From: Streptosporangium brasiliense | Lineage (GTDB): Bacteria > Actinomycetota > Actinomycetes > Streptosporangiales > Streptosporangiaceae | Direction of reading: 5' to 3' | Length of the DNA: 64,000 bases | NCBI RefSeq assembly: GCF_030811595.1 | Contig: NZ_JAUSRB010000002.1 | Coordinates: 4,836,001 to 4,900,000 of the forward strand | Shown here: positions 1-64,000 of the stretch, piece by piece | Position numbering within the stretch: the first letter of the stretch is position 1 | Layout: every line of letters starts with the position of its first letter | Program-made: the position numbers and the translations under genes | The notes under the pieces: model-generated | The model's input: only the letters and a program-made list of their open reading frames with translations | What the model was told of the DNA's origin: nothing | The model's database searches: none

Positions 1-734
1 TGGATTCCGCGCAGCGCGGGCAGGCCGTCGTAGCGCAGGAAGTTCATGTGGACCGCGCTCATCGCCCGGATGATCAGCTCGCGGACCCCCCTGGGCGCGT
101 ACAGCCGGTCGAGCTGCTCGCCCATGGCCCAGGTGACCTGCCGCATGGGCGAGACGTTGGGGGCCGAGACCAGCACGGTGAAGCCGACGTCGTCGCTCTT
201 GGCGGCCGCGATCGGGACCACCCAGCTCCCCTCGCTCACCCCCCAGAGCCCGATCCGGGCCGGGTCGACGTCGGCGCGCGTGCGCAGCCGGGCCAGGACC
301 CGCAGCGCGTCGTCGGCCAGCAGCTCGAAGTCGCGGTTGCGGAAGTCGTAGCGGACGGTCCGCTTGTCGTAGACGAGCGTGACGATGCCCGCCCTGGCCA
401 GCAGCTCCGCCTGCGTGGTGAACTCGCCCCGCACGCCGGGCCCGGCGCCCTGCACGAAGACCAGGGCCGGGTGCCTGCCGGGGGTGAGCGGGGCGCGGAT
501 CGTGGCTTCGAGGGTGGTGTCACCGGCGTCGACGGTGATGTCCTGCGTGACGATCTGCCCGGCCGTCGCGACAGGCCTGGTCTCGGCGGCAGGCTGGGCG
601 GGCAGCGTCTGGAAGACCGGGTCCACGGTCAGCGGCGGCGGATCGAAGGGAGGCGGCAGAGCGTAACCCACCGTGGCGAGAGCCACCAGGATCAAGCCCG
701 CGGCCACGCTCAACACGCCTCGGCCAACCCGCAT
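1..734 (-). CDS. Alpha/beta-hydrolase, exported or anchored (3' end outside window)
   Basis: This is the N-terminal two-thirds of a serine hydrolase of the alpha/beta fold; the rest lies beyond base 1. Residues about 8-25 are a hydrophobic segment followed by a proline-rich stretch, so the enzyme is probably secreted or membrane-anchored. The segment ALVFVQGAGPG has the oxyanion-loop look of acyl and dienelactone hydrolases, and GVSEGSW is the GxSxG nucleophile elbow, with the catalytic serine near residue 167. The acid and histidine of the triad are not visible in the part seen. The ATG at 734 is chosen because GGGGAG lies about 9 bases upstream. It is transcribed away from sbcD. The substrate cannot be told from sequence. 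Confidence 0.82.
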   Translation of the reverse strand, partial: MRVGRGVLSVAAGLILVALATVGYALPPPFDPPPLTVDPVFQTLPAQPAAETRPVATAGQIVTQDITVDAGDTTLEATIRAPLTPGRHPALVFVQGAGPGVRGEFTTQAELLARAGIVTLVYDKRTVRYDFRNRDFELLADDALRVLARLRTRADVDPARIGLWGVSEGSWVVPIAAAKSDDVGFTVLVSAPNVSPMRQVTWAMGEQLDRLYAPRGVRELIIRAMSAVHMNFLRYDGLPALRGI

Positions 735-846
735 GCCGATCCGCTCCCCGATCGTCGCCCGCCTCCGTGAGGACCGTATGCCGGTATCGTTCCCTCTGAT
801 CAATAAGCGTACTCACCTTCCCGATCTCACGACAGAGGGCGAGCGG

Positions 847-852
847 TTGACA
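847..852 (+). promoter_or_regulatory. Possible -35 box for sbcDC
   Basis: A consensus TTGACA stands in the divergent gap about 65 bases before sbcD. No good -10 box follows at 16-19 bases, so this is only a candidate. Confidence 0.2.
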
Positions 853-917
853 GGGGGTGCGGTCGGTGTGGTCAGAGTGGACGCATTTGTGACTGGGGCC
901 TGTTAGCTTCAAGCGAC

Positions 918-2045
918 ATGCGGGTGCTGCACACATCGGACTGGCATCTGGGCCGTCCGTTCCATCGCGAGAGCCTCCTGGCCGCCCAGGGGGTCTTCGT
1001 CGACCACCTGATCGAGACGGTCAGGGCGGAGCGGGTCGACGTGGTCGTCGTCTCCGGCGACGTCTACGACCGGGCGCTGCCCTCGGTCGACGCGGTCGAC
1101 CTGTGCGACCAGGCCCTGCGGCGGCTGGTCGCCGAGCGGGTGCGCACGGTGCTGATCAGCGGCAACCACGACTCGGCGCGCCGTCTCGGCTTCGGCGCCG
1201 ACCTGATCGACGCCGCGGGCGTCCACCTGCGCACCGCCCCGGGGCGGGTGGGCGAGCCCGTGGTCGTCGGCGACGTGGCGTTCTACGGCATCCCCTACCT
1301 GGAACCGGAGCTGATGCGCGGGCCGTGGGAGCTGCCCGAGCGCACCCACACCGCGGCGATCGGCCACGCCATGTCCCTGATCCGCGCCGACCTCGCCCGC
1401 CGGGGTCCCCGGTCGGTGGTCCTCGCCCACGCGTTCGTGACCGGAGGACAGGCCAGCGACAGCGAGCGCGACATCAGCGTCGGCGGAGTGGCCCACGTCC
1501 CGGTCTCGGCCTTCGACGGCGTCGACTACGTGGCGCTGGGCCATCTCCACGGGCGCCAGAAGATGAGCGAGACCGTCCGCTACTCCGGATCCCCCATCGC
1601 CTACTCCTTCTCCGAGGCCGGCCAGGTGAAGGGCTCCTGGCTGGTGGACCTCGACCCCGGGGGGCGGGTGAGCGCGGAGTTCGTCGAGGCCCCGGTGCCC
1701 CGGCCGGTCCACCGGCTCCGCGGCCGCCTCGACGACCTGCTGACCTCGGCCGAGCACGCCCCGTACGAGGACCACTGGCTGCAGGTGACGCTCACCGACC
1801 CGGTCCGGCCGAAGGGCGCCATGGAGCGGCTCAGGTCCCGTTTCGGGCACACCCTCGCGCTCTCCTTCGAACCCGAGGGTGGCGTCCGGGAGGCCGTGGC
1901 GCGGCCGAAGCTGGCCGGGCGCCCCGAGATCGAGGTCGCCCTCGACTTCGTCCGCGAGGTGCGCGGCGAGGCCGCCGACGCCGAGGAGATCCGGTTGATC
2001 CAGGAAGCCGTCGAGGCCAGCCGTACCAAGGAGGCGATGGCGTAG
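918..2045 (+). CDS. sbcD: Exonuclease SbcD, nuclease subunit of SbcCD
   Basis: SbcD is the Mre11-type metallophosphoesterase that, with the SbcC ATPase, cuts hairpins and protein-blocked DNA ends. All family motifs are visible in order: HTSDWHLGR (residues 5-13), SGDVYD (about 46-51), SGNHDS (about 81-86), the histidine in LAHAF, and GHLHGR near residue 214. These supply the two-metal ligands. The 375-residue length fits the family. The stop codon TAG is followed directly by the ATG of sbcC, so the two are co-transcribed and probably translationally coupled. Confidence 0.96.
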   Translation: MRVLHTSDWHLGRPFHRESLLAAQGVFVDHLIETVRAERVDVVVVSGDVYDRALPSVDAVDLCDQALRRLVAERVRTVLISGNHDSARRLGFGADLIDAAGVHLRTAPGRVGEPVVVGDVAFYGIPYLEPELMRGPWELPERTHTAAIGHAMSLIRADLARRGPRSVVLAHAFVTGGQASDSERDISVGGVAHVPVSAFDGVDYVALGHLHGRQKMSETVRYSGSPIAYSFSEAGQVKGSWLVDLDPGGRVSAEFVEAPVPRPVHRLRGRLDDLLTSAEHAPYEDHWLQVTLTDPVRPKGAMERLRSRFGHTLALSFEPEGGVREAVARPKLAGRPEIEVALDFVREVRGEAADAEEIRLIQEAVEASRTKEAMA

Positions 2046-5000
2046 ATGCGCCCGCACCGTCTGTGGATCAGCGCGTTCGGCTCCTTCCCCGGTGAGGAGG
2101 AGGTCGACTTCGACGCCCTCGCCGAGGCCGGGCTGTTCCTCATCCACGGTCCCACCGGCGCGGGCAAGACCACCGTGCTGGACGCCCTCTGCTACGCCCT
2201 CTACGGCAGGGTGCCCGGCAAGCGCGACAGCGCCAAGAGCCTGCGCTGCGACCACGCGCCACCGGACCGGGGGCCCGCCGTGGCGCTGGAGGTCACGGTC
2301 AGGGGGCGGCGGTTGAAGATCAGCCGGTCGCCTGCCTGGCAGCGCCCCAAGCGCCGGGGGACCGGCACCACCAGGGAGAACGAGAAGGCCCTCCTGCAGG
2401 AGCTCACCCCTTCGGGGGAGTGGACCGGGCTGACCACGCGGGTCGACGAGGCGGGGGAGTTCATCGGCACCCTGCTGGGCATGAACGCCGAGCAGTTCTT
2501 CCAGGTCGCGATGTTGCCGCAGGGGGATTTCGCCAAGTTCCTGCGCGCCGACGGCGAAGACCGGCGCCGGGTCCTGGAGCGCCTGTTCTCCGTCAGGATC
2601 TACGCCGCCGCCGAGTCCTGGCTCGCCGAGCGCCGGACCGAGGCCCACCGCGAGCAGCAGGCGTTCCGCAGGGAGGTGGACTTCGTCGTCAAGCGCCTGG
2701 AGGAGGCCGCCGGCCCCGACCTCCTCGCGTCGATGGCCGCCGCCTCCCCGCCGGCCTCCGGCGCCGGGCAGGCCGGGCCACCGGCCCCGCCCGGCCCGTC
2801 CGACCAGCTCGCGGACGGCGGCGGACCGCCGGCCGTGGCGGTCTCGGCGGTCTCGGCGGAGGACGATCCGCTGGGCTGGGCCGGGGCGCTGGAGGAACTG
2901 GCCGCCGGCGCGGTCGCCCGGCTGAGCCAGGGCCACGGCGAAGGTGAGGCGGCCGTACGGCAGGCACGCGCGGAGCTGGAGCGGGGCGCCGCGCTGGCCG
3001 AGCGGCGGCGCCGCCACGCCGAGGCGCTGACGCGGAGCCGGGCGCTGGAGGAGAGCGCCGAGGAGCGGGCCGACCTGGAGGCCATCCTGGCGGAGGCGGT
3101 CCGGGCCGACCGGGTGCTGCCCCTGATCCAGGCGGTCGAGCAGCGGTCCGAGGCGGCGGCCAAGGCCCACCGGCTGGCCGCCGACGCGGTGGCCCGCGCC
3201 CTCCCGCTGATCCACACCGACCGGGACGCGGCCCCCGACCGCCTGGCCGCTCCCGATCATCCGGCTGCTCCGGGCCACCTGGCTGTTCCCGACCGCCTGG
3301 CCGCCGCGGGGCACCGGGTCTCCCCGGACCGGCTGGCCGAGCTGGAGCGCGACCGGCACCGGGAGATCACCCGGCTGGGGGAGCTGCGGGCCGAGGAGCC
3401 GCGCCTGGCGAAGATCGTCCAGGAACGCGAGGCGGCCGCCCGCGAGATCACCGGCCTGACCGCAGCGCTGGCCGCGGCCGACGCCCGCCTGGCGCTCCTG
3501 CCCGGCCTCCGCCGCGACGTGGACGCCCGCCTCACGGCCGCCCGCCTGGACGCCGCCCGGATCCCGGCCGCCGAGACGGCCAGGGAGGCCGCCGCCGGCC
3601 GCCTGCGGGCCGCCGAGCACCGCGACGGCCTCGCCGCCGCGCTGGCCGCCGCCCGCGACGAGCTGGCGGCCAGGTTCCGCGCCCTGTCCTTCGCCACGGG
3701 CGGCACCGGCGCGCCCGCCGTCCCGGACGGGGCCGTGGCCCGTGAGCTGCTGGCCTCCTGGGAACGCGAGCGCAGAGAGGAGCTCGCCGGGCTGGAGGGC
3801 CTCCGCGCCGACGAGGCCAGACTCGCCGAGCTGGCCGGGCTGCTCGCCGGGCTCCACGCCGGGCTCCGCGACGCGGCCGGGCAGGAGTCCACGCTCCGCG
3901 AGAGTCAGGAGAGGCTGCCCGCCGCGCTGGCGGAGGTCTCGGCGAGGCTGGCGGCGGTCAGAGCCCGGACGGCCAGGATCCCCCTCGCACAGGCGGAGGC
4001 GGACGCCGCCGCCGCCCGGCTCGACGCCGTCCGGCGGCGTGACGCCCTCGGCGCCGAGCTGGAGGCCGCGCGCGCGGCCCAGGCCGGAGCCACCGACCAG
4101 GCCCAGCGGCTCCGGGAGCGTCACCTGGACCTCCGCCAGGCCAGGATCGACGGCATGGCCGCCGAGCTCGCGCTCAAGCTCGCCCCCGGCGAACCCTGCG
4201 CGGTCTGCGGCTCACCCGACCACCCGGCCCCGGCTGCCCCCGCCGCCGCGGCCCCCACCGCGCAGGACGAACGCGCCGCCCAGAGCGCCTACGACGCCGC
4301 CACGGACCGGCGCCGGGCCGCCGAGAACACCGTCACGGCCCTGACCTCGCGGCTGGAGGAGGCCCGCACCGCGGCGGGCGGGCTGAACGCCCAGCAGGCA
4401 CAGGAGATCCTCGTCGGGGCCCGGCGGGAGCTGGAGTCCCTGACCGCGGCCGCCGGGGCCGAGACGGCACTCAGCGCGGAGTCGGACCGCCTGGCGGCCG
4501 AGCTGGAGGGCACGCAGGCCCGGGCCGCGGAGATCGCCCGGACGCTGGCCGAGGGGCGGGCCCGCCAGGCAGGGTGGCAGGCCGAGCGCGACCGGCTGAC
4601 CGCCCGCCTGGAGGAGGCCCGGGGCGCCGACCCCACCGTCCAGGCCCGCCGCCGCCGCCTCGCCGAGGAGGCGGCCCTGCTCGGTGCCGCCCTCACCGTG
4701 GCCGTCCGCGTCGCCGACCTCGCGGCCGGTCACCGCGAGGCGAGCGAGAGGACCGAGTTCACCGCGGAGCACGCGGCGCGGGAGCTCCGGGAGGCCGAGA
4801 CGGAGCTGGCCCGGCTGCGGGAGTCGGCCGGAGCCGAACCGGCGCTGGCGGCGGAGGCGGACCGGACCGCGGCCGAACTCGGTGAGCTGGAGGAGCGCTC
4901 GCGCGCGCTCGCGGTCACGCTCGCCGCCCGCCGCTCGGACGTGGACACGCTCACCGCCGACGGCGAGCGGCTCGTCGCACGCATCGACGGGGCCCGCGGC

Positions 5001-6026
5001 GAGGACCCGACCCTGGCCGCCAGGCTGGAGCGGCTGGCCGACGAGGCCGAGCTGCTCAAGGAGGCGGTCGAGGCCACCCGGGAGGAGCAGATCACCGCCG
5101 CCGAGCTCGCGGCGGCCCGGACGCGTGCACAGGGTGCCGCCGCGGAGGCGGGATTCCTCGGGCTCGACGACGCCCGCGCGGCGCTGCGCCCTCCTGCCGA
5201 ACAGGAGGAGAAGGCCGCCCGCCTCCGCGAGCTCGACAAGGAGCGCCTCGCGGTCGCCGCGGTGCTGGCCGATCCGGAGCTGGTCGCCGCCGCGGCCGGG
5301 CCCGAGCCCGACCTCGACGGGCTGCAGCGCGCGCGGGACGCCGCCGAGGCCGCCCACGCCGGCCTGCTCTCCGCCCGGCACCGGGCCGAGACCCGCCAGG
5401 CGCGGCTGGCCGAGCTCCGCGCCGAGCTGACCCGGTGCCTGGAGAGCTGGCTGCCCGCCGCGGAGCGGCACCGCCTCGCCGACCGGCTCGCGGCCCTGAC
5501 CGGGGGGAACTCCACCGACAACCAGTGGAACATGCGGCTGTCGTCCTACGTGCTGGGCGAGCGCCTGCGCCAGGTGGTCGAGTCGGCCAACGAGCGGCTC
5601 GACCACATGTCGGGCGGCCGCTACCTCCTCGAACACAACCTCAGCCGCTCGGCCGGAGACCGGAGCAGGTCGGGCGGTGGGCTCGGCCTGCGGATCCTGG
5701 ACGGCTGGACCGGAGTGGACCGCGACCCGGCCACCCTGTCCGGCGGCGAGAGCTTCATCACCTCGCTGGCGCTCGCGCTCGGCCTGGCCGACGTGGTCAC
5801 CGCCGAGGCCGGGGGAGTGGAGCTCGGCACGCTCTTCGTCGACGAGGGCTTCGGCACCCTGGACGAGGACACCCTCGACGGAGTGCTCGACATCCTCGAC
5901 GGCCTGCGTGACGGCGGCAGGGCCGTCGGCATCGTCAGCCACGTCGCCGAGCTGCGCACCCGCGTCCCCGCACAGCTGCGGGTCCGCAAGGACCGTCGCG
6001 GCTCCACCCTCTCGGTGACCGTCTAG
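2046..6026 (+). CDS. sbcC: Exonuclease SbcC, SMC-like ATPase subunit of SbcCD
   Basis: SbcC is the Rad50-like ATPase partner of SbcD. The Walker A motif GPTGAGKTT is at residues 35-43, a Q-loop (LPQGDF) is near 156, the zinc hook CAVC is at C718/C721 in the middle of long alanine- and glutamate-rich coiled coils, the signature LSGGE is at 1231-1235, and Walker B ends in D1266-E1267. At 1326 residues it is well longer than the roughly 1050-residue E. coli protein; the extra length is in the coiled coils and includes a short imperfect repeat of the type APDRLA/APGHLA around residues 393-430. The start abuts the sbcD stop. Confidence 0.95.
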   Translation: MRPHRLWISAFGSFPGEEEVDFDALAEAGLFLIHGPTGAGKTTVLDALCYALYGRVPGKRDSAKSLRCDHAPPDRGPAVALEVTVRGRRLKISRSPAWQRPKRRGTGTTRENEKALLQELTPSGEWTGLTTRVDEAGEFIGTLLGMNAEQFFQVAMLPQGDFAKFLRADGEDRRRVLERLFSVRIYAAAESWLAERRTEAHREQQAFRREVDFVVKRLEEAAGPDLLASMAAASPPASGAGQAGPPAPPGPSDQLADGGGPPAVAVSAVSAEDDPLGWAGALEELAAGAVARLSQGHGEGEAAVRQARAELERGAALAERRRRHAEALTRSRALEESAEERADLEAILAEAVRADRVLPLIQAVEQRSEAAAKAHRLAADAVARALPLIHTDRDAAPDRLAAPDHPAAPGHLAVPDRLAAAGHRVSPDRLAELERDRHREITRLGELRAEEPRLAKIVQEREAAAREITGLTAALAAADARLALLPGLRRDVDARLTAARLDAARIPAAETAREAAAGRLRAAEHRDGLAAALAAARDELAARFRALSFATGGTGAPAVPDGAVARELLASWERERREELAGLEGLRADEARLAELAGLLAGLHAGLRDAAGQESTLRESQERLPAALAEVSARLAAVRARTARIPLAQAEADAAAARLDAVRRRDALGAELEAARAAQAGATDQAQRLRERHLDLRQARIDGMAAELALKLAPGEPCAVCGSPDHPAPAAPAAAAPTAQDERAAQSAYDAATDRRRAAENTVTALTSRLEEARTAAGGLNAQQAQEILVGARRELESLTAAAGAETALSAESDRLAAELEGTQARAAEIARTLAEGRARQAGWQAERDRLTARLEEARGADPTVQARRRRLAEEAALLGAALTVAVRVADLAAGHREASERTEFTAEHAARELREAETELARLRESAGAEPALAAEADRTAAELGELEERSRALAVTLAARRSDVDTLTADGERLVARIDGARGEDPTLAARLERLADEAELLKEAVEATREEQITAAELAAARTRAQGAAAEAGFLGLDDARAALRPPAEQEEKAARLRELDKERLAVAAVLADPELVAAAAGPEPDLDGLQRARDAAEAAHAGLLSARHRAETRQARLAELRAELTRCLESWLPAAERHRLADRLAALTGGNSTDNQWNMRLSSYVLGERLRQVVESANERLDHMSGGRYLLEHNLSRSAGDRSRSGGGLGLRILDGWTGVDRDPATLSGGESFITSLALALGLADVVTAEAGGVELGTLFVDEGFGTLDEDTLDGVLDILDGLRDGGRAVGIVSHVAELRTRVPAQLRVRKDRRGSTLSVTV

Positions 6027-6029
6027 CGC

Positions 6030-6101
6030 CCGCGGCCGTCCCATGTCCTGCGGCCGTCTCGTGGCCTGCGGCCGTCCCGTCTCCCGCAGCCGTCTCGTGG
6101 C
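6030..6101. repeat. Four tandem 18-bp imperfect repeats after sbcC
   Basis: Four consecutive 18-bp units of the form CYGCRGCCGTCYCRTSKC begin at 6030, 6048, 6066 and 6084, just after the sbcC stop. No start codon makes them part of a convincing gene. They may be slippage-derived filler or a transcript-end structure. Confidence 0.6.
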
Positions 6102-6137
6102 CCGGGCCTGCCCGGCGGGGTGGACGCCAGGGCGGTC

Positions 6138-6227
6138 TCCGTACAGGTTCGGAAACCAGGGGCCGGGGCGGTCTCCAGGCGGGGGCGGCCTCCGTACAGG
6201 TCCGGAAAGAGTCCGTACAGGTCCGGA
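6138..6227. promoter_or_regulatory. Three copies of a 16-bp dyad, likely TetR operators
   Basis: Three sites match the perfect dyad TCCGNACNNGTNCGGA at 6138-6153, 6191-6206 and 6212-6227. The last two start 21 bp apart, two helical turns, so proteins on them would lie on the same face of DNA. They lie 97-186 bases before the start of the TetR-type gene, and palindromes of about this size are usual for TetR dimers. Autoregulation by that neighbour is inferred. Confidence 0.6.
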
Positions 6228-6323
6228 AAGAGACGGGAGTGGGGCGCGCCGGTGGCGCGGTAGCCTTTCGGAGGCCGACTCCGCCGCATCTGCGGGGGGA
6301 GCCCCGATCAGCAGGGAGTCGTG

Positions 6324-6890
6324 GTGACGACCACTCAGCGCCCCATGCGCGCCGACGCGCGCCGCAACTACGGACGGCTGCTCGCCGCGGCCCGGGACGC
6401 CTTCGCCGAACACGGCACCGAGGCGTCCCTGGAGGACATCGCGCGCTCGGCCGAGGTAGGCATCGGCACCCTTTACCGGCATTTCCCCACCCGCCGGGCA
6501 CTGCTGGAGGCGGTGCTCCACGACGGCATCGCCACCATCGACGCCCGGGCCCGCGAGCTGCTGGAGTCTCCGTCACCGGAGGAGGCGCTCCTGGTGTGGC
6601 TGCGCCACCTGGTGGCCCACGCGACCACCTATCGGGGCCTGGCCGCCACGCTGATGAGCAGCATCCGCGACCCCAGCTCCGAGCTGCACGGCTCGTGCGA
6701 GACGATGCAGCGCAACGGCGACCGGCTGCTCGCCAACGCCCAGCGCGCCGGCGCGATCCGTCCGGAGGTCACCGGCGCCGACCTCGTCAAGCTGGTCAAC
6801 GCGATCGCCTGGGCGGGCGAGCACGGCGGGGGCGACGCCGACCGCCTCCTCGACCTGCTGACGGACGGCCTGCGGACGCGTGACCGGTGA
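6324..6890 (+). CDS. TetR family transcriptional regulator
   Basis: A typical TetR repressor of about 188 residues. The N-terminal DNA-binding domain reads DARRNYGRLLAAARDAF, then the helix-turn-helix LEDIARSAEVGIGTLYRHFPTRRALL, followed by an all-helical ligand domain that gives no ligand clue. Two GTG codons stand in a row at 6321 and 6324; GGGAG at 6314-6318 is better spaced for the second, and an ATG at 6345 is also possible. Three identical-type dyads just upstream are probable autoregulatory operators. The gene converges on the ThrE-like exporter, whose end is 12 bases away. Confidence 0.88.
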   Translation: MTTTQRPMRADARRNYGRLLAAARDAFAEHGTEASLEDIARSAEVGIGTLYRHFPTRRALLEAVLHDGIATIDARARELLESPSPEEALLVWLRHLVAHATTYRGLAATLMSSIRDPSSELHGSCETMQRNGDRLLANAQRAGAIRPEVTGADLVKLVNAIAWAGEHGGGDADRLLDLLTDGLRTRDR

Positions 6891-6902
6891 CGGTGGCGCG
6901 GG

Positions 6903-8249
6903 TCAGAAGCCGCGGGTGCGGCGGGCGGCCGGGCGGGTGATGAACGGTCTGCGCCGGCCGGCCGGGCGCCGCACGCGCCTGGTCAGGTCGGAGCCGGTGA
7001 CCGCGCGCAGGATCTCCGAGCCGAGCATCACCCCGGCGCCCAGGGCGAGAGCGGTCGACAGGGCCTGCAACAGGCTGACCAGCCCCTCGTCGGTGTGGCC
7101 GAGGCTGGCCTCGAGCATGCCCCGGTAGAGCGCGGTGCCGGGCAGCAGCGAGCCGATCGCCGGGATCGTGACCACCATCGAGGGCACCCGGGCGCGGCCG
7201 GCGTAGGCGCTGCCGAACAGGCCGACGACCGCCGCCGCGACGGCCGTCGCCAGGATGACCGGGACCTGCCAGCTGTAGAGCTGTACGAAGACCACCCAGA
7301 CCATCCCGCCGCCGATCGCGGCGGGGACCAGGTGACGGGGCGGCACCAGCAGGGCGACGGCGAACGACAGCGTCAGGCCGATGGCGCCGAGCAGCTGCTC
7401 GGGCCTGATCACCAGGGGCGCGGCGGGCACGTTCTCCACGCTGAGCGGCACGCCGAGGCGGACCGCCGCGTAGAGGGTGACGCCGATCCCGGAGATGATC
7501 GCGGTCAGCATGAAGAAGATCTCGAACAGCCGACCGGTCGCCGTGACGTATTCGCCGGCGATGCCGTCCTGCACGCAGGCCACCATGGGACGTCCGGGCA
7601 GCAGCGCGACGACCGCGCCCACCACCACGGCGGCGGCCTGCACCGGTGCGTCGAGCCAGATCATGAGCACCGCGACCAGCGAGCCGAGCATCGCCGCCAC
7701 CGCGAGCTGGAAGAACTCCGCCACACCCCGCCGGGCCAGCCAGGCGCCGGCCCGGTCGCCCAGCACGGTGGCGCAGAAGGCGGCCACCGCGACGGGCACG
7801 CCGCCGCCGACCAGGATGCTCGCCGAGGAGGCGATCAGCGCGAGCGCCGTGATCAGGACCCAGTTCGGGTAGACCGGGACCCGCCGGGTGATCTCCCGCA
7901 GCCGGGTCTCGGCGTCGTCGAGCGGCAGTGAGCCGCCGGAGGCCTCCTTGACCATGTCGTGGACCGCGATCAGCCGGTCGTAGTCGGGCAGGCGCCGGCG
8001 GACCCGCCGCTCGGCGGTGACCGGCGCGCTGCCGTCCGAGGGGACGTGCGACAGCGTGATGGCCGACAGGTTGACGTCGGCCTCGCAGTGCGGCACGCCG
8101 TAGGCGTTGGTGATCCTGCGCATGCTGCCGGACACCGTCTCGGTGCCCTCCCCGCTGCCGAGCAGCAGCTCGCCCACGCGCAGGGCCAGCACCATGGCCC
8201 GGTAGAGGTCGGGCCGGGGAGGGGACTGCTCCAGCGAAGACGCCGACAC
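6903..8249 (-). CDS. Threonine/serine exporter (ThrE) family membrane protein
   Basis: A 448-residue protein of the ThrE family, in which a DUF1212 half and a ThrE_2 half are joined in one chain as in Corynebacterium ThrE. The N-terminal cytosolic part carries the family-typical stretch around YGVPHCEADVNLSAI; after about residue 140 there are around ten hydrophobic helices, including GGVPVAVAAFCATVLGDR and a late IPAIGSLLPGTALYRGM. The expected role is proton-driven export of threonine, serine or small peptides. The GTG at 8249 is chosen because GAGGGAG precedes it by 5 bases. Downstream of the SMC-like operon with a 41-base gap. Confidence 0.82.
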   Translation of the reverse strand: MSASSLEQSPPRPDLYRAMVLALRVGELLLGSGEGTETVSGSMRRITNAYGVPHCEADVNLSAITLSHVPSDGSAPVTAERRVRRRLPDYDRLIAVHDMVKEASGGSLPLDDAETRLREITRRVPVYPNWVLITALALIASSASILVGGGVPVAVAAFCATVLGDRAGAWLARRGVAEFFQLAVAAMLGSLVAVLMIWLDAPVQAAAVVVGAVVALLPGRPMVACVQDGIAGEYVTATGRLFEIFFMLTAIISGIGVTLYAAVRLGVPLSVENVPAAPLVIRPEQLLGAIGLTLSFAVALLVPPRHLVPAAIGGGMVWVVFVQLYSWQVPVILATAVAAAVVGLFGSAYAGRARVPSMVVTIPAIGSLLPGTALYRGMLEASLGHTDEGLVSLLQALSTALALGAGVMLGSEILRAVTGSDLTRRVRRPAGRRRPFITRPAARRTRGF

Positions 8250-8290
8250 CGATCTCCCTCGATCCTCTCCGAGACCAACCTCCGCTGAGG

Positions 8291-11200
8291 TTATCTGCTC
8301 ACCGCGGAGGCCAGAACACGTACGCGCTCGGCATGGTCGTCGTGACCGATGATCACCGGCGGCTCGTTGTACGGCATGGCGTCGGAGGAGCGGCGCAGCT
8401 TGATGTACTGCCCGCAGGCGTCGACGGCGTAGGGCTCCATGTCGTCCTGGAGCGCGCCGATCACCGTGATCCCGTAGGTCTCGCCGATCCGCCGGAACAG
8501 TGCCACCGCCTCCCGGCGGTGCTCCTTGCCGAGGTTGCGGCCCAGCTCGTCGAGGACCAGGCACAGGTGCCCGCCGCCGGAGGAGGCGATCGCCGCCGCG
8601 CAGACCAGCTTCACCGCCTTCTCGTCCATCAGCGCGGTGTTGGCCCGCCGGTTGTAGGGCACGTAACCCTGGCCCTCTCCCCGGCGCCACTTGGGCGTGA
8701 CCCGCCACGCCCAGCGCTGCTCCGGGTCGGCGGGCGCGGCCGGCACCGGGAACTCCAGCGTCGCGCCGTAGCCGCCGTAGGAGGTGTCGAGCTTGTCGAA
8801 CTCCTCGGCGACCCGGGTCAGCCGCGCCTTGATCGCCGCGGTCAGCGCGGCCCGGTGCACGGCGGTGGACTGCGCGGCCTCCTCGGCGCCCTTGGCCGCG
8901 GCGGTCAGGTCACGCTGCCGGGTGGCGATCTGGGTCTGGATCTGGCGGCGCTGGTGCCGTTCGTACTCCTCCTGGCCGCGTAGGTAGGACGAGAGCGCCG
9001 CGCAGACGCCGGGGAAGGTCGCCTGCTCGCGCGCCGTGCGCCCGGCGCCGGGCTCGGTCCGCTCCCTGACCAGGAAGCGCAGCTCCTCGGGCATCTCCCC
9101 GTCCTCACCCGGGAAGGTGTCGCGCAGCGCCTCGTCGAGGCGGCGCTCGGCGGCCCGCCACCACTCCTCGGCCGTCAGCGGGCGCTCCTGCTCGCCCAGC
9201 GCCTCCAGCCACTCGCGGGCCCCGTCGACCGTGCCGCCCCAGTCGCCGGCCAGCGCGTCCATCCCCAGCGCGTCGCGGTCCGCGGTGACCTTCGCCGCCT
9301 GGTCCCTGGCCTGGTCGCGCTCGGCCTCGTGCCGGGCCCGGCGGCCCTCCAGCCGTTCGACCTCCATGTTCCTGGTCCGGGCGCGGAAGTCCAGCGCGCT
9401 CGCCCGCCGCTCCGCCTCGCCCACCTTCGGCCCGACCTCGGCCAGCGCCTCGGTCAGCTCGGTGAGCGTGGCCCGCCGCTCGGCCATCCGCCGCTCGATG
9501 TCGGCCAGCTGCACGGCGGCCCGGGCGCCCTCCAGCCGCCGGCCGGCCTCGGCCACCCCGTCCTCGGCGCCCCGCACGGCCGCGGCGGCCGTCTCCTGCG
9601 CGTCACGGGCCCGGTGCAGCCGCTGCTCGGCGGCCTTGATCCGGGCCTCCCGGCCGGTGGCCACCGCCTCGAAGGAGCCCACGACGGTGACGCCCGCCGC
9701 GCTGACCAGCACCGATCCGGGCAGGGCGGCCAGTGCCCGGGCCGCCGCCGCCAAGTCGGACGCGTCCACGATCACCGCGTGCTCCTGCGGCCAGCCGCGG
9801 GCTCCCAGGGCCGTCGCCGCCTGTCCCGCGCGGCCGGACGCCGACTCCTCGTCGCGGGCGTGCTCGGCCACGTCGACCGCGTCGAGCAGCCCGGTCGCCC
9901 CGACACCGGCCTCGGCGAGCGCGTTGAGCTGGGCCGCCGCCGGGCCGCCCTCGGCGTCGTCGAGCGCGGCCCTGGCCCTCTCGACCTCCCGGTCGGCCAC
10001 GCCCAGCGCCTTCAGCGCCTCGTTGAGCCGGAGCCTGGCCTGGGCCAGCTCGGCGTCGGCGGTCTTCACGTCGCGGCCGTCGGCCAGCCGCCGCTGCTCC
10101 TCCAGCCCGGGGATCCAGCCGCGCAGCTCGTCGGCCGAGTTCTCCGCGACGGCCCGGTCGGCGTCGAGCTTGGCCGCCCGGGACTGCAGGGCGGCCAGCT
10201 CCCTGCGCGCCTCGGACAGGGCCCGCTCCAGAGTGTCGTCCTTGAGCGTGGCGATCTCCGCCTTGACCACGCCGATCGCCTCCACCGCCCGCTCGCCCGC
10301 CGCGCGGGAGCGCTCCAGGTCGGCGGCGAGCGCCCCGTCCCGCTGCGCCGCGTCGGCGAGCCTGCGCGCCAGCCGTCCCCGCCAGCAGCGCAGCGCCTCC
10401 GCCAGCCGCGTCCGGGCCCGGTCGCGCCGGTCGAAGGTCTCCAGCAGCGTCCGGGACTCGTCTTCGAACTCCTTGAGCAGCTCCACGGCCTGTGCCGCCC
10501 GCCCCCGCTTGACGTGCTCGTCGCGCCGGGCCTCCCGCTCCTGGTCGAGCTCGGTGTCCAGCCCGGTCAGCGCGGCGATCGCCTCGAAGACCCGCTCCGG
10601 GGAGATCTCGTTGAGCGGCTGGGAGAGCAGGTTCGTGGCGACCTTGCTCCGCACCGAGGTGGACAGGAACGACACGCACCTGACCCGGTCGCCGTAGAGG
10701 AACCTGGTGAGGTCGCGCGCCACCACGTCGCGGCGCCCCGCCGAGCGGGGCAGCGCCGCCCACACCTCGTCGGCCCGCGCCACCCGCTCCGCCTCCGAGG
10801 CGGCCGCCGCCACGCGCACCCCCGGGACCCATCTGATCTCCAGGTGCGGCGCCTCCTGGTTGACCCGCAGCCACACCGTCACCGCGTCGTCCACGGATCC
10901 GGCCCCGGCGAAGACGCCGACGATGTAGCCGTGGTCGGCACTGGCCCACGACCTGCCGCCGCCGCCCGCGGCGAGCTCGGCGTTGAACAGCAGCTCCGAC
11001 ACCGACTTGGCGCCGGAGGCGAAACGCCACTGCTCGTCGCCGAGCAGCGCGGTGATCATCGCGATGAACGAGGACTTGCCCGCGCCGTTGGAGTCCTTCG
11101 GCCCCGCGCCCGCGACCACGATCAGCGTGCCCGGCACGGTCGGCACCGGATGGGTCGACAGCCGGGAGATGTTGACCGCCTGCACGGCGATCAGCACGCG

Positions 11201-11377
11201 GTCGCCGACCACGTTCTCGCTCGGAGCGTCGGCCCGGACCTCCACCGGCACCAGGCTGGCCTGGCTCCCGTGCGTCCGCTTGGCGCTCTCCTCGTCCTGG
11301 GCCGCGTCCGCTCCGCGCTTGCGCGAGCTCCTGGCGGCCTGGCCCGGCTGTCCGGTCAACCCCGTCGTTCCCTTCAT
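8291..11377 (-). CDS. SMC-like coiled-coil ATPase of a MukB/JetC-type complex
   Basis: A 1028-residue ATPase with the head-coil-head plan of SMC, MukB and JetC proteins. After a 60-residue charged tail, the N-terminal head has Walker A inside GPKDSNGAGKSS (about residues 92-103). A long alanine/arginine/glutamate coiled coil runs roughly from 250 to 830, broken by a more globular stretch near 520-580 that could be a hinge. The C-terminal head has Walker B ending in D943-E944. The ABC signature is not LSGGE: the matching place reads TALMDEKAVKL (M917). The ATG at 11377 overlaps the stop of the middle gene (ATGA). With the two genes before it, it resembles the SMC subunit of a condensin or Wadjet complex; no close family name can be given. 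Confidence 0.72.
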   Translation of the reverse strand: MKGTTGLTGQPGQAARSSRKRGADAAQDEESAKRTHGSQASLVPVEVRADAPSENVVGDRVLIAVQAVNISRLSTHPVPTVPGTLIVVAGAGPKDSNGAGKSSFIAMITALLGDEQWRFASGAKSVSELLFNAELAAGGGGRSWASADHGYIVGVFAGAGSVDDAVTVWLRVNQEAPHLEIRWVPGVRVAAAASEAERVARADEVWAALPRSAGRRDVVARDLTRFLYGDRVRCVSFLSTSVRSKVATNLLSQPLNEISPERVFEAIAALTGLDTELDQEREARRDEHVKRGRAAQAVELLKEFEDESRTLLETFDRRDRARTRLAEALRCWRGRLARRLADAAQRDGALAADLERSRAAGERAVEAIGVVKAEIATLKDDTLERALSEARRELAALQSRAAKLDADRAVAENSADELRGWIPGLEEQRRLADGRDVKTADAELAQARLRLNEALKALGVADREVERARAALDDAEGGPAAAQLNALAEAGVGATGLLDAVDVAEHARDEESASGRAGQAATALGARGWPQEHAVIVDASDLAAAARALAALPGSVLVSAAGVTVVGSFEAVATGREARIKAAEQRLHRARDAQETAAAAVRGAEDGVAEAGRRLEGARAAVQLADIERRMAERRATLTELTEALAEVGPKVGEAERRASALDFRARTRNMEVERLEGRRARHEAERDQARDQAAKVTADRDALGMDALAGDWGGTVDGAREWLEALGEQERPLTAEEWWRAAERRLDEALRDTFPGEDGEMPEELRFLVRERTEPGAGRTAREQATFPGVCAALSSYLRGQEEYERHQRRQIQTQIATRQRDLTAAAKGAEEAAQSTAVHRAALTAAIKARLTRVAEEFDKLDTSYGGYGATLEFPVPAAPADPEQRWAWRVTPKWRRGEGQGYVPYNRRANTALMDEKAVKLVCAAAIASSGGGHLCLVLDELGRNLGKEHRREAVALFRRIGETYGITVIGALQDDMEPYAVDACGQYIKLRRSSDAMPYNEPPVIIGHDDHAERVRVLASAVSR

Positions 11378-12555
11378 CTGCGGTTCGCTCTCACTGCCGC
11401 CGCCAGCGGGGTGTGCGGCCCCGCGGCGAGGATCAGCTCTTCCTGCAGGCGGCGTCTGGCCTGCGGGGTCAGTCGGTGGAACTGCGGGCCGGGGGTGTAT
11501 CCCCCGGCCTCCTCGCCCGCCTTGACCTGGGTCACCAGACCCGCGTGGCGCAGGGTCCGGAGCGCGGCCTCCAGCTCGCCGATCGGCAGCCTGGTGTGCC
11601 GGCGCAGCTCCTCCAGCTGGGCGGGGAACGGCGACAGCCAGCTGTCGGCGGGCAGCAGGCCGTCGGCCCGCGGGATCGCCACCGAGTGGATCAGCACCAG
11701 CACCAGCACCGCCCGCTCGGCCTCGCCCACCGTCGTGCCCGTCTCGGCGGCCGTCTCGGGGGTGTAGCCCGAGGTCCACGCCTCACGGTCCTGGATCAGG
11801 ACCCGGCCGCGCCGCTGCAGCATCTCCGCGAGAGTACGGCGGAGCACCGGGTCGCGCAGCGCGGGCAGGCGCGCCTCGTGGACCGGCTCGGCGGCGTGCT
11901 CGACCGCCATGAACGCCGCCACGATCTCGGCCCTGCGCCGCTCGTCGAACGGGCCGAGCAGGTCCTCGTCCACGCTCTCGGGGACCACGACGCTCGCGGC
12001 CGCCCCGGCGGGAGCGGGCTCGGCCGCCGGGAGCACGTCCAACCCGGTGAGCTCCTCCTCGCCGGTGGGCAGGCGGCGCATCAGCTCCCTGAGCTGGGCG
12101 TGGGAGCCGGCGGGCCAGCAGGCGCAGCGGGGGCCGAGCCGTACGACACCGCCGTCCACCTCCAGCCAGGCCGAGTCGTGCAGACGGCGCAGCGCGCCGA
12201 CCGCCCAGTTGCGCATGAGGTCGTCGCCGCGCCCGATCAGGGCCCGGTAGGCCGCCAGCACGTCATCCACCGGCGCGGGGACGCCCGGCCACGGGTCGGC
12301 GGTCAGGTCGCGCCAGCAGCACTTCAGCGCCGCGGCCAGCACCCGCCGGGTCTCACCCGACCGCTCCACGTTCACCGGTGCGACCTGGTATTCCTCCAGC
12401 AGCGAGGGGGTCGCCCCGTCCGGCCAGGCCGGCAGCGCCAGGCCCGTCCCGTCGCCGTGCGCCAGCCGGGCCATGCCCGGGGGAGCGGGCTCGCCCGCGC
12501 CGAGCGGGAGCGGGCCGGCCGCCCTGGCCCGCGCGTGTGCCAGCTCAGGCGTCAT
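11374..12555 (-). CDS. Winged-helix protein, probable MukE/JetB-like subunit
   Basis: A 393-residue soluble protein that I do not recognise by name. The C-terminal third reads as a winged helix (LPIGELEAALRTLRHAGLVTQV, then a YTPGPQFHRLTP wing), and an earlier helical segment is similar in style. It begins 11 bases inside the end of the kleisin-like gene and its own stop overlaps the ATPase start, so the three are almost surely one operon and one complex. In MukFEB, MksFEB and JetABC systems the middle gene encodes the KITE (tandem winged-helix) subunit; that role is inferred from order, size and fold hints. Confidence 0.6.
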   Translation of the reverse strand: MTPELAHARARAAGPLPLGAGEPAPPGMARLAHGDGTGLALPAWPDGATPSLLEEYQVAPVNVERSGETRRVLAAALKCCWRDLTADPWPGVPAPVDDVLAAYRALIGRGDDLMRNWAVGALRRLHDSAWLEVDGGVVRLGPRCACWPAGSHAQLRELMRRLPTGEEELTGLDVLPAAEPAPAGAAASVVVPESVDEDLLGPFDERRRAEIVAAFMAVEHAAEPVHEARLPALRDPVLRRTLAEMLQRRGRVLIQDREAWTSGYTPETAAETGTTVGEAERAVLVLVLIHSVAIPRADGLLPADSWLSPFPAQLEELRRHTRLPIGELEAALRTLRHAGLVTQVKAGEEAGGYTPGPQFHRLTPQARRRLQEELILAAGPHTPLAAAVRANRR

Positions 12556-13762
12556 GTCCGGTCCTCTCCAGGCGGCCGTGCGACAGCCAGGTGGGTTCGG
12601 CGTCGGGGGCGGCGGTGAGCGAGTCGGACCAGCGCAGGCGGTAGGGGGACTCGGGGCGCAGGTCGGCCGAGACGAGATCGGCCAGCAGGCGACGGGCGGA
12701 GACCCACTCGCCGTCGGCGGTGAGCAGCTCCTCCAGCCGGGCGGAGTCGCGTCCGGCGAGCGCGGCCTCGGCGACGGCGCTCAGATGGTCGAGACCTCCG
12801 GTGCCGGGGTCGTAGGAGTCGGCGGGCCCGGGATCGGGCAGGGCCGAGCGCGGGGGAGTGGGCTGGGCGGGCGCCGGCCGGGGACTCTCGTCCACCGCCC
12901 GGACGATCGCCGCCGGGTCGTGCCAGGGGGCGGGGGCGTCGAAGACGAATCCGTCGAGCACGGCGGCCAGGCGCTCCTTGGTGGCGGTCTGCGCGAAGGT
13001 GCGCCAGGTCTCCGCGGGCAGCAGCGTCAGGTTCCTGGTCGTGCCGGCCGAGTCGGCCAGCCGCCCGGCGGCCCGGCGGGAGGCGTCGCTGTAGGCGTAG
13101 ATCGCCGCGCGCAGCTCGGTGCAGGTGCGGTCGAGATCCGGCCAGCGGGTGAGGATCGTGCCGTGCAGGCTCTGCGCCCTGCGGGCGATCTCCTCGGTGC
13201 CCCAGAGCTTGGGGGCCTGCTCGCGCAGCTCCTCGATGGTGCCGCTGGTCAGCGTGATCAGCTCCAGCGCCCAGAGCCGGAAGGCCCGCGACAGGTTCTG
13301 CGCGCTGAGCCGCGCCTCCTCCATGGTCGTGCGGGGGTCGGCGACGTTGAGGTCCTCCAGCGCGAGCAGCCGGTGCATCTCCGACTGGCCGCCGTCGTCC
13401 ATCATCCGCCGGATGAACATCAGCCCCACCACGCTGGTGAACGACGCGCGGTAGCGGAGCTGGTTGGGCTTGGGGAACACCTCGCGGATCGCGCCGAGAC
13501 CCCTGAGCACCCGCAGCCGGTTCTCGAACTGGTCGAGCGGGTAGGCCCGGCAGACGTGGCGCATCTGCTCGTGGGTCAGCCACTCCTCGCCGGCCTCGGC
13601 GAACGCCGCGAACAGCGTCTCGGCGATGTCGACCAGCGCGGGCTCGTCGACCACCGCGCCGCTGTCGCGCGCCAGCGCGGCGAACATCCGGCGGTAGGTC
13701 GCGAGCACGGCCTCCTCGGTGAGGGCCGAGTCGAGCGTGATCTCGTGGTTGGTGTCTGGCAC
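12545..13762 (-). CDS. Probable MukF/JetA-like kleisin subunit
   Basis: First gene of the SMC-like operon, about 405 residues, unnamed. The N-terminal region (ATYRRMFAALAR to RVLRGLGAIREVFP) looks like a winged helix for dimerisation, followed by long helices (residues about 110-270) and a proline-rich linker near 295-330 before a C-terminal winged-helix-like end. This is the plan of MukF-type kleisins. A GTG at 13762 preceded by GTAGGG is taken as start; the frame stays open to a GTG at 13822 with a poorer ribosome site. An 11-base overlap couples it to the next gene. Confidence 0.6.
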   Translation of the reverse strand: MPDTNHEITLDSALTEEAVLATYRRMFAALARDSGAVVDEPALVDIAETLFAAFAEAGEEWLTHEQMRHVCRAYPLDQFENRLRVLRGLGAIREVFPKPNQLRYRASFTSVVGLMFIRRMMDDGGQSEMHRLLALEDLNVADPRTTMEEARLSAQNLSRAFRLWALELITLTSGTIEELREQAPKLWGTEEIARRAQSLHGTILTRWPDLDRTCTELRAAIYAYSDASRRAAGRLADSAGTTRNLTLLPAETWRTFAQTATKERLAAVLDGFVFDAPAPWHDPAAIVRAVDESPRPAPAQPTPPRSALPDPGPADSYDPGTGGLDHLSAVAEAALAGRDSARLEELLTADGEWVSARRLLADLVSADLRPESPYRLRWSDSLTAAPDAEPTWLSHGRLERTGHDA

Positions 13763-13910
13763 GCGCCCTACCGTAAGGCTTTCGCCCGACAATCCAGGCC
13801 CGTACGCCGGGTGAGCGTCCACGCTGCGGCCGCCGTCACCGACACGCTAGGGTAACCCCGGTAAACGGGGACGAAGGTCAATTAATAGTGGCATACAGGG
13901 TGAGTTACCG

Positions 13911-14063
13911 ATGAGTATCCCCCCGTCGCGGGGCGATCGGACGGCCGCCGGGATCGCAGCCGCGTCCGCCGTGGTGGCGGCGCCCGCCTCCCGTGCCGCG
14001 GCACTCGGGCACGGGGCCGGCCGGGCCCTCGCCGCCCGCGCCGCGGCCGGACGGCACGGGTAG
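13911..14063 (+). CDS. Possible small alanine-rich protein (50 residues)
   Basis: An ATG with AGGGTGAG about 7 bases upstream opens a 50-codon frame that ends in TAG, and that TAG merges with the GGGGG ribosome site of the glycosylase-like gene. The peptide starts MSIPPSRGDR and is then almost all Ala, Gly and Arg with no clear membrane segment. A TAATAG box lies about 25 bases upstream. It could equally be chance or a leader. Confidence 0.3.
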   Translation: MSIPPSRGDRTAAGIAAASAVVAAPASRAAALGHGAGRALAARAAAGRHG

Positions 14064-14071
14064 GGGGCGAC

Positions 14072-15289
14072 ATGGACGACCTTCGGAGGGAACGGCTCGC
14101 GGCGCAGTCGCTGTACCGGCCCGGCCCCGTGAGCGTGCCCGAACTCGTCGGGCGGCTGCTGGCCGTACAGGCCCAGGACGTCGCCGCGGCGGCTCTGGCC
14201 TTCCGTGCCCGCTCGACCGCCCTGACCCGGGCGGACGTCGAGAGCGCCCATCAAGACCGCTCGATCGTCCGCGCCTGGGGGCCGCGCGGCACCCTGCACT
14301 ACGTCCTGCCCGAGGACCTGGGCTGGCTGACGTCCCTGTCCGGCCCGGCGCTGGCGCGCCAGGCGGTCCGCCGGATCGGCCAGGAGGGGGTGAGCGGGTC
14401 TCCCGAGGCGCTGCTGGCCGCCGTCACCCGGGCCCTCGAAGGGCAGGGGCCGCTGACCAAGGCCGAGCTGGGGGAGCGGCTGGCCTCCCGCGGCGTCCCC
14501 GCCACGGGCCAGGCGATCGTCCACCTGGCCGCGCTGGCCGCGGCCCACGGCCTGGCCGTCCTCGGTCCCGGCAGGCGGCCGGACGGGGCCCGCGGGCCGG
14601 CCGCTCCCGCCCCGGGGACGGGGAGCTCCGGGCGGGGCGGCGCGCCGGGCGCGGGGAAGCCGACCTACGTGCACGCGGCCGACTGGCTCGGCGCCCCGGT
14701 GCTCTCCCCGTTCGACCGGGACCGCTCCCTGGCCGAACTCGCCCGCCGCTATCTGCGCGCGCACGCCCCCGCGACCCCCGCCGACCTCGCCGCCTGGTCC
14801 GGCCTGCCGCTCGGGGACGCCCGGATCGGCTGGCGGTTGATCGCCGGCTCGCTGGAGCAGGCGCCCGGGGGCGGCTGGCGCCTGCGGGGGAGCGGCCCCG
14901 GGCCCGGCCCTGGGTCCGAGCCCGGGTCCGAGTCCGGCCCTGGCCTTGGCCCCGAACCTGGACCCGCGCCGTACGCCGTGCGGCTCCTGCCCGCCTTCGA
15001 CGAGTATCTCCTGGGCTGGCATACCCGCTCCGCCGTCCTGGCCGACGCCCACGCCCGCGCGGTCCACCCCGGCGGAGGCGTCCTGCGTTCCACCGTGCTC
15101 GTCGACGGGGTCCTGCGGGGCACCTGGAGCCTCACCGGCGCCAGGCTCGCGGTCTGCCCGTTCGAGACGCTCCCCGCCGGGGCGGGGCCCCTGCTCGCGG
15201 CCGAGGTCGAGGACGTCGCCCGCTTCCTCGGCCGTCCCCTCGCCCTCGCGGAGCCCGGCCGGGACGCCTCCCCGCACCCCGGTCGCTGA
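14072..15289 (+). CDS. Winged-helix HTH_42 protein, AlkZ/YcaQ-like DNA glycosylase superfamily
   Basis: A 405-residue member of the HTH_42 (formerly DUF1006) superfamily, which includes the interstrand-crosslink glycosylases AlkZ and YcaQ. The catalytic QxQ motif is visible as Q33-A-Q35 in RLLAVQAQD, followed by the family-typical IVRAWGPRGTLHYVLPED and later LLPAFDEYLLGW. This predicts unhooking or removal of bulky alkyl adducts or self-resistance to a DNA-damaging metabolite; the substrate is unknown. Residues about 275-300 are an unusual Gly-Pro-Ser-Glu repeat from short repeated DNA (14893-14970), probably a flexible linker. Good GGGGGCGAC ribosome site. Confidence 0.75.
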   Translation: MDDLRRERLAAQSLYRPGPVSVPELVGRLLAVQAQDVAAAALAFRARSTALTRADVESAHQDRSIVRAWGPRGTLHYVLPEDLGWLTSLSGPALARQAVRRIGQEGVSGSPEALLAAVTRALEGQGPLTKAELGERLASRGVPATGQAIVHLAALAAAHGLAVLGPGRRPDGARGPAAPAPGTGSSGRGGAPGAGKPTYVHAADWLGAPVLSPFDRDRSLAELARRYLRAHAPATPADLAAWSGLPLGDARIGWRLIAGSLEQAPGGGWRLRGSGPGPGPGSEPGSESGPGLGPEPGPAPYAVRLLPAFDEYLLGWHTRSAVLADAHARAVHPGGGVLRSTVLVDGVLRGTWSLTGARLAVCPFETLPAGAGPLLAAEVEDVARFLGRPLALAEPGRDASPHPGR

Positions 15290-15607
15290 CGCGTCCGGAG
15301 AAGGACCGCCGCCCGCCGAACATCTGAGATCAGGGCTGTCACCTGAGGGTTACGCACCGAATGACTACATGGAAAGGCCGGACAGCGAGTTCGCGTTTGG
15401 ACTGCGTAGTCAACGATTAACAAGACTTATTCGGTCTGTTCGCCGCTGGGGGCTTCGGGGTCCTGCCCGGCGAAGCTCCTTGGGGGCGCGGTGGTGGACG
15501 GCCGTGCCTGGCCGACCGGAGTGTTTTGGACCGCTCCGACGCTCCTTTTGGGTATCCATCCCGGCGTTTTGGGGTGAAATGTCAGGGGTGGGGCGTATGG
15601 TGCGCGG
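15290..15607. other. Intergenic stretch with no gene seen
   Basis: About 320 bases between the glycosylase-like gene and the DUF732 gene. It includes an A/T-richer patch around 15395-15435 that may hold the promoter of the downstream gene. No convincing coding, hairpin or operator was found. Confidence 0.5.
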
Positions 15608-16384
15608 GTGCATCCTCCGCAGCAGCCCCAGCAGCCCCAGCAGTGGCCGGGCCAGCCTCCGCAGCAGCCGTACCCGACTCAGCCCCAGCAGTACGGGCAG
15701 CCTCAGCAATATGGGCAGCCTCAGCAGTACGGGCACCCCCAGCAGTACGAACAGCCGACTCAGCAGTACGGGCAGCCCCAGCAATACGGGCAGCCGACTC
15801 AGCAGTACCCGCAGCCTGGGCCACCGCCGGGCTGGCAGCAACAGCCCCCGATGGGGCCGCCGCCCGGATGGCAGCCGGGTCCAGGCCAGCACCGGCCGCC
15901 GAAGAAGAGCGGGAAGGGAGCGGTGATCGGTGTGGTCATCGCGGTGGTGGGTGTCCTTGCCTTGCTGGGGGGACTGGTCGCCCTGCTGGGCAGGGATGAG
16001 AAGCCGGTCGCGTCGACGAGCGCATCAGTGAGCGCCAAGCCGTCCAGTACGGCCGAGGCTGAGCCGGGCGAGAAGCCGACGACGACCTCGACTGATCTGC
16101 CGGGTGGGAAGAACACCTCGACTGATCTGCCGCGTGGGAAGGACAAGGAGAACCAGACTGCGTTCATGGCCACCATGCGGCAGCGGGCTGATCTGAAGGA
16201 CAAGAGCGCGGCTGACCTCATACGGCTCGGCCGAGCGGTATGCAAAGCCATGGACGGAGGGCAGAGCTTGATCGATGTTGCAGTGAGCAACGCCGATGAG
16301 CTTGGCGCTGAGACTTCCGGATACGTGGCAGGCGCGGCTGTCGTCACCCTGTGCCCGCGTCACCAGGACAAGATTCCCAGCTAG
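15608..16384 (+). CDS. Q/P/Y-rich single-pass membrane protein with DUF732 domain
   Basis: A 258-residue protein in three parts. Residues 1-100 are low-complexity Gln-Pro-Tyr-Gly repeats (units such as QPQQYG, QPTQQYG) and presumably cytosolic and disordered. Residues about 108-130 (GAVIGVVIAVVGVLALLGGL) are one membrane helix. After a Ser/Thr-rich linker carrying a 30-bp direct repeat (TSTDLPGGK twice, 16086-16145), the C-terminal 75 residues fit DUF732: two conserved cysteines (AVCKAM and VTLCPRH) in a helical bundle. The family is exported in mycobacteria and relatives; function unknown. GTG start at 15608. Confidence 0.7.
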   Translation: MHPPQQPQQPQQWPGQPPQQPYPTQPQQYGQPQQYGQPQQYGHPQQYEQPTQQYGQPQQYGQPTQQYPQPGPPPGWQQQPPMGPPPGWQPGPGQHRPPKKSGKGAVIGVVIAVVGVLALLGGLVALLGRDEKPVASTSASVSAKPSSTAEAEPGEKPTTTSTDLPGGKNTSTDLPRGKDKENQTAFMATMRQRADLKDKSAADLIRLGRAVCKAMDGGQSLIDVAVSNADELGAETSGYVAGAAVVTLCPRHQDKIPS

Positions 16385-16429
16385 GGCAGTGTCTGGGCCA
16401 CGGGCGGTTGTAGGTCGCTGACGGGGCCT

Positions 16430-16697
16430 CCCTCGGGTCCGCGGGGCCCTGGACGCTGCCGGCGTCGATCTGCTCCCGGTACGGCAGGCGCGTGAGCTTG
16501 GGATGCGCGGCGAGGTGGTCGCGTAGCTGGGCCTGGGCGGCGCGCACGCGAGCGTTCGCAGCCTCCTTCGCCTCAGGGGTAAGGGCACCGAGCGCCTTCT
16601 CCTTCTCAGCGCGGATCTTCCGCCTGGTGGAGGAGGTCCTGTTCGACAGCCAGGAGAAGGCCTCCTCGCGACGGTCAAAACCCTGGCGACCGGGCAT
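16430..16697 (-). pseudogene. C-terminal remnant of a phage minor capsid protein
   Basis: The reading frame contains a segment starting AANARVRAAQAQLRDHLAAH and ending in YREQIDAG, which is very like the tail of actinophage minor head (Mu gpF-like) proteins. The N-terminal capsid domain is absent and the frame runs on into unrelated sequence at its end. It lies on the same strand as, and downstream of, a portal-like scrap, the normal phage order, so both are read as one decayed prophage. Assigned from memory of the family, not a search. Confidence 0.4.
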
Positions 16698-16760
16698 GTC
16701 GTCGTGCCTTAGGCTCCTCGTGCTGCGGCGCGCCGCCGGGCCCCTTTGCCAGCAAGATGG

Positions 16761-16943
16761 ATGGAACCTACGGTGAACCAGCCAGACATCACCACAACGG
16801 TGGATATCGCGATCGCGAATGCTGCTCGTCTGCTCTACAACGCAGAAACGATCACTGATCTGGCGCTGATGGAGCGACTTGAACGTCTCGCTGACTCGTG
16901 GGTGGCCATTGCTCAGTTCCTTCATGAACGAGATAAGGCGTAA
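16761..16943 (+). CDS. Small conserved-type hypothetical protein (60 residues)
   Basis: A short helical, acidic protein (MEPTVNQPDITTTVDIAIAN, then NAETITDLALMERLERLADSW). It looks like a small actinobacterial protein rather than chance coding because hydrophobic and charged residues alternate in amphipathic helices and it has no low-complexity runs. ATG at 16761; a GTG at 16773 is also possible. It lies antiparallel between the two phage-derived scraps. Function unknown. Confidence 0.5.
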   Translation: MEPTVNQPDITTTVDIAIANAARLLYNAETITDLALMERLERLADSWVAIAQFLHERDKA

Positions 16944-16958
16944 GCGGCCGGCGATTCC

Positions 16959-17192
16959 CTACCTGTCGACTTCTGATCGGGGCCCGTCCTGCTGTTCGTA
17001 CGCGGCCGGATCCCCGCTGTCCTGGCCGGGCTCGGTCATTTCCCCAGGCGACGCGTACGGATCCAGCATCGGCGCCGGCCGCGCATCGGAGATCTGGTCC
17101 ACCTCGGCCTGAATCTTTGTGTCATCCAGCCGGGATGCAGGAGCCGGACGAGGGTCTCGTCGGAGGCGGTCTCGGCGCGGCGCATGAGTTCG
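16959..17192 (-). pseudogene. Frameshifted C-terminal remnant of a phage portal protein
   Basis: Two overlapping frames join into one sensible sequence: SDETLVRLLHPGW in one frame and DDTKIQAEVDQISDARPAP in the next. Adding one G in the CTGGATGAC stretch near 17122 restores a continuous chain that resembles the C-terminal end of phage portal proteins. The first frame is fused upstream to an IS110 piece. The frame then ends in a Pro/Glu-rich tail. Confidence 0.4.
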
Positions 17193-17357
17193 GCCGCCGT
17201 GTTCGGTCAGCAGTTCGACCGGAACCCGCCAGCCGTCGGCGTCGCTGATGCGCCGTTCGGCCACCGGTTTGCCGGTCTTGTCGACCAGGGCGACGTCATG
17301 GTGTTTTTCCGCCCGGTCGATTCCGCATGTCACCGTCACCGGTCGGCTGTCGGGCAT
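17193..17357 (-). mobile_element. N-terminal fragment of an IS110-family transposase
   Basis: About 55 residues (TVTCGIDRAEKHHDVALVDK, then ERRISDADGWRVPVELLTEHG) match the start of IS110 DEDD transposases, including the first catalytic Asp in GID. Homology stops abruptly at 17193, where phage-like sequence begins, so the element is broken. IS110 ends are not recognisable. Confidence 0.6.
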
Positions 17358-17578
17358 GGGCGTCTTCTGGTCGGGCCGGTGCGGATCTGAGTTACCGGCG
17401 GAGACGGCGATTATCGGGACTGTCGACTACATGCACCGGGTTTTGATTAGGCGTGATGCCTATATCAGCAGATCAGAGCGTTTGTCGAGTGCCAAACCGA
17501 CCCTTGTTAACTGAGGGTTAACGCGCGTATTCTGACCTTCTCGCGTCATGTACAGGCTGTTCCGGACAGGAGGTATGT

Positions 17579-18721
17579 GTGGCGAACCTCGCCGACCGGC
17601 TGGGGGAGGCGCTGCGTCATCGCGGCTACTCCACCCGGAGGGCAGCGAGAGCCGTCACCGACGCGGGAGTACAGACCACTCACGTCTACATTCACCAGCT
17701 GAGCAAGGGCCAGCGGACCAATCCGACCCTGGAGCAGCTCACGGCGCTCGCCGTGCTGTTGCAGGTGCCTGTGGGATGGCTTGTGGGGGATGACATCCCT
17801 AGCCCTTTCTCTTCCGGCGACAGCGGTCCGGTTCTCCCCGACATCGAGGAGAACCCGCCGCGCCTCGTCGGAAAGCTCGACGCCGGCCAGCGCGCTGTTC
17901 TGGGCGAGCGGCTGCGGCTCCTGCGGGAGGCGCGCGGGCTGTCTCCGGCGCAAGCCGGGGACATGGTCGACGTCGATGAGCGGGTGGTCATGTCCGTGGA
18001 GAACGGCGCCGCCGAGGCTGAGACCCCACTCGACGACGTCGAAGCGCTGCTCACCCTCTACGGCGTGACCGCCCGCTTCCAGCGGGAGGCGATCCTGTCG
18101 ATCGCCCGTGGCGAGCGCGAGCCGGGATGGTGGGACATGCCCGCCATCCCGCTGTGGGTGTCGGCGACGTTCGGGCTGGAACAGCGCGCGGAGCTGATCC
18201 GCACCTACCAGCTCCAGTTCGTCCCCCCGCTGCTGCAGACCGCCGAATACGCGACGGCCGCGGTCCGCGTCTCCCAGAACCCGTTCCCGTCACCCGAGCT
18301 GATCACGGGGGCGGTGGAGACGACGGCGCGCCGGCAGGACGCGCTGGCCCGGGAGGGCGGCCCGGCGCTGTGGGCGGTCGTCGACGAGGCGGCGCTGATG
18401 CGTTGCATCGCCGGGCCGCAGGTCCAGGCCGACCAGCTGAGCCACCTGATCGGAGTGTCGAAGCTGCCGCACGTCACGCTGCAGGTGACGCGGCTGGTGT
18501 CGTCGTACGTGCCGAGGTCGGCACCGTTCACGATGTTCCGCTTCCCCGACATGGACCCGGTGGTCTCGGTCCACCAGTTCGACAACGACTTCGTGCTGGA
18601 CGGCACGGACGTGGACGGCTACCACGAGGCGTTCGCCAGGCTGACGGTGGCGGCGTGCATGCCGCAGGAGACGCCCGACGTGCTCACGGAGATCCGCGAC
18701 AGGCTCTGCGCGCTGACGTGA
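17579..18721 (+). CDS. XRE regulator with two HTH domains and a DUF5753 domain
   Basis: A 380-residue DNA-binding protein. Residues 1-75 form a Cro/C1-type HTH of the EspR-like kind (LGEALRHRGYSTRRAARAV, then THVYIHQLSKGQRTNPTLEQL). Residues about 100-160 form a second XRE domain (GERLRLLREARGLSPAQAGDMV), and the rest is DUF5753, recognisable from EPGWWDM, TYQLQFVPPLLQTAEYA and FTMFRFPDMDPVVSV. XRE-DUF5753 proteins usually have one HTH and sit beside a small DUF397 gene; here there are two HTHs and no DUF397 partner nearby. GTG start with AGGAGG 5 bases ahead. Confidence 0.85.
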   Translation: MANLADRLGEALRHRGYSTRRAARAVTDAGVQTTHVYIHQLSKGQRTNPTLEQLTALAVLLQVPVGWLVGDDIPSPFSSGDSGPVLPDIEENPPRLVGKLDAGQRAVLGERLRLLREARGLSPAQAGDMVDVDERVVMSVENGAAEAETPLDDVEALLTLYGVTARFQREAILSIARGEREPGWWDMPAIPLWVSATFGLEQRAELIRTYQLQFVPPLLQTAEYATAAVRVSQNPFPSPELITGAVETTARRQDALAREGGPALWAVVDEAALMRCIAGPQVQADQLSHLIGVSKLPHVTLQVTRLVSSYVPRSAPFTMFRFPDMDPVVSVHQFDNDFVLDGTDVDGYHEAFARLTVAACMPQETPDVLTEIRDRLCALT

Positions 18722-18761
18722 CCGGTGCCCCGGCCGCCCGGCCCGCGCCGGGGGACTACTG

Positions 18762-19000
18762 GGCCCTCCACTCGGGCCGGCGTCACCAGGGGAAAAGTAG
18801 CTGTGAGTGATCGGCTCCCATCATCCAACCGAGAGTCCGGGCTGCATCATGGCTGTTCACCGGCCTCGCGAGAAGACCGCCATCCCAGACGACCGCGGAG
18901 CGCTATGACTTCGCATCCTGATCAAGAATTATGCCGGAAGGCTTTGACCTGGTCTTTCTCGCTACTTTGAGGCTGGTGACGCCGACCCGAGTGAAAGGCC
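18762..19000. mobile_element. 239-bp MITE-like element with 27-bp terminal inverted repeats
   Basis: The ends 18762-18788 and 18974-19000 are inverted copies matching at 24 of 27 positions. The left 58 bases also match, at about 86 percent, the reverse complement of the IS256 remnant end at 42822-42879. No gene lies inside. No target duplication is visible. It abuts the break point of a kdpD fragment. It is best read as a non-autonomous derivative of an IS256-type element. Confidence 0.65.
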
Positions 19001-19213
19001 TTCCTCGATGTCCTGCCAGCGCTTGGCGTTGGGAGAGCCGGGCACGTTGATGTGGACGAGTTCGTCGATGAGCACGATCTTCGGGTTGCGAGCCAGGACG
19101 GAGTCCACGTCGAGCTCGGTGAAGGCGGTCCCGCGGTAGACCAGCGTCTTGCGCGGGAGAACCTCCATGCCGTCCAGGAGTGCGGCGGTGCGGGGACGGC
19201 CGCGGGTCTCCAC
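19001..19213 (-). pseudogene. Fragment of a second kdpD (N-terminal KdpD domain)
   Basis: About 70 residues (ETRGRPRTAALLDGMEVLPR to NVPGSPNAKRWQDIEEG) align without gaps to residues about 43-112 of the intact KdpD at 21952-24489, but with many substitutions, so this is a diverged paralogue rather than a recent copy. Both ends are missing; homology stops exactly at the inverted-repeat element. It lacks the nucleotide-binding loop and cannot work. Confidence 0.75.
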
Positions 19214-19321
19214 TGTGGTCCCGAAAAATCACGCGGCTTGATGAATTCCCTACGGTCCGCCTTGTCGCTGCCACGCCATCATGGAATCGGGGAATGTTCG
19301 GCCGGAAGCGTGATCATCTTG

Positions 19322-19885
19322 ATGCACAGTAATTTCATCGCGGTATTGGGATTGGGGCGCTTCGGCAGTTCGGTCGCGCTGAGCCTGGCCGCGAACGGTG
19401 AGCGAGCTCTCGGGATCGATCGTGAGCCTGAGGCGGTGCTTGCTCTGGCCGGCCGCCTTGACCATGCCGCAGTGGCGGATGCGACCGACCTGGACGAGTT
19501 GCGGCGACTCGGGATGGCCGAGGCCGGGCAGGCGGTGGTGGCCATGGGGGATGTCGTGGCCAGCGCTCTCACCACCTCGTTGCTCGCCGGACTCGGAGTT
19601 CAGGAGATCTGGGGCAGGGCGACGACGCACCGCCACGCGAAGATCCTCGAACGGGTCGGCGCCCACCGCGTCGTGATGCCGGAGCAGGATGCAGGGAAAA
19701 TGCTTGCCGGATTGCTGTCCGGCCCGACCCCCAACACCGCCTTTATCAAAACACGTATGTATTTCGACCTCGCCCGCCACCCCGCCCGGCCCGCCCACGC
19801 GCCCGGCGGGCGGGTGAGGCCCTCGCGGGGCAGAGGCTCGGGGGCTGCAGCCCCCGAGCCCACAGACCGAACTCCGCCTTGGTGA
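19322..19885 (+). pseudogene. TrkA/KtrA-type potassium channel subunit lacking its C-terminal domain
   Basis: Residues 4-140 are a complete RCK/TrkA-N Rossmann domain: FIAVLGLGRFGSS has the GxGxxG loop and LGIDRE the ribose-binding acid. Such proteins gate Trk/Ktr potassium channels by NAD(H) or ATP binding. After GKMLAGLLSGP the chain leaves the family and becomes Arg/Pro/Gly-rich; the expected TrkA-C domain is missing and the frame crosses a 26-bp palindrome, so the tail is probably non-coding DNA read through. No Trk/Ktr membrane subunit is nearby. ATG at 19322; a GTG at 19310 is the alternative. Confidence 0.6.
19835..19860. terminator. 26-bp perfect palindrome
   Basis: A perfect 26-base inverted repeat centred on CTGCAG, with arms beginning GGCTCGGGGG. 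It could form a very stable hairpin and act as a terminator in either direction, or be the scar of a lost element. It lies in the aberrant 3' tail of the TrkA-like frame. Confidence 0.5.
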
Positions 19886-20050
19886 AGGGCCGTTTCCATG
19901 GCACTGGTCCCGGAGGCCTGGGCGCCAACCGATGGCGGGTGGGCGAGTGGGCGCGCCAAGCGGGCAGCGATACGTGGATCATCACGCACGACGGGGTAGA
20001 TCTAGGGCGTTGACCTGCATAAACGCAAAATGGGTGGGGGTGATGCAGTG

Positions 20051-20809
20051 ATGAGTGGCCGCATGAGGCATTTATCCGCAGATCACGTCGCGTTCCTGGT
20101 CGCGCTGGTGGCGCCACCGGCCGTTGCGGGGGTGCTGGTGCCGTTTCGCGACAGCCTGCCCAACACCAGCGTCGCGCTCGTCCTGGTCGTGATCGTGGTC
20201 GCGGTCGCCGCCCTGGGCAACCGCCTGGCCGGCGCGTTGGCGGCCATCTCGGCCGCGGTGTGGTTCAACTTCTTCTTCACCCAGCCCTACCAGCGCTTCA
20301 CCATCACCCGGCCCGCCGACATCCAGAGCGCGCTGCTGCTGCTCATCGTGGGCCTGGCGGTCTCGCAGTTGGCCGCCCGCGCCCGGAAGCTGAAGGTGGT
20401 GACCATCACCGACGCCGACTACCTGGCCCGCATCCACGACACCGCCGCTCTGGCGCAGAACACCAGGGCGCCCGGAACGGTGGTCGATCACGTCACCGCC
20501 CAGCTCACCGAGGTGCTGCACCTGCGCGGCTGCCGTTTCGAGTACGGCACGCTGACCGGCCACCCGCCCCGGCTGGAGCAAGACGGCAGCGTGACCTGGG
20601 GCCGCAGACGCTGGGACGCCGACCGGCTCGGATGGCCCGATACCGAGGTCGAGCTGCGCACCTTCGGCAACGGCCGCTTCTACGGCCGGTTCATGCTCAA
20701 GCCCACTCCGGGCAGGGTCCCGCCGTTGCAGGCACGCCTGGTCGCCGTCACCCTGGCCGATCAAGCAGGGTCGGCGCTGGACATCGCCGCAAGCGACTCG
20801 GGCGGTTGA
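20051..20809 (+). CDS. DUF4118 (KdpD-like sensor) membrane protein
   Basis: A 252-residue protein. Residues about 12-105 are four membrane helices with the DUF4118 signature of KdpD sensors (FRDSLPNTSVALVLV, GALAAISAAVWFNFFFTQPY, then LLIVGLAVSQLAARARK). The rest is a soluble domain (YLARIHDTAALAQN to VTLADQAGSALDIA) of GAF-like appearance. No histidine kinase core is present. Such stand-alone DUF4118 proteins occur near kdp genes in actinobacteria; a potassium or turgor sensing accessory role is inferred from the neighbourhood. ATG at 20051 is chosen; GGGGG lies about 12 bases before it. Confidence 0.65.
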   Translation: MSGRMRHLSADHVAFLVALVAPPAVAGVLVPFRDSLPNTSVALVLVVIVVAVAALGNRLAGALAAISAAVWFNFFFTQPYQRFTITRPADIQSALLLLIVGLAVSQLAARARKLKVVTITDADYLARIHDTAALAQNTRAPGTVVDHVTAQLTEVLHLRGCRFEYGTLTGHPPRLEQDGSVTWGRRRWDADRLGWPDTEVELRTFGNGRFYGRFMLKPTPGRVPPLQARLVAVTLADQAGSALDIAASDSGG

Positions 20810-20895
20810 CGGCCAGCGCAGGTGGTGTTCGGGAGTACTGGGCCTTGTTCCAGGTCGGGTCATTTCAAGCCGTCACGAATTCACACTGTGATCAA

Positions 20896-20929
20896 CAAGT
20901 GGGGCCAAGTCAGACCGCCAAGTGGGGCC
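20896..20929. repeat. Repeated CAAGTGGGGCC motif
   Basis: Two copies of CAAGTGGGGCC separated by about 12 bases. Motifs of this kind are seen near ends of IS21-like elements in actinobacteria; no transposase is left. It may be an insertion scar. Confidence 0.25.
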
Positions 20930-20984
20930 GACTGGAACCGTCCTGATCAGGCGTCGCGGCGCACCTCGCGACCAAGATCCTGAT

Positions 20985-21165
20985 GCTCGGGGGGATTTAC
21001 GGCGCCTGCCTGTTGCGGACGGCTCCTGTGATGCCGTGGTGTGCTCGTTGGTGTTGTGCTGTGCCGCGCGGGTGCGGGAGACGCTGCGGGAAGTGCGGCG
21101 GGTGCCGGCGCCCCGCGGTGAGCTTCGGTTCTACGAGCACCAGCGTTCCGGCAATCCGATGGTGA
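20985..21165 (+). pseudogene. Fragment of a class I SAM methyltransferase
   Basis: The stretch RLPVADGSCDAVVCSLVLCC, then LREVRRVPAPRGELRFYEHQ, is the motif II-III region of methyltransferase type 11 proteins. The SAM-binding glycine loop upstream and the C-terminal part are missing. The usual R-V-L-x-P-G-G here reads RVPAPRG, a sign of decay. Confidence 0.5.
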
Positions 21166-21286
21166 CGCCGGCGGAGAGCCTGATGACTCCGCTCTGATCG
21201 CAGCTCTCCATGGGCTGTCAGGATGGCTGACACGCCACGACTCGCCGTCGACAGGAGGGGCCCGGCGCCGAGCTGGAGCCTGGGCG

Positions 21287-21955
21287 TCATGGGGTGTAGC
21301 GGTAGCCCATGCCCGGCTCGGTGATCAGGTGTTGCGGGCGGGCGGGGTCGCGTTCCAGTTTCTTGCGGAGCTGGGCCATGTACTGGCGTAGGTAGTGGGT
21401 TTCCTTGACGTGTTTGCTGCCCCAGACCTCGGCCAGCAGATAGCGCTGCGAGATGAGCTTGCCCGGGCTGCGCAGCAGGATCTCCAGGATGTGCCATTCG
21501 GTGGGGGTGAGCCGCAGACCCCCCGAGACGGTCTTGCGGGTCAGGTCCACCGTGTGGTCGCCGATCTGGATGCTGGCCAGTTCGGCCTCCTGGATGGCGG
21601 CGCGGCGGGAGACGGCGCGGATGCGGGCGAGGAACTCCTCGATGCTGAATGGCTTGGTCACGTAGTCGTCGGCGCCGGCGTCCAAGGCGTCGATCTTGTC
21701 CTGGTTTCCGGCGCGCCCGGACAACACGACGATGGGGGTCTGGGTCCAGCCGCGCAGACCGTGGATGACGTCCACGCCGTCGATGTCGGGCAGGCCGAGG
21801 TCGAGCACGACGAGGTCGGGGTGCCATTCGGCGGCCTGGCGCAGCGCGGACGAGCCGTCGGCGGCGACCGAAACCTCGTAGTGACGGGCGGTCAGGTTGA
21901 TGCGGAGGGCGCGCAGGATCTGTGGCTCGTCGTCCACGACGAGGATCTTGGTCAT
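21287..21955 (-). CDS. kdpE: Response regulator KdpE
   Basis: A 222-residue OmpR-type regulator. The receiver domain has the acidic pair D9-D10, the phospho-acceptor in LVVLDLGLPD and K in YVTKPF; the C-terminal winged helix reads LTPTEWHILEILLRSPGKLI and ends GMGYRY. KdpE activates the kdp genes when KdpD senses low potassium or turgor. Its ATG overlaps the kdpD stop (ATGA), and it closes the kdp operon. The start at 21955 is fixed by that overlap and by the typical MTKILVVDDE beginning. Confidence 0.96.
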   Translation of the reverse strand: MTKILVVDDEPQILRALRINLTARHYEVSVAADGSSALRQAAEWHPDLVVLDLGLPDIDGVDVIHGLRGWTQTPIVVLSGRAGNQDKIDALDAGADDYVTKPFSIEEFLARIRAVSRRAAIQEAELASIQIGDHTVDLTRKTVSGGLRLTPTEWHILEILLRSPGKLISQRYLLAEVWGSKHVKETHYLRQYMAQLRKKLERDPARPQHLITEPGMGYRYTP

Positions 21956-24489
21956 CCTGTCGTCGCCCGGGACGATACGGGCATGATGACGATCATGGTG
22001 AGACCTCCCCCTGGTGTCTCCTCGGGTATGAGAGTGCCGCCCATGGCTTCGGTCAGCCCACGCGAGAGCGCGAGCCCCAGGCCGACGCCGGTGCCGTTGG
22101 GCCGGTCGCCGAGTCGCTGGAAGGGCAGGAAGACACGTTCGTGGTCCTGGGGCGGGATGCCGGGGCCGCGGTCGATCACCCGGATCTCGACTTCGTCGTC
22201 GTGCCGACTGCCAGTGATCAGCACCTTGTGGCCGGGCGGGCTGTAGCGGACGGCATTGGTCATCAGGTTGACCAGCACCCGTTCGAGCAGGGCCGGGTCG
22301 GCGACGATGTCGGGCAGCTCGACGGAGATGTCGCCCTCGATGCGGTCGCGCAAGGGTCCTAGGTTGTCGACGGCGCGGGGCACGACCTCCTCCAGGGCGA
22401 CAGGTTGCAACGACAGGCCGAGGACACCGGCTTGCAGGCGGCTCATGTCGAGCAGGTTCTCCACCAGCCGGTCCAGTCCGGCCAGGGACTCGTCGGCGGT
22501 GGCGAGCAACTCGTCGCGGTCCTCGTCCGTCCAGCTGATGTCCGCGTTGCGCAGGCTTTCGACGGCGGCTTTGGCGGCCGAGAGCGGGGTGCGCAGGTCG
22601 TGGCTGACGGCCGCGAGCAGCGCGGTGCGCATCTTGTCCGCCTCGGCGAGGGGTCTGGCCAGTTCGGCCTCTTCCTGGAGGCGTTCCTGGCGCAGTGCGA
22701 CGGCGGCCTCGGCGGCGAAGGCCTCCAGCAACCGCCGGTCGCTGGCGTCCAGCAGTCGCCCGCGGGCGGCGAGAACCAGCTTGTCGCTGATCACGACGTC
22801 GGTGTCGGCGGCGGCGGGCGCGGTGCAGGGGGCGGCGCCGGAGGTGGCGATGATGCGCCAGGCTTCGGGTTCGGCCTGGTCGTCGGGGAGGGGTTCGCCG
22901 ATGCGTTCGAGCAGGGTGACCGAGTCCAGGCCGAACGTCTCGCGCAGCCGACCCAGCAGCGACGGCAGCGCGGCCTCGCCCCGCAGCACGTGTCCGGCCA
23001 GCGTGGACAGCGCCTCGGCGTCCGCACTCGCCTGGGCAGCCTGACGGGTACGCCGGGCGGCCAGGTCCACGATTGTGCTGACGGCCGCCGCGACCAGGAT
23101 GAACACGATCAACGCGAGCAGGTTCTCCGGATCGGCGATGGTCAGCTGGCCGATGGGCGGGGTGAAGAACCAGTTGAGCAGCAGCGAGCCGCCCACGGCC
23201 GCGGCGATCGCCGGCCACATGCCGCCGATCAGCGCGACGCCGATGACCAGGCACAGGAACAGCAGGATCTCGCTGGGCAGCGAGATCATGTCCCGGAACG
23301 GGGCAAGCGTGGCGGTCAGCGCCGGCATGCCCGCCACCGCCACGGCCCATCCGGTCAGCCGCCGTTTCCGGGTCAGCGCGGCCCGGGAGCGTTCGGGCCG
23401 ACGGCGGCCCTTCTTGGCCTCCTCGTGGGTGACCAGGTGCACGTCGATGGAGCCGGACAGGGAGGTGGTCTCCACGCCGACGCCCCGCGAGAGAATCTGC
23501 GCGAAACGACCTCTGCGGGACGCGCCGAGCACCAGTTGGGTGGCGTTGACGCCGCGGGCGAAGTCGAGCAGGGCGCGCGGGATGTCGTCACCGACGACCT
23601 GGTGGTAGGTGCCGCCCATGCTCTCGACCAGGGTGCGCTGGCGGGCCAGGTTGGCCGGGGCGGCGCCGGCCAGCCCGTCGGCGCTGGTGACGTGCACGGC
23701 CAGCAGATCGGCGCCTTTGGTGCGGGCGGCGATGCGGGCGGCCCGGCGTACCAGGGTGTCGCACTCAGGGCCGCCGGTCAGCGCGACGACGACGCGTTCG
23801 CGGGTCTCCCAGGTGGCGGCGATGCCGTGGTCGGCGCGGTAGCGGTCGAGCTGCTCGTCGACCTTGCCGACCACCCAGAGCAGGGCGAGTTCGCGCAGGG
23901 CGGTGAGGTTACCGACGCGGAAGTAGTTCGACATGGCCGCGCTGACCTTCTCGGGGGCGTACACGTTGCCGTGCGCCATGCGGCGGCGCAGCGCCTCGGG
24001 CGACATGTCGACCAGCTCGATCTGGTCCGCCCGCCGCACCACCTCATCCGGTACGGTCTCGCGCTGTGGCACGCCGGTGATCTCCTGGACGACGTCGTTG
24101 ACCGATTCCAGGTGCTGGATGTTGACCGTGGTGATGACGTCGATGCCGGCGTCGAGGATCTCGTCGATGTCCTGCCAGCGCTTGACGTTCTTGGAGCCGG
24201 GCACGTTGGTGTGGGCCAGCTCGTCGATCAGCACCACCTTCGGCGCGCGGGCGATGACGGCCTCAACGTCGAGCTCGGTAAATGTGGTGCCGCGGTAGAC
24301 GACGGTCTTGCGCGGGACCATCTCCATGCCCTCCAGCAGGGCGGCGGTACGGGGGCGCCCGTGGGTCTCGACCAGGCCCACGACCACGTCCCGGCCGCGC
24401 TCGCACGCCCGGCGGCCCTCGCCGAGCATCGCGTACGTCTTGCCGACTCCGGGCGCCGCCCCGAGGTAGACCCGCAGCCGCCCCCTCAT
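21952..24489 (-). CDS. kdpD: Potassium sensor histidine kinase KdpD
   Basis: A full-length 845-residue KdpD. Residues 1-215 are the KdpD domain with an ATP-binding loop APGVGKTYA near residue 12 and VVLIDELAHTNVPGS near 95. A universal-stress-like domain follows (residues about 245-370), then the four DUF4118 membrane helices (about 395-490), a GAF-like region, the phospho-acceptor H630 in VSHDLRTPLSA, and the ATPase domain with VLVNLMTNAVRYSP and DRGPGIP. It is 1 base downstream of kdpC and overlaps kdpE by 4 bases. Confidence 0.96.
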   Translation of the reverse strand: MRGRLRVYLGAAPGVGKTYAMLGEGRRACERGRDVVVGLVETHGRPRTAALLEGMEMVPRKTVVYRGTTFTELDVEAVIARAPKVVLIDELAHTNVPGSKNVKRWQDIDEILDAGIDVITTVNIQHLESVNDVVQEITGVPQRETVPDEVVRRADQIELVDMSPEALRRRMAHGNVYAPEKVSAAMSNYFRVGNLTALRELALLWVVGKVDEQLDRYRADHGIAATWETRERVVVALTGGPECDTLVRRAARIAARTKGADLLAVHVTSADGLAGAAPANLARQRTLVESMGGTYHQVVGDDIPRALLDFARGVNATQLVLGASRRGRFAQILSRGVGVETTSLSGSIDVHLVTHEEAKKGRRRPERSRAALTRKRRLTGWAVAVAGMPALTATLAPFRDMISLPSEILLFLCLVIGVALIGGMWPAIAAAVGGSLLLNWFFTPPIGQLTIADPENLLALIVFILVAAAVSTIVDLAARRTRQAAQASADAEALSTLAGHVLRGEAALPSLLGRLRETFGLDSVTLLERIGEPLPDDQAEPEAWRIIATSGAAPCTAPAAADTDVVISDKLVLAARGRLLDASDRRLLEAFAAEAAVALRQERLQEEAELARPLAEADKMRTALLAAVSHDLRTPLSAAKAAVESLRNADISWTDEDRDELLATADESLAGLDRLVENLLDMSRLQAGVLGLSLQPVALEEVVPRAVDNLGPLRDRIEGDISVELPDIVADPALLERVLVNLMTNAVRYSPPGHKVLITGSRHDDEVEIRVIDRGPGIPPQDHERVFLPFQRLGDRPNGTGVGLGLALSRGLTEAMGGTLIPEETPGGGLTMIVIMPVSSRATTG

Positions 24490-24490
24490 C

Positions 24491-25336
24491 TCAGGCTCCG
24501 TCGAGGGCGAGGTTGAGCTCGAGCACGTTCACCGACGGTTCCCCCATGAAGCCGAGCGCCCGGCCGGTGGTGTGCTCGTCGATCAGGGTCTTGACCTGCT
24601 CAAGCGGAAGTCCGCGTTCTTTGGCCACGCGGGGCGCCTGGAGTTCGGCGTAGGCGAGGGAGATGTGCGGGTCGAGGCCGGAGCCGCTGGCCGTCACCGC
24701 ATCGGCCGGCACGGCCGGCGTCCCGGCGTCGCCGCGGACGGGGACGGTGCGGCCGGCCGCGTAGTCCTCGCCCGGCTTGGCGCACTCCACCTTCAGGCCC
24801 TGGTACTCCGCAATGAACGGAGTCGTGGGGCAGGCCTGGTTGACGCTGACGGCGCGGTCGGGGAAGACCTTCAGTGCCGCGCCCACGCCGTCCGGGGTGC
24901 AGTACGGCCGGGCCCCGGAGACGCCCTCCAGCTCGCCGACCGCCCTGGACCGGGTGCAGACCTGGGTGAGCAGGGACTGCTTGCCCTCGTCGTCCTTGGC
25001 GCCCGGCACCGGCAGCGTGTCGATGATGTCCTCGGGGCCGAGGTTGCTGGCGCTGGTGGAGGTCGGGTCGTAGCCGTCTCCGGCGGCCGATGGGCGGGAC
25101 TGGAAGTACTTCCTGACCGGGTTGCCGTCGGCGTCGGTGAAGGACTGGCCGATGAGCGCGCTGCCCACGTCCTTGCCGTCCTTCTGGATGATCGACCCGT
25201 TGGCCTTGTCGGTGAACAGTGCCTGGGCGACACCGGTGGTGACCAGTGGATAGACCAGGCCGAGCAGAACGGTCAGAACGGCGACCGCGCGGAGGGCGGT
25301 CAGGTGCTGGCGCAGCCAGCTTGGCAGACGTTCCAT
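24491..25336 (-). CDS. kdpC: KdpC subunit of the Kdp potassium pump, long form
   Basis: KdpC links KdpA and KdpB in the high-affinity potassium ATPase. One N-terminal membrane helix (residues about 15-40) precedes the periplasm-side domain; GQSFTD, YFQSRPSAA, SNLGPED and the C-terminal ASGSGLDPHIS and NVLELNLALD are family hallmarks. At 281 residues it is about 80 longer than usual. The extra part, roughly residues 120-210, lies between SNLGP and the DPHIS region and has four cysteines (QVCTR, PYCTP, QACPT, VECAK), possibly two disulfides outside the membrane. Its ATG shares one base with the kdpB stop. Confidence 0.93.
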   Translation of the reverse strand: MERLPSWLRQHLTALRAVAVLTVLLGLVYPLVTTGVAQALFTDKANGSIIQKDGKDVGSALIGQSFTDADGNPVRKYFQSRPSAAGDGYDPTSTSASNLGPEDIIDTLPVPGAKDDEGKQSLLTQVCTRSRAVGELEGVSGARPYCTPDGVGAALKVFPDRAVSVNQACPTTPFIAEYQGLKVECAKPGEDYAAGRTVPVRGDAGTPAVPADAVTASGSGLDPHISLAYAELQAPRVAKERGLPLEQVKTLIDEHTTGRALGFMGEPSVNVLELNLALDGA

Positions 25337-27462
25337 TACGACATCCCCGGGAGGAACTGGACGATGAGGTCGATGATCTTGATGCCGATGAAGGGGGCGA
25401 TGACGCCGCCCAGACCGTAGACGTACAGGTTGCGTGACAGCAGCTTGGAGGCACTGGACGGCCGGTAGCGCACGCCGCGCAGGGCCAGTGGGATCAGCGC
25501 CACGATGATGATCGCGTTGAAGACGACCGCGGACAGGATCGCCGACTGCGGGCTGGTCAGGCGCATGACGTTCAGCGCGTCGAGCCCCGGGTAGACCGCG
25601 GCGAACATCGCGGGAATGATCGCGAAGTACTTGGCGATGTCGTTGGCGATCGAGAAGGTCGTCAAAGCCCCGCGGGTGATCAGCAGTTGCTTGCCGATCT
25701 CGACGATCTCGATGAGCTTGGTCGGGTTGGAGTCGAGGTCGACCATGTTGCCGGCCTCCTTGGCGGCCGACGTGCCGGTGTTCATCGCCACCCCGACGTC
25801 GGACTGGGCCAGCGCGGGGGCGTCGTTGGTGCCGTCGCCGGTCATCGCGACCAGCCGGCCGCCTTCCTGCTCCTTCCTGATCAGGGCGAGCTTGTCCTCG
25901 GGCGTGGCCTCGGCCAGGAAGTCGTCCACCCCGGCCTCGTCGGCGATGGCCTTGGCGGTCAGCGGGTTGTCCCCGGTGATCATGACGGTGCGGATGCCCA
26001 TCCGGCGCATCTCGTCGAACCGCTCGCGCATGCCCTCCTTGACGACGTCCTTGAGGTGGACGACACCGAGCACGCGTCCCTTCTCCGCCACCACCAGCGG
26101 GGTGCCGCCGGAGCCGGAGATCCCGTCCACCAGGTGGCCCACCTCGTCCGTCGGATGACCGCCGTGGTCGCGCACCCACTTCATCACCGCGGTCGCGGCG
26201 CCCTTGCGGACCTCGCGGCCGTCCAGGTTCACCCCCGACATGCGGGTCTGCGCGGTGAAGGGCACCCATTGGGCGTGCGCCAGCTCGCCCGGCTGGCGCT
26301 CGCGCAGGCCGTACGCCTGCTTGGCGAACACCACGATCGAGCGGCCCTCCGGCGTCTCGTCGGCCAGGCTGGACAGCTGCGCCGCCTCGGCCAGCTCGGC
26401 CTCGCTCACCCCGTCCACCGGGACGAACTCCGACGCCTGCCGGTTGCCCAGCGTGATGGTGCCGGTCTTGTCCAGCAGCAGCGTGCTGACGTCACCTGCG
26501 GCCTCGACCGCGCGGCCGGACATGGCGAGCACGTTGCGCTGGACCAGGCGGTCCATGCCGGCGATGCCGATGGCCGACAGCAGCGCGCCGATCGTGGTCG
26601 GGATGAGGCAGACCAGCAGGGAGGCCAGCACGATGCCCGTGACGCCGTCTCCGGTGAGCGCGAGCGAGTCGGGCACGCCCGGGTTCGTCGCCTTGGCGTA
26701 GATCGCGAACGGCTGCATGGTGACGGTGGCGACCAGGAAGATGACCGTCAGCGCGGCCAGCAGGATGTTCAGCGCGATCTCGTTCGGCGTCTTCTGCCGG
26801 TCGGCGCCCTCGACCAGGGCGATCATCCGGTCGATGAAGCTCTCGCCGGGCTTCTGGGTGATCCGCACGATGATCTTGTCGGACAGCACCTTGGTGCCGC
26901 CGGTCACCGCGGACCGGTCACCGCCCGACTCGCGGATGACGGGGGCGGACTCACCGGTGATGGCCGACTCGTCCACGGACGCGATGCCCTCGACCACGTC
27001 GCCGTCACCGGGAATGGTCTCTCCGGCCTCGACGATCACGTGGTCGCCCTGCCTCAGCTCGGGCGCCCCGACGACATCCCATCGGGAGTGGTCGTCCCGG
27101 TTCTTGAGGCGGCGGGCGGTGGTGTCGCGCTTGGCGGCGCGCAGCGTCGCCGCCTGCGCCTTGCCCCGGCCCTCGGCCACGGCCTCGGCCAGATTGGCGA
27201 AGATCACCGTCAGCCAGAGCCACACCACGATGGCCCAGGCGAAGAAGGACGGACTGAGGACCGCGAGCACGGTGGTGAACAGCGCGCCGATCTCCACGAT
27301 CAGCATGACCGGGTTACGCCACAGCGTGACCGGGTTCAGTTTGACCAGCGCGTCCGGCAGCGACCTGATCATTTGTTTCGGGTCAAGCAGGCCGCCGCCC
27401 ACGCGGTCGTTGCGCTTTGGTGCGGGGGTCTGACCCGGCGCTTCGAGCACGGGGGTTGACAT
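25336..27462 (-). CDS. kdpB: KdpB, catalytic P-type ATPase subunit
   Basis: A 708-residue P-type ATPase. The phosphorylated aspartate is D331 in DKTGT; SAITGES marks the actuator domain; [20 protein letters not shown] and [12 protein letters not shown] are the hinge and phosphorylation-domain motifs. Membrane helices frame these domains. It hydrolyses ATP to drive potassium moved by KdpA. One base separates it from kdpA. Confidence 0.97.
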
Positions 27463-27463
27463 A

Positions 27464-29125
27464 TCAGGACAGTCCTTCTGCGATGGGGCCGAGCGCGAGC
27501 GCCGGGAGGAACGTGAGCGCGACCAGGATGATCGTCACGCCGACGACCATGCCGACGAACTGCGGCCGGTGGGTCGGCAGCGTGCCCGCCGACTCGGGCA
27601 CGGGTGTCTGCCCGGCCAGCGAGCCGGCCAGGGCGAGTACGAAGACGATCGGCAGGAACCGGCCGAACGCCATGCACAGGCCGAGCGCCACGTCATACCA
27701 CGGGGTGTTGACGGTGACCCCGCCGAAGGCCGAGCCGTTGTTGTTGGAAGCGCTGGTGAAGGCGTAGAGGATCTCGGAGAAACCGTGCGGCCCGCTGTTC
27801 AGCATGGCCGCCAGGCCCGCCTCGTTGCCCATCGCGACGGCCGTGCCGACCAGCACCAGGACGGGGGTGACCAGGAAGTACAGCGAGGCCAGCTTGATCT
27901 CGCGGGCGCCGATCTTCTTGCCGAGGTACTCCGGGGTCCGGCCGACCATGAGTCCGGCGACGAACACGGTGATCGTGGCCAGGACGAGCATGCCGTACAG
28001 GCCGGCGCCGACACCGCCGGGGGCGACCTCGCCCAGCATCATGTTGAACAGCGTCATCATGCCGCCGAACGGGGTGTAGGAGTCGTGGAAGGAGTTCACG
28101 GCGCCGGTGCTGGTGAGCGTGGTCGAGGCGGCGAAGGTGGCCGAGTTGGCGACGCCGAAGCGGACCTCCTTGCCCTCCATGGCCGCGCCGACCGCCTGCG
28201 GGACGGTGGCCGCGCCCTGCAGCTCGAAGACGTTGGTGAGCGTGACGCTGACGACGGCGATCGTGGCCATCACGGCGAGGATCGCGTAGCCCTGGCGGAC
28301 CTGGCCGACCATCCTGCCGAAGGTGCGCGTCAGCGAGAACGGGATGACGAGGATCAGGAAGATCTCGAACCAGTTCGTCCACGCCGTGGCGTTCTCGAAC
28401 GGGTGGGCCGAGTTGGTGTTGTAGAAGCCGCCGCCGTTGGTGCCCAGCTCCTTGATGACCTCCTGGCTGGCCACGGGACCGCCGGTGATCGACTGCGTGC
28501 CGCCGGTCAGTGTGGTCACCTCGTGCAGACCGGAGAAGTTCTGGATCAGCCCGCCGGCCACCAGCACCAGCGCGCCGACGAAGGCGATCGGCAGCAGGAT
28601 CCGGACGGTGCCGCGGACCAGGTCCACCCAGAAGTTGCCGATGGTGTCGGACCTGCGCCGCGCGAACCCGCGCACCAGCGCGATCGCCACCGCCATGCCG
28701 ACCGCCGCGGACACGAAGTTCTGCACGGCCAGGGCACCCATCTGGACCAGGTGGCCCATGGTGCTCTCGCCGGAATAGGCCTGCCAGTTGGTGTTGGTGA
28801 CGAAGCTGATCGCGGTGTTCCACGCGATGTGGTCGGTCACCGGCTCCATGCCCACGCTCAGCGGCAGTTTGTCCTGCAGCCGCTGCATGCCGTACACCGA
28901 CAGGACCGAGATGACCGAGAAGGCCAGCAGGCTGCGCGCGTATACCGGCCAGCTCTGCTCGGCGTCGGCACGCACGCCGAGCAGCCGGTAGATGCCGCGT
29001 TCGACGATGTTGTGCCTGGTGGTCGTGTAAGTCCGGTGCATGTAGTCGCCGAAGGGCCTGTGCACCAGGGCCAGCGCGGCGATCAAAGAGACGATGAAGA
29101 CGGCCCCGGCCGCGGTCGTACTCAT
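27464..29125 (-). CDS. kdpA: KdpA, potassium-translocating subunit
   Basis: A 553-residue membrane protein of the potassium channel-like superfamily, with about ten helices. Pore-region motifs typical of KdpA are visible, including [19 protein letters not shown] and [11 protein letters not shown]. It binds and passes potassium in the KdpFABC complex. Its ATG overlaps the kdpF stop (TGATG), showing tight coupling in the order micro-ORF, F, A, B, C, D, E. Confidence 0.97.
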
Positions 29126-29214
29126 CAGAAACGCTCCGGGAAGAGCAGGGCCGCGACCATGAAGATCACCAGGCCGACGGCCACTGCGAGACCGGTGGCG
29201 TTGATCGCGCTCAC
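29125..29214 (-). CDS. kdpF: KdpF, small stabilising subunit (29 residues)
   Basis: A single-helix peptide, [20 protein letters not shown] followed by AALLFPERF, of the size and form of KdpF, which stabilises the KdpABC complex in the membrane. GTG start overlaps the stop of the preceding 27-residue frame; its own stop overlaps the kdpA start. Too short for most automatic gene callers. Confidence 0.85.
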
Positions 29215-29294
29215 AGGCGCTCCACCGCCTTCACGACAAGCCCGAAGATCACGAAGATCACGATCGTCAGGGCGACGAAGATGACGTCAGCCAT
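29211..29294 (-). CDS. 27-residue membrane micro-ORF leading the kdp operon
   Basis: An ATG with GAGGAG 5 bases upstream opens a 27-codon frame: [20 protein letters not shown] then VKAVERL. It is one hydrophobic helix with a basic end. Its TGA overlaps the kdpF GTG (GTGA), so it is translationally coupled. I infer a second small Kdp-associated peptide or a translated leader. Confidence 0.65.
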
Positions 29295-30121
29295 CCCCAC
29301 TCCTCAGTCTGCGAATAGGTGTTGCAGCCACCACTGTCCGGATGTCTGCAAACCCAGCAAATCGCGAGCTTTGTGGGCTTTCGCCGTTCTTGACGGCATC
29401 CATACGGCCGGAGCCTGAATATTGACGCGATCTCTACGTCGCGGCTTTGCGGCCCTTTCTGTGGTTGGTCTTGGGCACGCAGGTATCCGCCCTCGAACAG
29501 TTCCGTCACGACCGGCAGGAATCACACGTCATCGTGGTCGCGCCCCTTGACGCTCTCCGACGGCCTCGCCGCCCGCGCCGTCCCTCCGGCACGTTGATGG
29601 CCTGGTGCCCCGGGAAGTCTGGCCGGCATTCGGCAACGGATGACCGAGGAGACGTGGTGCAGAGTGTCCAGGTGGTGCTTTCCTGGTCGCGTCGGCGACC
29701 GTGGTGGCCACCTTCGCCGGCCGGATCAGCGTGCCCGGCGCCGCGCCCGTTCGGCCCGTGGAGATCGTCTTCTGCCTCCTGCCGGCCGGTGTTTCGGCGA
29801 GCGGGGTCACCTGGCCGGCATTGCGGCGGGCCTTCCGGCTGCGGCGCTGGTGGGTGGCCAGAAGGGCGGCCGGAGATCTCGACGAGCGATGGCGTGACTA
29901 CGCCTGCAACGGATGAGTACTCATCAGTCTTCGATTTATACGTTTTCTTGACGCCCTCTCCCCGTCAACTGCTCTGTTGGCCTGAGTAGGGTTTGATGCG
30001 TTTTTAAAGAGTTTTGATGAAGGGTGACCGTTATGGTGCTGGCGAAACGGCCAGTTACCACGGAAGGGACGCTGCGTACCTGGCTGTTTCAGGGGCTGCA
30101 GACCGACCGTAAGTAGATCGA
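29295..30121. other. Gene-poor gap with one uncertain frame and a dyad
   Basis: The 5' part, to about 29500, should hold the kdp promoter; no clear boxes were picked. On the plus strand 29701-29916 encodes a membrane-like peptide (VATFAGRISVPGAAPVRPVE, then WPALRRAFRLRRWW) of unknown nature, perhaps a remnant. At 29948-29968 is a dyad TTGACG-N9-CGTCAA in an A/T-rich zone. Confidence 0.4.
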
Positions 30122-30385
30122 GCACCGTTCGCCATCACCATCATCTTCGATGCCGACATCGAGAGCTCTGCCGTGCCCAACACCCTCGCCACGCTCCTGC
30201 TTTACCTGTGCGACCGCACCGGCTCGGTGCCGCACATCTACTTCCACCGGACCGAAGGCAACCCCGTCGCGGCCATGCTGCGCTACCTCGTCTTCGGCGG
30301 CGGCGACGTGCCCCCGCTCACCCACGAGGTACTCCGCCAGGCCGAACCCGACCTCGAACGACGCCCTCACGTCCACGTCAGCTGA
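30122..30385 (+). pseudogene. C-terminal remnant of a permease-like protein
   Basis: The frame, open upstream of the GTG at 30173, reads AITIIFDADIESSAVPNTLA, then RTGSVPHIYFHRTEGNPVAA and ends RRPHVHVS. It resembles the cytosolic tail of actinobacterial APC-type (KimA-like) transporters, and no membrane part precedes it. It is not a copy of the tail of the KimA-like gene just downstream. The assignment is from memory and weak; a stand-alone small protein starting at 30173 is possible. Confidence 0.35.
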
Positions 30386-30506
30386 GCGGGCGTACATTTC
30401 GCGTAGTTATTCACGCTGTTCGCATCAAGAGTGCGTATGAACGGACCTGGCCGGGCTTGCCCGATGGGCAATATATGGACGAATCCCCTATTCAGGAGCA
30501 TTCTCC

Positions 30507-32348
30507 ATGTCCATTGTGAAATCTCCAGCCACGTCCAAGGAGCCTCCGGATAGCGGCGGTGAGCGGCATCGGCTGACCGTCACCGGCGGCCTGGCCGCGC
30601 TGTCGCTGGACGCGATGGCGTCGGTGGCTTACGGCCCGGAGGCGATCGTCCTCGTGCTCGCCGTCGCGGGCGGTGCTGGTCTCGGGTTCACCATCCCGGT
30701 CACGCTCACCATCGCCGCCCTGCTGGGCGTGCTGACCTTCTCCTACCGGCAGGTCATCGCCGCCTTCCCCGCGGGCGGCGGCGCATACGGGGTGGCCAAG
30801 GCCTACCTCGGGCGGCGGGCCGGCCTGGTCGCCGGGGCCTCGCTGGTCATCGACTACGTGCTCAACGTCGCCGTCTCGGTGGCCGCGGGCGTGGCCGCGC
30901 TGACGTCGGCCTTCCCGGAGCTGCTGCCGTACACGGTGTGGGTGTGCCTGGCCGTGCTGGCGCTGGTGACCGCGGTCAACCTGCGCGGGATCGCGCACAG
31001 CGCCCGCGCGTTCATCGTCCCCACCGCCGTCTACGTCGGTGCGATCCTGCTCGTCATCGTGGTCGGGCTGGTGCGCAGCGAGCCGGCCGTCGACCTCCAG
31101 CACCAGGTGAGCAACCTGGAGACGGTCGGGGTGCTGTTGCTGCTGAAGGCGTTCGCGAACGGCTGCGCCTCCCTGACCGGCGTGGAGGCGATCGCCAACG
31201 CCGTGCCGTCGTTCAAGAAGCCCCGGGTACGGCGGGCGCAGCACGCCGAGGTCGCGCTCGGCGGCTTGCTGGCGGTCATGTTGCTGGGCATCGCCGCACT
31301 GATCGAGAAGTTCGCCATCGTCCCGGCGGACGGGGGGACCGTGCTGGCACAGGTCACTCGGGCGTCGTTGGGCGACGGGCCGCTGTTCTACCTGGTGCAG
31401 TTCGCCACCGTGGTGCTGCTGGCGCTGGCCGCCAACACCTCCTTCGGTGGGCTGCCGGTGCTGGCCCAGCTGCTGGCCCGCGACAATAACCTGCCGCATT
31501 TCTTCGCCCTGCGCGCCGATCGGCAGGTGCACCGCTACGGCATCCTGTTCCTGGCTGTGACCAGCGCGGTGCTGCTGGTCGTGGCCCGTGGGGAGATGAA
31601 CCTGCTGGTGCCGTTGTTCGCGATCGGGGTGTTCGTCGGGTTCACGCTGTCGCAGGTGGGCATGGTCCGGCACTGGCTGGCCGACCGGCCCGCCGGGTGG
31701 CGGTGGCGGGCGGCGCTGAACGGGTTCGGCGCGCTGCTGACGTTCGTGGCGGCGGTCGTGGTGACGGTGTCGAAGTTCAGCGAGGGCGGCTGGCTGATCG
31801 TGGTGGCGCTGCCGCTGCTGGTGACGGGCATGGGGTGGATCAACCGGTCGTACGCGCGCATCGGGGAGCGGCTGGAGCTGGGCAAGACGCCGATGCCGCC
31901 GCGGCCGCGGCGCTCGCTGGCGGTGGTGCCGGTCCACGCGGTCACCCGGCTGACCCGTGACGCTCTGTCGGCTGCGCTGTCACTCGGGGATCGGGTGGTG
32001 GCCGTGAACGTCACCCACCCCGAGGACGAGCGGCAGGCGCGGGCGTTCGTCGAGGAGTGGGACCGCTGGGACCCCGGCGTGGAGCTGGTGCAGCTCTTCG
32101 ACGCCCACCGGCGGCTGGACGTGCCGTTGCTGACCTACCTGGCACAGGTGCCCGAGCCGCACGTGTTCGTGCTCATCGCCGAGGTCGAGCCGGAACACGC
32201 CTGGCAGCGGATGCTGCAGAACCAGCGCGGTGCCGTGCTGGCCAGGACGCTACGCAGGCGCACCGACGCGGTGGTGTGCCGGATGCGTTTCCGAGTGTCC
32301 GGGGAAGCCGGAAGCGACCGGCGGCCGGCTGCCTTGGGATCCATCTGA
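30507..32348 (+). CDS. KimA-like APC-superfamily potassium importer
   Basis: A 613-residue permease. About twelve membrane helices run from residue 25 to 450; the first contains GGLAALSLDAMASVAYGPEA, typical of APC permeases of the KimA type, and AGGGAYGVAKAYLGRRAGL follows. Residues about 460-600 form a cytosolic domain (SLAVVPVHAVTRLTRDALSA, VTHPEDE, VLIAEVEPEHAWQRMLQNQ). KimA proteins take up potassium with protons and are often controlled by c-di-AMP through that domain. ATG with AGGAG about 9 bases upstream. Its place beside kdp supports the potassium role. Two hairpins follow. Confidence 0.78.
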   Translation: MSIVKSPATSKEPPDSGGERHRLTVTGGLAALSLDAMASVAYGPEAIVLVLAVAGGAGLGFTIPVTLTIAALLGVLTFSYRQVIAAFPAGGGAYGVAKAYLGRRAGLVAGASLVIDYVLNVAVSVAAGVAALTSAFPELLPYTVWVCLAVLALVTAVNLRGIAHSARAFIVPTAVYVGAILLVIVVGLVRSEPAVDLQHQVSNLETVGVLLLLKAFANGCASLTGVEAIANAVPSFKKPRVRRAQHAEVALGGLLAVMLLGIAALIEKFAIVPADGGTVLAQVTRASLGDGPLFYLVQFATVVLLALAANTSFGGLPVLAQLLARDNNLPHFFALRADRQVHRYGILFLAVTSAVLLVVARGEMNLLVPLFAIGVFVGFTLSQVGMVRHWLADRPAGWRWRAALNGFGALLTFVAAVVVTVSKFSEGGWLIVVALPLLVTGMGWINRSYARIGERLELGKTPMPPRPRRSLAVVPVHAVTRLTRDALSAALSLGDRVVAVNVTHPEDERQARAFVEEWDRWDPGVELVQLFDAHRRLDVPLLTYLAQVPEPHVFVLIAEVEPEHAWQRMLQNQRGAVLARTLRRRTDAVVCRMRFRVSGEAGSDRRPAALGSI

Positions 32349-32434
32349 GCCAGGCTGTGGCGATCCTGCCGAGCAGGGCCCCGTACCGCTTGGACGACGG
32401 CGGCCTCGTCGGTGAGATGAAGCGTTGTGTCCGA

Positions 32435-32488
32435 CGTCGGCGAGCACGCGGTGCTCGCCGACGGCTCCGAGCCCGGTTGACCGGGCTC
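32435..32488. terminator. Two strong hairpins between convergent genes
   Basis: A 13-bp perfect stem with a 3-base loop (32435-32463) is followed by an 8-bp stem GAGCCCGG-TTGA-CCGGGCTC (32469-32488). They lie between the permease and the YbaB-like gene and could end transcripts from both sides. Confidence 0.7.
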
Positions 32489-32917
32489 AGGGACGCAGCA
32501 GCGCGCGTATCCGATCGATCGTCGCGCTCGCCTGTTCCAGGTTCTGCTGGAGCGTGCCGGTGGCGTGGCGGAGCTGGTCGCCGATGAACTGCCGGTCGGC
32601 GAAGAGCCCATTGTCGGTGCCCAGGAGCTCCTCGGCCCTCCTGCGGTCTTCGGCCTCAGCCTGCTCCCTGGCCTGGCGGATCAGGGCGAGGATCGTGGCG
32701 GCGAGCCCGGCCGAGTCCATGCGCATGGCACGTGGGTCGAGCCGGAGGTCCTGTACGCCGACCGCAGTGTTGTATTCGACGCTCACCCAGCCGTCCTTGG
32801 ACTCGGCGTGGGCGGTCGCCATGGGGGTGGGCAGGTCGCTCAGCCGGCTGAAGAAGTGGTGGCGTCGGCCGCGAGGCGCTCGGGGTCGATGCCGAGCGCC
32901 TGACGGAAGTCTTCCAT
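32487..32917 (-). pseudogene. YbaB/EbfC family nucleoid protein, frameshifted
   Basis: The C-terminal frame holds the YbaB-type core (SKDGWVSVEYNTAVGVQDLR, then DPRAMRMDSAGLAATILALI). The expected start, ATGGAAGACTTC at 32917, has GGGAG about 9 bases upstream inside the end of the previous gene, but it opens a different frame that stops after 25 codons. A one-base shift near 32855, around ACCACTTCTTCAGC, would join MEDFRQALGIDPERLAADAT to FFSRLSDLPTPMATAHAES. Either a real inactivating shift or a sequencing indel. Relatives sit beside EspC/WXG-like genes, as here. Confidence 0.7.
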
Positions 32918-32923
32918 TGGTCG

Positions 32924-33820
32924 TCACTCCCAGGGGAACGAGTAAGAGCCGTCGGCGGCCTGCTCCGGCGTGATCTGCCCGGTGATCGTCTGCTGGCCAC
33001 CGAGGATGTCGTGGAACGCCTTGGCTCCGGCGATCTGCGGCAGGCCCTGTGGCAACGGCAGGCCGGCCTTCGCCTGCGGCCAGAGACGTCCGGCCGGATG
33101 GACGCCGCCGAGGGCGCGCGCGGTCAGGTCGCGTTCGATCCGATTGGCGGTGCCCCAGATCAGCAGCGGGCCCTGGGCCATGGTCGCGTACCCCAGGTCA
33201 CGCAGGGCACTGGAGTCGCCGCGCAGCGCCTCGTAGCCGACGTCGGCGGTAATGGTCGTGGCCAGGGCACCGGCGCACCCGTGCAGGAGGGCGTCGAGCA
33301 GCTGCTCCGTCTTCGCGTACCCGGCGTAGAGCCTGGTCAGGGCCTGCGTGGCCGAGGCCCCGGCGGCCGCCAGACTGAACGGCGTGATGGCCGCGACAAG
33401 GACCCATGCCGCCACCGCGGCCAGAGCCGCCGCGACCAGGCACTGGAAGAAGATCATCGCCGCCAGAGCCCCGCCGACGGTGTACAGGACGAGGGCGGTG
33501 ACCATGGCGCGGATCTCGATGCTGCGCAGGTCGGCCAGATAGGCGTCCATGCGCCGCTGGAAGGCCCGGCCGTCCTCGCTCCGCCAGGCGGTCACGGCCG
33601 CCCCGTCCACCAGGCGCTCGACGTTCTGCCTGGCGGTCGTGACATTGTCGTGCACCTCCAGCCAGGTCTTCGCCGCGTCGAAGAACGCCTGCGGGTCGTA
33701 CTGGTGGACGTACATCCGCCCGACGAACGGCCACGCCGCCGGGACGCCCAGCGCCGAGAGTGTCACCGCCGCGCCCGTGCCCGTCGCCAGCCCGCCAAGC
33801 CCCAGCTCCTTGAAGGTCAT
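32924..33820 (-). CDS. ESX-associated WXG-like membrane protein
   Basis: A 298-residue protein. After a short Gly/Ala-rich N-terminus, residues about 40-105 are a helical WXG100-like bundle (FFDAAKTWLEVHDNVTTARQ, then AWRSEDGRAFQRRMDAYLAD). Two to three strongly hydrophobic helices follow (about 108-160), then a C-terminal part of no known domain ending in DGSYSFPWE. Proteins of this plan travel with EspC-like and YbaB-like partners and are taken as type VII secretion-related; no secretion machinery is in the window. Its ATG overlaps the previous stop (ATGA). Confidence 0.55.
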   Translation of the reverse strand: MTFKELGLGGLATGTGAAVTLSALGVPAAWPFVGRMYVHQYDPQAFFDAAKTWLEVHDNVTTARQNVERLVDGAAVTAWRSEDGRAFQRRMDAYLADLRSIEIRAMVTALVLYTVGGALAAMIFFQCLVAAALAAVAAWVLVAAITPFSLAAAGASATQALTRLYAGYAKTEQLLDALLHGCAGALATTITADVGYEALRGDSSALRDLGYATMAQGPLLIWGTANRIERDLTARALGGVHPAGRLWPQAKAGLPLPQGLPQIAGAKAFHDILGGQQTITGQITPEQAADGSYSFPWE

Positions 33821-34143
33821 ACCGCTCTCACACGGCTGGCGTCCTCGGCGTGCTGCCAGGTGGCAGCGGATACGGCCACGCCGTCCTGGATCCGCGTGGT
33901 GTCGTCGGTCACGCGGCGCAGCTCCGCGATGGTGAACGCCTCGACCTCGTTGTAGGCCACCGCCAGCGAATAGGTGAACGACGTGAACGCGGCCTCTGCC
34001 ACGGCAAGGCCGACGAGGCTGGGCACCACTTGGTCGAGCGGCTGGGCGGCCGTGGGGAATCGCGTGGCGATCTCCCTGATGCGATCCCTCTCGATCTCGA
34101 CCTCGCAAGGACTGGCCGGCTCTGGCTGCGGATAGTCTGACAT
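33817..34143 (-). CDS. EspC-like (type VII secretion-associated) small protein
   Basis: A 108-residue all-helical protein (EIERDRIREIATRFPTAAQP to AATWQHAEDASRVRAV), first of the three-gene cassette. The pattern of two long helices with a small-residue hairpin around LVGLAVAEAAFTSFTYS fits EspC/DUF2580 or WXG100-like secretion targets. No W-x-G is seen in the hairpin. Overlaps the following gene by 4 bases. Confidence 0.5.
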   Translation of the reverse strand: MSDYPQPEPASPCEVEIERDRIREIATRFPTAAQPLDQVVPSLVGLAVAEAAFTSFTYSLAVAYNEVEAFTIAELRRVTDDTTRIQDGVAVSAATWQHAEDASRVRAV

Positions 34144-34261
34144 CTTTCGCTTTCGTCCGTATGGGCAGTGATCTCTCCAGCCTCGCCGCTAACGCCCTGG
34201 CACGGGGCGGTCCTGATGGAAGCCCTACGCGTACCGGGCGCTCCCTGTTGGGATCTTGACG

Positions 34262-34843
34262 CTAGAAGGGCCAGGCCGCTGTGCGTGCCATGCGCTGTGC
34301 CGGGATCGCCGGGGTGCCCTGGGTGCCGTCGAGGGGCTGGCAGCGCTCGAGGAGCTGGCGGTGAACTGCGGGCGCGGCGCTGACGCGCAGGGTGTAGCCC
34401 TGGCCGCGCCGTACGGTCACGCCGTGGTCGAGCGCGGACCGCTCGTCGGGCTCCAGCTCGGCGGCACGGAGGAAATCGGCAATCTTGCCCGGCATGTCGA
34501 GGGTGACCGGCAGCTCCGGGGCCGGGGCGTCCTCGTTGTCGGCGACGGTGTTTTCGGGCATGAGGTCGGCGATCGCCCTGCGGACGGCGCCGCGGCTGAC
34601 GCCGTGCTCGCGGGCCAGAGCGGCGATGGATCGGCCGTTCAGGTAGACGGTGTCGGCCAGGATGCCGCTCATCGAGGACAGGCCCCGGCCCTCCTCGATG
34701 CGGGCGGCGAGATCGGGGTCGCCGTGCCCGTCGACGTGGCCGGCCATCAGGGCGATGCCGTACGGCGGCTTGGCGCGCTCGATCATCAGGTACCGACCGG
34801 GCGCGTCGGCGATCAGGATGCCCACCGAGGCGTGCCCGCACAC
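34262..34843 (-). CDS. Chimera: truncated Nudix N-terminus joined to an HTH protein
   Basis: Residues 1-50 match the start of actinobacterial Nudix hydrolases (CGHASVGILIADAPGRYLMI, then LMAGHVDGHGDPDLAA), but the catalytic Nudix box GX5EX7REUXEEXGU is absent. From about residue 65 the chain becomes a DNA-binding protein with helix-turn-helix RSIAALAREHGVSRGAVRRA, then an unrecognised domain (VTLDMPGKIADFLRAAELEP onwards). The join looks like a deletion that fused two genes in frame. Start GTG at 34843 is uncertain; the frame is open back to the stop of the gene upstream. Confidence 0.5.
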   Translation of the reverse strand: MCGHASVGILIADAPGRYLMIERAKPPYGIALMAGHVDGHGDPDLAARIEEGRGLSSMSGILADTVYLNGRSIAALAREHGVSRGAVRRAIADLMPENTVADNEDAPAPELPVTLDMPGKIADFLRAAELEPDERSALDHGVTVRRGQGYTLRVSAAPAVHRQLLERCQPLDGTQGTPAIPAQRMARTAAWPF

Positions 34844-34879
34844 CGGGGCCGCCGAGATCGAGCCGACCGACCCGTGCTC

Positions 34880-35209
34880 CTAGTCGGCCTCCACGATGTG
34901 ACCGATCGCAGTGTGAGCGCGGTGGGCGTGCCGATCGGCCTTCTCCAGGAAGTCCGTCATCCACTCCATCCTCTGGCGGACCTCGGCCAGGCGGGCCTCC
35001 GGGTCGGGGTCTCTGGTGTCATCGCGCAGGGTATAGCGCGTCGTCAGAGTTATGACCTCGGCTCCCATGTGGCCGGCCAGGGTGGCGGCGGCCTGGATCA
35101 CCGCGCTCAGCAGCCCGCCGATCTCGTGCAGTTCGGCCAGCTCCAAGGGGCGCTGCTCGGATGCGGCGTGCGAGAGCTCGCTGAAGCGGGTCAGGTCCTC
35201 GGTGTCCAT
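34880..35209 (-). CDS. Hypothetical helical protein (109 residues)
   Basis: Unrecognised. Acidic and helical throughout (LTRFSELSHAASEQRPLELA to RAHTAIGHIVEAD), with no membrane segment. The ATG has GGAGG about 8 bases upstream, and amino-acid composition is natural, so it is likely a real gene. It lies 36 bases before the Nudix-HTH chimera in the same frame and strand. Confidence 0.55.
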   Translation of the reverse strand: MDTEDLTRFSELSHAASEQRPLELAELHEIGGLLSAVIQAAATLAGHMGAEVITLTTRYTLRDDTRDPDPEARLAEVRQRMEWMTDFLEKADRHAHRAHTAIGHIVEAD

Positions 35210-35368
35210 GGGCAGGGCCTCCTGGGGATCGGCGGTCCGGCAACGTCCAAGATTCTTTCAGCAGTGGCGCAATCGCTGCAGTCGGCCACTTCGTCGCCGC
35301 AGTCCTACACAAAGCGGATTGATGTTGCCCAGCCGCATGAACACCCTGCTTTACCTTCCGGATCGCAG
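35210..35368. other. Intergenic stretch, nothing clear
   Basis: Part of a 430-base gap between the small helical gene and the S15 peptidase. No gene or promoter was convincing; the gap's inverted repeat and terminator are listed separately. Confidence 0.4.
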
Positions 35369-35522
35369 AAAATCCAACGGATACCGCTGATCAGCGTCGA
35401 CGTGGAGGACCCGGGCAAGGGCAGCGGCATCCTCGGCCCGGCCCGCCGCACCCACCAACCGGCACGCCAGCCCTGCGGTGTCCGCACATCAGGGCAGGTC
35501 AGGAATATATCCGTTGGATTTT
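35369..35522. repeat. 15-bp inverted repeat pair bounding 124 bases
   Basis: AAAATCCAACGGATA at 35369-35383 recurs inverted, without mismatch, at 35508-35522; neighbouring bases also match in part. The interval has no gene of its own. It could be a small element or a regulatory loop. Confidence 0.5.
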
Positions 35523-35585
35523 CCGCGATTACCAACCGGGACCCCTGCGGTGGCAGGTGCCCGCACATAGCGTCCGCGACGTCAT

Positions 35586-35622
35586 GCCTACGGTCGCGGC
35601 CGGCATGGCCGCGACCGTAGGC
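35586..35622 (-). terminator. 16-bp stem terminator after the S15 peptidase gene
   Basis: A perfect 16-bp inverted repeat (arm starts GCCTACGGTCGCGG) with loop GGCAT, 18 bases past the end of the peptidase gene. Confidence 0.8.
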
Positions 35623-35639
35623 GAACATTGATCTTGTCG

Positions 35640-37532
35640 TTACTCGATGGACGTGCCGGTGACCAGCGGCAGCGAAATCGACGTGCCAGCCAGGTCGGCG
35701 GTGACCTCGGCCCCGGTGCCGGGTTCGACATCGTCGCCGGTGCCATTGCCGGTCACGTCGAGGTTGAAGTCGTCGTTTGCGCCGGTCAGTATCAGGCCCA
35801 GCCGGTGTCCGACCTTGAACTCGTAGTCCTGCGGCAGCATCTTCCAGGTGATCTGGTAGGACTTGCCCGGCGTCAGCGGTGCCTGGCGGCTGAGCGACTT
35901 GTGGTTCTGCGCGTCCAGGATTCCGCGGGTGACCACGTTGAAGCCGGAGGTCGCCGTGTTGTCGCCGGCCCTGAGGTAGCAGCCGTCGTCATCGGCCGTG
36001 CTCTGGCCGACGCAGTCTTCGCCGCCGATGAACTTGAGGCCTTCCGCGGACGTCGCGCCGCGTTCGCGGTAGTTGATGCGGGTGTCGGTGCCGTAGTCGA
36101 CGAGCAGGACGCCCAGGTTGGCGGTCGGCTTGTCCAGCTTGAGGCGCAGGCTCACCGACGGTGTTCCGGACAGCCGCATCGCGCTCTTCAGCGGCGGGGT
36201 CAGGAAGGCCAGCCGGTTGGGGTTGGTGGTGGCGGGGTCGGTGGCCATCGCGATCTCGGTCTGGGCGGTGTCGAGGTAGCTGCCGGTGCCGGTCGAGGGC
36301 TTGCGGCCCAGGGAGCCGTCCTGCTGCGGCCGCAAGGTCGTCGTCCGCGTTGGTGCAGGCCAGTCGGCCTGGGTGATCCACCGGTCCGGGCCGAGCTGCA
36401 CGTCGACGCGGGGCCGGCGCATGATGTCGTTGGGGACACCCATGAGTTCGTGGTCGAACCACTGGTGCAGGGTGTCGAGCCACACCTCGCGGCGGGCCCA
36501 GAACGGGTCGAGGTGCCCGTACTGGGTCACCCACGCCTTGCGCTGCACGGTGCGGGGCAGCTTGGCCCACCACTCGGAGAACTGGCTGCCCACAACGTTC
36601 CGGTCCTGCATGCCCATCACCGAGAAGACGCTGGCGCGGACGTTGCGCGCCTTCGAGATCGGCCCGGTCCGGTAGTTGCGTTCGTGCCAGTAGGCGTTGT
36701 AGTTGCCGGTGGCGTCGTCCGCGCCCTCGCGCAGGCGCTGGTGCACCGCCGCGCATTTCTCGTCCGGATCGAGGTCGACCCGCTGGGCCAGCTCTTCCTG
36801 GCCGCCCTTGTACCAGGTGAGGGTGCCATTGTTGCGCGATGTCTCGTATCCGCTGGTATAGCCCGCGATGTTCACGATCGTCTCCAGCCCTTGCACGCCG
36901 GTGCCGGCCACGCCGGCGCCGAGCGCTCCCTCATAGGAATGGCCGATCATCCCGGTGCGTCCGGTGGTCCAGGTGGCTTCGACCGGATCGCCCTTGTCGT
37001 CATAGGCGGTCGCCCGGCCGTTCAGCCAGTCGACGACCGCCTTGCCGCCCAGCACGTCGGAGGCGCCGTAGGTGGTCGGGCAACCATCGGACAGCCTGGT
37101 GCCGAGCATGTCGACGGACACGAACGCGTATCCGCGCGGCACGAAGTAGTTGTCCCAATACATCGGGAACTTCGTCACGTTCCCGTTCACGTCGTATTTC
37201 TTGTGTTCGTTCTCGTAGCCGACGCCTGGTACGTCGTAGTACGGGCTTTCGTGCATGATCACCGGGACCTTGAGCCCGGAATCGGACTCCTTCGGCCGGA
37301 TGATGTCCACCCGGACCAGATCCTTCTTGCCATCGCCGTCACTGTCGACCGGCGACTGCACCCGGACGTGCTCGCGGATGGCGTCCTTGTAGGAGAAGAC
37401 CGGCTGCGTCACTCCGCCGGAGACTTCAATCTTCGGCTCCGCCGTCGCGGACGCGGCGGGAGCAGCGGCGATCACGAGCGGGATCGCGATTACGACTGCG
37501 GCGAGGAACCCCCGGCGTCGGGAGTTGGACAT
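35640..37532 (-). CDS. Secreted Xaa-Pro dipeptidyl-peptidase, family S15
   Basis: A 630-residue exported serine peptidase. A signal peptide with RRR before a hydrophobic core (FLAAVVIAIPLVIAAAPAAS) suggests Sec or Tat export. The S15/CocE-type hydrolase domain has the nucleophile S199 in MIGHSYEGALG; ESPYY and a later AWVTQYGHLDPF stretch, with a candidate histidine, also fit. The C-terminal 220 residues form the beta-sandwich typical of these enzymes (PSVSLRLKLDKPTANLGVLL, then EFKVGHRLGLIL). It removes Xaa-Pro dipeptides from proline-rich peptides. Followed by a strong terminator; no operon partner. Confidence 0.88.
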   Translation of the reverse strand: MSNSRRRGFLAAVVIAIPLVIAAAPAASATAEPKIEVSGGVTQPVFSYKDAIREHVRVQSPVDSDGDGKKDLVRVDIIRPKESDSGLKVPVIMHESPYYDVPGVGYENEHKKYDVNGNVTKFPMYWDNYFVPRGYAFVSVDMLGTRLSDGCPTTYGASDVLGGKAVVDWLNGRATAYDDKGDPVEATWTTGRTGMIGHSYEGALGAGVAGTGVQGLETIVNIAGYTSGYETSRNNGTLTWYKGGQEELAQRVDLDPDEKCAAVHQRLREGADDATGNYNAYWHERNYRTGPISKARNVRASVFSVMGMQDRNVVGSQFSEWWAKLPRTVQRKAWVTQYGHLDPFWARREVWLDTLHQWFDHELMGVPNDIMRRPRVDVQLGPDRWITQADWPAPTRTTTLRPQQDGSLGRKPSTGTGSYLDTAQTEIAMATDPATTNPNRLAFLTPPLKSAMRLSGTPSVSLRLKLDKPTANLGVLLVDYGTDTRINYRERGATSAEGLKFIGGEDCVGQSTADDDGCYLRAGDNTATSGFNVVTRGILDAQNHKSLSRQAPLTPGKSYQITWKMLPQDYEFKVGHRLGLILTGANDDFNLDVTGNGTGDDVEPGTGAEVTADLAGTSISLPLVTGTSIE

Positions 37533-37657
37533 GTGCCCTCCTTGGGCTGGTTGCTGCTGTCGGTGGCATCGTCATGGCGCGCCAAGAAGGTGCCATGGCG
37601 AGGTCGTGGTGGGACCAGGGAGCGTTTCCGCTTGTCAGTGCGGATGTGCCGGCCAGA

Positions 37658-37855
37658 TCAGCGGGATCGGCGGCGGCCGCCGGAGCACACGGAGGCGGCG
37701 GCGGGTGCGCCGACGGGCAGCGCCAAGCTCATCGTGGCGCGGGCGAATGGTGAGGGTGTGACCGGCGTCGGCCCAGCCGGGCAGGTCACGGTGCTGTCAG
37801 CGGTGTCGATGGCGAAGGCATCGAGAAGTCGAGCCCGCCGGGCACGGTCCGGCAC
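37658..37855 (-). mobile_element. Possible IS1182-type transposase scrap
   Basis: RLLDAFAIDTADSTVTCPAG resembles the zinc-binding region of IS1182-type transposases, after which the frame degenerates and the CPLR-type cysteines are lost. The rest of the 450-base gap around it (37533-37982) shows no gene. Confidence 0.3.
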
Positions 37856-37982
37856 AGCGGCGCGGGTTTGATCACGGCGCGATGTCCGGCGGCGGGCGTC
37901 GGCCGGGGTGAGCGAGCCGGTGTGCTTCCTGGATCTGTTGTGAAGTCCACCTGCGTGGACGGATAGGGGGATGCGGTCCCGT

Positions 37983-39305
37983 CTAATGAGCCGGCTCGGC
38001 CGCGTCAGCCGACCTGGCCTGCCCGTCGCAGAACACCGTCATGACGAGGTTGTTCAACGCCTTCGGGAACTCCGTCGCCACGTCCACGGCGGCGTCGCCA
38101 GTGGTGATCGAGGCGGTCAGGGTCTTCTTGCCGTCGGGCGTGCTGAACATCAGCGCCCCGTAGCCGTTGCTGCTGCCGTTGTGGTTGAGGATGATGCCGT
38201 CGCACTTCGGACCGGTGTCCTGCACGTACAGCCCGAGGCCGTAGCTGCCGAAGAGGCCGGCGCTGTTCGGGTGCGGCCTGCGCATCTCGGCCAGCAGCTC
38301 GGCCGAGATGAGCGTGCCGTCATTCAGCGCGGAGAAGAACGTGTGGAGATCCTCGGTGGTCGAGATGATCTCGCCCGCGGCAGAGATCCAAGAGGGGTTC
38401 TGGCGGGTGACGTCGATCACCTTCCACCGGCCGGCGGCGTCCTGGTAGCGGTAGTAGGCGTGGGCGTACGGCGCGGGCATACCCGAGCGGACGCCCGGTA
38501 CCACGGTGTGCTGCAGCTTGAGCGGCCCCAGGATCCGCCGCTTCATCTCCACGGCGTAGGAGTGGCCGGTGACCTTCTCGATCAGCAGCTTGACCAGCAC
38601 GTAGTTGGTGTTGGAATAGCTCCAGCCCGTCCCCGGATCGAACTTCGACGGCTTGGACAGCGCCAGCCGTACCAGCTCGTCGTCGGTGTAGGTGTGGAAC
38701 CGCTTGGCCACCCACTCCTTGCCCTGCCAGGAGATCAATGACACCGGCTTCCCGTCGGGGCCGACGTCGAAGCTGTAGTCGAACAGCCCGCTGGTGTGCT
38801 GCAGCAGCATCCGCACCGTGATCCGCCGGTCCAGCTCGTACTGGGGCAGGTAGTCGGCCACCGGGGCGTCCAGCTTGACCTCGCCGGCGTCCACCAGTTT
38901 CAGCGCCAGGGTCGCGGTGAAGTTCTTGGTGGTGCTGCCGATCCGGAAGTGCCCGCCCGTCGGCGGCTTGGCGCTCGTGCCCAGCTTGCGCACCCCGGCG
39001 CTGCCGACCCACTCGCCTCGCTCATCGTTCACGCGCATCTGCATCCCGGCGGCGAGACCGGAATCGACGAACGCCTGGATGGCCTTCCGCAGCTCCGGAC
39101 GATCCTGCCCGACAGCAGCGGCCTTCGACACGGCCCTGCTGTCGGCGGCGGCCATCCCGGGGGTGGACGCCCCGGCGAGCAGCGCGGCCGCCAGCGCCGT
39201 GACCGCCACTCGCCGGAAGACCTTGCCGCGGATGACCGGGTGTTGGTGCACGCCGAAGACGCGCGCCTTGGTCGCCGTGATCGCTGATGGGGATTGGGTT
39301 TTCAT
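37983..39305 (-). CDS. Exported serine hydrolase of the beta-lactamase/D,D-carboxypeptidase fold
   Basis: A 440-residue class C beta-lactamase-like enzyme. A long basic N-terminus leads into a signal peptide (VAVTALAAALLAGASTPGMA, residues about 33-52). The active-site motifs are S124-T-T-K127, Y230-S-N232 and a late HNG (in LNHNGSSNGYG) replacing KTG. Such proteins act as D-alanyl-D-alanine carboxypeptidases, esterases or amidases on the cell surface; the substrate is not set by these motifs. ATG at 39305; an internal in-frame start close to the signal peptide is possible. Monocistronic as far as seen. Confidence 0.85.
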   Translation of the reverse strand: MKTQSPSAITATKARVFGVHQHPVIRGKVFRRVAVTALAAALLAGASTPGMAAADSRAVSKAAAVGQDRPELRKAIQAFVDSGLAAGMQMRVNDERGEWVGSAGVRKLGTSAKPPTGGHFRIGSTTKNFTATLALKLVDAGEVKLDAPVADYLPQYELDRRITVRMLLQHTSGLFDYSFDVGPDGKPVSLISWQGKEWVAKRFHTYTDDELVRLALSKPSKFDPGTGWSYSNTNYVLVKLLIEKVTGHSYAVEMKRRILGPLKLQHTVVPGVRSGMPAPYAHAYYRYQDAAGRWKVIDVTRQNPSWISAAGEIISTTEDLHTFFSALNDGTLISAELLAEMRRPHPNSAGLFGSYGLGLYVQDTGPKCDGIILNHNGSSNGYGALMFSTPDGKKTLTASITTGDAAVDVATEFPKALNNLVMTVFCDGQARSADAAEPAH

Positions 39306-39339
39306 AGTTCCTTGTCTCTGTTGTCGCGCTCAGGCGAAG

Positions 39340-39735
39340 CGCTCGCCCGGCGATTCGGGGTCGGTCGAGCTCGAAATCCTTGTCGGCGGTGAGGAGCCTG
39401 GGGTCCGGAAAGGGCCCCGAGACAAGCTGTTGCCGCCAGGGCCGGCAGTACGTGGTCGGCGAGTTCGGCTACGGACTTGCTGCTCAGGTTCAGGACCTTG
39501 GGGTACGTGGCGAGCACGTGCCCGACCAGACCGGTCCCGGAGCCCAGGGCGATGGAGCCGTCGACGGCGGCCCGGTGGGGCTTGCCGGTTGAACGGACGG
39601 ATGGCGGCTTCGGTGACCGAGACGCTCCTCGTCCGGGTACCACCGAGACACGGGCGGAAACGGACCGCGGATGCGATCGCCGTAGGCAAGCGACCACAGC
39701 GGTGGCGGGCGGCCGTACGCGACCTCGTCCGCCAC
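39340..39735 (-). pseudogene. Degenerate unknown gene split over two frames
   Basis: Two frames each hold protein-like sequence: MADEVAYGRPPPLWSLAYGD to DEERLGHRSRHPSV first, then AAVDGSIALGSGTGLVGHVL, ATYPKVLNLSSKSVAELADH in another. A shift near 39590 would join them. I do not recognise the family. The open frame continues to 39302. No clear ribosome site. Confidence 0.3.
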
Positions 39736-39745
39736 CGGCTCGTGG

Positions 39746-40954
39746 TCAGGCGTCCCAGGTGACGGGGAGGCTCTTGACTCCGTAGATGTCCGCGGTCTCC
39801 GGGCGCAGGCTGACCTCCTCGGCGGGTACGGCCAGGCGTAGCGTGGGGAAGCGGTTGATCAGGGCGGGGAGCGCGACGCGCAGCTCGACGCGGGCGAGCT
39901 GCTGGCCCAGGCACTGGTGGATGCCGTGGCTGAAGGCCAGGTGGCCGCCGTTCTGCCGGCGCAGGTCGAGCGTGTGGGGGTCGGGGAAGCGTTCGGGGTC
40001 GCGGTTGGCGGTGTTGAGGGACAGGATGACCGTCGTGCCGGCCTCGATGGTGTGGCCGCCCAGCTCGACGTCCTCCAGCGCGACCCGGTGGAACTGCTTG
40101 GCGACGCTCAGATACCGCAGCAGCTCTTCGACGGCCTGGTCGGTGAGCGCGGGGTCGGTGCGCAGCGCGGCGAGCTGGTCGGGGTTCCGCAGGAGGGCGA
40201 AGGTGCCCAGCGCCAGCATGTTGGCGGTGGTGTCGAACCCGGCTGCCAGCAGGATCAGGGCGATGCCCTTGAGCTCCTCGTCGGTCAGGTCGCTGTCGAG
40301 CAGGTCGCTGAGCACGTCGTCGGTGGGGTTGGCGCGCTTGGCGGCCACCAGCTCGGCGAGATACTCCTGGGTTGCCAGGTAGGCCGCGATCAGCTCCTCG
40401 TCGCTGACTTCTCCGCCGAGGAAGGTGTCGATGTTCTCCTGGAAGCGGCCCCGGTCCTCGTACGGCACGCCCAGCAGCTCGCAGATCACGATGGAGGGGA
40501 TGGGCTTGGCGAACGCGGTCACCAGGTCGGCCGTCGGGCCGGCCTTGTCCATGGCGTCCAGGTGGTCGGCGGTGATCTGCTCGACGCGTTCGGTGAGCAG
40601 CCGCATCCGTCGGACGGTGAACTTGCCGACCAGGGGTTTGCGGTAGCGGCTGTGCTGCGGCTCGTCCATGAGGAGGAACTCGCCGGGCGGCGCCGGGGGG
40701 ACCTCGATGTCGCCGTAGTCGACCAGCGGGTGGTGGAGCATGAGCTCCTTGCGGGAGCTGAAGCGCTGGTCGGCCAGGACCGACCGGACCAGGTCGTATC
40801 CGGTGACCAGCCAGCCCTGGTGACCGCTGGGGAAGGGGAAGCGGCTGATCGGGCCGTGCTCACGGGCCTCGATCAGCTCCTTGGGCGGGTCGAAGGGGCA
40901 GCCGGACTGACGCGCGGTCGGCATCGCCGTGAGGGTGTGAAGGGATTCAGTCAT
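39746..40954 (-). CDS. Cytochrome P450
   Basis: A 402-residue bacterial P450. Motifs in order: oxygen-binding I-helix AAGFDTT (residues 237-243), K-helix E277-L-L-R280, and the haem loop FSHGIHQCLG with the axial C348. A class I enzyme needing ferredoxin and reductase, neither of which is adjacent. It hydroxylates or couples an unknown substrate; the neighbours give no pathway. ATG at 40954 with AAGGAAG about 5 bases upstream. Confidence 0.93.
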   Translation of the reverse strand: MTESLHTLTAMPTARQSGCPFDPPKELIEAREHGPISRFPFPSGHQGWLVTGYDLVRSVLADQRFSSRKELMLHHPLVDYGDIEVPPAPPGEFLLMDEPQHSRYRKPLVGKFTVRRMRLLTERVEQITADHLDAMDKAGPTADLVTAFAKPIPSIVICELLGVPYEDRGRFQENIDTFLGGEVSDEELIAAYLATQEYLAELVAAKRANPTDDVLSDLLDSDLTDEELKGIALILLAAGFDTTANMLALGTFALLRNPDQLAALRTDPALTDQAVEELLRYLSVAKQFHRVALEDVELGGHTIEAGTTVILSLNTANRDPERFPDPHTLDLRRQNGGHLAFSHGIHQCLGQQLARVELRVALPALINRFPTLRLAVPAEEVSLRPETADIYGVKSLPVTWDA

Positions 40955-41061
40955 GATCTTCCTTGTCTCGCGACAGGACGTGTCTTGTTCAGGGCAACCG
41001 CGCCGCGATCTGCCTGTCCGCCATGCTCATCGGGATCAAGACAAGCCCGACCGACACGGCC

Positions 41062-41447
41062 CTAGGAGATCTTGCGGTGGTAGGTCCTCATGGCGAAGGC
41101 GTAGGCGACGACGAGGATGCCGACACACCAGGCGAGGGCGACCCAGACGTCGGTGCCGACCGGCTGCCCGATGAACAGGGCGCGGATGGCGTTGACGATG
41201 GAGGTCACCGGCTGGTCTCGGCGAAGGCGCGCACCGGGCCGGGCATGGTGGCGGTGGGCACGAACGCCGAGCTGAGGAAGGGCAGGATCTTCACGGCGGT
41301 GGTCTTGCCCGCCCCGTTGGAGCCGAGCAGGGCGAAGATGCTGCCCCGCGCCACCTCGAAGTCCACGCCGCGCAGCACGCGCAGCTCCTTGTAGGACTTC
41401 TCCAGACCCCGCACCTGGATCGCCGGGGCTTGCTGGGTCGTCATCAC
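41062..41447 (-). pseudogene. Collapsed DrrA-DrrB drug ABC transporter (deletion fusion)
   Basis: The first 52 residues are a DrrA-type ATPase start with Walker A GSNGAGKTTAVKIL. The next residues, FLSSAFVPTATMPGPVRAFA, belong to the membrane partner DrrB, and after a frame change the DrrB tail continues as QPVTSIVNAIRALFIGQPVG to AMRTYHRKIS. A large in-frame deletion therefore removed most of the ATPase and half the permease. Adding one A near 41217 (GAGACC to GAGAACC) restores AENQPVTS. Non-functional; its ATG overlaps the end of the DUF1048 gene. Confidence 0.85.
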
Positions 41448-41857
41448 TCTGTCCTGTCTTGTGGTGGGGTGGTTTCGCCGGCGGCGCGGGCGATGGCGTT
41501 GGTGAAGCGGTTGCGTTCGCGGGCCCGGTACTGGCCGAGGGGGTAGTTGGCCATGAACGCCTCGACGAACTCGATGGGGTCGTCGCCGACGATGTCGCGG
41601 ATCGGGGTTCCGTCGGCCGCGCCCTGCTCGAACAGGTCGGCGAGGTCCTCGTACATCGCCATCGCGCCGGCGCCGTCGGCCGGCCCGAAGTGCATCAGGT
41701 AGCGCTCCACGGCTTCGACCGCGATGCGGTAGTTCTCGGGAAGCTGCTTGATACGCGCCTTGTAGTGCCGGTAGCGCTTCTTCTCCTCCAGCGACCCGGT
41801 GACCACCTCCAGATACTGCAGGTAGCGGCTTTTCGGCTCGTTCGACCCTGTGGCCAT
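41444..41857 (-). CDS. DUF1048 family protein
   Basis: A 137-residue helical protein of the DUF1048 family (LEEKKRYRHYKARIKQLPEN, then FGPADGAGAMAMYEDLADLF). These small proteins are regularly found between a PadR regulator and a drug ABC transporter, as here; molecular role unknown. It starts 2 bases after the PadR stop and overlaps the transporter remnant by 4 bases. Confidence 0.75.
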   Translation of the reverse strand: MATGSNEPKSRYLQYLEVVTGSLEEKKRYRHYKARIKQLPENYRIAVEAVERYLMHFGPADGAGAMAMYEDLADLFEQGAADGTPIRDIVGDDPIEFVEAFMANYPLGQYRARERNRFTNAIARAAGETTPPQDRTE

Positions 41858-41859
41858 GG

Positions 41860-42189
41860 CTAATTGCCTCCTTCGCGGAGCTGTTCGAGCCTCTCGGCCA
41901 GGAAGCTCCAGGTTCGCCAGAACTCTTCGAGGTACTCCCGTCCCTGGTCGTTGAGGGAGTACACCTTGCGTGGCGGCCCCTTCTCCGACGGGACCTTCTC
42001 CACGTCGACCAGGCCGCGCTGCTCGATCCTGACCAGCAGCGCGTAGACGGTGCCCTCGGCGATGTCGGAGAAGCCCTGATCCCGCAGCTGCGCGGTGATC
42101 TCGTAGCCGTACGCGGGCCGGCTGGACAGGATCGCCAGGACGATGCCCTCCAGCGTTCCCTTGAGCATCTCGGTGGCGAGCTTGCCCAT
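41860..42189 (-). CDS. PadR family transcriptional repressor
   Basis: A 109-residue PadR-s1 repressor. The winged helix reads KGTLEGIVLAILSSRPAYGY, EITAQLRDQGF, DIAEGTVYALLVRIEQRGLV and a wing KGPPRKVYSLNDQGREYL, with a C-terminal dimer helix. PadR proteins of this type silence drug efflux operons and release DNA on binding the drug. ATG at 42189 follows AAAGGAGG. Direct repeats just upstream are its likely operator. The transporter it should control is destroyed. Confidence 0.9.
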   Translation of the reverse strand: MGKLATEMLKGTLEGIVLAILSSRPAYGYEITAQLRDQGFSDIAEGTVYALLVRIEQRGLVDVEKVPSEKGPPRKVYSLNDQGREYLEEFWRTWSFLAERLEQLREGGN

Positions 42190-42220
42190 GGGGCGCCTCC
42201 TTTCAGCTACTTGGTGTTGC

Positions 42221-42266
42221 TGACTACCAGTACAAAGTAACACTGACTACCCGTACCTAGCAACAC
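42221..42266. promoter_or_regulatory. Tandem 23-bp repeats, likely PadR operator
   Basis: TGACTACCMGTAC followed by a variable six and ACAC occurs twice, at 42221 and 42244, period 23. TGTTGCT at 42215 and AGCAACA near 42260 also form an outer dyad. On the minus strand a TTGCTA-N18-TACTTT promoter overlaps the repeats, so a bound repressor would block it. Confidence 0.55.
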
Positions 42267-42303
42267 TGAATAGGGGGTGAGAACAACGGTGTAACTCCTG
42301 ATC

Positions 42304-42879
42304 ATGGAGAACGCACTGATGAGTCCTGTGATCCAGGAGTCGACGGAGATCGACCTGGAGGACGCCGCGGTGGCGCGCGAGAGGCCCGAGAACTCGACGG
42401 GTCGGGAGCTGGTGGCCAGGCTGGTCGACCAGGCTCGCGCCGAGGGCGTGGAGTTGGTCGGCGAGAACGGGCTGCTGGGCAGGCTGGCCAAGCTGGTGCT
42501 GGAGTCCGCCCTCGAAGACGAGATCACCGGCCACCTCGGCCAGGACAGGCACGAGCGCTCCGGCAGCCAGGCGGGCAATTCCCGTAACAGCAGCCGTTCG
42601 AAGACCGTCATCACCGACGTGGGACCGGTGGAGATCACCGTCCCACGCGATCGGGACGGCAGCTTCGAGCCGAAGATCGTGCGCAAGCGGCAGCGGCGTC
42701 TGTCCGGCGTTGATGAGATGGTCATCTCGCCGGCCGCCAAGGGCCTGACCGGCGGAGAGATCTCCACGCACCTGGCTGAGGTCTACGGCGCCGAGTCGTG
42801 GGGAGACCCTGCCGGACCGCGGAAGCTGATTACTGACAGCTACTTTGCCCCTGGTGGCGCCGACCCGAGTGGAGGGCCT
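42304..42879 (+). mobile_element. IS256-family element, internally deleted
   Basis: The frame from 42304 gives about 165 residues of an IS256 (Mutator-type) transposase N-terminus (ELVARLVDQARAEGVELVGE, EITGHLGQDRHERSGSQAGN, then ISTHLAEVYGAE). The DDE catalytic part is missing; instead the sequence runs into the element's right end, whose terminal repeat is 42852-42878. No left end was found. Inactive. Confidence 0.8.
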
Positions 42880-42924
42880 ACTGTGGCGGCGCGCACCGCC
42901 CCCCGACAGCGAAGGTGATCACGC

Positions 42925-43686
42925 GTGAACTTCGACACGGCCAGACCGCACCCGGCGCGCGTCTACGACTGGATGATCGGCGGCAGGGAGAACTTCCCCG
43001 CGGACCGCGAGGCCGCGCAGCGGATCCTGGAGCTCAACCCGGACGCGCGCAGGTCGTTCGTGGAGAACCGCCGCTTCCTCGGCCGGGTGATCGGCCACCT
43101 CGTGGACCAGGGGGTCCGCCAGTTCCTCGACATCGGGGCGGGCCTGCCGGCCAGCGGCAACGTCCATGAGATCGCCCACGCCGTCGCGCCCGACACCCGC
43201 GTCGTCTACGTCGACCACGACGAGATCGTGCTGGCGCACGCCCGCGCGCTCATGGCCGGCTCCGACCGGGTGCGCATCGTCGGCGGCGACGCCACGAGGC
43301 CGCGGGAGATCCTGGACGAGCCGGTGGTGCGGGACTTCATCGACTGGTCCCAGCCGGTCGGCCTGCTGATGGTGGCGCTGCTGCACTTCGTCCCCGACGA
43401 GGCCGACCCCGCGCGGATCGTGCGCACCTTCCGCGACGCCCTCCCCGACGGGAGCTTCCTGGCGATCTCCCACGGCGTGGTGGAGGGCTGGGAGGACCGC
43501 AAGGAGCAGATCCGCAAGGCGTCGCAGGCCTACGTGCGCACCCGCGACGAGGTCGCCGACCTGTTCGCCGGGTTCGAGCTGCTGGAGCCGGGCATGGTGG
43601 ATCTGGCGTTCTGGCGTCCCACCGACCCCGCCCCCGCGCCCACGGGGCTGTACGGCGGGGTCGGCAGGCTCCCTAGCGGAGTTTGA
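42925..43686 (+). CDS. SAM-dependent methyltransferase, DUF574 family
   Basis: A 253-residue member of the S-adenosyl methyltransferase family (DUF574) abundant in Streptomyces relatives. RPHPARVYDWMIGGRENFPA is the family start; FLDIGAGLPASGNVHEIA is the SAM-binding loop and VVYVDHDEIV the ribose-binding strand. The acceptor is not known for this family. GTG start with AAGG about 10 bases ahead. Its end overlaps the end of the P450 gene on the other strand by 14 bases. Confidence 0.85.
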   Translation: MNFDTARPHPARVYDWMIGGRENFPADREAAQRILELNPDARRSFVENRRFLGRVIGHLVDQGVRQFLDIGAGLPASGNVHEIAHAVAPDTRVVYVDHDEIVLAHARALMAGSDRVRIVGGDATRPREILDEPVVRDFIDWSQPVGLLMVALLHFVPDEADPARIVRTFRDALPDGSFLAISHGVVEGWEDRKEQIRKASQAYVRTRDEVADLFAGFELLEPGMVDLAFWRPTDPAPAPTGLYGGVGRLPSGV

Positions 43687-44836
43687 CCGAGGTGGGCAGC
43701 GCGCGGAAGCCGCGCAGGTTCGGTGAGTGCACGAACTCGATGCCCGTCTCGTCGACGTCGTAGCCCTCCACCGCGGCGACGAGCTCCTCCAGGACGACCC
43801 TGAGCTGGAGGCGGGCCAGGGCCGCTCCGAGGCAGAAGTGCGGGCCGGACCCGAACGCGATGGCCTGACCGGTGTCGCGGGTCAGGTCGTAGCGGTCGGC
43901 GTGCGGGAAGGCCCGGGGGTCGCGGTTGGCGGACGCGCCGAGCAGCACCATGCGGGCGCCGGCCGGGACCGTCGTGCCGTGCAGGACGGTGTCGCGGGTG
44001 AGGCGGCGGGCGACCATCTGGGCGGACCCGTCGTAGCGGAGCGTCTCCTCCACCCACGCCGCGACGGCGCCCGCCCAGGCGATCGCGCGCTGGCCGGGAT
44101 GGAGCCAGCCCTGGTACCAGGCGTTGGCCGCCAGCTTGGTCACCGACTCGTTGCCCGCGACGCCGATCAGCGACAGCACGGCGGCGATCTCGTCGTCGCC
44201 GAGCCGGTCCCCGTCGATCTCGGCCAGGACGAGCGCGCTGACGAGGTCCTCGCGCGGCCGGGCCCGCCGTTCGGCGATCAGCTCCTTGTAGAAGGCGGTC
44301 AGGGCGGTGGCGGCGTCCCAGAACGTCTGCGGTATCCCGGTGTCCCCGTCGTAGCGGGTGATGATGATCTCGGACAGGCGCAGCATCTCCGCCCGGTCCT
44401 CCCGCGGGACGCCGAGCAGCTCGGAGATGACGTACACCGGGACCGCCGAGACCACCCCGGCGAAGTCGAACCTGCCCGCCTCCAGCGCCGGGGCCAGGAG
44501 CTCGCGGGTGAGCGCCCGTACGGCGGGCTCCAGGCCGGCCACCCGGGCGGGGGTGAAGCCCCGGGAGACGAGGGCCCGCATCCGGGTGTGGCGGGGCGGG
44601 TCCATCGCCAGGAACCCCACCAGCTCGGACGCGCCGGCGTCCCACATCTCCAGGGTGACGCCGTGCGCGCTGGAGAACAGGGCCGGGTCCCGGAAGGCCG
44701 CGTTGACGTCGGCGTGCCGTGACAGCGCCCAGAAGTCCAGCTCGGCGTTGTGGTACAGCGGCGCCTCCTCACGGAGCCGCGCGTAGGTGGGGTAGGGGTT
44801 CTCTTGCAGCGCGTGGTCGAACGGGTTGTAGAGCAA
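43673..44836 (-). CDS. Cytochrome P450
   Basis: A 387-residue P450 of the CYP105/CYP107-like bacterial type. I-helix AGNES (227-231) stands in for AGxDT, so Asn takes the place of the usual spacer and Glu-Ser that of the acid-alcohol pair; E264-T-L-R267 is the K-helix; the haem ligand is C335 in FGSGPHFCLG. Start TTG at 44836 is supported by GAGGG 5 bases upstream. No redox partner is nearby. It lies next to the lanthipeptide locus but outside its operon, and nothing ties it to that pathway. Confidence 0.9.
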   Translation of the reverse strand: MLYNPFDHALQENPYPTYARLREEAPLYHNAELDFWALSRHADVNAAFRDPALFSSAHGVTLEMWDAGASELVGFLAMDPPRHTRMRALVSRGFTPARVAGLEPAVRALTRELLAPALEAGRFDFAGVVSAVPVYVISELLGVPREDRAEMLRLSEIIITRYDGDTGIPQTFWDAATALTAFYKELIAERRARPREDLVSALVLAEIDGDRLGDDEIAAVLSLIGVAGNESVTKLAANAWYQGWLHPGQRAIAWAGAVAAWVEETLRYDGSAQMVARRLTRDTVLHGTTVPAGARMVLLGASANRDPRAFPHADRYDLTRDTGQAIAFGSGPHFCLGAALARLQLRVVLEELVAAVEGYDVDETGIEFVHSPNLRGFRALPTSVKLR

Positions 44837-45096
44837 CAGGCCCTCATTCCGGCGCGGCGGACACGACCTTCATCATCAGCGGACCGGACGATAAGGGCAA
44901 TACGGTCATGACTGCCTGTCGTTCCGGTCCGAGGGGCGGGGGTGTGCGGCGGGCCGCCTCCGGGAAGGTCATGATTTCCCACCCGGAATCGATGATCCGG
45001 TGCTTAACTCGGCTATCCAGGGTAGTCGGCTGACTGCCTGGGGTAGCAGTCATGCTCCGGGAGACACCACTGGGTCACCGAAAAGGGGAAAAACCG

Positions 45097-45753
45097 GTGA
45101 TAAGCGTCCTGATCGCCGAGGACATGCATCTCATCCGTGGAGCGATGGTCGCCCTGCTCTCCGCCGAGCACGACATCAAAGTGGTCGACGACGTCGGGCA
45201 CGGCGACGACGTGGTGCCCTCCTGCCTGGTCCACAGGCCCGACATCGCGCTCGTCGACATCGGCCTGCCCGGCACCGACGGCCTGGCCGCCACGGCGGAG
45301 CTGAACCGCAGGCTCCCCTCGTGCAAGGCGGTGATCCTGACCGGGCTGGCGACGCCGGCCGCGCTGCGCCGGGCGCTGGACGCCGGGGCGCGCGGGTTCG
45401 TCGTCAAGGACACCCCGGCCGGGCAGCTCGCCGAGTGCGTGCGCCGGGTGGCCGCCGGCGAGCGGGTCATCGACCCCGACCTCGCCGTCGCCGCGCTCAA
45501 CGCCAGGCAGAACCCGCTCACCACCCGGGAACTGGAGGTCCTCAAGGCCGCGGCCGAGGGGGCGCCGGTCAGCGAGATCGCCGACCGGCTCTTCCTGTCC
45601 GGCGGCACGGTCCGCAACTACCTGTCGCGGATCCTGTCCAAGATCGGTGCCCGGACGCGGGTGGAGGCGGTCACCATGGCCCGGGAGGCCGGCTGGCTGT
45701 GGCCGGACGACGTGCGGGAGATCGGGCTGATCCGCTACCGGGACGTCAACTGA
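45097..45753 (+). CDS. LuxR/NarL-type response regulator of the lanthipeptide locus (RamR-like)
   Basis: A 218-residue regulator. The receiver domain has E8-D9, phospho-acceptor D54 in LVDIGLPG and the lysine in VVKD; the C-terminal HTH reads LTTRELEVLKAAAEGAPVSE, IADRLFLSGGTVRNYLSRIL. In SapB loci the matching gene is ramR, an activator. Here it sits at the far end of the gene set and faces it, with a palindrome between. A DesK-type kinase at the other end may be its partner. The GTG at 45097 is chosen for AAGGGG 7 bases before it. Confidence 0.88.
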   Translation: MISVLIAEDMHLIRGAMVALLSAEHDIKVVDDVGHGDDVVPSCLVHRPDIALVDIGLPGTDGLAATAELNRRLPSCKAVILTGLATPAALRRALDAGARGFVVKDTPAGQLAECVRRVAAGERVIDPDLAVAALNARQNPLTTRELEVLKAAAEGAPVSEIADRLFLSGGTVRNYLSRILSKIGARTRVEAVTMAREAGWLWPDDVREIGLIRYRDVN

Positions 45754-45759
45754 GGCCGG

Positions 45760-45779
45760 CCGCCGGCGCGCGCCGGCGG
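45760..45779. terminator. 20-bp perfect palindrome between convergent genes
   Basis: CCGCCGGCGC followed by its exact complement, starting 7 bases after the regulator stop and ending 8 bases before the peptidase stop. A likely two-way terminator. Confidence 0.6.
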
Positions 45780-45786
45780 AGACCGG

Positions 45787-47787
45787 CTAGCGGGGCCGTT
45801 CGAGGCCGGTGTGCGCGGCGAGGAAGGCGAGCATGTCGCCCGCCAGTCCGACCGACCGGCTGACCGCCCGGGGCCCGTGCCCGACGCCGCTCTCGTGGCG
45901 CAGCAGGATCGGCCGGGAGCCCGAGGCCGCCCCCTGCAGCGCCGCGCACATCTTGCGGGCGTGGCAGGGGTCCACTCGGGAGTCGCCGTCGAAGGCGGTC
46001 AGCAGCGTTGCCGGGTAGTCCACCCCGTCCCTGACCCGGTGATAGGGGGAGTAGCCCAGCAGCCAGCCGAGCTGCTCGGGGTCGGCGGCCGTGCCGTACT
46101 CCGAGCGCCAGGAGGGGCCGAGCCCGGAGCGCTCGTAGCGGACCATGTCGAGCAGCGGGGCCGAGCAGACCGCCGCGGCGAACAGGTCCGGCCGCTGCGT
46201 CAGGGCGGCTCCGACCAGCAGCCCGCCGTTCGACTCGCCGCAGATGCCCAGCCGGTCGGCGCTGGTCCAGCCGTCGGCGATGAGCCGTTCGGCCGCCGCC
46301 ACGAAGTCGTCGAAGACGTTCTGCTTGCGGTCGAGCATTCCGTCGCGGTGCCACTGCGCGCCCTGCTCGCCGCCGCCGCGCAGCTGGGCGAAGGCGAAGA
46401 CCCCGCCGGCCTCGACCCAGGGCAGGACGTAGCTGGAGTAGGAGGGGGTGAGCGAGAGGCCGAACCCGCCGTAGCCGTACAGGATCGTCGGGCGGGGGCC
46501 GGTCCCGGGCCGGGCCAGCACGACCATCCGCACCGGTGTGCCGTCCGCCGAGGTGTAGACGAGCCGGCGGGCCGACAGCTCCGGCACCTCGACCGTGCCG
46601 GGCGCGGCGGCCCAGAGCGAGCTGCGGCCGGTGCGCGCGTCGTAGCGGTGCACGCTCCCGGGGGTGACGCTGTCGGTGTAGGTGAACCAGACCTCGTGGC
46701 CGCCCTCGGGCCGGGTGGACATCCGCCCGGCCGTCCCGAGGCCGGGCAGCGGCACCTGGCCAAGCGGCTCGCCGGTCGCCAGGTCGTGGACGCTGATCTC
46801 ACTGATCGCGTGCCGGGTCCAGCCGACCAGGAGCACCGAGCCGTCGAGGACCGCGAAGTCGCCGATCACCGCCTCCGGATCCGGGCCGACCAGCTCGCGC
46901 CAGTGCTCGGGTCCGGGACGCGCCGGGTCGGCGACGCACAGGCGGCCCCGGGGCGCGCCCAGGGTGGTGAGGAGGTACAGGCGCCCGTCGCGGCCGACGG
47001 CGGGCGCCGTCACCGCGCCCGTCCCCTCCTGGACCACCCGCAGTTCGGGGCGGTCGGGAGGGGCGGCGGACAGGTCGGCCAGCCACAGGTCGTTGCCGCC
47101 GCCGTCGGCCGCCGCCGCCACCGTCAGCCAGCGGCCGTCGTGGCTGATCCCCAGGCCGTAGGAGCGGTCGGCGGGGCAGATCACCACGTCGTCGCCGACC
47201 GGGGTGCCGAGCCGGTGCAGGAAGACCTGGCGAGAGCGGACGTAGAAGAACGCCTTCCCGCCCGGCAGCCAGGCCACCGGCGCGTAGCGGCAGCGGTCGA
47301 TGGGACCGTCGACGACCTGCCGGGTGCCGACGTCCATGACGTACAGCTCCGACCGCTCGTCGCCGCTCCTGGACAGCTGGTAGGCCAGCAGCCGGCCGTC
47401 GAGGTCGGGCTGCCAGTGGTCGAGCGTGGTCAGGCCGCTGGGGTCGAGCTCCGCCGGGTCGACCAGCGCCTGTTCGGCCTGTCCCGGCCCGGCGGTGTAG
47501 AGCACCGCGTGCTCCTGCCGGGCCGTACGGCGCAGCAGGAAGCGGCGCTGCCCGCGCCAGACCGGCGGGCTGACCGTCCCGGCGCCGGAGAGCTCGGCCA
47601 CCCGGGCGTGCCACGCGTCGCGCCCGGCGAGCGTGGCGGCGTGGTCGCGCCACAGCCCGTCCTGGGCGGCCAGCCAGTCCCGGGTCGCGGCGCTCGCCGG
47701 ATCCTCCAGCCACCGGTAGGGGTCGGGTACGGCGTGACCGTGGAGGTGGTCGACGATCGGCTGCCGCCCGGCGGGTGGGTAGATCAT
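45787..47787 (-). CDS. Prolyl oligopeptidase, family S9 (candidate leader peptidase)
   Basis: A 666-residue S9A enzyme. Residues 1-70 and 410-666 make the alpha/beta-hydrolase domain; in between is a seven-bladed propeller that limits substrates to short peptides. The triad is visible: Ser in GICGESNGG, Asp in AFDGDSRVDP and His in ESGVGHG. YGYGGFGLSLTPSYS is typical of the family. Prolyl oligopeptidases such as FlaP and AplP trim class III lanthipeptide leaders, and an Ala-Pro at leader positions 11-12 of all three precursors is a plausible site. No signal peptide, so cytosolic. Its start overlaps the ABC gene stop (ATGA). Confidence 0.9.
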   Translation of the reverse strand: MIYPPAGRQPIVDHLHGHAVPDPYRWLEDPASAATRDWLAAQDGLWRDHAATLAGRDAWHARVAELSGAGTVSPPVWRGQRRFLLRRTARQEHAVLYTAGPGQAEQALVDPAELDPSGLTTLDHWQPDLDGRLLAYQLSRSGDERSELYVMDVGTRQVVDGPIDRCRYAPVAWLPGGKAFFYVRSRQVFLHRLGTPVGDDVVICPADRSYGLGISHDGRWLTVAAAADGGGNDLWLADLSAAPPDRPELRVVQEGTGAVTAPAVGRDGRLYLLTTLGAPRGRLCVADPARPGPEHWRELVGPDPEAVIGDFAVLDGSVLLVGWTRHAISEISVHDLATGEPLGQVPLPGLGTAGRMSTRPEGGHEVWFTYTDSVTPGSVHRYDARTGRSSLWAAAPGTVEVPELSARRLVYTSADGTPVRMVVLARPGTGPRPTILYGYGGFGLSLTPSYSSYVLPWVEAGGVFAFAQLRGGGEQGAQWHRDGMLDRKQNVFDDFVAAAERLIADGWTSADRLGICGESNGGLLVGAALTQRPDLFAAAVCSAPLLDMVRYERSGLGPSWRSEYGTAADPEQLGWLLGYSPYHRVRDGVDYPATLLTAFDGDSRVDPCHARKMCAALQGAASGSRPILLRHESGVGHGPRAVSRSVGLAGDMLAFLAAHTGLERPR

Positions 47788-49628
47788 GGCACCAGCTCCT
47801 GGGTGTCCGAGGGGTTCCAGTGGCCGACCAGGTCGGCGTAGAGCGGCGAGGTGGCGAGCATCTCCTCGTGCCCTCCCAGCCGGACGCTCGTGCCGTCCAT
47901 GACGAGGATCCGCCGGGCGCGCCGCGCGGAGGTCAGCCGGTGGGCGATGACGAGGAGGGTGCCCCCGCGGCGGGCGAACGCCTCCTCCGCGCGGGCCTCG
48001 GCCGCCGGGTCCAGATGGCAGGTCGCCTCGTCGAGGATGACCAGGCGGGCCGGGGTCAGGTAGGCCCGGGCCAGGGCCACCAGCTGGCGCTCGGCCGGCG
48101 ACAGCAGACCGGAGTGGATCTCGGCGTGGTGGCCGCCCAGCCGGGCCACCAGGGCGGTCAGGCCGACCGCCGCCACGGCGTCGTCGACGGCCTGCCGCGG
48201 CGCCTGCGTCAGGTAGGTCAGGTTCTCCAGGAGCGTGCCCCGGAAGACGTAGGCCTCCTGGGGGATGAGCACCCGCTGGGCCGGGTCGAGCCGGTCGGCC
48301 GGGACGCCGCCGACGGTGACCTGCCCCGCGTCCGGCCGGAGCACGCCGGTGACGAGCGCGGCGAGGGTGGACTTGCCGATGCCGCTGGGCCCCACCACGG
48401 CGATGTGGTCCCCCTCGGGGACGGACAGGTCGAGATCGGAGATGACCGGTTCGGCGTGCGGGCCGTAGGCGAACCTCACGCCGCTCAGCCGCACCTCCAC
48501 GTCCCGGGCCGCGCTCCGCGCGGTCGCCGGGCGGGCGGGCGCGCCGGAGCGGAGGATGCGGTCGAGCGACACGCGCAGCCGGACCCCGCTGATGCCCAGG
48601 CCCTCCACGAGGTTGCCGAGCGCCGGCGCCAGTGACTGCGTGACGTAGGCCAGGGCGCCGAGGATCACCCCGGCCCCGGCCCCCTGGCCCAGCAGCCAGG
48701 GGGTGCCGGCCAGCACGAGCAGGACCGGCAGCCGGCCGCCCACCGCCAGCGACAGCGTCCGCACGGCGGTGACCCTGGCGAGCGAGCGCCCGGCGGCGGC
48801 CTGCTCCGCCACCTGCCGGCCGACCCCGGCGGCCACCCGGTCGTCCGCCACGCAGGCGGCGACGTCGCGCAGCCCGCCGGTCACGGCGGTGACCGCCTCG
48901 GCGGTGCGCTCGTCGGCCAGCAGGAACGCCCGCTGCCGCCGGGCCATGGCCGGCAGCGAGAGCAGGAAGAGGCCCAGGCCGGCGACGAAGGGCGGCAGGA
49001 CCAGCACGAGCACCTGGGGGATCAACGTCATCAGGCCGAGCACGACGCCGGCCACGGTGAAGACGAAGGACCTGACGACGGTGATGACCGAGGCCAGGGC
49101 GTCGCGGGCCAGCTCGACCTGCAGGTTCGACCGGGCCACCGCCGCGGTGTCCGCCCCGTGCCCGGCTGCCGCCGACCGCTCCAGCGTGCTCTCGACGACG
49201 TGGCCGAGCAGCTCCTCCCGGAACGGCTCCACGATGGCGGCGACGGCCAGCACGACCTGCCGCGCGCCCGCCGCGGCCAGCAGCCAGGCGCCGGCGAGGA
49301 CGGCCAGCCAGGCGGCCCCGGTGCCGGGCCGGCCGGCGGCGAACCCCTCGTCGACGGCCCGCGCGATGGCGAGGCCGATGACGAGGGCGGGCGCGGTCTC
49401 CGCGACCGACCAGAGGCCGAGCCTGACAAGCAGGCGGGGGTCCCGCCGGAGCGCCCGGCGGATCGGGCGGTCGACCGGGCCGGCCTGGGCGGGGGCGCGG
49501 TGGCCGCCGCCCGTGGGGCCGGTCGCGGGGCGGGCGCGGTGGCTGCCGCCCGCAGGACCGGTCGCGGGGCGGGCGCGGTGGCCGTCGGCGGGGGCCGTCC
49601 GGGGCGGGGGGCGGTGGCCGCGGCTCAC
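47784..49628 (-). CDS. ABC half-transporter, second of the lanthipeptide pair (RamB-like)
   Basis: A 614-residue half-transporter: a membrane domain with about six helices (residues 70-330) and a C-terminal ATPase. Walker A GPSGIGKST, signature LSPAERQLV instead of LSGGQ, and Walker B LVILDEATCHLD. The first 55 residues are an unusual His-Arg-Pro-Gly repeat (units like GHRARPATGPxGG, DNA period 48 bp) ahead of the first helix. The start GTG at 49628 overlaps the stop of the partner gene (GTGA). With that partner it presumably exports the modified peptide, as RamAB do. Confidence 0.88.
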   Translation of the reverse strand: MSRGHRPPPRTAPADGHRARPATGPAGGSHRARPATGPTGGGHRAPAQAGPVDRPIRRALRRDPRLLVRLGLWSVAETAPALVIGLAIARAVDEGFAAGRPGTGAAWLAVLAGAWLLAAAGARQVVLAVAAIVEPFREELLGHVVESTLERSAAAGHGADTAAVARSNLQVELARDALASVITVVRSFVFTVAGVVLGLMTLIPQVLVLVLPPFVAGLGLFLLSLPAMARRQRAFLLADERTAEAVTAVTGGLRDVAACVADDRVAAGVGRQVAEQAAAGRSLARVTAVRTLSLAVGGRLPVLLVLAGTPWLLGQGAGAGVILGALAYVTQSLAPALGNLVEGLGISGVRLRVSLDRILRSGAPARPATARSAARDVEVRLSGVRFAYGPHAEPVISDLDLSVPEGDHIAVVGPSGIGKSTLAALVTGVLRPDAGQVTVGGVPADRLDPAQRVLIPQEAYVFRGTLLENLTYLTQAPRQAVDDAVAAVGLTALVARLGGHHAEIHSGLLSPAERQLVALARAYLTPARLVILDEATCHLDPAAEARAEEAFARRGGTLLVIAHRLTSARRARRILVMDGTSVRLGGHEEMLATSPLYADLVGHWNPSDTQELVP

Positions 49629-51310
49629 GGGGCGTCCGCCTGGAAGACGGCCCGGTATCCGGGGTCGTCCCACAGCGCCCGGTGCGTGTCGTAGGCGCGC
49701 ACCCGGCCGCCGTCCAGCCAGATCACCCGGTCGGCGGCCGCCGCGGTCGCCACCCGGTGGGTCACGATCAGGCGGGTACGGCCGCGCAGCTCGCCGGCGA
49801 GCGCCCTGCCGACCTGCCGTTCGGTGACGGTGTCCAGGCTGGAGGTGGCGTCGTCCAGGACGAGCAGGCGCTCCCCCTGCGCGAAGGCGCGGGCCAGGCC
49901 GATCCGCTGCCGCTCCCCGCCGGACATCGGAGCCTCCCGCAGCGGGGTGTCGTATCCCAGCGGGAGCCGCCGGACGAAGGCGTCGGCGCGCGCCGCGCGG
50001 GCGGCCGCGCGCACGGTCTCCGGGGCGGGGCCGTCGAGGCCGAGGCCGATGGCGTCGGCGACGGTCTCCCCGACCAGGACGGGGCGTTCGAAGGCGTGCC
50101 CGACGGCCCGGCGCAGCGCCTCACGGGAGAGGTCGGGCAGTGGCACGCCGTCGAGGCGGACGGTCCCGCGGAGGGGGTCCACCAGGCGTCCGGCGAGGGC
50201 GGCCAGCAGCGACTTGCCGGCGCCCGACCGGCCGACCACGGCCACCGCGCATCCGCCGGGGACGACGAGGTGGACGTCGCGGAGGCCGTCGGCGGCGACG
50301 CCGCGCAGCTCCAGCGTGCCGGGACCGGCGGGCAGCGGCCGCCCGCCGTACGTCCGGGGTCCCTCGGCGATCAGCTCGACCACCCGGCCGGCGGCCGCGC
50401 GCGCCCGGGCCAGGCGGTTGACGTAGCCGAGCGCGGCGCCGAGGCCGGCTCCCAGCACGGCGTAACGGGCGGCGGAGTAGAGCTCACCGGCCGTGAGGTC
50501 ACCGGCCGCCAGGCGCAGGCCGCCCACTCCCAGCACGGCCACCTCCAGCAGCGGCACCACCGCGCCCGCCTGGACGCCGGCCCGGGCGTTGGCCCGCCAC
50601 ATGTCCATGGCGTGCGCGCGCAGCCGGGGGAGCGCGGTCAGCACCCGTGACTTCTCCTGCGCGGCGGTGCCGGCCGCGGCGATCGTCCGGGCCCCGGCGA
50701 GGGCGTCGACCAGGCGGGCGGCGATGTCGCCCTGGGCCCGCTGGTAGTCGCCGGCGATCGAGGTGGTCGTGCGGAAGAACGCCCGGAGCACGAGCGCGAT
50801 GAGGACGAGGGCGGTGACCAGGGTCAGGGTCAGCCAGAAGTCGATGAGGGAGAGCGCCACGACGCCGCCCGCGGTGGGGATGACCAGTGCCGCCCCGGTG
50901 ACGATCGCCTCCGGCGCGCGCCCGGCCTCCTCGGCGTTCACGCCTGTCCGGGTGACCAGGTCGCCCTCGGGGAACCGGCGGGTCATCGCGGGGCCGGCCC
51001 CGAGGACGTGCCGCACGATCCGGTGCCGGAGCCAGGCCGAGACCTGGGCGCCGCTCGCCCCGGCGCCCCAGACACCGAGGGTGTCGCAGAGCACCGCCAC
51101 GGCCACGACCGTGGCGCAGGCGCCCAGCCAGAGTCCGCTCGCGGGCTCGGCCGCGACCAGGCTGTCGACCGTCCTGCCCAGGAGAGCGGGCAGCGCCAGC
51201 TCCGCGAGCGCGCCGAAGACGGAGGTGAGGGCGAGGACGCCCAGCCAGGGGCCGCCCCGCCGGACGGTCTGGGCCACCAGCCGATCCGCCAGCCGATCTG
51301 CCGTCCGCAC
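49625..51310 (-). CDS. ABC half-transporter, first of the lanthipeptide pair (RamA-like)
   Basis: A 561-residue half-transporter with six predicted membrane helices (residues about 25-300) and an ATPase domain: Walker A GRSGAGKSLL, signature MSGGERQRIGLARAF, Walker B LLVLDDATSSLD and the H-switch in VTHRVAT. The GTG at 51310 has GAAGGAGG about 9 bases upstream and is preferred over a GTG at 51385 that touches the last codon of the nearest precursor gene. It follows the precursor genes on the same strand and is coupled to the second half-transporter. Confidence 0.9.
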   Translation of the reverse strand: MRTADRLADRLVAQTVRRGGPWLGVLALTSVFGALAELALPALLGRTVDSLVAAEPASGLWLGACATVVAVAVLCDTLGVWGAGASGAQVSAWLRHRIVRHVLGAGPAMTRRFPEGDLVTRTGVNAEEAGRAPEAIVTGAALVIPTAGGVVALSLIDFWLTLTLVTALVLIALVLRAFFRTTTSIAGDYQRAQGDIAARLVDALAGARTIAAAGTAAQEKSRVLTALPRLRAHAMDMWRANARAGVQAGAVVPLLEVAVLGVGGLRLAAGDLTAGELYSAARYAVLGAGLGAALGYVNRLARARAAAGRVVELIAEGPRTYGGRPLPAGPGTLELRGVAADGLRDVHLVVPGGCAVAVVGRSGAGKSLLAALAGRLVDPLRGTVRLDGVPLPDLSREALRRAVGHAFERPVLVGETVADAIGLGLDGPAPETVRAAARAARADAFVRRLPLGYDTPLREAPMSGGERQRIGLARAFAQGERLLVLDDATSSLDTVTERQVGRALAGELRGRTRLIVTHRVATAAAADRVIWLDGGRVRAYDTHRALWDDPGYRAVFQADAP

Positions 51311-51384
51311 CGGTCGGTCCTCCTTCGGGAAAGGGCGATGCCCGGGACGGCTGCCGTCGCCGGCCGTCCCGGGCACCTGACTCA

Positions 51385-51516
51385 CTAGTGGCAGAGCAGG
51401 AGGCTGAGGTTGCTCGGCTTGGCCGACTCGCAGCCGAGCACCGTCAGGGTGCTGCCGCCGCCGCCGCCGTGGCCGCCGCCGGGGGCTTCCATGGTCTGGA
51501 GGTCGAGAAGGATCAT
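51385..51516 (-). CDS. lanA1: Class III lanthipeptide precursor 1
   Basis: A 43-residue precursor. Leader MILLDLQTMEAP carries the LLDLQ motif recognised by class III synthetases; a GGGHGGGGG spacer follows. The core STLTVLGC plus SNLSLLLC gives two Ser/Thr-x2-Ser/Thr-x3-Cys motifs, the pattern that becomes labionin or lanthionine plus dehydroresidue, as in SapB. Ribosome site GAGG 7 bases before the ATG. It differs from precursor 2 by one silent base (51430). Confidence 0.92.
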   Translation of the reverse strand: MILLDLQTMEAPGGGHGGGGGSTLTVLGCESAKPSNLSLLLCH

Positions 51517-51555
51517 GGGATTACCTCGCTTCTTGGTGATGGGAACCGGGGACGA

Positions 51556-51687
51556 CTAGTGGCAGAGCAGGAGGCTGAGGTTGCTCGGCTTGGCCGACTC
51601 ACAGCCGAGCACCGTCAGGGTGCTGCCGCCGCCGCCGCCGTGGCCGCCGCCGGGGGCTTCCATGGTCTGGAGGTCGAGAAGGATCAT
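51556..51687 (-). CDS. lanA2: Class III lanthipeptide precursor 2
   Basis: Encodes the same 43 residues as precursor 1 and is preceded by the same 39-base spacer and ribosome site. The near-perfect identity indicates a recent tandem duplication or gene conversion. It lies between the two other precursor genes. Confidence 0.92.
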   Translation of the reverse strand: MILLDLQTMEAPGGGHGGGGGSTLTVLGCESAKPSNLSLLLCH

Positions 51688-51726
51688 GGGATTACCTCGC
51701 TTCTTGGTGATGGGAACCGGGGACGA

Positions 51727-51858
51727 CTAGTGGCAGAGCAGGAGGCTGAGGTTGCTCGGCTTGGCCGACTCACAGCCGAGGACGGTGAGCGTGCTGCCGC
51801 CGCCGCCGTGGCCGCCCCCGGTAGGGGCTTCCAGGCTCTGGAGGTCGAGAAGTACCAT
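51727..51858 (-). CDS. lanA3: Class III lanthipeptide precursor 3
   Basis: A 43-residue precursor, MVLLDLQSLEAPT then GGGHGGGG and the same core (STLTVLGC, SNLSLLLC, final His) as the other two. It differs only in the leader and spacer (I2V, T8S, M9L and the P/T/G junction), so all three should mature to the same product. It follows the synthetase by 4 bases, with a GGAGGTG ribosome site overlapping the synthetase stop; the others sit on the spacer repeats. Confidence 0.92.
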   Translation of the reverse strand: MVLLDLQSLEAPTGGGHGGGGSTLTVLGCESAKPSNLSLLLCH

Positions 51859-51862
51859 GTGG

Positions 51863-54502
51863 TTACACCTCCTTCGGTGACTCGTCGTCGGAGCGGAGCC
51901 GCTCGGCGGATCCACGCACAGGCAGTGCCCCTGTCAAGGCGCCTGTGCCGCCGGGCGGCCCGGTAAAGGGGAGGGACACCGGCTGCCCGTGCAGCGCGGC
52001 GCCCATCGCGAACAGGACTCCGGCCGTGCCGGTCGCGAAGTCCATCGAGAGCCTGAGCAGTTGGTCGCCGGGGAAGGCCAGCCCGCCGCCATAGGGCAGC
52101 GCGTGCCAGCTCAGTCCGCGGATCTGCTCGGCCAGGTCGGTGTCGGAGCCGTGCGATGCCGGTCCCAGGCCCGTGGCGAGGGCCGCGACCATGCCGCTCC
52201 GGCCGGTGAACAGCCCCGGCTGGACGAAGTAGCGGCCCCGGGTGACGAGCCGGCAGCCGTCGAGCGCGGCGCGGAAGTCGTCGTCGTCACGGTGGGCCAG
52301 ATATCGGGCGAGGACCAGGCCGATGCCCACGGAGCCCTCGTCCAGGTAGGGGAGGGTGCGCCAGCCCTGGTTGACCTGAAGCGTGCCGTCCTCGCCGGAG
52401 GTGCAGCGCCGCAGGTCCTGGCGGAGCGCCACGGCCGCCCGGTCGAGCAGCGACGTGTCGCCGGTCCGCTCGTAGGCGTGCAGGAACAGCAGGGCGGGGC
52501 CGGAGGAGCCGTACATCAGCCCCGCGCGGGGGCTGCTCCCGCCGCTGGTCTCCGGCACGTCGTCGGGACCGCCGAGCCGGTCGGCGCAGACGTCGACGGT
52601 CCGCAGCGCCAGGTCGGTGAGGGCCGGCTCCCCGGCGGCCGCGCCCAGGTGGAGCAGGTTCAGGCCGGCCCCGGCGAGCCCGCCGAACAGGCCGAGCTCC
52701 AGCGACTCCCACTTCTCCCGCAGGCACAGCTCGACCGTGTCGAGCGCGTCCTGGCGGTGCCCGAGCAGGTCCAGGACGTGGGCCACGCCGTGCAGGCCGT
52801 CGTAGAAGCCGATGCCCGTCCCCCGGCCGGGGGCCAGGGCCCTGCCGCGCAGCCAGTCCTCGTGCTCGGGGAAGCGGCCCGCCCCGGTCGCCGCCAGCGC
52901 GTAGAGCACGCCCGCCGCGCCGTAGGCGAGGCTGATGCCTCCGCCGGGCTGGAACTGGGCCACGTCGCCGGGGAAGAGCCGGTCCTCGCGCTCGGGGGTG
53001 GCGCTGGCCAGGATGGCCCGGCACATCGCGGCCCTGACCTGGGGCCAGCCGTCCCGGCCCGGTGCGGGGATCGGCCGGGCCGTCACCGGAGCGGTCCCCA
53101 TGATGGTCCGGACGGCCTCCTCGATCACCGCGGGCGCCACGGGGAAGGTCTCCGTGATGAGCCCGGCGAGCTGGACCACCTTGGCCCGGTCGAGCGGCAG
53201 CATGATCGTGAGCTGGGGGGCGAACAGTCCGAGGCAGAGGCAGGCCAGGGCGTAGACGTCGACCTCGACGCCCTGCCGGTCGGCCGGCGCGCCGAAGGCG
53301 GGGTGGGCGAGGGCGGCCCGGTCGCGGTCCGCGGCGAGGGTCGCGACCTCGTAGTCGATCAGGACCAGCCGCCCCTGCTCGGTGATGAGGATGTTGTTGG
53401 GGTGCAGGTCGCCGAAGACCACCCCCCGCCCGTGCAGGGACTCGACCGCCCGCCGGACCTTGGGGAGCACCTCCAGCACCCAGGAGGTGTATCCGGCGAC
53501 GGCCTCCTGGTCGCAGTCGGCCCGGGTCAGCGGGTATCGCTGCACGAGGAGCCGCTGCAGCGGGTTGCCGTCGACGAACTCCTGGACCAGGAAGTGGTGC
53601 TCGCCGAGCGTGAAGTAGTCGAGCAGCGCCGGTACCGCCTCCAGCCCCGACAGGCGCTCCAGCATGTCCCGCTCGTGCGCCAGCCGCGCCACGGCGTCGC
53701 GGTCGGCGGCGTCGAGCCCGGCGTACGGGCGGGCCTCCTTCAGCACCACCCTCTCGCCGCTGCGCAGGTCCCGGCCGAGATACACGCCCCCGCCGTTGGA
53801 GAACTGCATGACGCTCTCGATCGTGTACGGCAGGCCGTTGGTCGTGACAGCGTTGCGGGCCGCCAGGTGGGGCTCCAGGAACTCCGGCAGCGTCACCCAG
53901 GACGGCAGGCTGAAGGCGGGCTCCCGCACGTCGGGGACCAGCCGTCCCTCGCCGTCCTCGACGGCCAGCACCAGCTCGCCGTTGCCGCCCAGGCAGCGCC
54001 GGGGCGTGAAGCCGCCGTAGCGCACGTAGAGGGGGCCCTCGGCGTAGCGGAGATCGCTGAGGATGTAGGGGCCTCTCACTCCGTGGAGCAGTCCGTTGAG
54101 CTCCTTCAGCGTGAGTTCGAGCTGGCCCTCGTCCAGGGGGTAGATCGTCACGAGCTTGCCGCTGGAGCCGCGGGCGGCCGCCTTGGAGTTCAGCATGGTC
54201 ATGACCGGCCGGTTGCGCAGGAACTTGAACGCGATGTCGCGCGGCACGCAGTAGTCCCAGACGGCCTCCAGGGCGCGCTCGGCGTCCTCCAGGCACGCCG
54301 ACACGTGGATCTTCCAGCCCTGGGCCGGCCTCCGCGTGGCCAGGGGCGCGTAGTGCATCCAGGTGTCGGTCGCCTGGTGCTCCCAGCCCTCGGGGACCTG
54401 CCGGGCCACGAGCGGGAAGTCGGGGTGGTCGCCCCGGCGGCCGTCAAGGGTGTCGTAAAAGAGCCGGTCCGCGAGGCAATAAAGCTCATACTGGTCATTC
54501 AC
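51863..54502 (-). CDS. lanKC: Class III lanthipeptide synthetase LanKC (RamC-like)
   Basis: An 879-residue tri-domain enzyme. Residues 1-225 are the phosphoserine/threonine lyase part (DIAFKFLRNRPVMTMLNSKA is typical); about 225-520 are a Ser/Thr kinase-like domain with YLGRDLRSGERVVLKEARPY, catalytic GDLHPNNILI and IDYEVAT; the rest is a LanC-like cyclase (GIGFYDGLHGVAHVLDLL, GLMYGSSGPALL, LDEGSVGIGLVLA) without the usual Cys-Cys-His zinc set, as expected for class III. It phosphorylates, eliminates and cyclises precursor Ser/Thr/Cys residues. GTG start with GGGAG 7 bases before. Confidence 0.95.
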   Translation of the reverse strand: MNDQYELYCLADRLFYDTLDGRRGDHPDFPLVARQVPEGWEHQATDTWMHYAPLATRRPAQGWKIHVSACLEDAERALEAVWDYCVPRDIAFKFLRNRPVMTMLNSKAAARGSSGKLVTIYPLDEGQLELTLKELNGLLHGVRGPYILSDLRYAEGPLYVRYGGFTPRRCLGGNGELVLAVEDGEGRLVPDVREPAFSLPSWVTLPEFLEPHLAARNAVTTNGLPYTIESVMQFSNGGGVYLGRDLRSGERVVLKEARPYAGLDAADRDAVARLAHERDMLERLSGLEAVPALLDYFTLGEHHFLVQEFVDGNPLQRLLVQRYPLTRADCDQEAVAGYTSWVLEVLPKVRRAVESLHGRGVVFGDLHPNNILITEQGRLVLIDYEVATLAADRDRAALAHPAFGAPADRQGVEVDVYALACLCLGLFAPQLTIMLPLDRAKVVQLAGLITETFPVAPAVIEEAVRTIMGTAPVTARPIPAPGRDGWPQVRAAMCRAILASATPEREDRLFPGDVAQFQPGGGISLAYGAAGVLYALAATGAGRFPEHEDWLRGRALAPGRGTGIGFYDGLHGVAHVLDLLGHRQDALDTVELCLREKWESLELGLFGGLAGAGLNLLHLGAAAGEPALTDLALRTVDVCADRLGGPDDVPETSGGSSPRAGLMYGSSGPALLFLHAYERTGDTSLLDRAAVALRQDLRRCTSGEDGTLQVNQGWRTLPYLDEGSVGIGLVLARYLAHRDDDDFRAALDGCRLVTRGRYFVQPGLFTGRSGMVAALATGLGPASHGSDTDLAEQIRGLSWHALPYGGGLAFPGDQLLRLSMDFATGTAGVLFAMGAALHGQPVSLPFTGPPGGTGALTGALPVRGSAERLRSDDESPKEV

Positions 54503-54649
54503 GGCAATCTCCCTGCTGTCTTCCAGAAGAGAGAATTACGGATAACCCGAGAAATCACCAGTTACAAACTCAACTACTCATACGTGCGAACTTCACAGCC
54601 TTAATCATGAAGATGTGCGCCACCTGGGCTTACGCATTAAAAGTGAAAC
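54503..54649 (-). promoter_or_regulatory. A/T-rich leader region of the lanthipeptide operon
   Basis: About 150 bases, clearly richer in A and T than the surroundings, separate the kinase gene from lanKC. The operon promoter and any binding site for the response regulator should be here; I could not fix boxes or an inverted repeat with confidence. Confidence 0.4.
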
Positions 54650-55354
54650 TTATTCGGAAAAATTCCGGGGAACTTCGGCGACCAGGTTGAACCAGCCGCC
54701 CTCGCCGGCGCTCACGCGCACCGTGCCCCCAAGCCGGGCCAGGCGGTCGCGCAGATTCCCCAGGCCGTCGCCGGCGGGCGGCCGGGGGCTCCGCCCGGGG
54801 ACGCCGTCGTTGGCGACGGTCAGGCGGAGCAGGCCGTCGTGCTCGGCCAGCTCGATCACGCATGTCCTGACCGTGCTGTGCCGGAGCATGTTGGTGACGC
54901 CCTCGCGGACCACGGTCCCCAGCGCGGCGCTCACCTCCCGGGGCAGCGCGGTGGCGTCCACCCGGACCGAGCAGTCGGCGCCGAAGCTCGCGAGAAGGGC
55001 CTGGGCCCGCATGCTCTCGCCCTGGAGGGACAGGTGGCGGTGGGCCTTGGAGACGTTGCGCACGGCGTGCGCGGCGTGCCGTACGGCCTGGAGCGCCTCG
55101 CCCAGCTCCCCACGCAGGCGTGCGTCGCCGGCCGCCCGCCGGTAGGCCAGCTCGCTTTTGATCGAGGCCAGCCAGAGCCAGTGGCCCACCAGGTCGTGCA
55201 TGTCCCGGGCGAACTCCTCGTGCGCCCGCGTGACGGCCCTCTCCTGCTCGGCGCGGAGCCGTCTGATCCGCAGCGCCAGGACGACCGTGACGCCCAGTGA
55301 TATCAGGACGGTTCCGGCTATGACGGCTACGGCGACGTATAGCTGGGGTGGCAT
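54650..55354 (-). CDS. DesK/NarX-type sensor histidine kinase
   Basis: A 234-residue kinase with little sensor: one membrane helix (residues 5-28), then the HisKA_3 phospho-acceptor H53 in FARDMHDLVGHW, and an ATPase domain with TVVREGVTNMLRHST and GDGLGNLRDRLARLGG. The lack of an external domain suggests it senses the membrane or works with another protein. It is first on the strand of the lanthipeptide operon. NarL-type kinases pair with LuxR-type regulators, and the only one in the window is at 45097. ATG at 55354 is used; an ATG at 55393 is also possible. Confidence 0.85.
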   Translation of the reverse strand: MPPQLYVAVAVIAGTVLISLGVTVVLALRIRRLRAEQERAVTRAHEEFARDMHDLVGHWLWLASIKSELAYRRAAGDARLRGELGEALQAVRHAAHAVRNVSKAHRHLSLQGESMRAQALLASFGADCSVRVDATALPREVSAALGTVVREGVTNMLRHSTVRTCVIELAEHDGLLRLTVANDGVPGRSPRPPAGDGLGNLRDRLARLGGTVRVSAGEGGWFNLVAEVPRNFSE

Positions 55355-55549
55355 CGACCGGCTCTCACTGGAAGGGACGGCATACCTGGACATAAACTCA
55401 AGAAATTGTTTAACTGTCAATAAAGAAGAACAATACTCTGGTCGCAGAGGTGATCGGAAGAATGGCGACAGTCCTAATCCATAACAGGCTGTCATAACCC
55501 CATATGACCGGGCGGGAGACCCGGCGTGGCCGAGGCCCGTCGGTTGAGC

Positions 55550-56263
55550 TCAGTGGAGGGCGAGCGGCAGCGGGACCAGCAGGTAGGTGCCGCCGAACAG
55601 GGCCGCCGCGGCCACCAGCAGGAACAGCAGCACCCAGAACCCGCCGGGCAGGAAGGTCAGCCGGGCGAGCTGGTCGGCGTCGGAGTCGGGGGCGCGGCCG
55701 CGCCGCCGCTTGCGCTGCAGCTCCACGATCGGCCGGACGCCGCCGAACAGCAGGAACCAGACGGCCAGGTAGGCGAGGACGGCGTCGACGTTGGGCGGCG
55801 CGTACCAGGTGAAGGCGGCTATCGCCCCGCCGGTGGCCAGCAGGCTCACCACGCCGAACAGGTTGCGGATCAGCAGCAGCATGCAGCAGAGCAGCGCGAT
55901 CACGATCGTGATCAGGATCGCGACGTAACCCGAGGCGGTCAGCCACGCCCCGCCGAGCCCCAGCAGGGACGGGGCGACGTATCCGGCGGCGGCGGTCAGG
56001 ATCATCCCCGGGCCGGTGGGCCTGCCCCGGGTCAGCGTGACGCCCGAGGTGTCGGAGTGCAGCCGGATGCCCTGCAGCTTGCGCCGGGTGAGCAGCGCCG
56101 TCAGCGCGTGCCCGCCCTCGTGCGCGATCGTGATCAGGCCCCGGGAGAGCTGCCACGAGGCGGACCACGTCACCGCGGCCAGCGCGGCCAGCGCGGCCAG
56201 CAGCACGATCCACAGGGGAGGCCCCGCCTGGGGCGTGGTCAGAGTCACCCAGACCTCGGACAA
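55550..56263 (-). CDS. M50-family membrane metallopeptidase
   Basis: A 237-residue integral membrane protein of the M50B-like family. The zinc motif H-E-x-x-H appears as AHEGGHAL near residue 48, flanked by membrane helices; six or so helices follow, with an Arg/Lys-rich loop (QRKRRRGRAPDSDADQ). Such proteins may cut within the membrane; no partner anti-sigma factor is nearby. The start is TTG at 56263, chosen because AAGGAGAA lies 8 bases upstream and no ATG or GTG fits. Divergent from the amidohydrolase operon. Confidence 0.75.
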   Translation of the reverse strand: MSEVWVTLTTPQAGPPLWIVLLAALAALAAVTWSASWQLSRGLITIAHEGGHALTALLTRRKLQGIRLHSDTSGVTLTRGRPTGPGMILTAAAGYVAPSLLGLGGAWLTASGYVAILITIVIALLCCMLLLIRNLFGVVSLLATGGAIAAFTWYAPPNVDAVLAYLAVWFLLFGGVRPIVELQRKRRRGRAPDSDADQLARLTFLPGGFWVLLFLLVAAAALFGGTYLLVPLPLALH

Positions 56264-56337
56264 CGATCACTTCTCCTTAACGGCGTCGGGACAAGAGCGT
56301 CCCATGACATCCGGTGTGTCGGCGATAAAGTCGGGAC

Positions 56338-57267
56338 GTGCAGAACATGATTCCGGAACCCGCCGACGCCGACGTCCCCGCCTGGTGGCGGAGACTGGGC
56401 CTGCCCGGTCTGGTGGACGTGCATGTCCACTTCCTGCCCGAGCGCATGGAGCGCCGGGTCTGGCACCACTTCGACCACGGTGGCCCGCTGATGGGGGAGG
56501 GGTGGCCGATCCGCTACCGGCTGCCCGCCGAGGAACGGGTCGCCCGGCTGCGGGAGCTCGGGGTACGGGTCTTCCCCGCCCTGGCCTACGCGCACCGGCC
56601 CGGCATGGCGGCCGACCTCAACGCCTGGACCCTCGACTTCGCACGGCGTACCCCCGGATGTCTCCCCTCGGCCACCTTCTACCCCGAACCTGGAGTCCTT
56701 GGCTACGTGCGGGACGCGCTCGACCGGGGGGCGCGCGTCTTCAAGGTCCATCTGCAGGTGGGGGACTTCGACCCCAGGCTCAAGGAGATCGACGAGGTGT
56801 GGGGGCTGCTGGCCGACCGGGGCGTCCCGGTCGTGGTCCACGCCAGCTCGATCCCGCTCCCGGGCCGCTGCACCGGCCCGGTGCCGATCGCCGGGGTGCT
56901 GGCCCGCCACCCCCGCCTGGCGGTGGTCATCGCCCACCTCGGCATGCCGGAATACGACGAGTTCTTCCAACTGGCCGAGGCGTACCCGGATGTGCGGCTC
57001 GACACCACGATGACCTTCACCGACTTCGCCGAGCGCGGCACGCCCTTCCCCGACCGCCTCAGGCCGCGCCTGCGCGAGCTGGGCCTGGCCGGCAAGGTCC
57101 TGCTCGGCAGCGACTTCCCGACCATCCCCCACCCCTACGCCCACCAGCTCCACGCGCTGGAGCGCCTGGACCTCGGCGACGACTGGCTGCGGGCGGTGTG
57201 CTGGGACAACGCCGCCCACCTGCTCGGTCTCACCCCCGATTACACTCGGTCAACGGGAAATCGATGA
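56338..57267 (+). CDS. Amidohydrolase-family metal-dependent hydrolase
   Basis: A 309-residue TIM-barrel enzyme of the amidohydrolase 2 group. Metal and catalytic residues are in order: HVH in LVDVHVHFLPE (about 28-30), K-x-H in VFKVHLQVGDF, H in VVVHASS, H in IAHLGMPEYD and D in LGSDFPTIPHPY. Members hydrolyse or decarboxylate cyclic or aromatic acids; the substrate is open. A GTG at 56338 or an ATG at 56347 can start it. Followed at 13 and 10 bases by a SnoaL protein and corA, so likely one operon. Confidence 0.82.
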   Translation: MQNMIPEPADADVPAWWRRLGLPGLVDVHVHFLPERMERRVWHHFDHGGPLMGEGWPIRYRLPAEERVARLRELGVRVFPALAYAHRPGMAADLNAWTLDFARRTPGCLPSATFYPEPGVLGYVRDALDRGARVFKVHLQVGDFDPRLKEIDEVWGLLADRGVPVVVHASSIPLPGRCTGPVPIAGVLARHPRLAVVIAHLGMPEYDEFFQLAEAYPDVRLDTTMTFTDFAERGTPFPDRLRPRLRELGLAGKVLLGSDFPTIPHPYAHQLHALERLDLGDDWLRAVCWDNAAHLLGLTPDYTRSTGNR

Positions 57268-57280
57268 TCGGGAGACCCGA

Positions 57281-57757
57281 GTGAACGACCAGAACGCAGC
57301 GCTCATCAGGACCTTCTACGGTGCCTTCGGACGTCGCGACACCGACGCGATGGAGCGCTGCTACCACCCCGACGCCACCTTCGGCGACCCCGTCTTCCAG
57401 GACCTGGAAGGACGCGACAGGGTCATGGGCATGTGGCGGATGCTGCTCGGGCGCAACCGCGACGTCGGCGTGACCGTCGGCGACGTCAGCGCGCGCGACC
57501 ACGACGGCGCGGCGCACTGGACGGCCCGTTACACCTTCGGCACGACGGGCAGGGAGGTCGTCAACGAGATCGACGCCCTGTTCCGGTTCGAGGACGGTCT
57601 GATCGTCCGGCACCATGACGCCTTCGACTTCAAGCACTGGTCCAAAATGGCCCTGGGCAGGCCGGTCGGTCTCTTCCTCGGCTGGACCCCGATGTTCCGG
57701 GCGACGATCCGGGGTAGGGCGTTGCGGTCGCTGGAGGAGTTCATGGCGGCCGGATGA
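57281..57757 (+). CDS. SnoaL-like/NTF2-fold protein
   Basis: A 158-residue NTF2-fold protein: ALIRTFYGAFGRRDTDAMER, CYHPDATFGDPVF and VVNEIDALFRFEDGLIVRHH are the standard SnoaL_2 pattern of a cone-shaped pocket. Some members are cyclases or isomerases, many have no known role. GTG start with GGGAG 7 bases before. Middle gene of the amidohydrolase-corA set. Confidence 0.8.
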   Translation: MNDQNAALIRTFYGAFGRRDTDAMERCYHPDATFGDPVFQDLEGRDRVMGMWRMLLGRNRDVGVTVGDVSARDHDGAAHWTARYTFGTTGREVVNEIDALFRFEDGLIVRHHDAFDFKHWSKMALGRPVGLFLGWTPMFRATIRGRALRSLEEFMAAG

Positions 57758-57767
57758 GGAGACGGAT

Positions 57768-58910
57768 GTGACTGATCGGCGGGTTCGGGGACTGCGGAGT
57801 CTGACGCGTGGGCGTCCCGGAGCCGTGCGGGACTCTCCCGAGCGGTCGATGGATCCGCGTCCGGCCGGTGACGAGCCGCCCGCGCCCCACTCGCGCGTCA
57901 TCGACAACGCCGTCTATGTGAACGGCCGGCGGACCGCCACGCCCGGATCACTGCCCGAGGCCTTCGAGTGCCTGAAGAACACCCCCGACAGCATGGCCTG
58001 GATCGGCTTCTACCGGCCGGCGGACGCGGTGATCTTCAACGTGGCCGAGGAGTTCGACCTGCACGAGCTGGCCGTCGAGGACGCCATCGTCGCCCACCAG
58101 CGGCCCAAGGCCGACCGCTACGGCGACACGCTGTTCGTGGTGCTCCGTCCGGCCAGATACGTCGACGAGGCCGAGGAGGTCGACTTCGGCGAGCTGCACC
58201 TGTTCATCGGCCAGAACTTCGTGATCACCGTACGGCACAGCGAGGCCCCCGACCTGTCGCAGGTCCGCCGCCGGATGGAGAGCGATCCCGAACTGCTCCG
58301 CCAGGGCCCGCAGGCGGTGCTCTACGCCGTCATGGACGCGGTCGTGGACGGCTACGCGCCCGTGGTCGCCGGCCTGCAGAACGACATCGACGAGATCGAG
58401 GTCCAGGTCTTCGGCAACGAGCCCGGCGTCTCCCGCCGCATCTACGAGCTCTCGCGCGAGGTGATCGAGTTCCAGCGGGCCACCCGGCCGCTGCTCGGCA
58501 TGATCGAGGGGTTCGTCGCGGGGGCGGACAAATACGGGGTGGACCAGGAGCTGCAGAGATATCTGCGCGACGTCGCCGATCACGCGATCACCGTGGCGGA
58601 GCGGGTCAGCGGCTTCCGCCAGATGCTCCACGACATCCTCGTGGTCAACTCGACCATGGTCGCCCAGGCCCAGAACGAGCACATGACCAACCTCACCGAG
58701 GCCAGCAACGCCCAGAACGAGGAGGTCAAGAAGATCTCCGCCTGGGCCGCCATCCTGTTCGCCCCCACCCTCGTCGGCACCATCTACGGCATGAACTTCG
58801 AGGTGATGCCCGAGATCCACTGGGCCCTGGGCTACCCGTTCGCCGTGCTGCTGATGGCCGGCGTCTGCACGACCCTGTATCTGGTCTTCAAACGCCGCGA
58901 CTGGCTGTGA
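57768..58910 (+). CDS. corA: CorA-type magnesium/cobalt channel
   Basis: A 380-residue CorA protein. An extra N-terminal tail of about 60 residues precedes the cytosolic funnel domain; two C-terminal membrane helices carry the pore signature G-M-N in IYGMNFEVMPE, with MPEIHW in the outer loop, and the chain ends in the basic KRRDWL. It forms pentameric Mg2+/Co2+ channels. The GTG at 57768 has GAGGAG 7 bases upstream; a shorter start at ATG 57849 would remove the tail. Closed by a strong hairpin. Confidence 0.93.
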   Translation: MTDRRVRGLRSLTRGRPGAVRDSPERSMDPRPAGDEPPAPHSRVIDNAVYVNGRRTATPGSLPEAFECLKNTPDSMAWIGFYRPADAVIFNVAEEFDLHELAVEDAIVAHQRPKADRYGDTLFVVLRPARYVDEAEEVDFGELHLFIGQNFVITVRHSEAPDLSQVRRRMESDPELLRQGPQAVLYAVMDAVVDGYAPVVAGLQNDIDEIEVQVFGNEPGVSRRIYELSREVIEFQRATRPLLGMIEGFVAGADKYGVDQELQRYLRDVADHAITVAERVSGFRQMLHDILVVNSTMVAQAQNEHMTNLTEASNAQNEEVKKISAWAAILFAPTLVGTIYGMNFEVMPEIHWALGYPFAVLLMAGVCTTLYLVFKRRDWL

Positions 58911-58992
58911 AGCCCGCACGCCGTGCGCCGGAGCGCCGGGAGCTCTCGGCGGGCCGGGAGGTCCCGGGCAGGTGACCACTCCCGCGCGGGGA

Positions 58993-59032
58993 CGTGCAGG
59001 AGCGCCGGGGCAGGGCTCGGCGCTCCTGCACG
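58993..59032. terminator. Hairpin terminator between corA and a convergent gene
   Basis: A perfect 14-bp stem (arm starts CGTGCAGGAGCGCC) with a 12-base loop, 6 bases from the end of the downstream convergent gene. Likely works in both directions. Confidence 0.75.
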
Positions 59033-59037
59033 GAAGA

Positions 59038-59388
59038 TCAGCCGAGCTTGGCCAGGATGAGGTCGAGCTTCCCGTCCATGGAGTCCACCCGGCCCTCCAT
59101 GGAGGTCATCCGGTCGGTCAGGGTGTCGACCTTGGCATCCAGAGTGTCGATCCTGGTCCCCAGACCGCTCACTTCGGCGGCGAGCGCCGAGAGGTCCTCT
59201 TTGGTGGCCATCCTGTTCATGACCTCTTCGAACATCGGAGAGGCGTACGCCATGACCTCCTCCCGGACGGTCGCGGGGAGATCGTCCAGCGTCTCCTTGA
59301 TGCCGGCCAGGTCCCAACCTGCCCTGAACGCCCAGGACTCGAGGTCTGTCACGCGCTGACCGGTGCTCTTCATCGCCACGTCGGGCAT
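59038..59388 (-). CDS. Small coiled-coil protein (116 residues)
   Basis: Unrecognised. A helical N-terminus (GQRVTDLESWAFRAGWDLAG, IKETLDDLPATVREEVM) is followed from residue about 60 by heptad repeats (LGTRIDTLDAKVDTLTDRMT to KLDLILAKLG), a parallel coiled coil of about eight heptads. Such proteins oligomerise; no catalytic motif. ATG at 59388 with AGGAG 5 bases before. Confidence 0.65.
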   Translation of the reverse strand: MPDVAMKSTGQRVTDLESWAFRAGWDLAGIKETLDDLPATVREEVMAYASPMFEEVMNRMATKEDLSALAAEVSGLGTRIDTLDAKVDTLTDRMTSMEGRVDSMDGKLDLILAKLG

Positions 59389-59579
59389 GGTGTCTCCTGC
59401 TTGGGAATCGACGGAGGATCGTCGGTGCGCGAACCGGTCCGGGGGTCCGTGACACTGCGTGGCCAATTCAACACGATTCCGCCGGGAGTGGGGGTGGGTT
59501 CCGCGGCTCCCGGTCCGCCGTGGGCCGCGACGGCGTTTCCCGGAGTTCAGGCCCCGCCGCGTCCCGTGCGGCCGACGGG

Positions 59580-60042
59580 TCAGGGCAGTCGCTGGTCGGC
59601 GCTCTGTTCCAGCCACGCGACGATGTGCCGTACATAGCTGTCGACGTGCGCCAAGGGTCTGCCGTCGAGCGCCGCGACGAGATGAGTGACACCGAACGTC
59701 CGGTCCCAGACCTGGGCACGCCGGTAAGTGGCGCTGTCGACGGCTTCACGGAGGTTGTCCCAGCCGTGCACCCAGCCGATGGTGGCGGCGTCGACCGCCG
59801 GGTCGAACAGCTGGGCCCGGTCCCAGTCCAGGACGCCGATCAGCTTGCCGTCGGCACTCCAGTGGATGTTGTCCCCGCCGAGATCGCCGTGGACGAGACA
59901 GTCCGGGACCGGTTCCAGGGCCAGCGCGTCTTCGAGGCGCCGCCGGCCGTCGTCACGCCACTTGCCGAGCAGGCGCGGAATGACATCTTCGGCCAGGATG
60001 TCGGCCCCGTCCGGCTCGAACGCGCCGGCGTTGCATCCTAGA
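59580..60042 (-). pseudogene. Aminoglycoside-phosphotransferase-like kinase lacking its N-terminal lobe
   Basis: The C-terminal lobe of an APH-type kinase is intact: catalytic HGDLGGDN, then metal-binding D in IGVLDWDRAQLFDP and the final helices. The ATP-binding N-terminal lobe is absent; upstream of about 60042 the frame is Arg/Pro-rich nonsense reaching into the neighbouring methyltransferase leader. It is probably a truncated, inactive gene. Confidence 0.7.
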
Positions 60043-60181
60043 GGCCGATGTCCCGAGCCGGTGCGGCCGTGCTCCCCGGCCGGCGGCAGGGCCGCGCACG
60101 GCCGGCGTCGTGAACGCGTCCGCGACCGCGGGGCCGCAAAAACATTGGACAACGCCTGTGGCCACGGCCATCGTTGCCGAC

Positions 60182-60925
60182 ATGCGACAGGAAGAGATCT
60201 GGGACGTCGATGCCGCCCAGCGCTATGACACGCCGGGCACCGGCATGTTCGCGCCCGAAGTCCTGGAACCGGCCGTGGACCGCCTCGCCGGACTCGCGGG
60301 CGACGGACGGGCGCTCGAGTTCGCCATCGGGACCGGCCGCGTGGCTGTGCCGCTCGCCGGGCGAGGAGTGTCCGTCACCGGCATCGAGCTGTCGCCCCCG
60401 ATGATCGACCAACTGCGGGTGAAGGCGGACGGAGCGACGATCCCGGTGATCGTCGGCGACATGGCGACCGCCACCGCTCCGGGGAAATACGCACTCGTCT
60501 ATCTCGTCTACAACACGATCTCCAACCTGCCCACCCAGGCCGAGCAGGTCGCCTGCTTCCGCAACGCCGCCCGCCACCTCACCCCCGGCGGCCGGTTCGT
60601 GATCGAGCTCTGGGTGCCCGAACTGCGCAAGCTCCCACCGGGTCAGCAGGCCACGGTCTGGCACTGCGAGCCCGGCTACATCGGCTTGGACACCTACGAC
60701 GTGCTGCGCCAGCACGTCGTGTCGCACCACTTCAGGTTCGACGAGAGCGGGCGGGCTCAGCTGTTCCGCAGCCCGCACCGCTACATCTGGCCGGCCGAGC
60801 TCGACCTCATGGCTCAGCTGGCCGGGTTCGAGTTGGAGACCAGGCACGCCGACTGGTCCGGGGCCGACTTCACCGCGGAGTCGCGTTCTCACGTGTCCGT
60901 TTATCGCCTCCCGCCGGACCGCTGA
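60182..60925 (+). CDS. Class I SAM-dependent methyltransferase
   Basis: A 247-residue methyltransferase. ALEFAIGTGRVAVPLAGRGV is motif I (E-x-G-x-G-R variant), VTGIELSPPMIDQLR binds the SAM ribose, and VYLVYNTISNLPTQAEQVAC and LTPGGRFVIELWVP are the later strands. Starts from M-R-Q-E-E-I-W-D, the usual beginning for this group, although the frame is open to a GTG at 60110. Acceptor unknown. Ends before a good terminator. Confidence 0.8.
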   Translation: MRQEEIWDVDAAQRYDTPGTGMFAPEVLEPAVDRLAGLAGDGRALEFAIGTGRVAVPLAGRGVSVTGIELSPPMIDQLRVKADGATIPVIVGDMATATAPGKYALVYLVYNTISNLPTQAEQVACFRNAARHLTPGGRFVIELWVPELRKLPPGQQATVWHCEPGYIGLDTYDVLRQHVVSHHFRFDESGRAQLFRSPHRYIWPAELDLMAQLAGFELETRHADWSGADFTAESRSHVSVYRLPPDR

Positions 60926-61010
60926 TCCGCGCGGAGGGTGAAATATCGCACCCCTCTCGAAACAAGCTGTAAGTGATACAGGAGATGGCGGTCCGGCTCT
61001 TTCCGGCGCT

Positions 61011-61045
61011 GAAATGCCCCGGCCGTCAGGCGTCCGGGGCATTTC
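61011..61045 (+). terminator. 12-bp stem terminator after the methyltransferase
   Basis: GAAATGCCCCGG pairs exactly with CCGGGGCATTTC across an 11-base loop and is followed by TCTTCTC. It separates the methyltransferase from the convergent repeat-protein gene. Confidence 0.8.
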
Positions 61046-61098
61046 TCTTCTCGTGCGCCGGGAACGCCCCGCCGGACGGACCGGCGGGGCGGCGGCGT

Positions 61099-61788
61099 TT
61101 AAAGCGTCTGGAAATAGAAGCGGTAGGCGGTGCCGTCGTGCAGCATCGCCACCCGGCCGACATCGCTGTTGGCCGGATAGCCCTCCAGTTTCAGGTGGGG
61201 GACGGAGTTGTGGCCGTACTGGTATTCGTTCGCGGCGGCGTTCCACGAACCCTGGGAGATCATGTCGTTGTGCCCGTACTGGAAGGTGTAGAGGCGGTAG
61301 GCGGTGCCGTCGTGCAGCATCGTCCAGCGCGACCAGTCGGTGTCGGCCGGGAAACCGGTGACCTTGAGGGTGGGGATGTAGTTGCCGTACGACCACTGGT
61401 AGGTCGACGTTCCCGGCACCCAGACGAACTGGTAGAGGGTGGTGGGGTCGCCGAGTCGGCGCAGGTAGGCGTGGTAGGCCTCACCGCTGTGCAGCAGCGA
61501 GATACTGCTGCTGTCGGCGTCGGCGGGCGCGTTCGTCAGGGTGAGCACCGGGATCGAGTTGTGGCCGTAGGCGTATGACGTCCCGTTCCAGGCGAACTGG
61601 TAGAGGGTGTCGCGGCTACTGCCCTTGAAGACATAGAGGCGGTAGGCGCTGCCGTCGTGCGACATCGACCAGCGCCGGAAGTTGGCGTCGGCCGGCGCGC
61701 CGGTGATCGGGATGTTGGGGACCGAGTTGTAGCCGTACCGGTAGGTGTCGGTTCCGGGAACCCAGGCGCCCTGATTGACGGAGACCAT
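61099..61788 (-). CDS. Four-repeat beta-rich protein of unknown function
   Basis: A 229-residue protein built of four repeats of 54-60 residues. Each has a pattern like Q-x-x-W...Y-x-Y-G-x-N-S-V/I-P, then a hydrophobic strand, G/A-x-P-A-D/N-x-D, and M-L/S-H-D-G-x-A-Y-R-L/F-Y. The second repeat is most diverged (LLHSGEAYHAYLRR). This suggests a small beta-propeller or beta-trefoil-like binding protein, but I do not know the family. No signal peptide. ATG at 61788 is preferred over 61803 because GGAGGG lies 7 bases before it. Confidence 0.65.
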   Translation of the reverse strand: MVSVNQGAWVPGTDTYRYGYNSVPNIPITGAPADANFRRWSMSHDGSAYRLYVFKGSSRDTLYQFAWNGTSYAYGHNSIPVLTLTNAPADADSSSISLLHSGEAYHAYLRRLGDPTTLYQFVWVPGTSTYQWSYGNYIPTLKVTGFPADTDWSRWTMLHDGTAYRLYTFQYGHNDMISQGSWNAAANEYQYGHNSVPHLKLEGYPANSDVGRVAMLHDGTAYRFYFQTL

Positions 61789-62083
61789 CGATCGACCCTC
61801 CATGCGTGAAAAGAATGATTTCCGTGACGCATGCTGCGCTATGAGACGGTAAAGCAGTGCGGTGGATTCCGCCAGTGAGTTCCCGTCGCGAGCTATAAGG
61901 GCTGGAAATAGTCTCCATCTCGATAGGTATTCGAATGCGATAAAAGGGATTGTTTGGACATTTTGCTATGGTGACGCCGGATGGGCGGGGGAATTATCCG
62001 GCGATATTCGCGATATCCGGCCATGCTGAATATGAGAAGGTCCGTGTCGCCGTGCGGTCCGGCGCCGGCCTCCCGCGGCGGGC
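61789..62083. other. A/T-richer intergenic region
   Basis: Nearly 300 bases holding the likely promoter of the repeat-protein gene. The segment 61830-62030 is markedly less GC-rich than its surroundings. No gene was seen. Confidence 0.4.

Positions 62084-64000
<1,917 letters not shown>

Follow-up and report, generated by a model that had tools for sequence, protein, structure and literature searches.

A predicted SapB/AmfS-family class III lanthipeptide operon of Streptosporangium with a short-loop prolyl oligopeptidase and its own histidine kinase

Flavipeptin, the product of FlaKC, FlaA and FlaP of Kribbella flavida, is the closest known system to the locus described here; both are class III lanthipeptide loci with a prolyl oligopeptidase (POP) in the operon and a leader proline about 10–12 residues before the core. 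FlaP is reported to cleave after leader Pro(−12), and efficiently only on the ringed precursor (PMC10885120). FlaP-like POPs correlate with FlaA-like precursors in further genera (PMC8960859). POP-family genes are also described in class III clusters of Brevibacterium (PMC5719810) and in the Streptococcus family III 3 (PMC7268733), which resemble the present locus in this respect but are set apart, going by their descriptions, by precursors of other kinds. In Brevibacterium the leader is mostly without a proline: POP-like genes are reported in six of seven class III clusters and a leader proline in one of six precursors, so that POP and leader proline do not always go together (PMC5719810). 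SapB of Streptomyces is encoded by ramC-ramS-ramA-ramB together with ramR, which a 2013 survey found only in streptomycetes (PMC4255298). The trigger of SapB-type morphogens is hard to study partly because RamR is an orphan regulator (PMC9739842) with an atypical receiver that dimerizes without phosphorylation (PMC12632262). Durhapeptin of Streptomyces durhamensis, which has morphogenetic activity, shares with the present locus an LLDLQ leader, two SxxSxxxC motifs and a ram-like layout, but the available text on its five-gene cluster names neither a POP nor a kinase (PMC13380574).

In this study, we analysed a window of 64 000 nucleotides from Streptosporangium brasiliense (NZ_JAUSRB010000002.1, positions 4,836,001 to 4,900,000). 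A first-pass annotation had placed here a SapB-type class III locus with the order kinase, LanKC, three LanA, two ABC half-transporters and POP, faced by a LuxR-type regulator, and every one of these genes is present where it was placed. The operon runs on the minus strand from 55354 to 45787 and the NarL-type regulator faces it on the plus strand:

45097..45753, plus strand: NarL-type response regulator (PF00072, PF00196), convergent with the minus-strand genes; full set of receiver residues, E-D, D, T and K (EDDTK)
45787..47787, minus strand: prolyl oligopeptidase (POP, S9A; PF02897, PF00326), likely leader peptidase; triad S519/D602/H637; AlphaFold2 model with pLDDT 86.6
47784..49673, minus strand: ABC half-transporter 2 (PF00005)
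49625..51310, minus strand: ABC half-transporter 1 (PF00664, PF00005)
51385..51516, minus strand: LanA3 precursor (PF19402 RamS), MILLDLQTMEAPGGGHGGGGG followed by the core; protein identical to LanA2
51556..51687, minus strand: LanA2 precursor (NF033212, PF19402)
51727..51858, minus strand: LanA1 precursor (NF033212, PF19402), MVLLDLQSLEAPTGGGHGGGG followed by the core as in LanA2 and LanA3
51863..54502, minus strand: LanKC, class III lanthionine synthetase (lyase-kinase-cyclase); NF038151 at 1092 bits, alignment to solved LanKC structures
54503..54649, minus strand: intergenic stretch before lanKC that an alignment of 17 loci shows to be strongly conserved in the genus; likely holds the promoter and 5′ leader
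54650..55354, minus strand: histidine kinase (PF07730 HisKA_3) with one TM-like segment; H, N and G box residues present (HNDGG)

The regulator likely starts with GTG at 45097, a position shared by eight of 12 aligned regulator genes (the window counted), and the likely kinase start at 55354 corresponds to Met48 in the longest ORF of that gene. ABC half-transporter 1 likely starts at the GTG at 51310, which has AAGGAGG ahead of it; its longest ORF begins at 51385. LanA1 follows the LanKC stop after four bases, and the start of the POP gene shares four bases with the stop of ABC half-transporter 2, a tight spacing that makes a single transcript likely. A consensus scan of 51300–51960 gave no promoter-like or terminator-like site, and no Rfam family was found in 42000–60000. 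A partial Mutator-type transposase gene (profile positions 6–130 of 379) lies near the locus at 42304–42918.

Judged from its gene families, the locus is a class III lanthipeptide operon of the SapB/AmfS family from Streptosporangium, as the first-pass annotation had largely proposed. LanKC far exceeds the NF038151 cut-off of 575 bits in the profile search and contains the RamC_N lyase (PF25816), PF00069 and PF05147 domains. Loss of its catalytic residues had been named as grounds for doubting the locus; in an alignment to 8sao (positions counted by hand; residue roles and ThurKC numbering from PMC10604976) the lyase lysines K108 and K117, the catalytic Asp of the kinase and the DF/YE residues are all kept, and the cyclase residue D771 is a Thr. 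All 16 Streptosporangium genomes searched, the host included, hold a LanKC above the class III cut-off, and the locus is therefore not a chance occurrence; the enzymes of Streptosporangium canum and S. minutum are 88% identical to that of the window. No second LanKC above the cut-off was found in the host genome, where three more LanKC/LanL-like synthetase ORFs (G000:C2:2844003, C1:1927456 and C2:3756309) all score under it. In three of the 16 Streptosporangium genomes (L110, L111 and L119) there is a second LanKC, from a different clade and close to a P450-like match.

The three precursors are 43 residues long and share one identical core, STLTVLGCESAKPSNLSLLLCH; copies 2 and 3 do not differ at the protein level. 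Against the SapB/AmfS family NF033212 (cut-off 25) the two different precursor sequences reach 57.4 and 59.8 bits, and all three precursors score 54.2–55.0 bits against PF19402 RamS (cut-off 24.3). Both S/T-x2-S/T-x3-C motifs, from which two rings per core had been predicted, are present. Each leader carries a proline at residue 12, which is −10 when counted back from S22 and so lies close to the Pro(−12) of FlaP (PMC10885120). The array is a 171 bp tandem repeat of 2.8 copies with 94% matches, and a genome search at E 0.01 found no further SapB-family precursor in the host.

For comparison we assembled 94 loci, comprising the window, the best 80 of 112 named loci and 13 wider Streptosporangium stretches; L120, a duplicate of the window, was excluded from all counts. 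Precursors were sought from 200 bases before to 1800 bases after the end of LanKC, a span in which none was found in L102, L103, L106, L110, L111 and L119. Cores were sorted into types by patterns that we wrote ourselves, so that residues within a pattern are invariant by construction; a spurious ORF in L086 and the NLQ-type leaders of L101 and L104 stand outside the sort. In this set, with its best 80 of 112 named loci, type 1 accounts for 79 precursors in 51 loci, type 2 for 31 precursors in 17 loci of Microbispora, Sphaerisporangium and Planotetraspora, and type 3 for eight precursors in eight Actinomadura loci; 14 precursors in 11 loci, all without a POP there, were left unsorted, most of them from Actinomadura and near type 3. 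In the LanKC tree type 1 forms one side of a branch (support 95), with type 2 adjoining (89).

The tandem precursors had been described as foreign to the classic SapB locus. One precursor was indeed found at the SapB-family locus of S. scabiei (L161), and the tandem copies are no oddity of the strain, since related loci hold one to four. Among the 51 type-1 loci (the same set, best 80 of 112 named loci included), 34 have one copy, seven have two, nine have three and one has four; the 17 type-2 loci have one (five loci), two (ten) or three (two), and loci that end at contig ends may hide copies. The contigs of S. canum and S. minutum (L027 and L028) stop in or just past the LanA array, a pattern to be expected where tandem copies that are nearly identical interrupt an assembly. 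Cores are mostly alike within a locus, unlike the diverse precursors of Nocardiopsis L101. The likeness of copy-1 and copy-2 cores averages 0.928 within a locus (n = 15) versus 0.827 for same-position cores across loci (n = 210), while leaders show no such excess (0.887 within versus 0.891 between loci). The core of copy 1 is nearer to copy 1 of another species in six of the 15 loci, and concerted evolution of the cores therefore appears as a tendency only. Since the copies carry identical cores, we read the array as probably serving dosage rather than diversity.

The POP had been put forward as a leader-peptidase candidate that is not part of the classic locus. An S9A POP with its catalytic triad does stand in the operon; a POP in a class III operon is in itself not new, FlaP being the precedent (PMC10885120). 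In the 94-locus set (best 80 of 112 named loci included) a POP gene is present in all 47 type-1 loci with at least 6.5 kb after LanKC, across four families, and every precursor found in a POP locus is of type 1. The remaining four type-1 loci end at contig ends, and two such genomes (G004 and G007) carry an 88% identical POP on another contig. In the same set no in-locus POP was found in the 17 type-2 loci or in ten Actinomadura loci of full length, five more being cut off by a contig end. The catalytic Ser, Asp and His are kept in 47 of 47 in-locus POPs, and inspection by eye revealed no signal peptide in that of the window. The 22 genomes without an in-locus POP have a best POP 61–66% identical to the window POP, and the chromosomal POP of the host is 64% identical to its cluster copy. 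In a tree of the 47 in-locus POPs and 22 others (20 fetched, with L127 and L128), the in-locus POPs form one side of a branch with an SH-aLRT value of 99, apart from the chromosomal POPs. Their gene lies after the transporters in Streptosporangiaceae and before them in Kribbella, Nocardioides and Pseudonocardiaceae; a single POP clade despite two gene orders fits a single recruitment on the type-1 stem.

The window POP clades with those of 12 Kribbella class III loci and may be an orthologue of FlaP, FlaA and FlaP being compared here by their published descriptions. These Kribbella loci resemble the window in core type, LanKC clade and POP clade, but each has a single precursor, a POP before the transporters, no detectable kinase and a degenerate receiver. 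The locus of S. scabiei has the LanKC-LanA-ABC-ABC order, the convergent LuxR-type regulator and the precursor family in common with the window; unlike the window, it yielded neither a POP nor a kinase by tblastn. Beyond flavipeptin, the features that sequence comparison points to are a POP clade with a short loop A, the pairing of kinase and receiver, and tandem copies with identical cores.

Pro12 is present in 79 of 79 type-1, 31 of 31 type-2 and none of eight type-3 precursors (94-locus set, best 80 of 112 named loci included). The type-2 sister clade keeps Pro12 with no POP in the locus, so that Pro12 does not need the cluster POP; by this distribution, the leader proline is older than the in-locus POP. 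A chromosomal POP may serve these type-2 loci (L037, L038, L042 and 14 others). The spacer that follows Pro12 is Gly-rich, with His as its main other residue: His makes up 49 of the 85 residues other than Gly in 43 different Gly-rich spacers, 35 of which contain it, compared with four of 51 such residues in 13 Gly-rich stretches from other ORFs (Fisher p = 2e-9, uncorrected for kinship). All 108 His codons counted are CAC, two changes away from GGC. The first His after Pro12 stands at position 4 in 29 of 60 type-1 Gly-rich spacers and at position 3 in 22 of 31 type-2 spacers; Nonomuraea spacers are neither Gly-rich nor His-bearing. A role of the Gly/His spacer in metal binding or protease recognition is possible. 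An ATCUN-like metal-binding tail left after POP cleavage was considered and rejected, as the copies in the window do not match an exact XXH motif.

Ordinary POPs have a limit on substrate size. Porcine and human PREP and the bacterial prolyl endopeptidases 3iuj and 2bkl share fold and triad with the window POP, which differs from them in missing loop A (189–209). Measured between two conserved propeller anchors, loop A has 16 (30 POPs), 17 (16) or 18 (one) residues in the 47 in-locus POPs; in the 22 others it has 30 residues in 17 and 32, 29, 24, 23 and 20 in the rest. The shortened segment corresponds to PREP 190–209, as located through L142 aligned with the porcine enzyme, and thus to gating loop A of PREP (189–209), the nicking of which raises activity and the tethering of which abolishes it (PMC5446394). 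In the AlphaFold2 model (mean pLDDT 86.6, about 95 at this site) two strands are joined there by a two-residue turn, and the closest structure to the model is 3iuj in its open state (TM 0.89). We extended the comparison to the best 120 of 7767 database relatives together with the 69 POPs of our own set. A wider clade of 153 members, 106 of them database POPs beyond the in-locus set, surrounds the in-locus POPs; its loops have 16–24 residues in 152 members and 31 in one. Outside this clade the loop has 30 residues in 31 of 36 POPs and is short (20) in one, again among these best 120 of 7767. By these lengths the shortening appears graded across the wider clade. The loss of loop A may let the ringed 43-mer enter the enzyme. 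No discussion of the gating loop for a FlaP-type lanthipeptide POP was found in the literature covered, most subscription papers being outside that coverage.

The first-pass annotation had described the gene order, with its kinase and a facing LuxR-type regulator, as an extension of the ram plan. The kinase does extend that plan, being present here and not found at the ram-type locus of S. scabiei, and it is a histidine kinase (HisKA_3) rather than a Ser/Thr kinase; the regulator is also present but belongs to the classic plan, being convergent in S. scabiei as well. Orthologues were defined by an identity line of our own (kinase at least 64%, regulator at least 76%; nothing else rises above 42% and 59%, respectively), and by this line both are present in 14 and neither in seven of 21 genomes. 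The regulator (76–100%) occurs in 14 of 16 Streptosporangium genomes and the kinase (64–100%) in the same 14; in G002, G012 and G013 the regulator lies away from the operon. G008 and G009 hold neither orthologue (best regulator 54–55%, best kinase 36–38%), nor do five Sphaerisporangium genomes (regulator 51–56%, kinase at most 40% or none).

Receiver residues were read from tblastn alignments of downstream convergent regulators in the 94-locus set (best 80 of 112 named loci included; L120 excluded). Where kinase and regulator are both readable (39 loci) the receiver pentad is complete in 38, L032 having an N, and where a regulator stands without a kinase (26 loci) it is complete in two strictly (L029 and L074) and in five if E/S is allowed; these counts cover about five lineages rather than 65 independent cases, and the locus count overstates independence. 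In the other 29 loci the kinase, the regulator or both are absent or cut off. L083, L097 and L100 have an EEDSK receiver and no kinase. The regulator of L029 and L074 is intact but unlike the others, with no kinase found, and groups in the regulator tree with that of L101 and two streptomycete regulators, apart from the other cluster regulators; two ORFs neighbouring the replaced regulator of L029 were tested and neither is a kinase. Kribbella and Nocardioides receivers read H-R/H/G-D-I/R-T/N, those of Actinomadura mostly E-G-D-A/S-K, and that of the RamR-position protein of S. scabiei H-D-D-A-K, while the distant Nocardiopsis locus L101 has a kinase and a complete receiver. In the kinases the H and N residues are present in every row and the G box varies outside Streptosporangium. 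The grouping of kinase-paired regulators as one clade is weakly supported (51/77). By their phosphorylatable His and Asp residues and their shared presence, kinase and regulator qualify as a predicted two-component system which, as judged from the complete EDDTK receiver and the kinase in the operon, is not a RamR-type orphan. No kinase-regulator pairing for a class III lanthipeptide is apparent by title among the literature matches listed.

About 65 bases within the stretch before lanKC (54503–54649) are closely alike in 16 of the 17 aligned loci, and the conserved bases also occur in the two species whose regulator is replaced and in which a kinase was not found. A TGTG-N3-TTCGCAC repeat in front of lanKC is conserved in the genus. 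We do not claim it as a regulon box, since the window has one further match, with two mismatches (two in all, 0.74 expected).

We consider it probable that the locus is a SapB-family, flavipeptin-like operon in which one LanKC rings three identical cores, the loop-A-less POP cuts after Pro12, the ABC pair exports the product, and the kinase and intact regulator switch the operon on. This reading builds on what the sequences themselves hold, namely the genes, the identity of the cores, the conserved Pro12, the POP clade with its short loop, and the co-presence and co-absence of kinase and regulator. The kinase would read a signal and phosphorylate the NarL-type regulator, and this regulator, acting at the conserved stretch ahead of lanKC, would likely switch the operon on. 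The LLDLQ leader helix presumably docks on LanKC, which would install two rings, core S1-T4-C8 and S14-S17-C21, as (methyl)labionin or lanthionine. Cleavage by POP after Pro12 would follow in the cytoplasm once the rings are in place, as reported for FlaP, and the Gly/His-rich tail left by this cut might be trimmed by an aminopeptidase. The two half-transporters would export the product, near-identical precursor copies would raise its dosage, and the exported amphiphilic peptide may help aerial growth, a surfactant function that is plausible by analogy. The working mode would thus join flavipeptin maturation to a kinase-driven ram circuit.

It is rather unlikely that the product is instead an antibacterial or signalling lanthipeptide, with the kinase as a LiaS-like envelope sensor of the peptide or its damage. 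LiaS and MadS are among the weak NCBIfam relatives of the kinase, but far under the family cut-offs, and the single TM-like segment with almost no extracellular part would suit such a sensor (three Nonomuraea kinases and that of Nocardiopsis have three to five segments). The precursors nevertheless score in the SapB/AmfS and RamS families, and a LanKC in every genus genome searched suggests a developmental gene more than a variable weapon. That the in-operon POP is a bystander, with the leader removed either by an M1 metalloprotease like AplP or by a POP encoded elsewhere on the chromosome, is unlikely in our view. All 29 genomes searched hold POP-family genes outside the cluster, the type-2 loci do with Pro12 and no POP of their own, and several class III leaders, that of flavipeptin included, are reported substrates of AplP (PMC12328550); against this stand the retention of the gene in every full-length type-1 locus, in a clade of its own with a short loop A, and its overlap with the preceding transporter gene. 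Lower still we place the chance that the kinase serves another regulator and that the facing one works without phosphorylation, as reported for RamR. Kinase and regulator do lie at opposite ends of the operon, and in other genera the regulator at the RamR position has a degenerate receiver, but each of 21 genomes has either both genes or neither, even where the regulator has moved, and nearly every kinase locus has a complete pentad. HisKA_3 kinases, moreover, usually pair with NarL regulators.

If kinase and regulator work together as preferred here, SapB-type morphogen loci could be divided into two control states: a kinase-driven one in the window and its Streptosporangiaceae kin, where a dedicated kinase would phosphorylate an intact RamR-position receiver, and a kinase-less one with a decayed receiver in Streptomyces (RamR), Kribbella and Actinomadura. 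The POP, for its part, would have shed its gating loop to admit the bulky ringed 43-mer, as a checkpoint freeing only finished peptide. We hold the arguments for and against this wider proposal to be evenly balanced. In this family, which is not that of the streptomycetes, the regulator position is occupied by another protein, one paired with a kinase. With a kinase of its own and a complete receiver in this sister system, the input signal becomes open to direct testing, and kinase-driven and kinase-less control can be compared in a natural setting. The short loop A suggests, in concrete structural terms, how a POP of the FlaP type could process a ringed precursor although ordinary POPs are gated, and a short-loop POP could be useful for leader removal in peptide engineering.

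Two minor observations concern the surroundings and kinship of the loci. An M50B-like membrane peptidase gene (55550–56263) lies upstream of the kinase on the same strand; a relative precedes LanKC in the main loci of Streptosporangium and Planomonospora, with L033 as the exception, and none was found in the loci of other genera. L033, from a strain named Streptosporangium sp. KLBMP 9127, falls with Nonomuraea in all three trees (POP, LanKC and regulator), and its spacer is of the Nonomuraea type; its genus label may be wrong.
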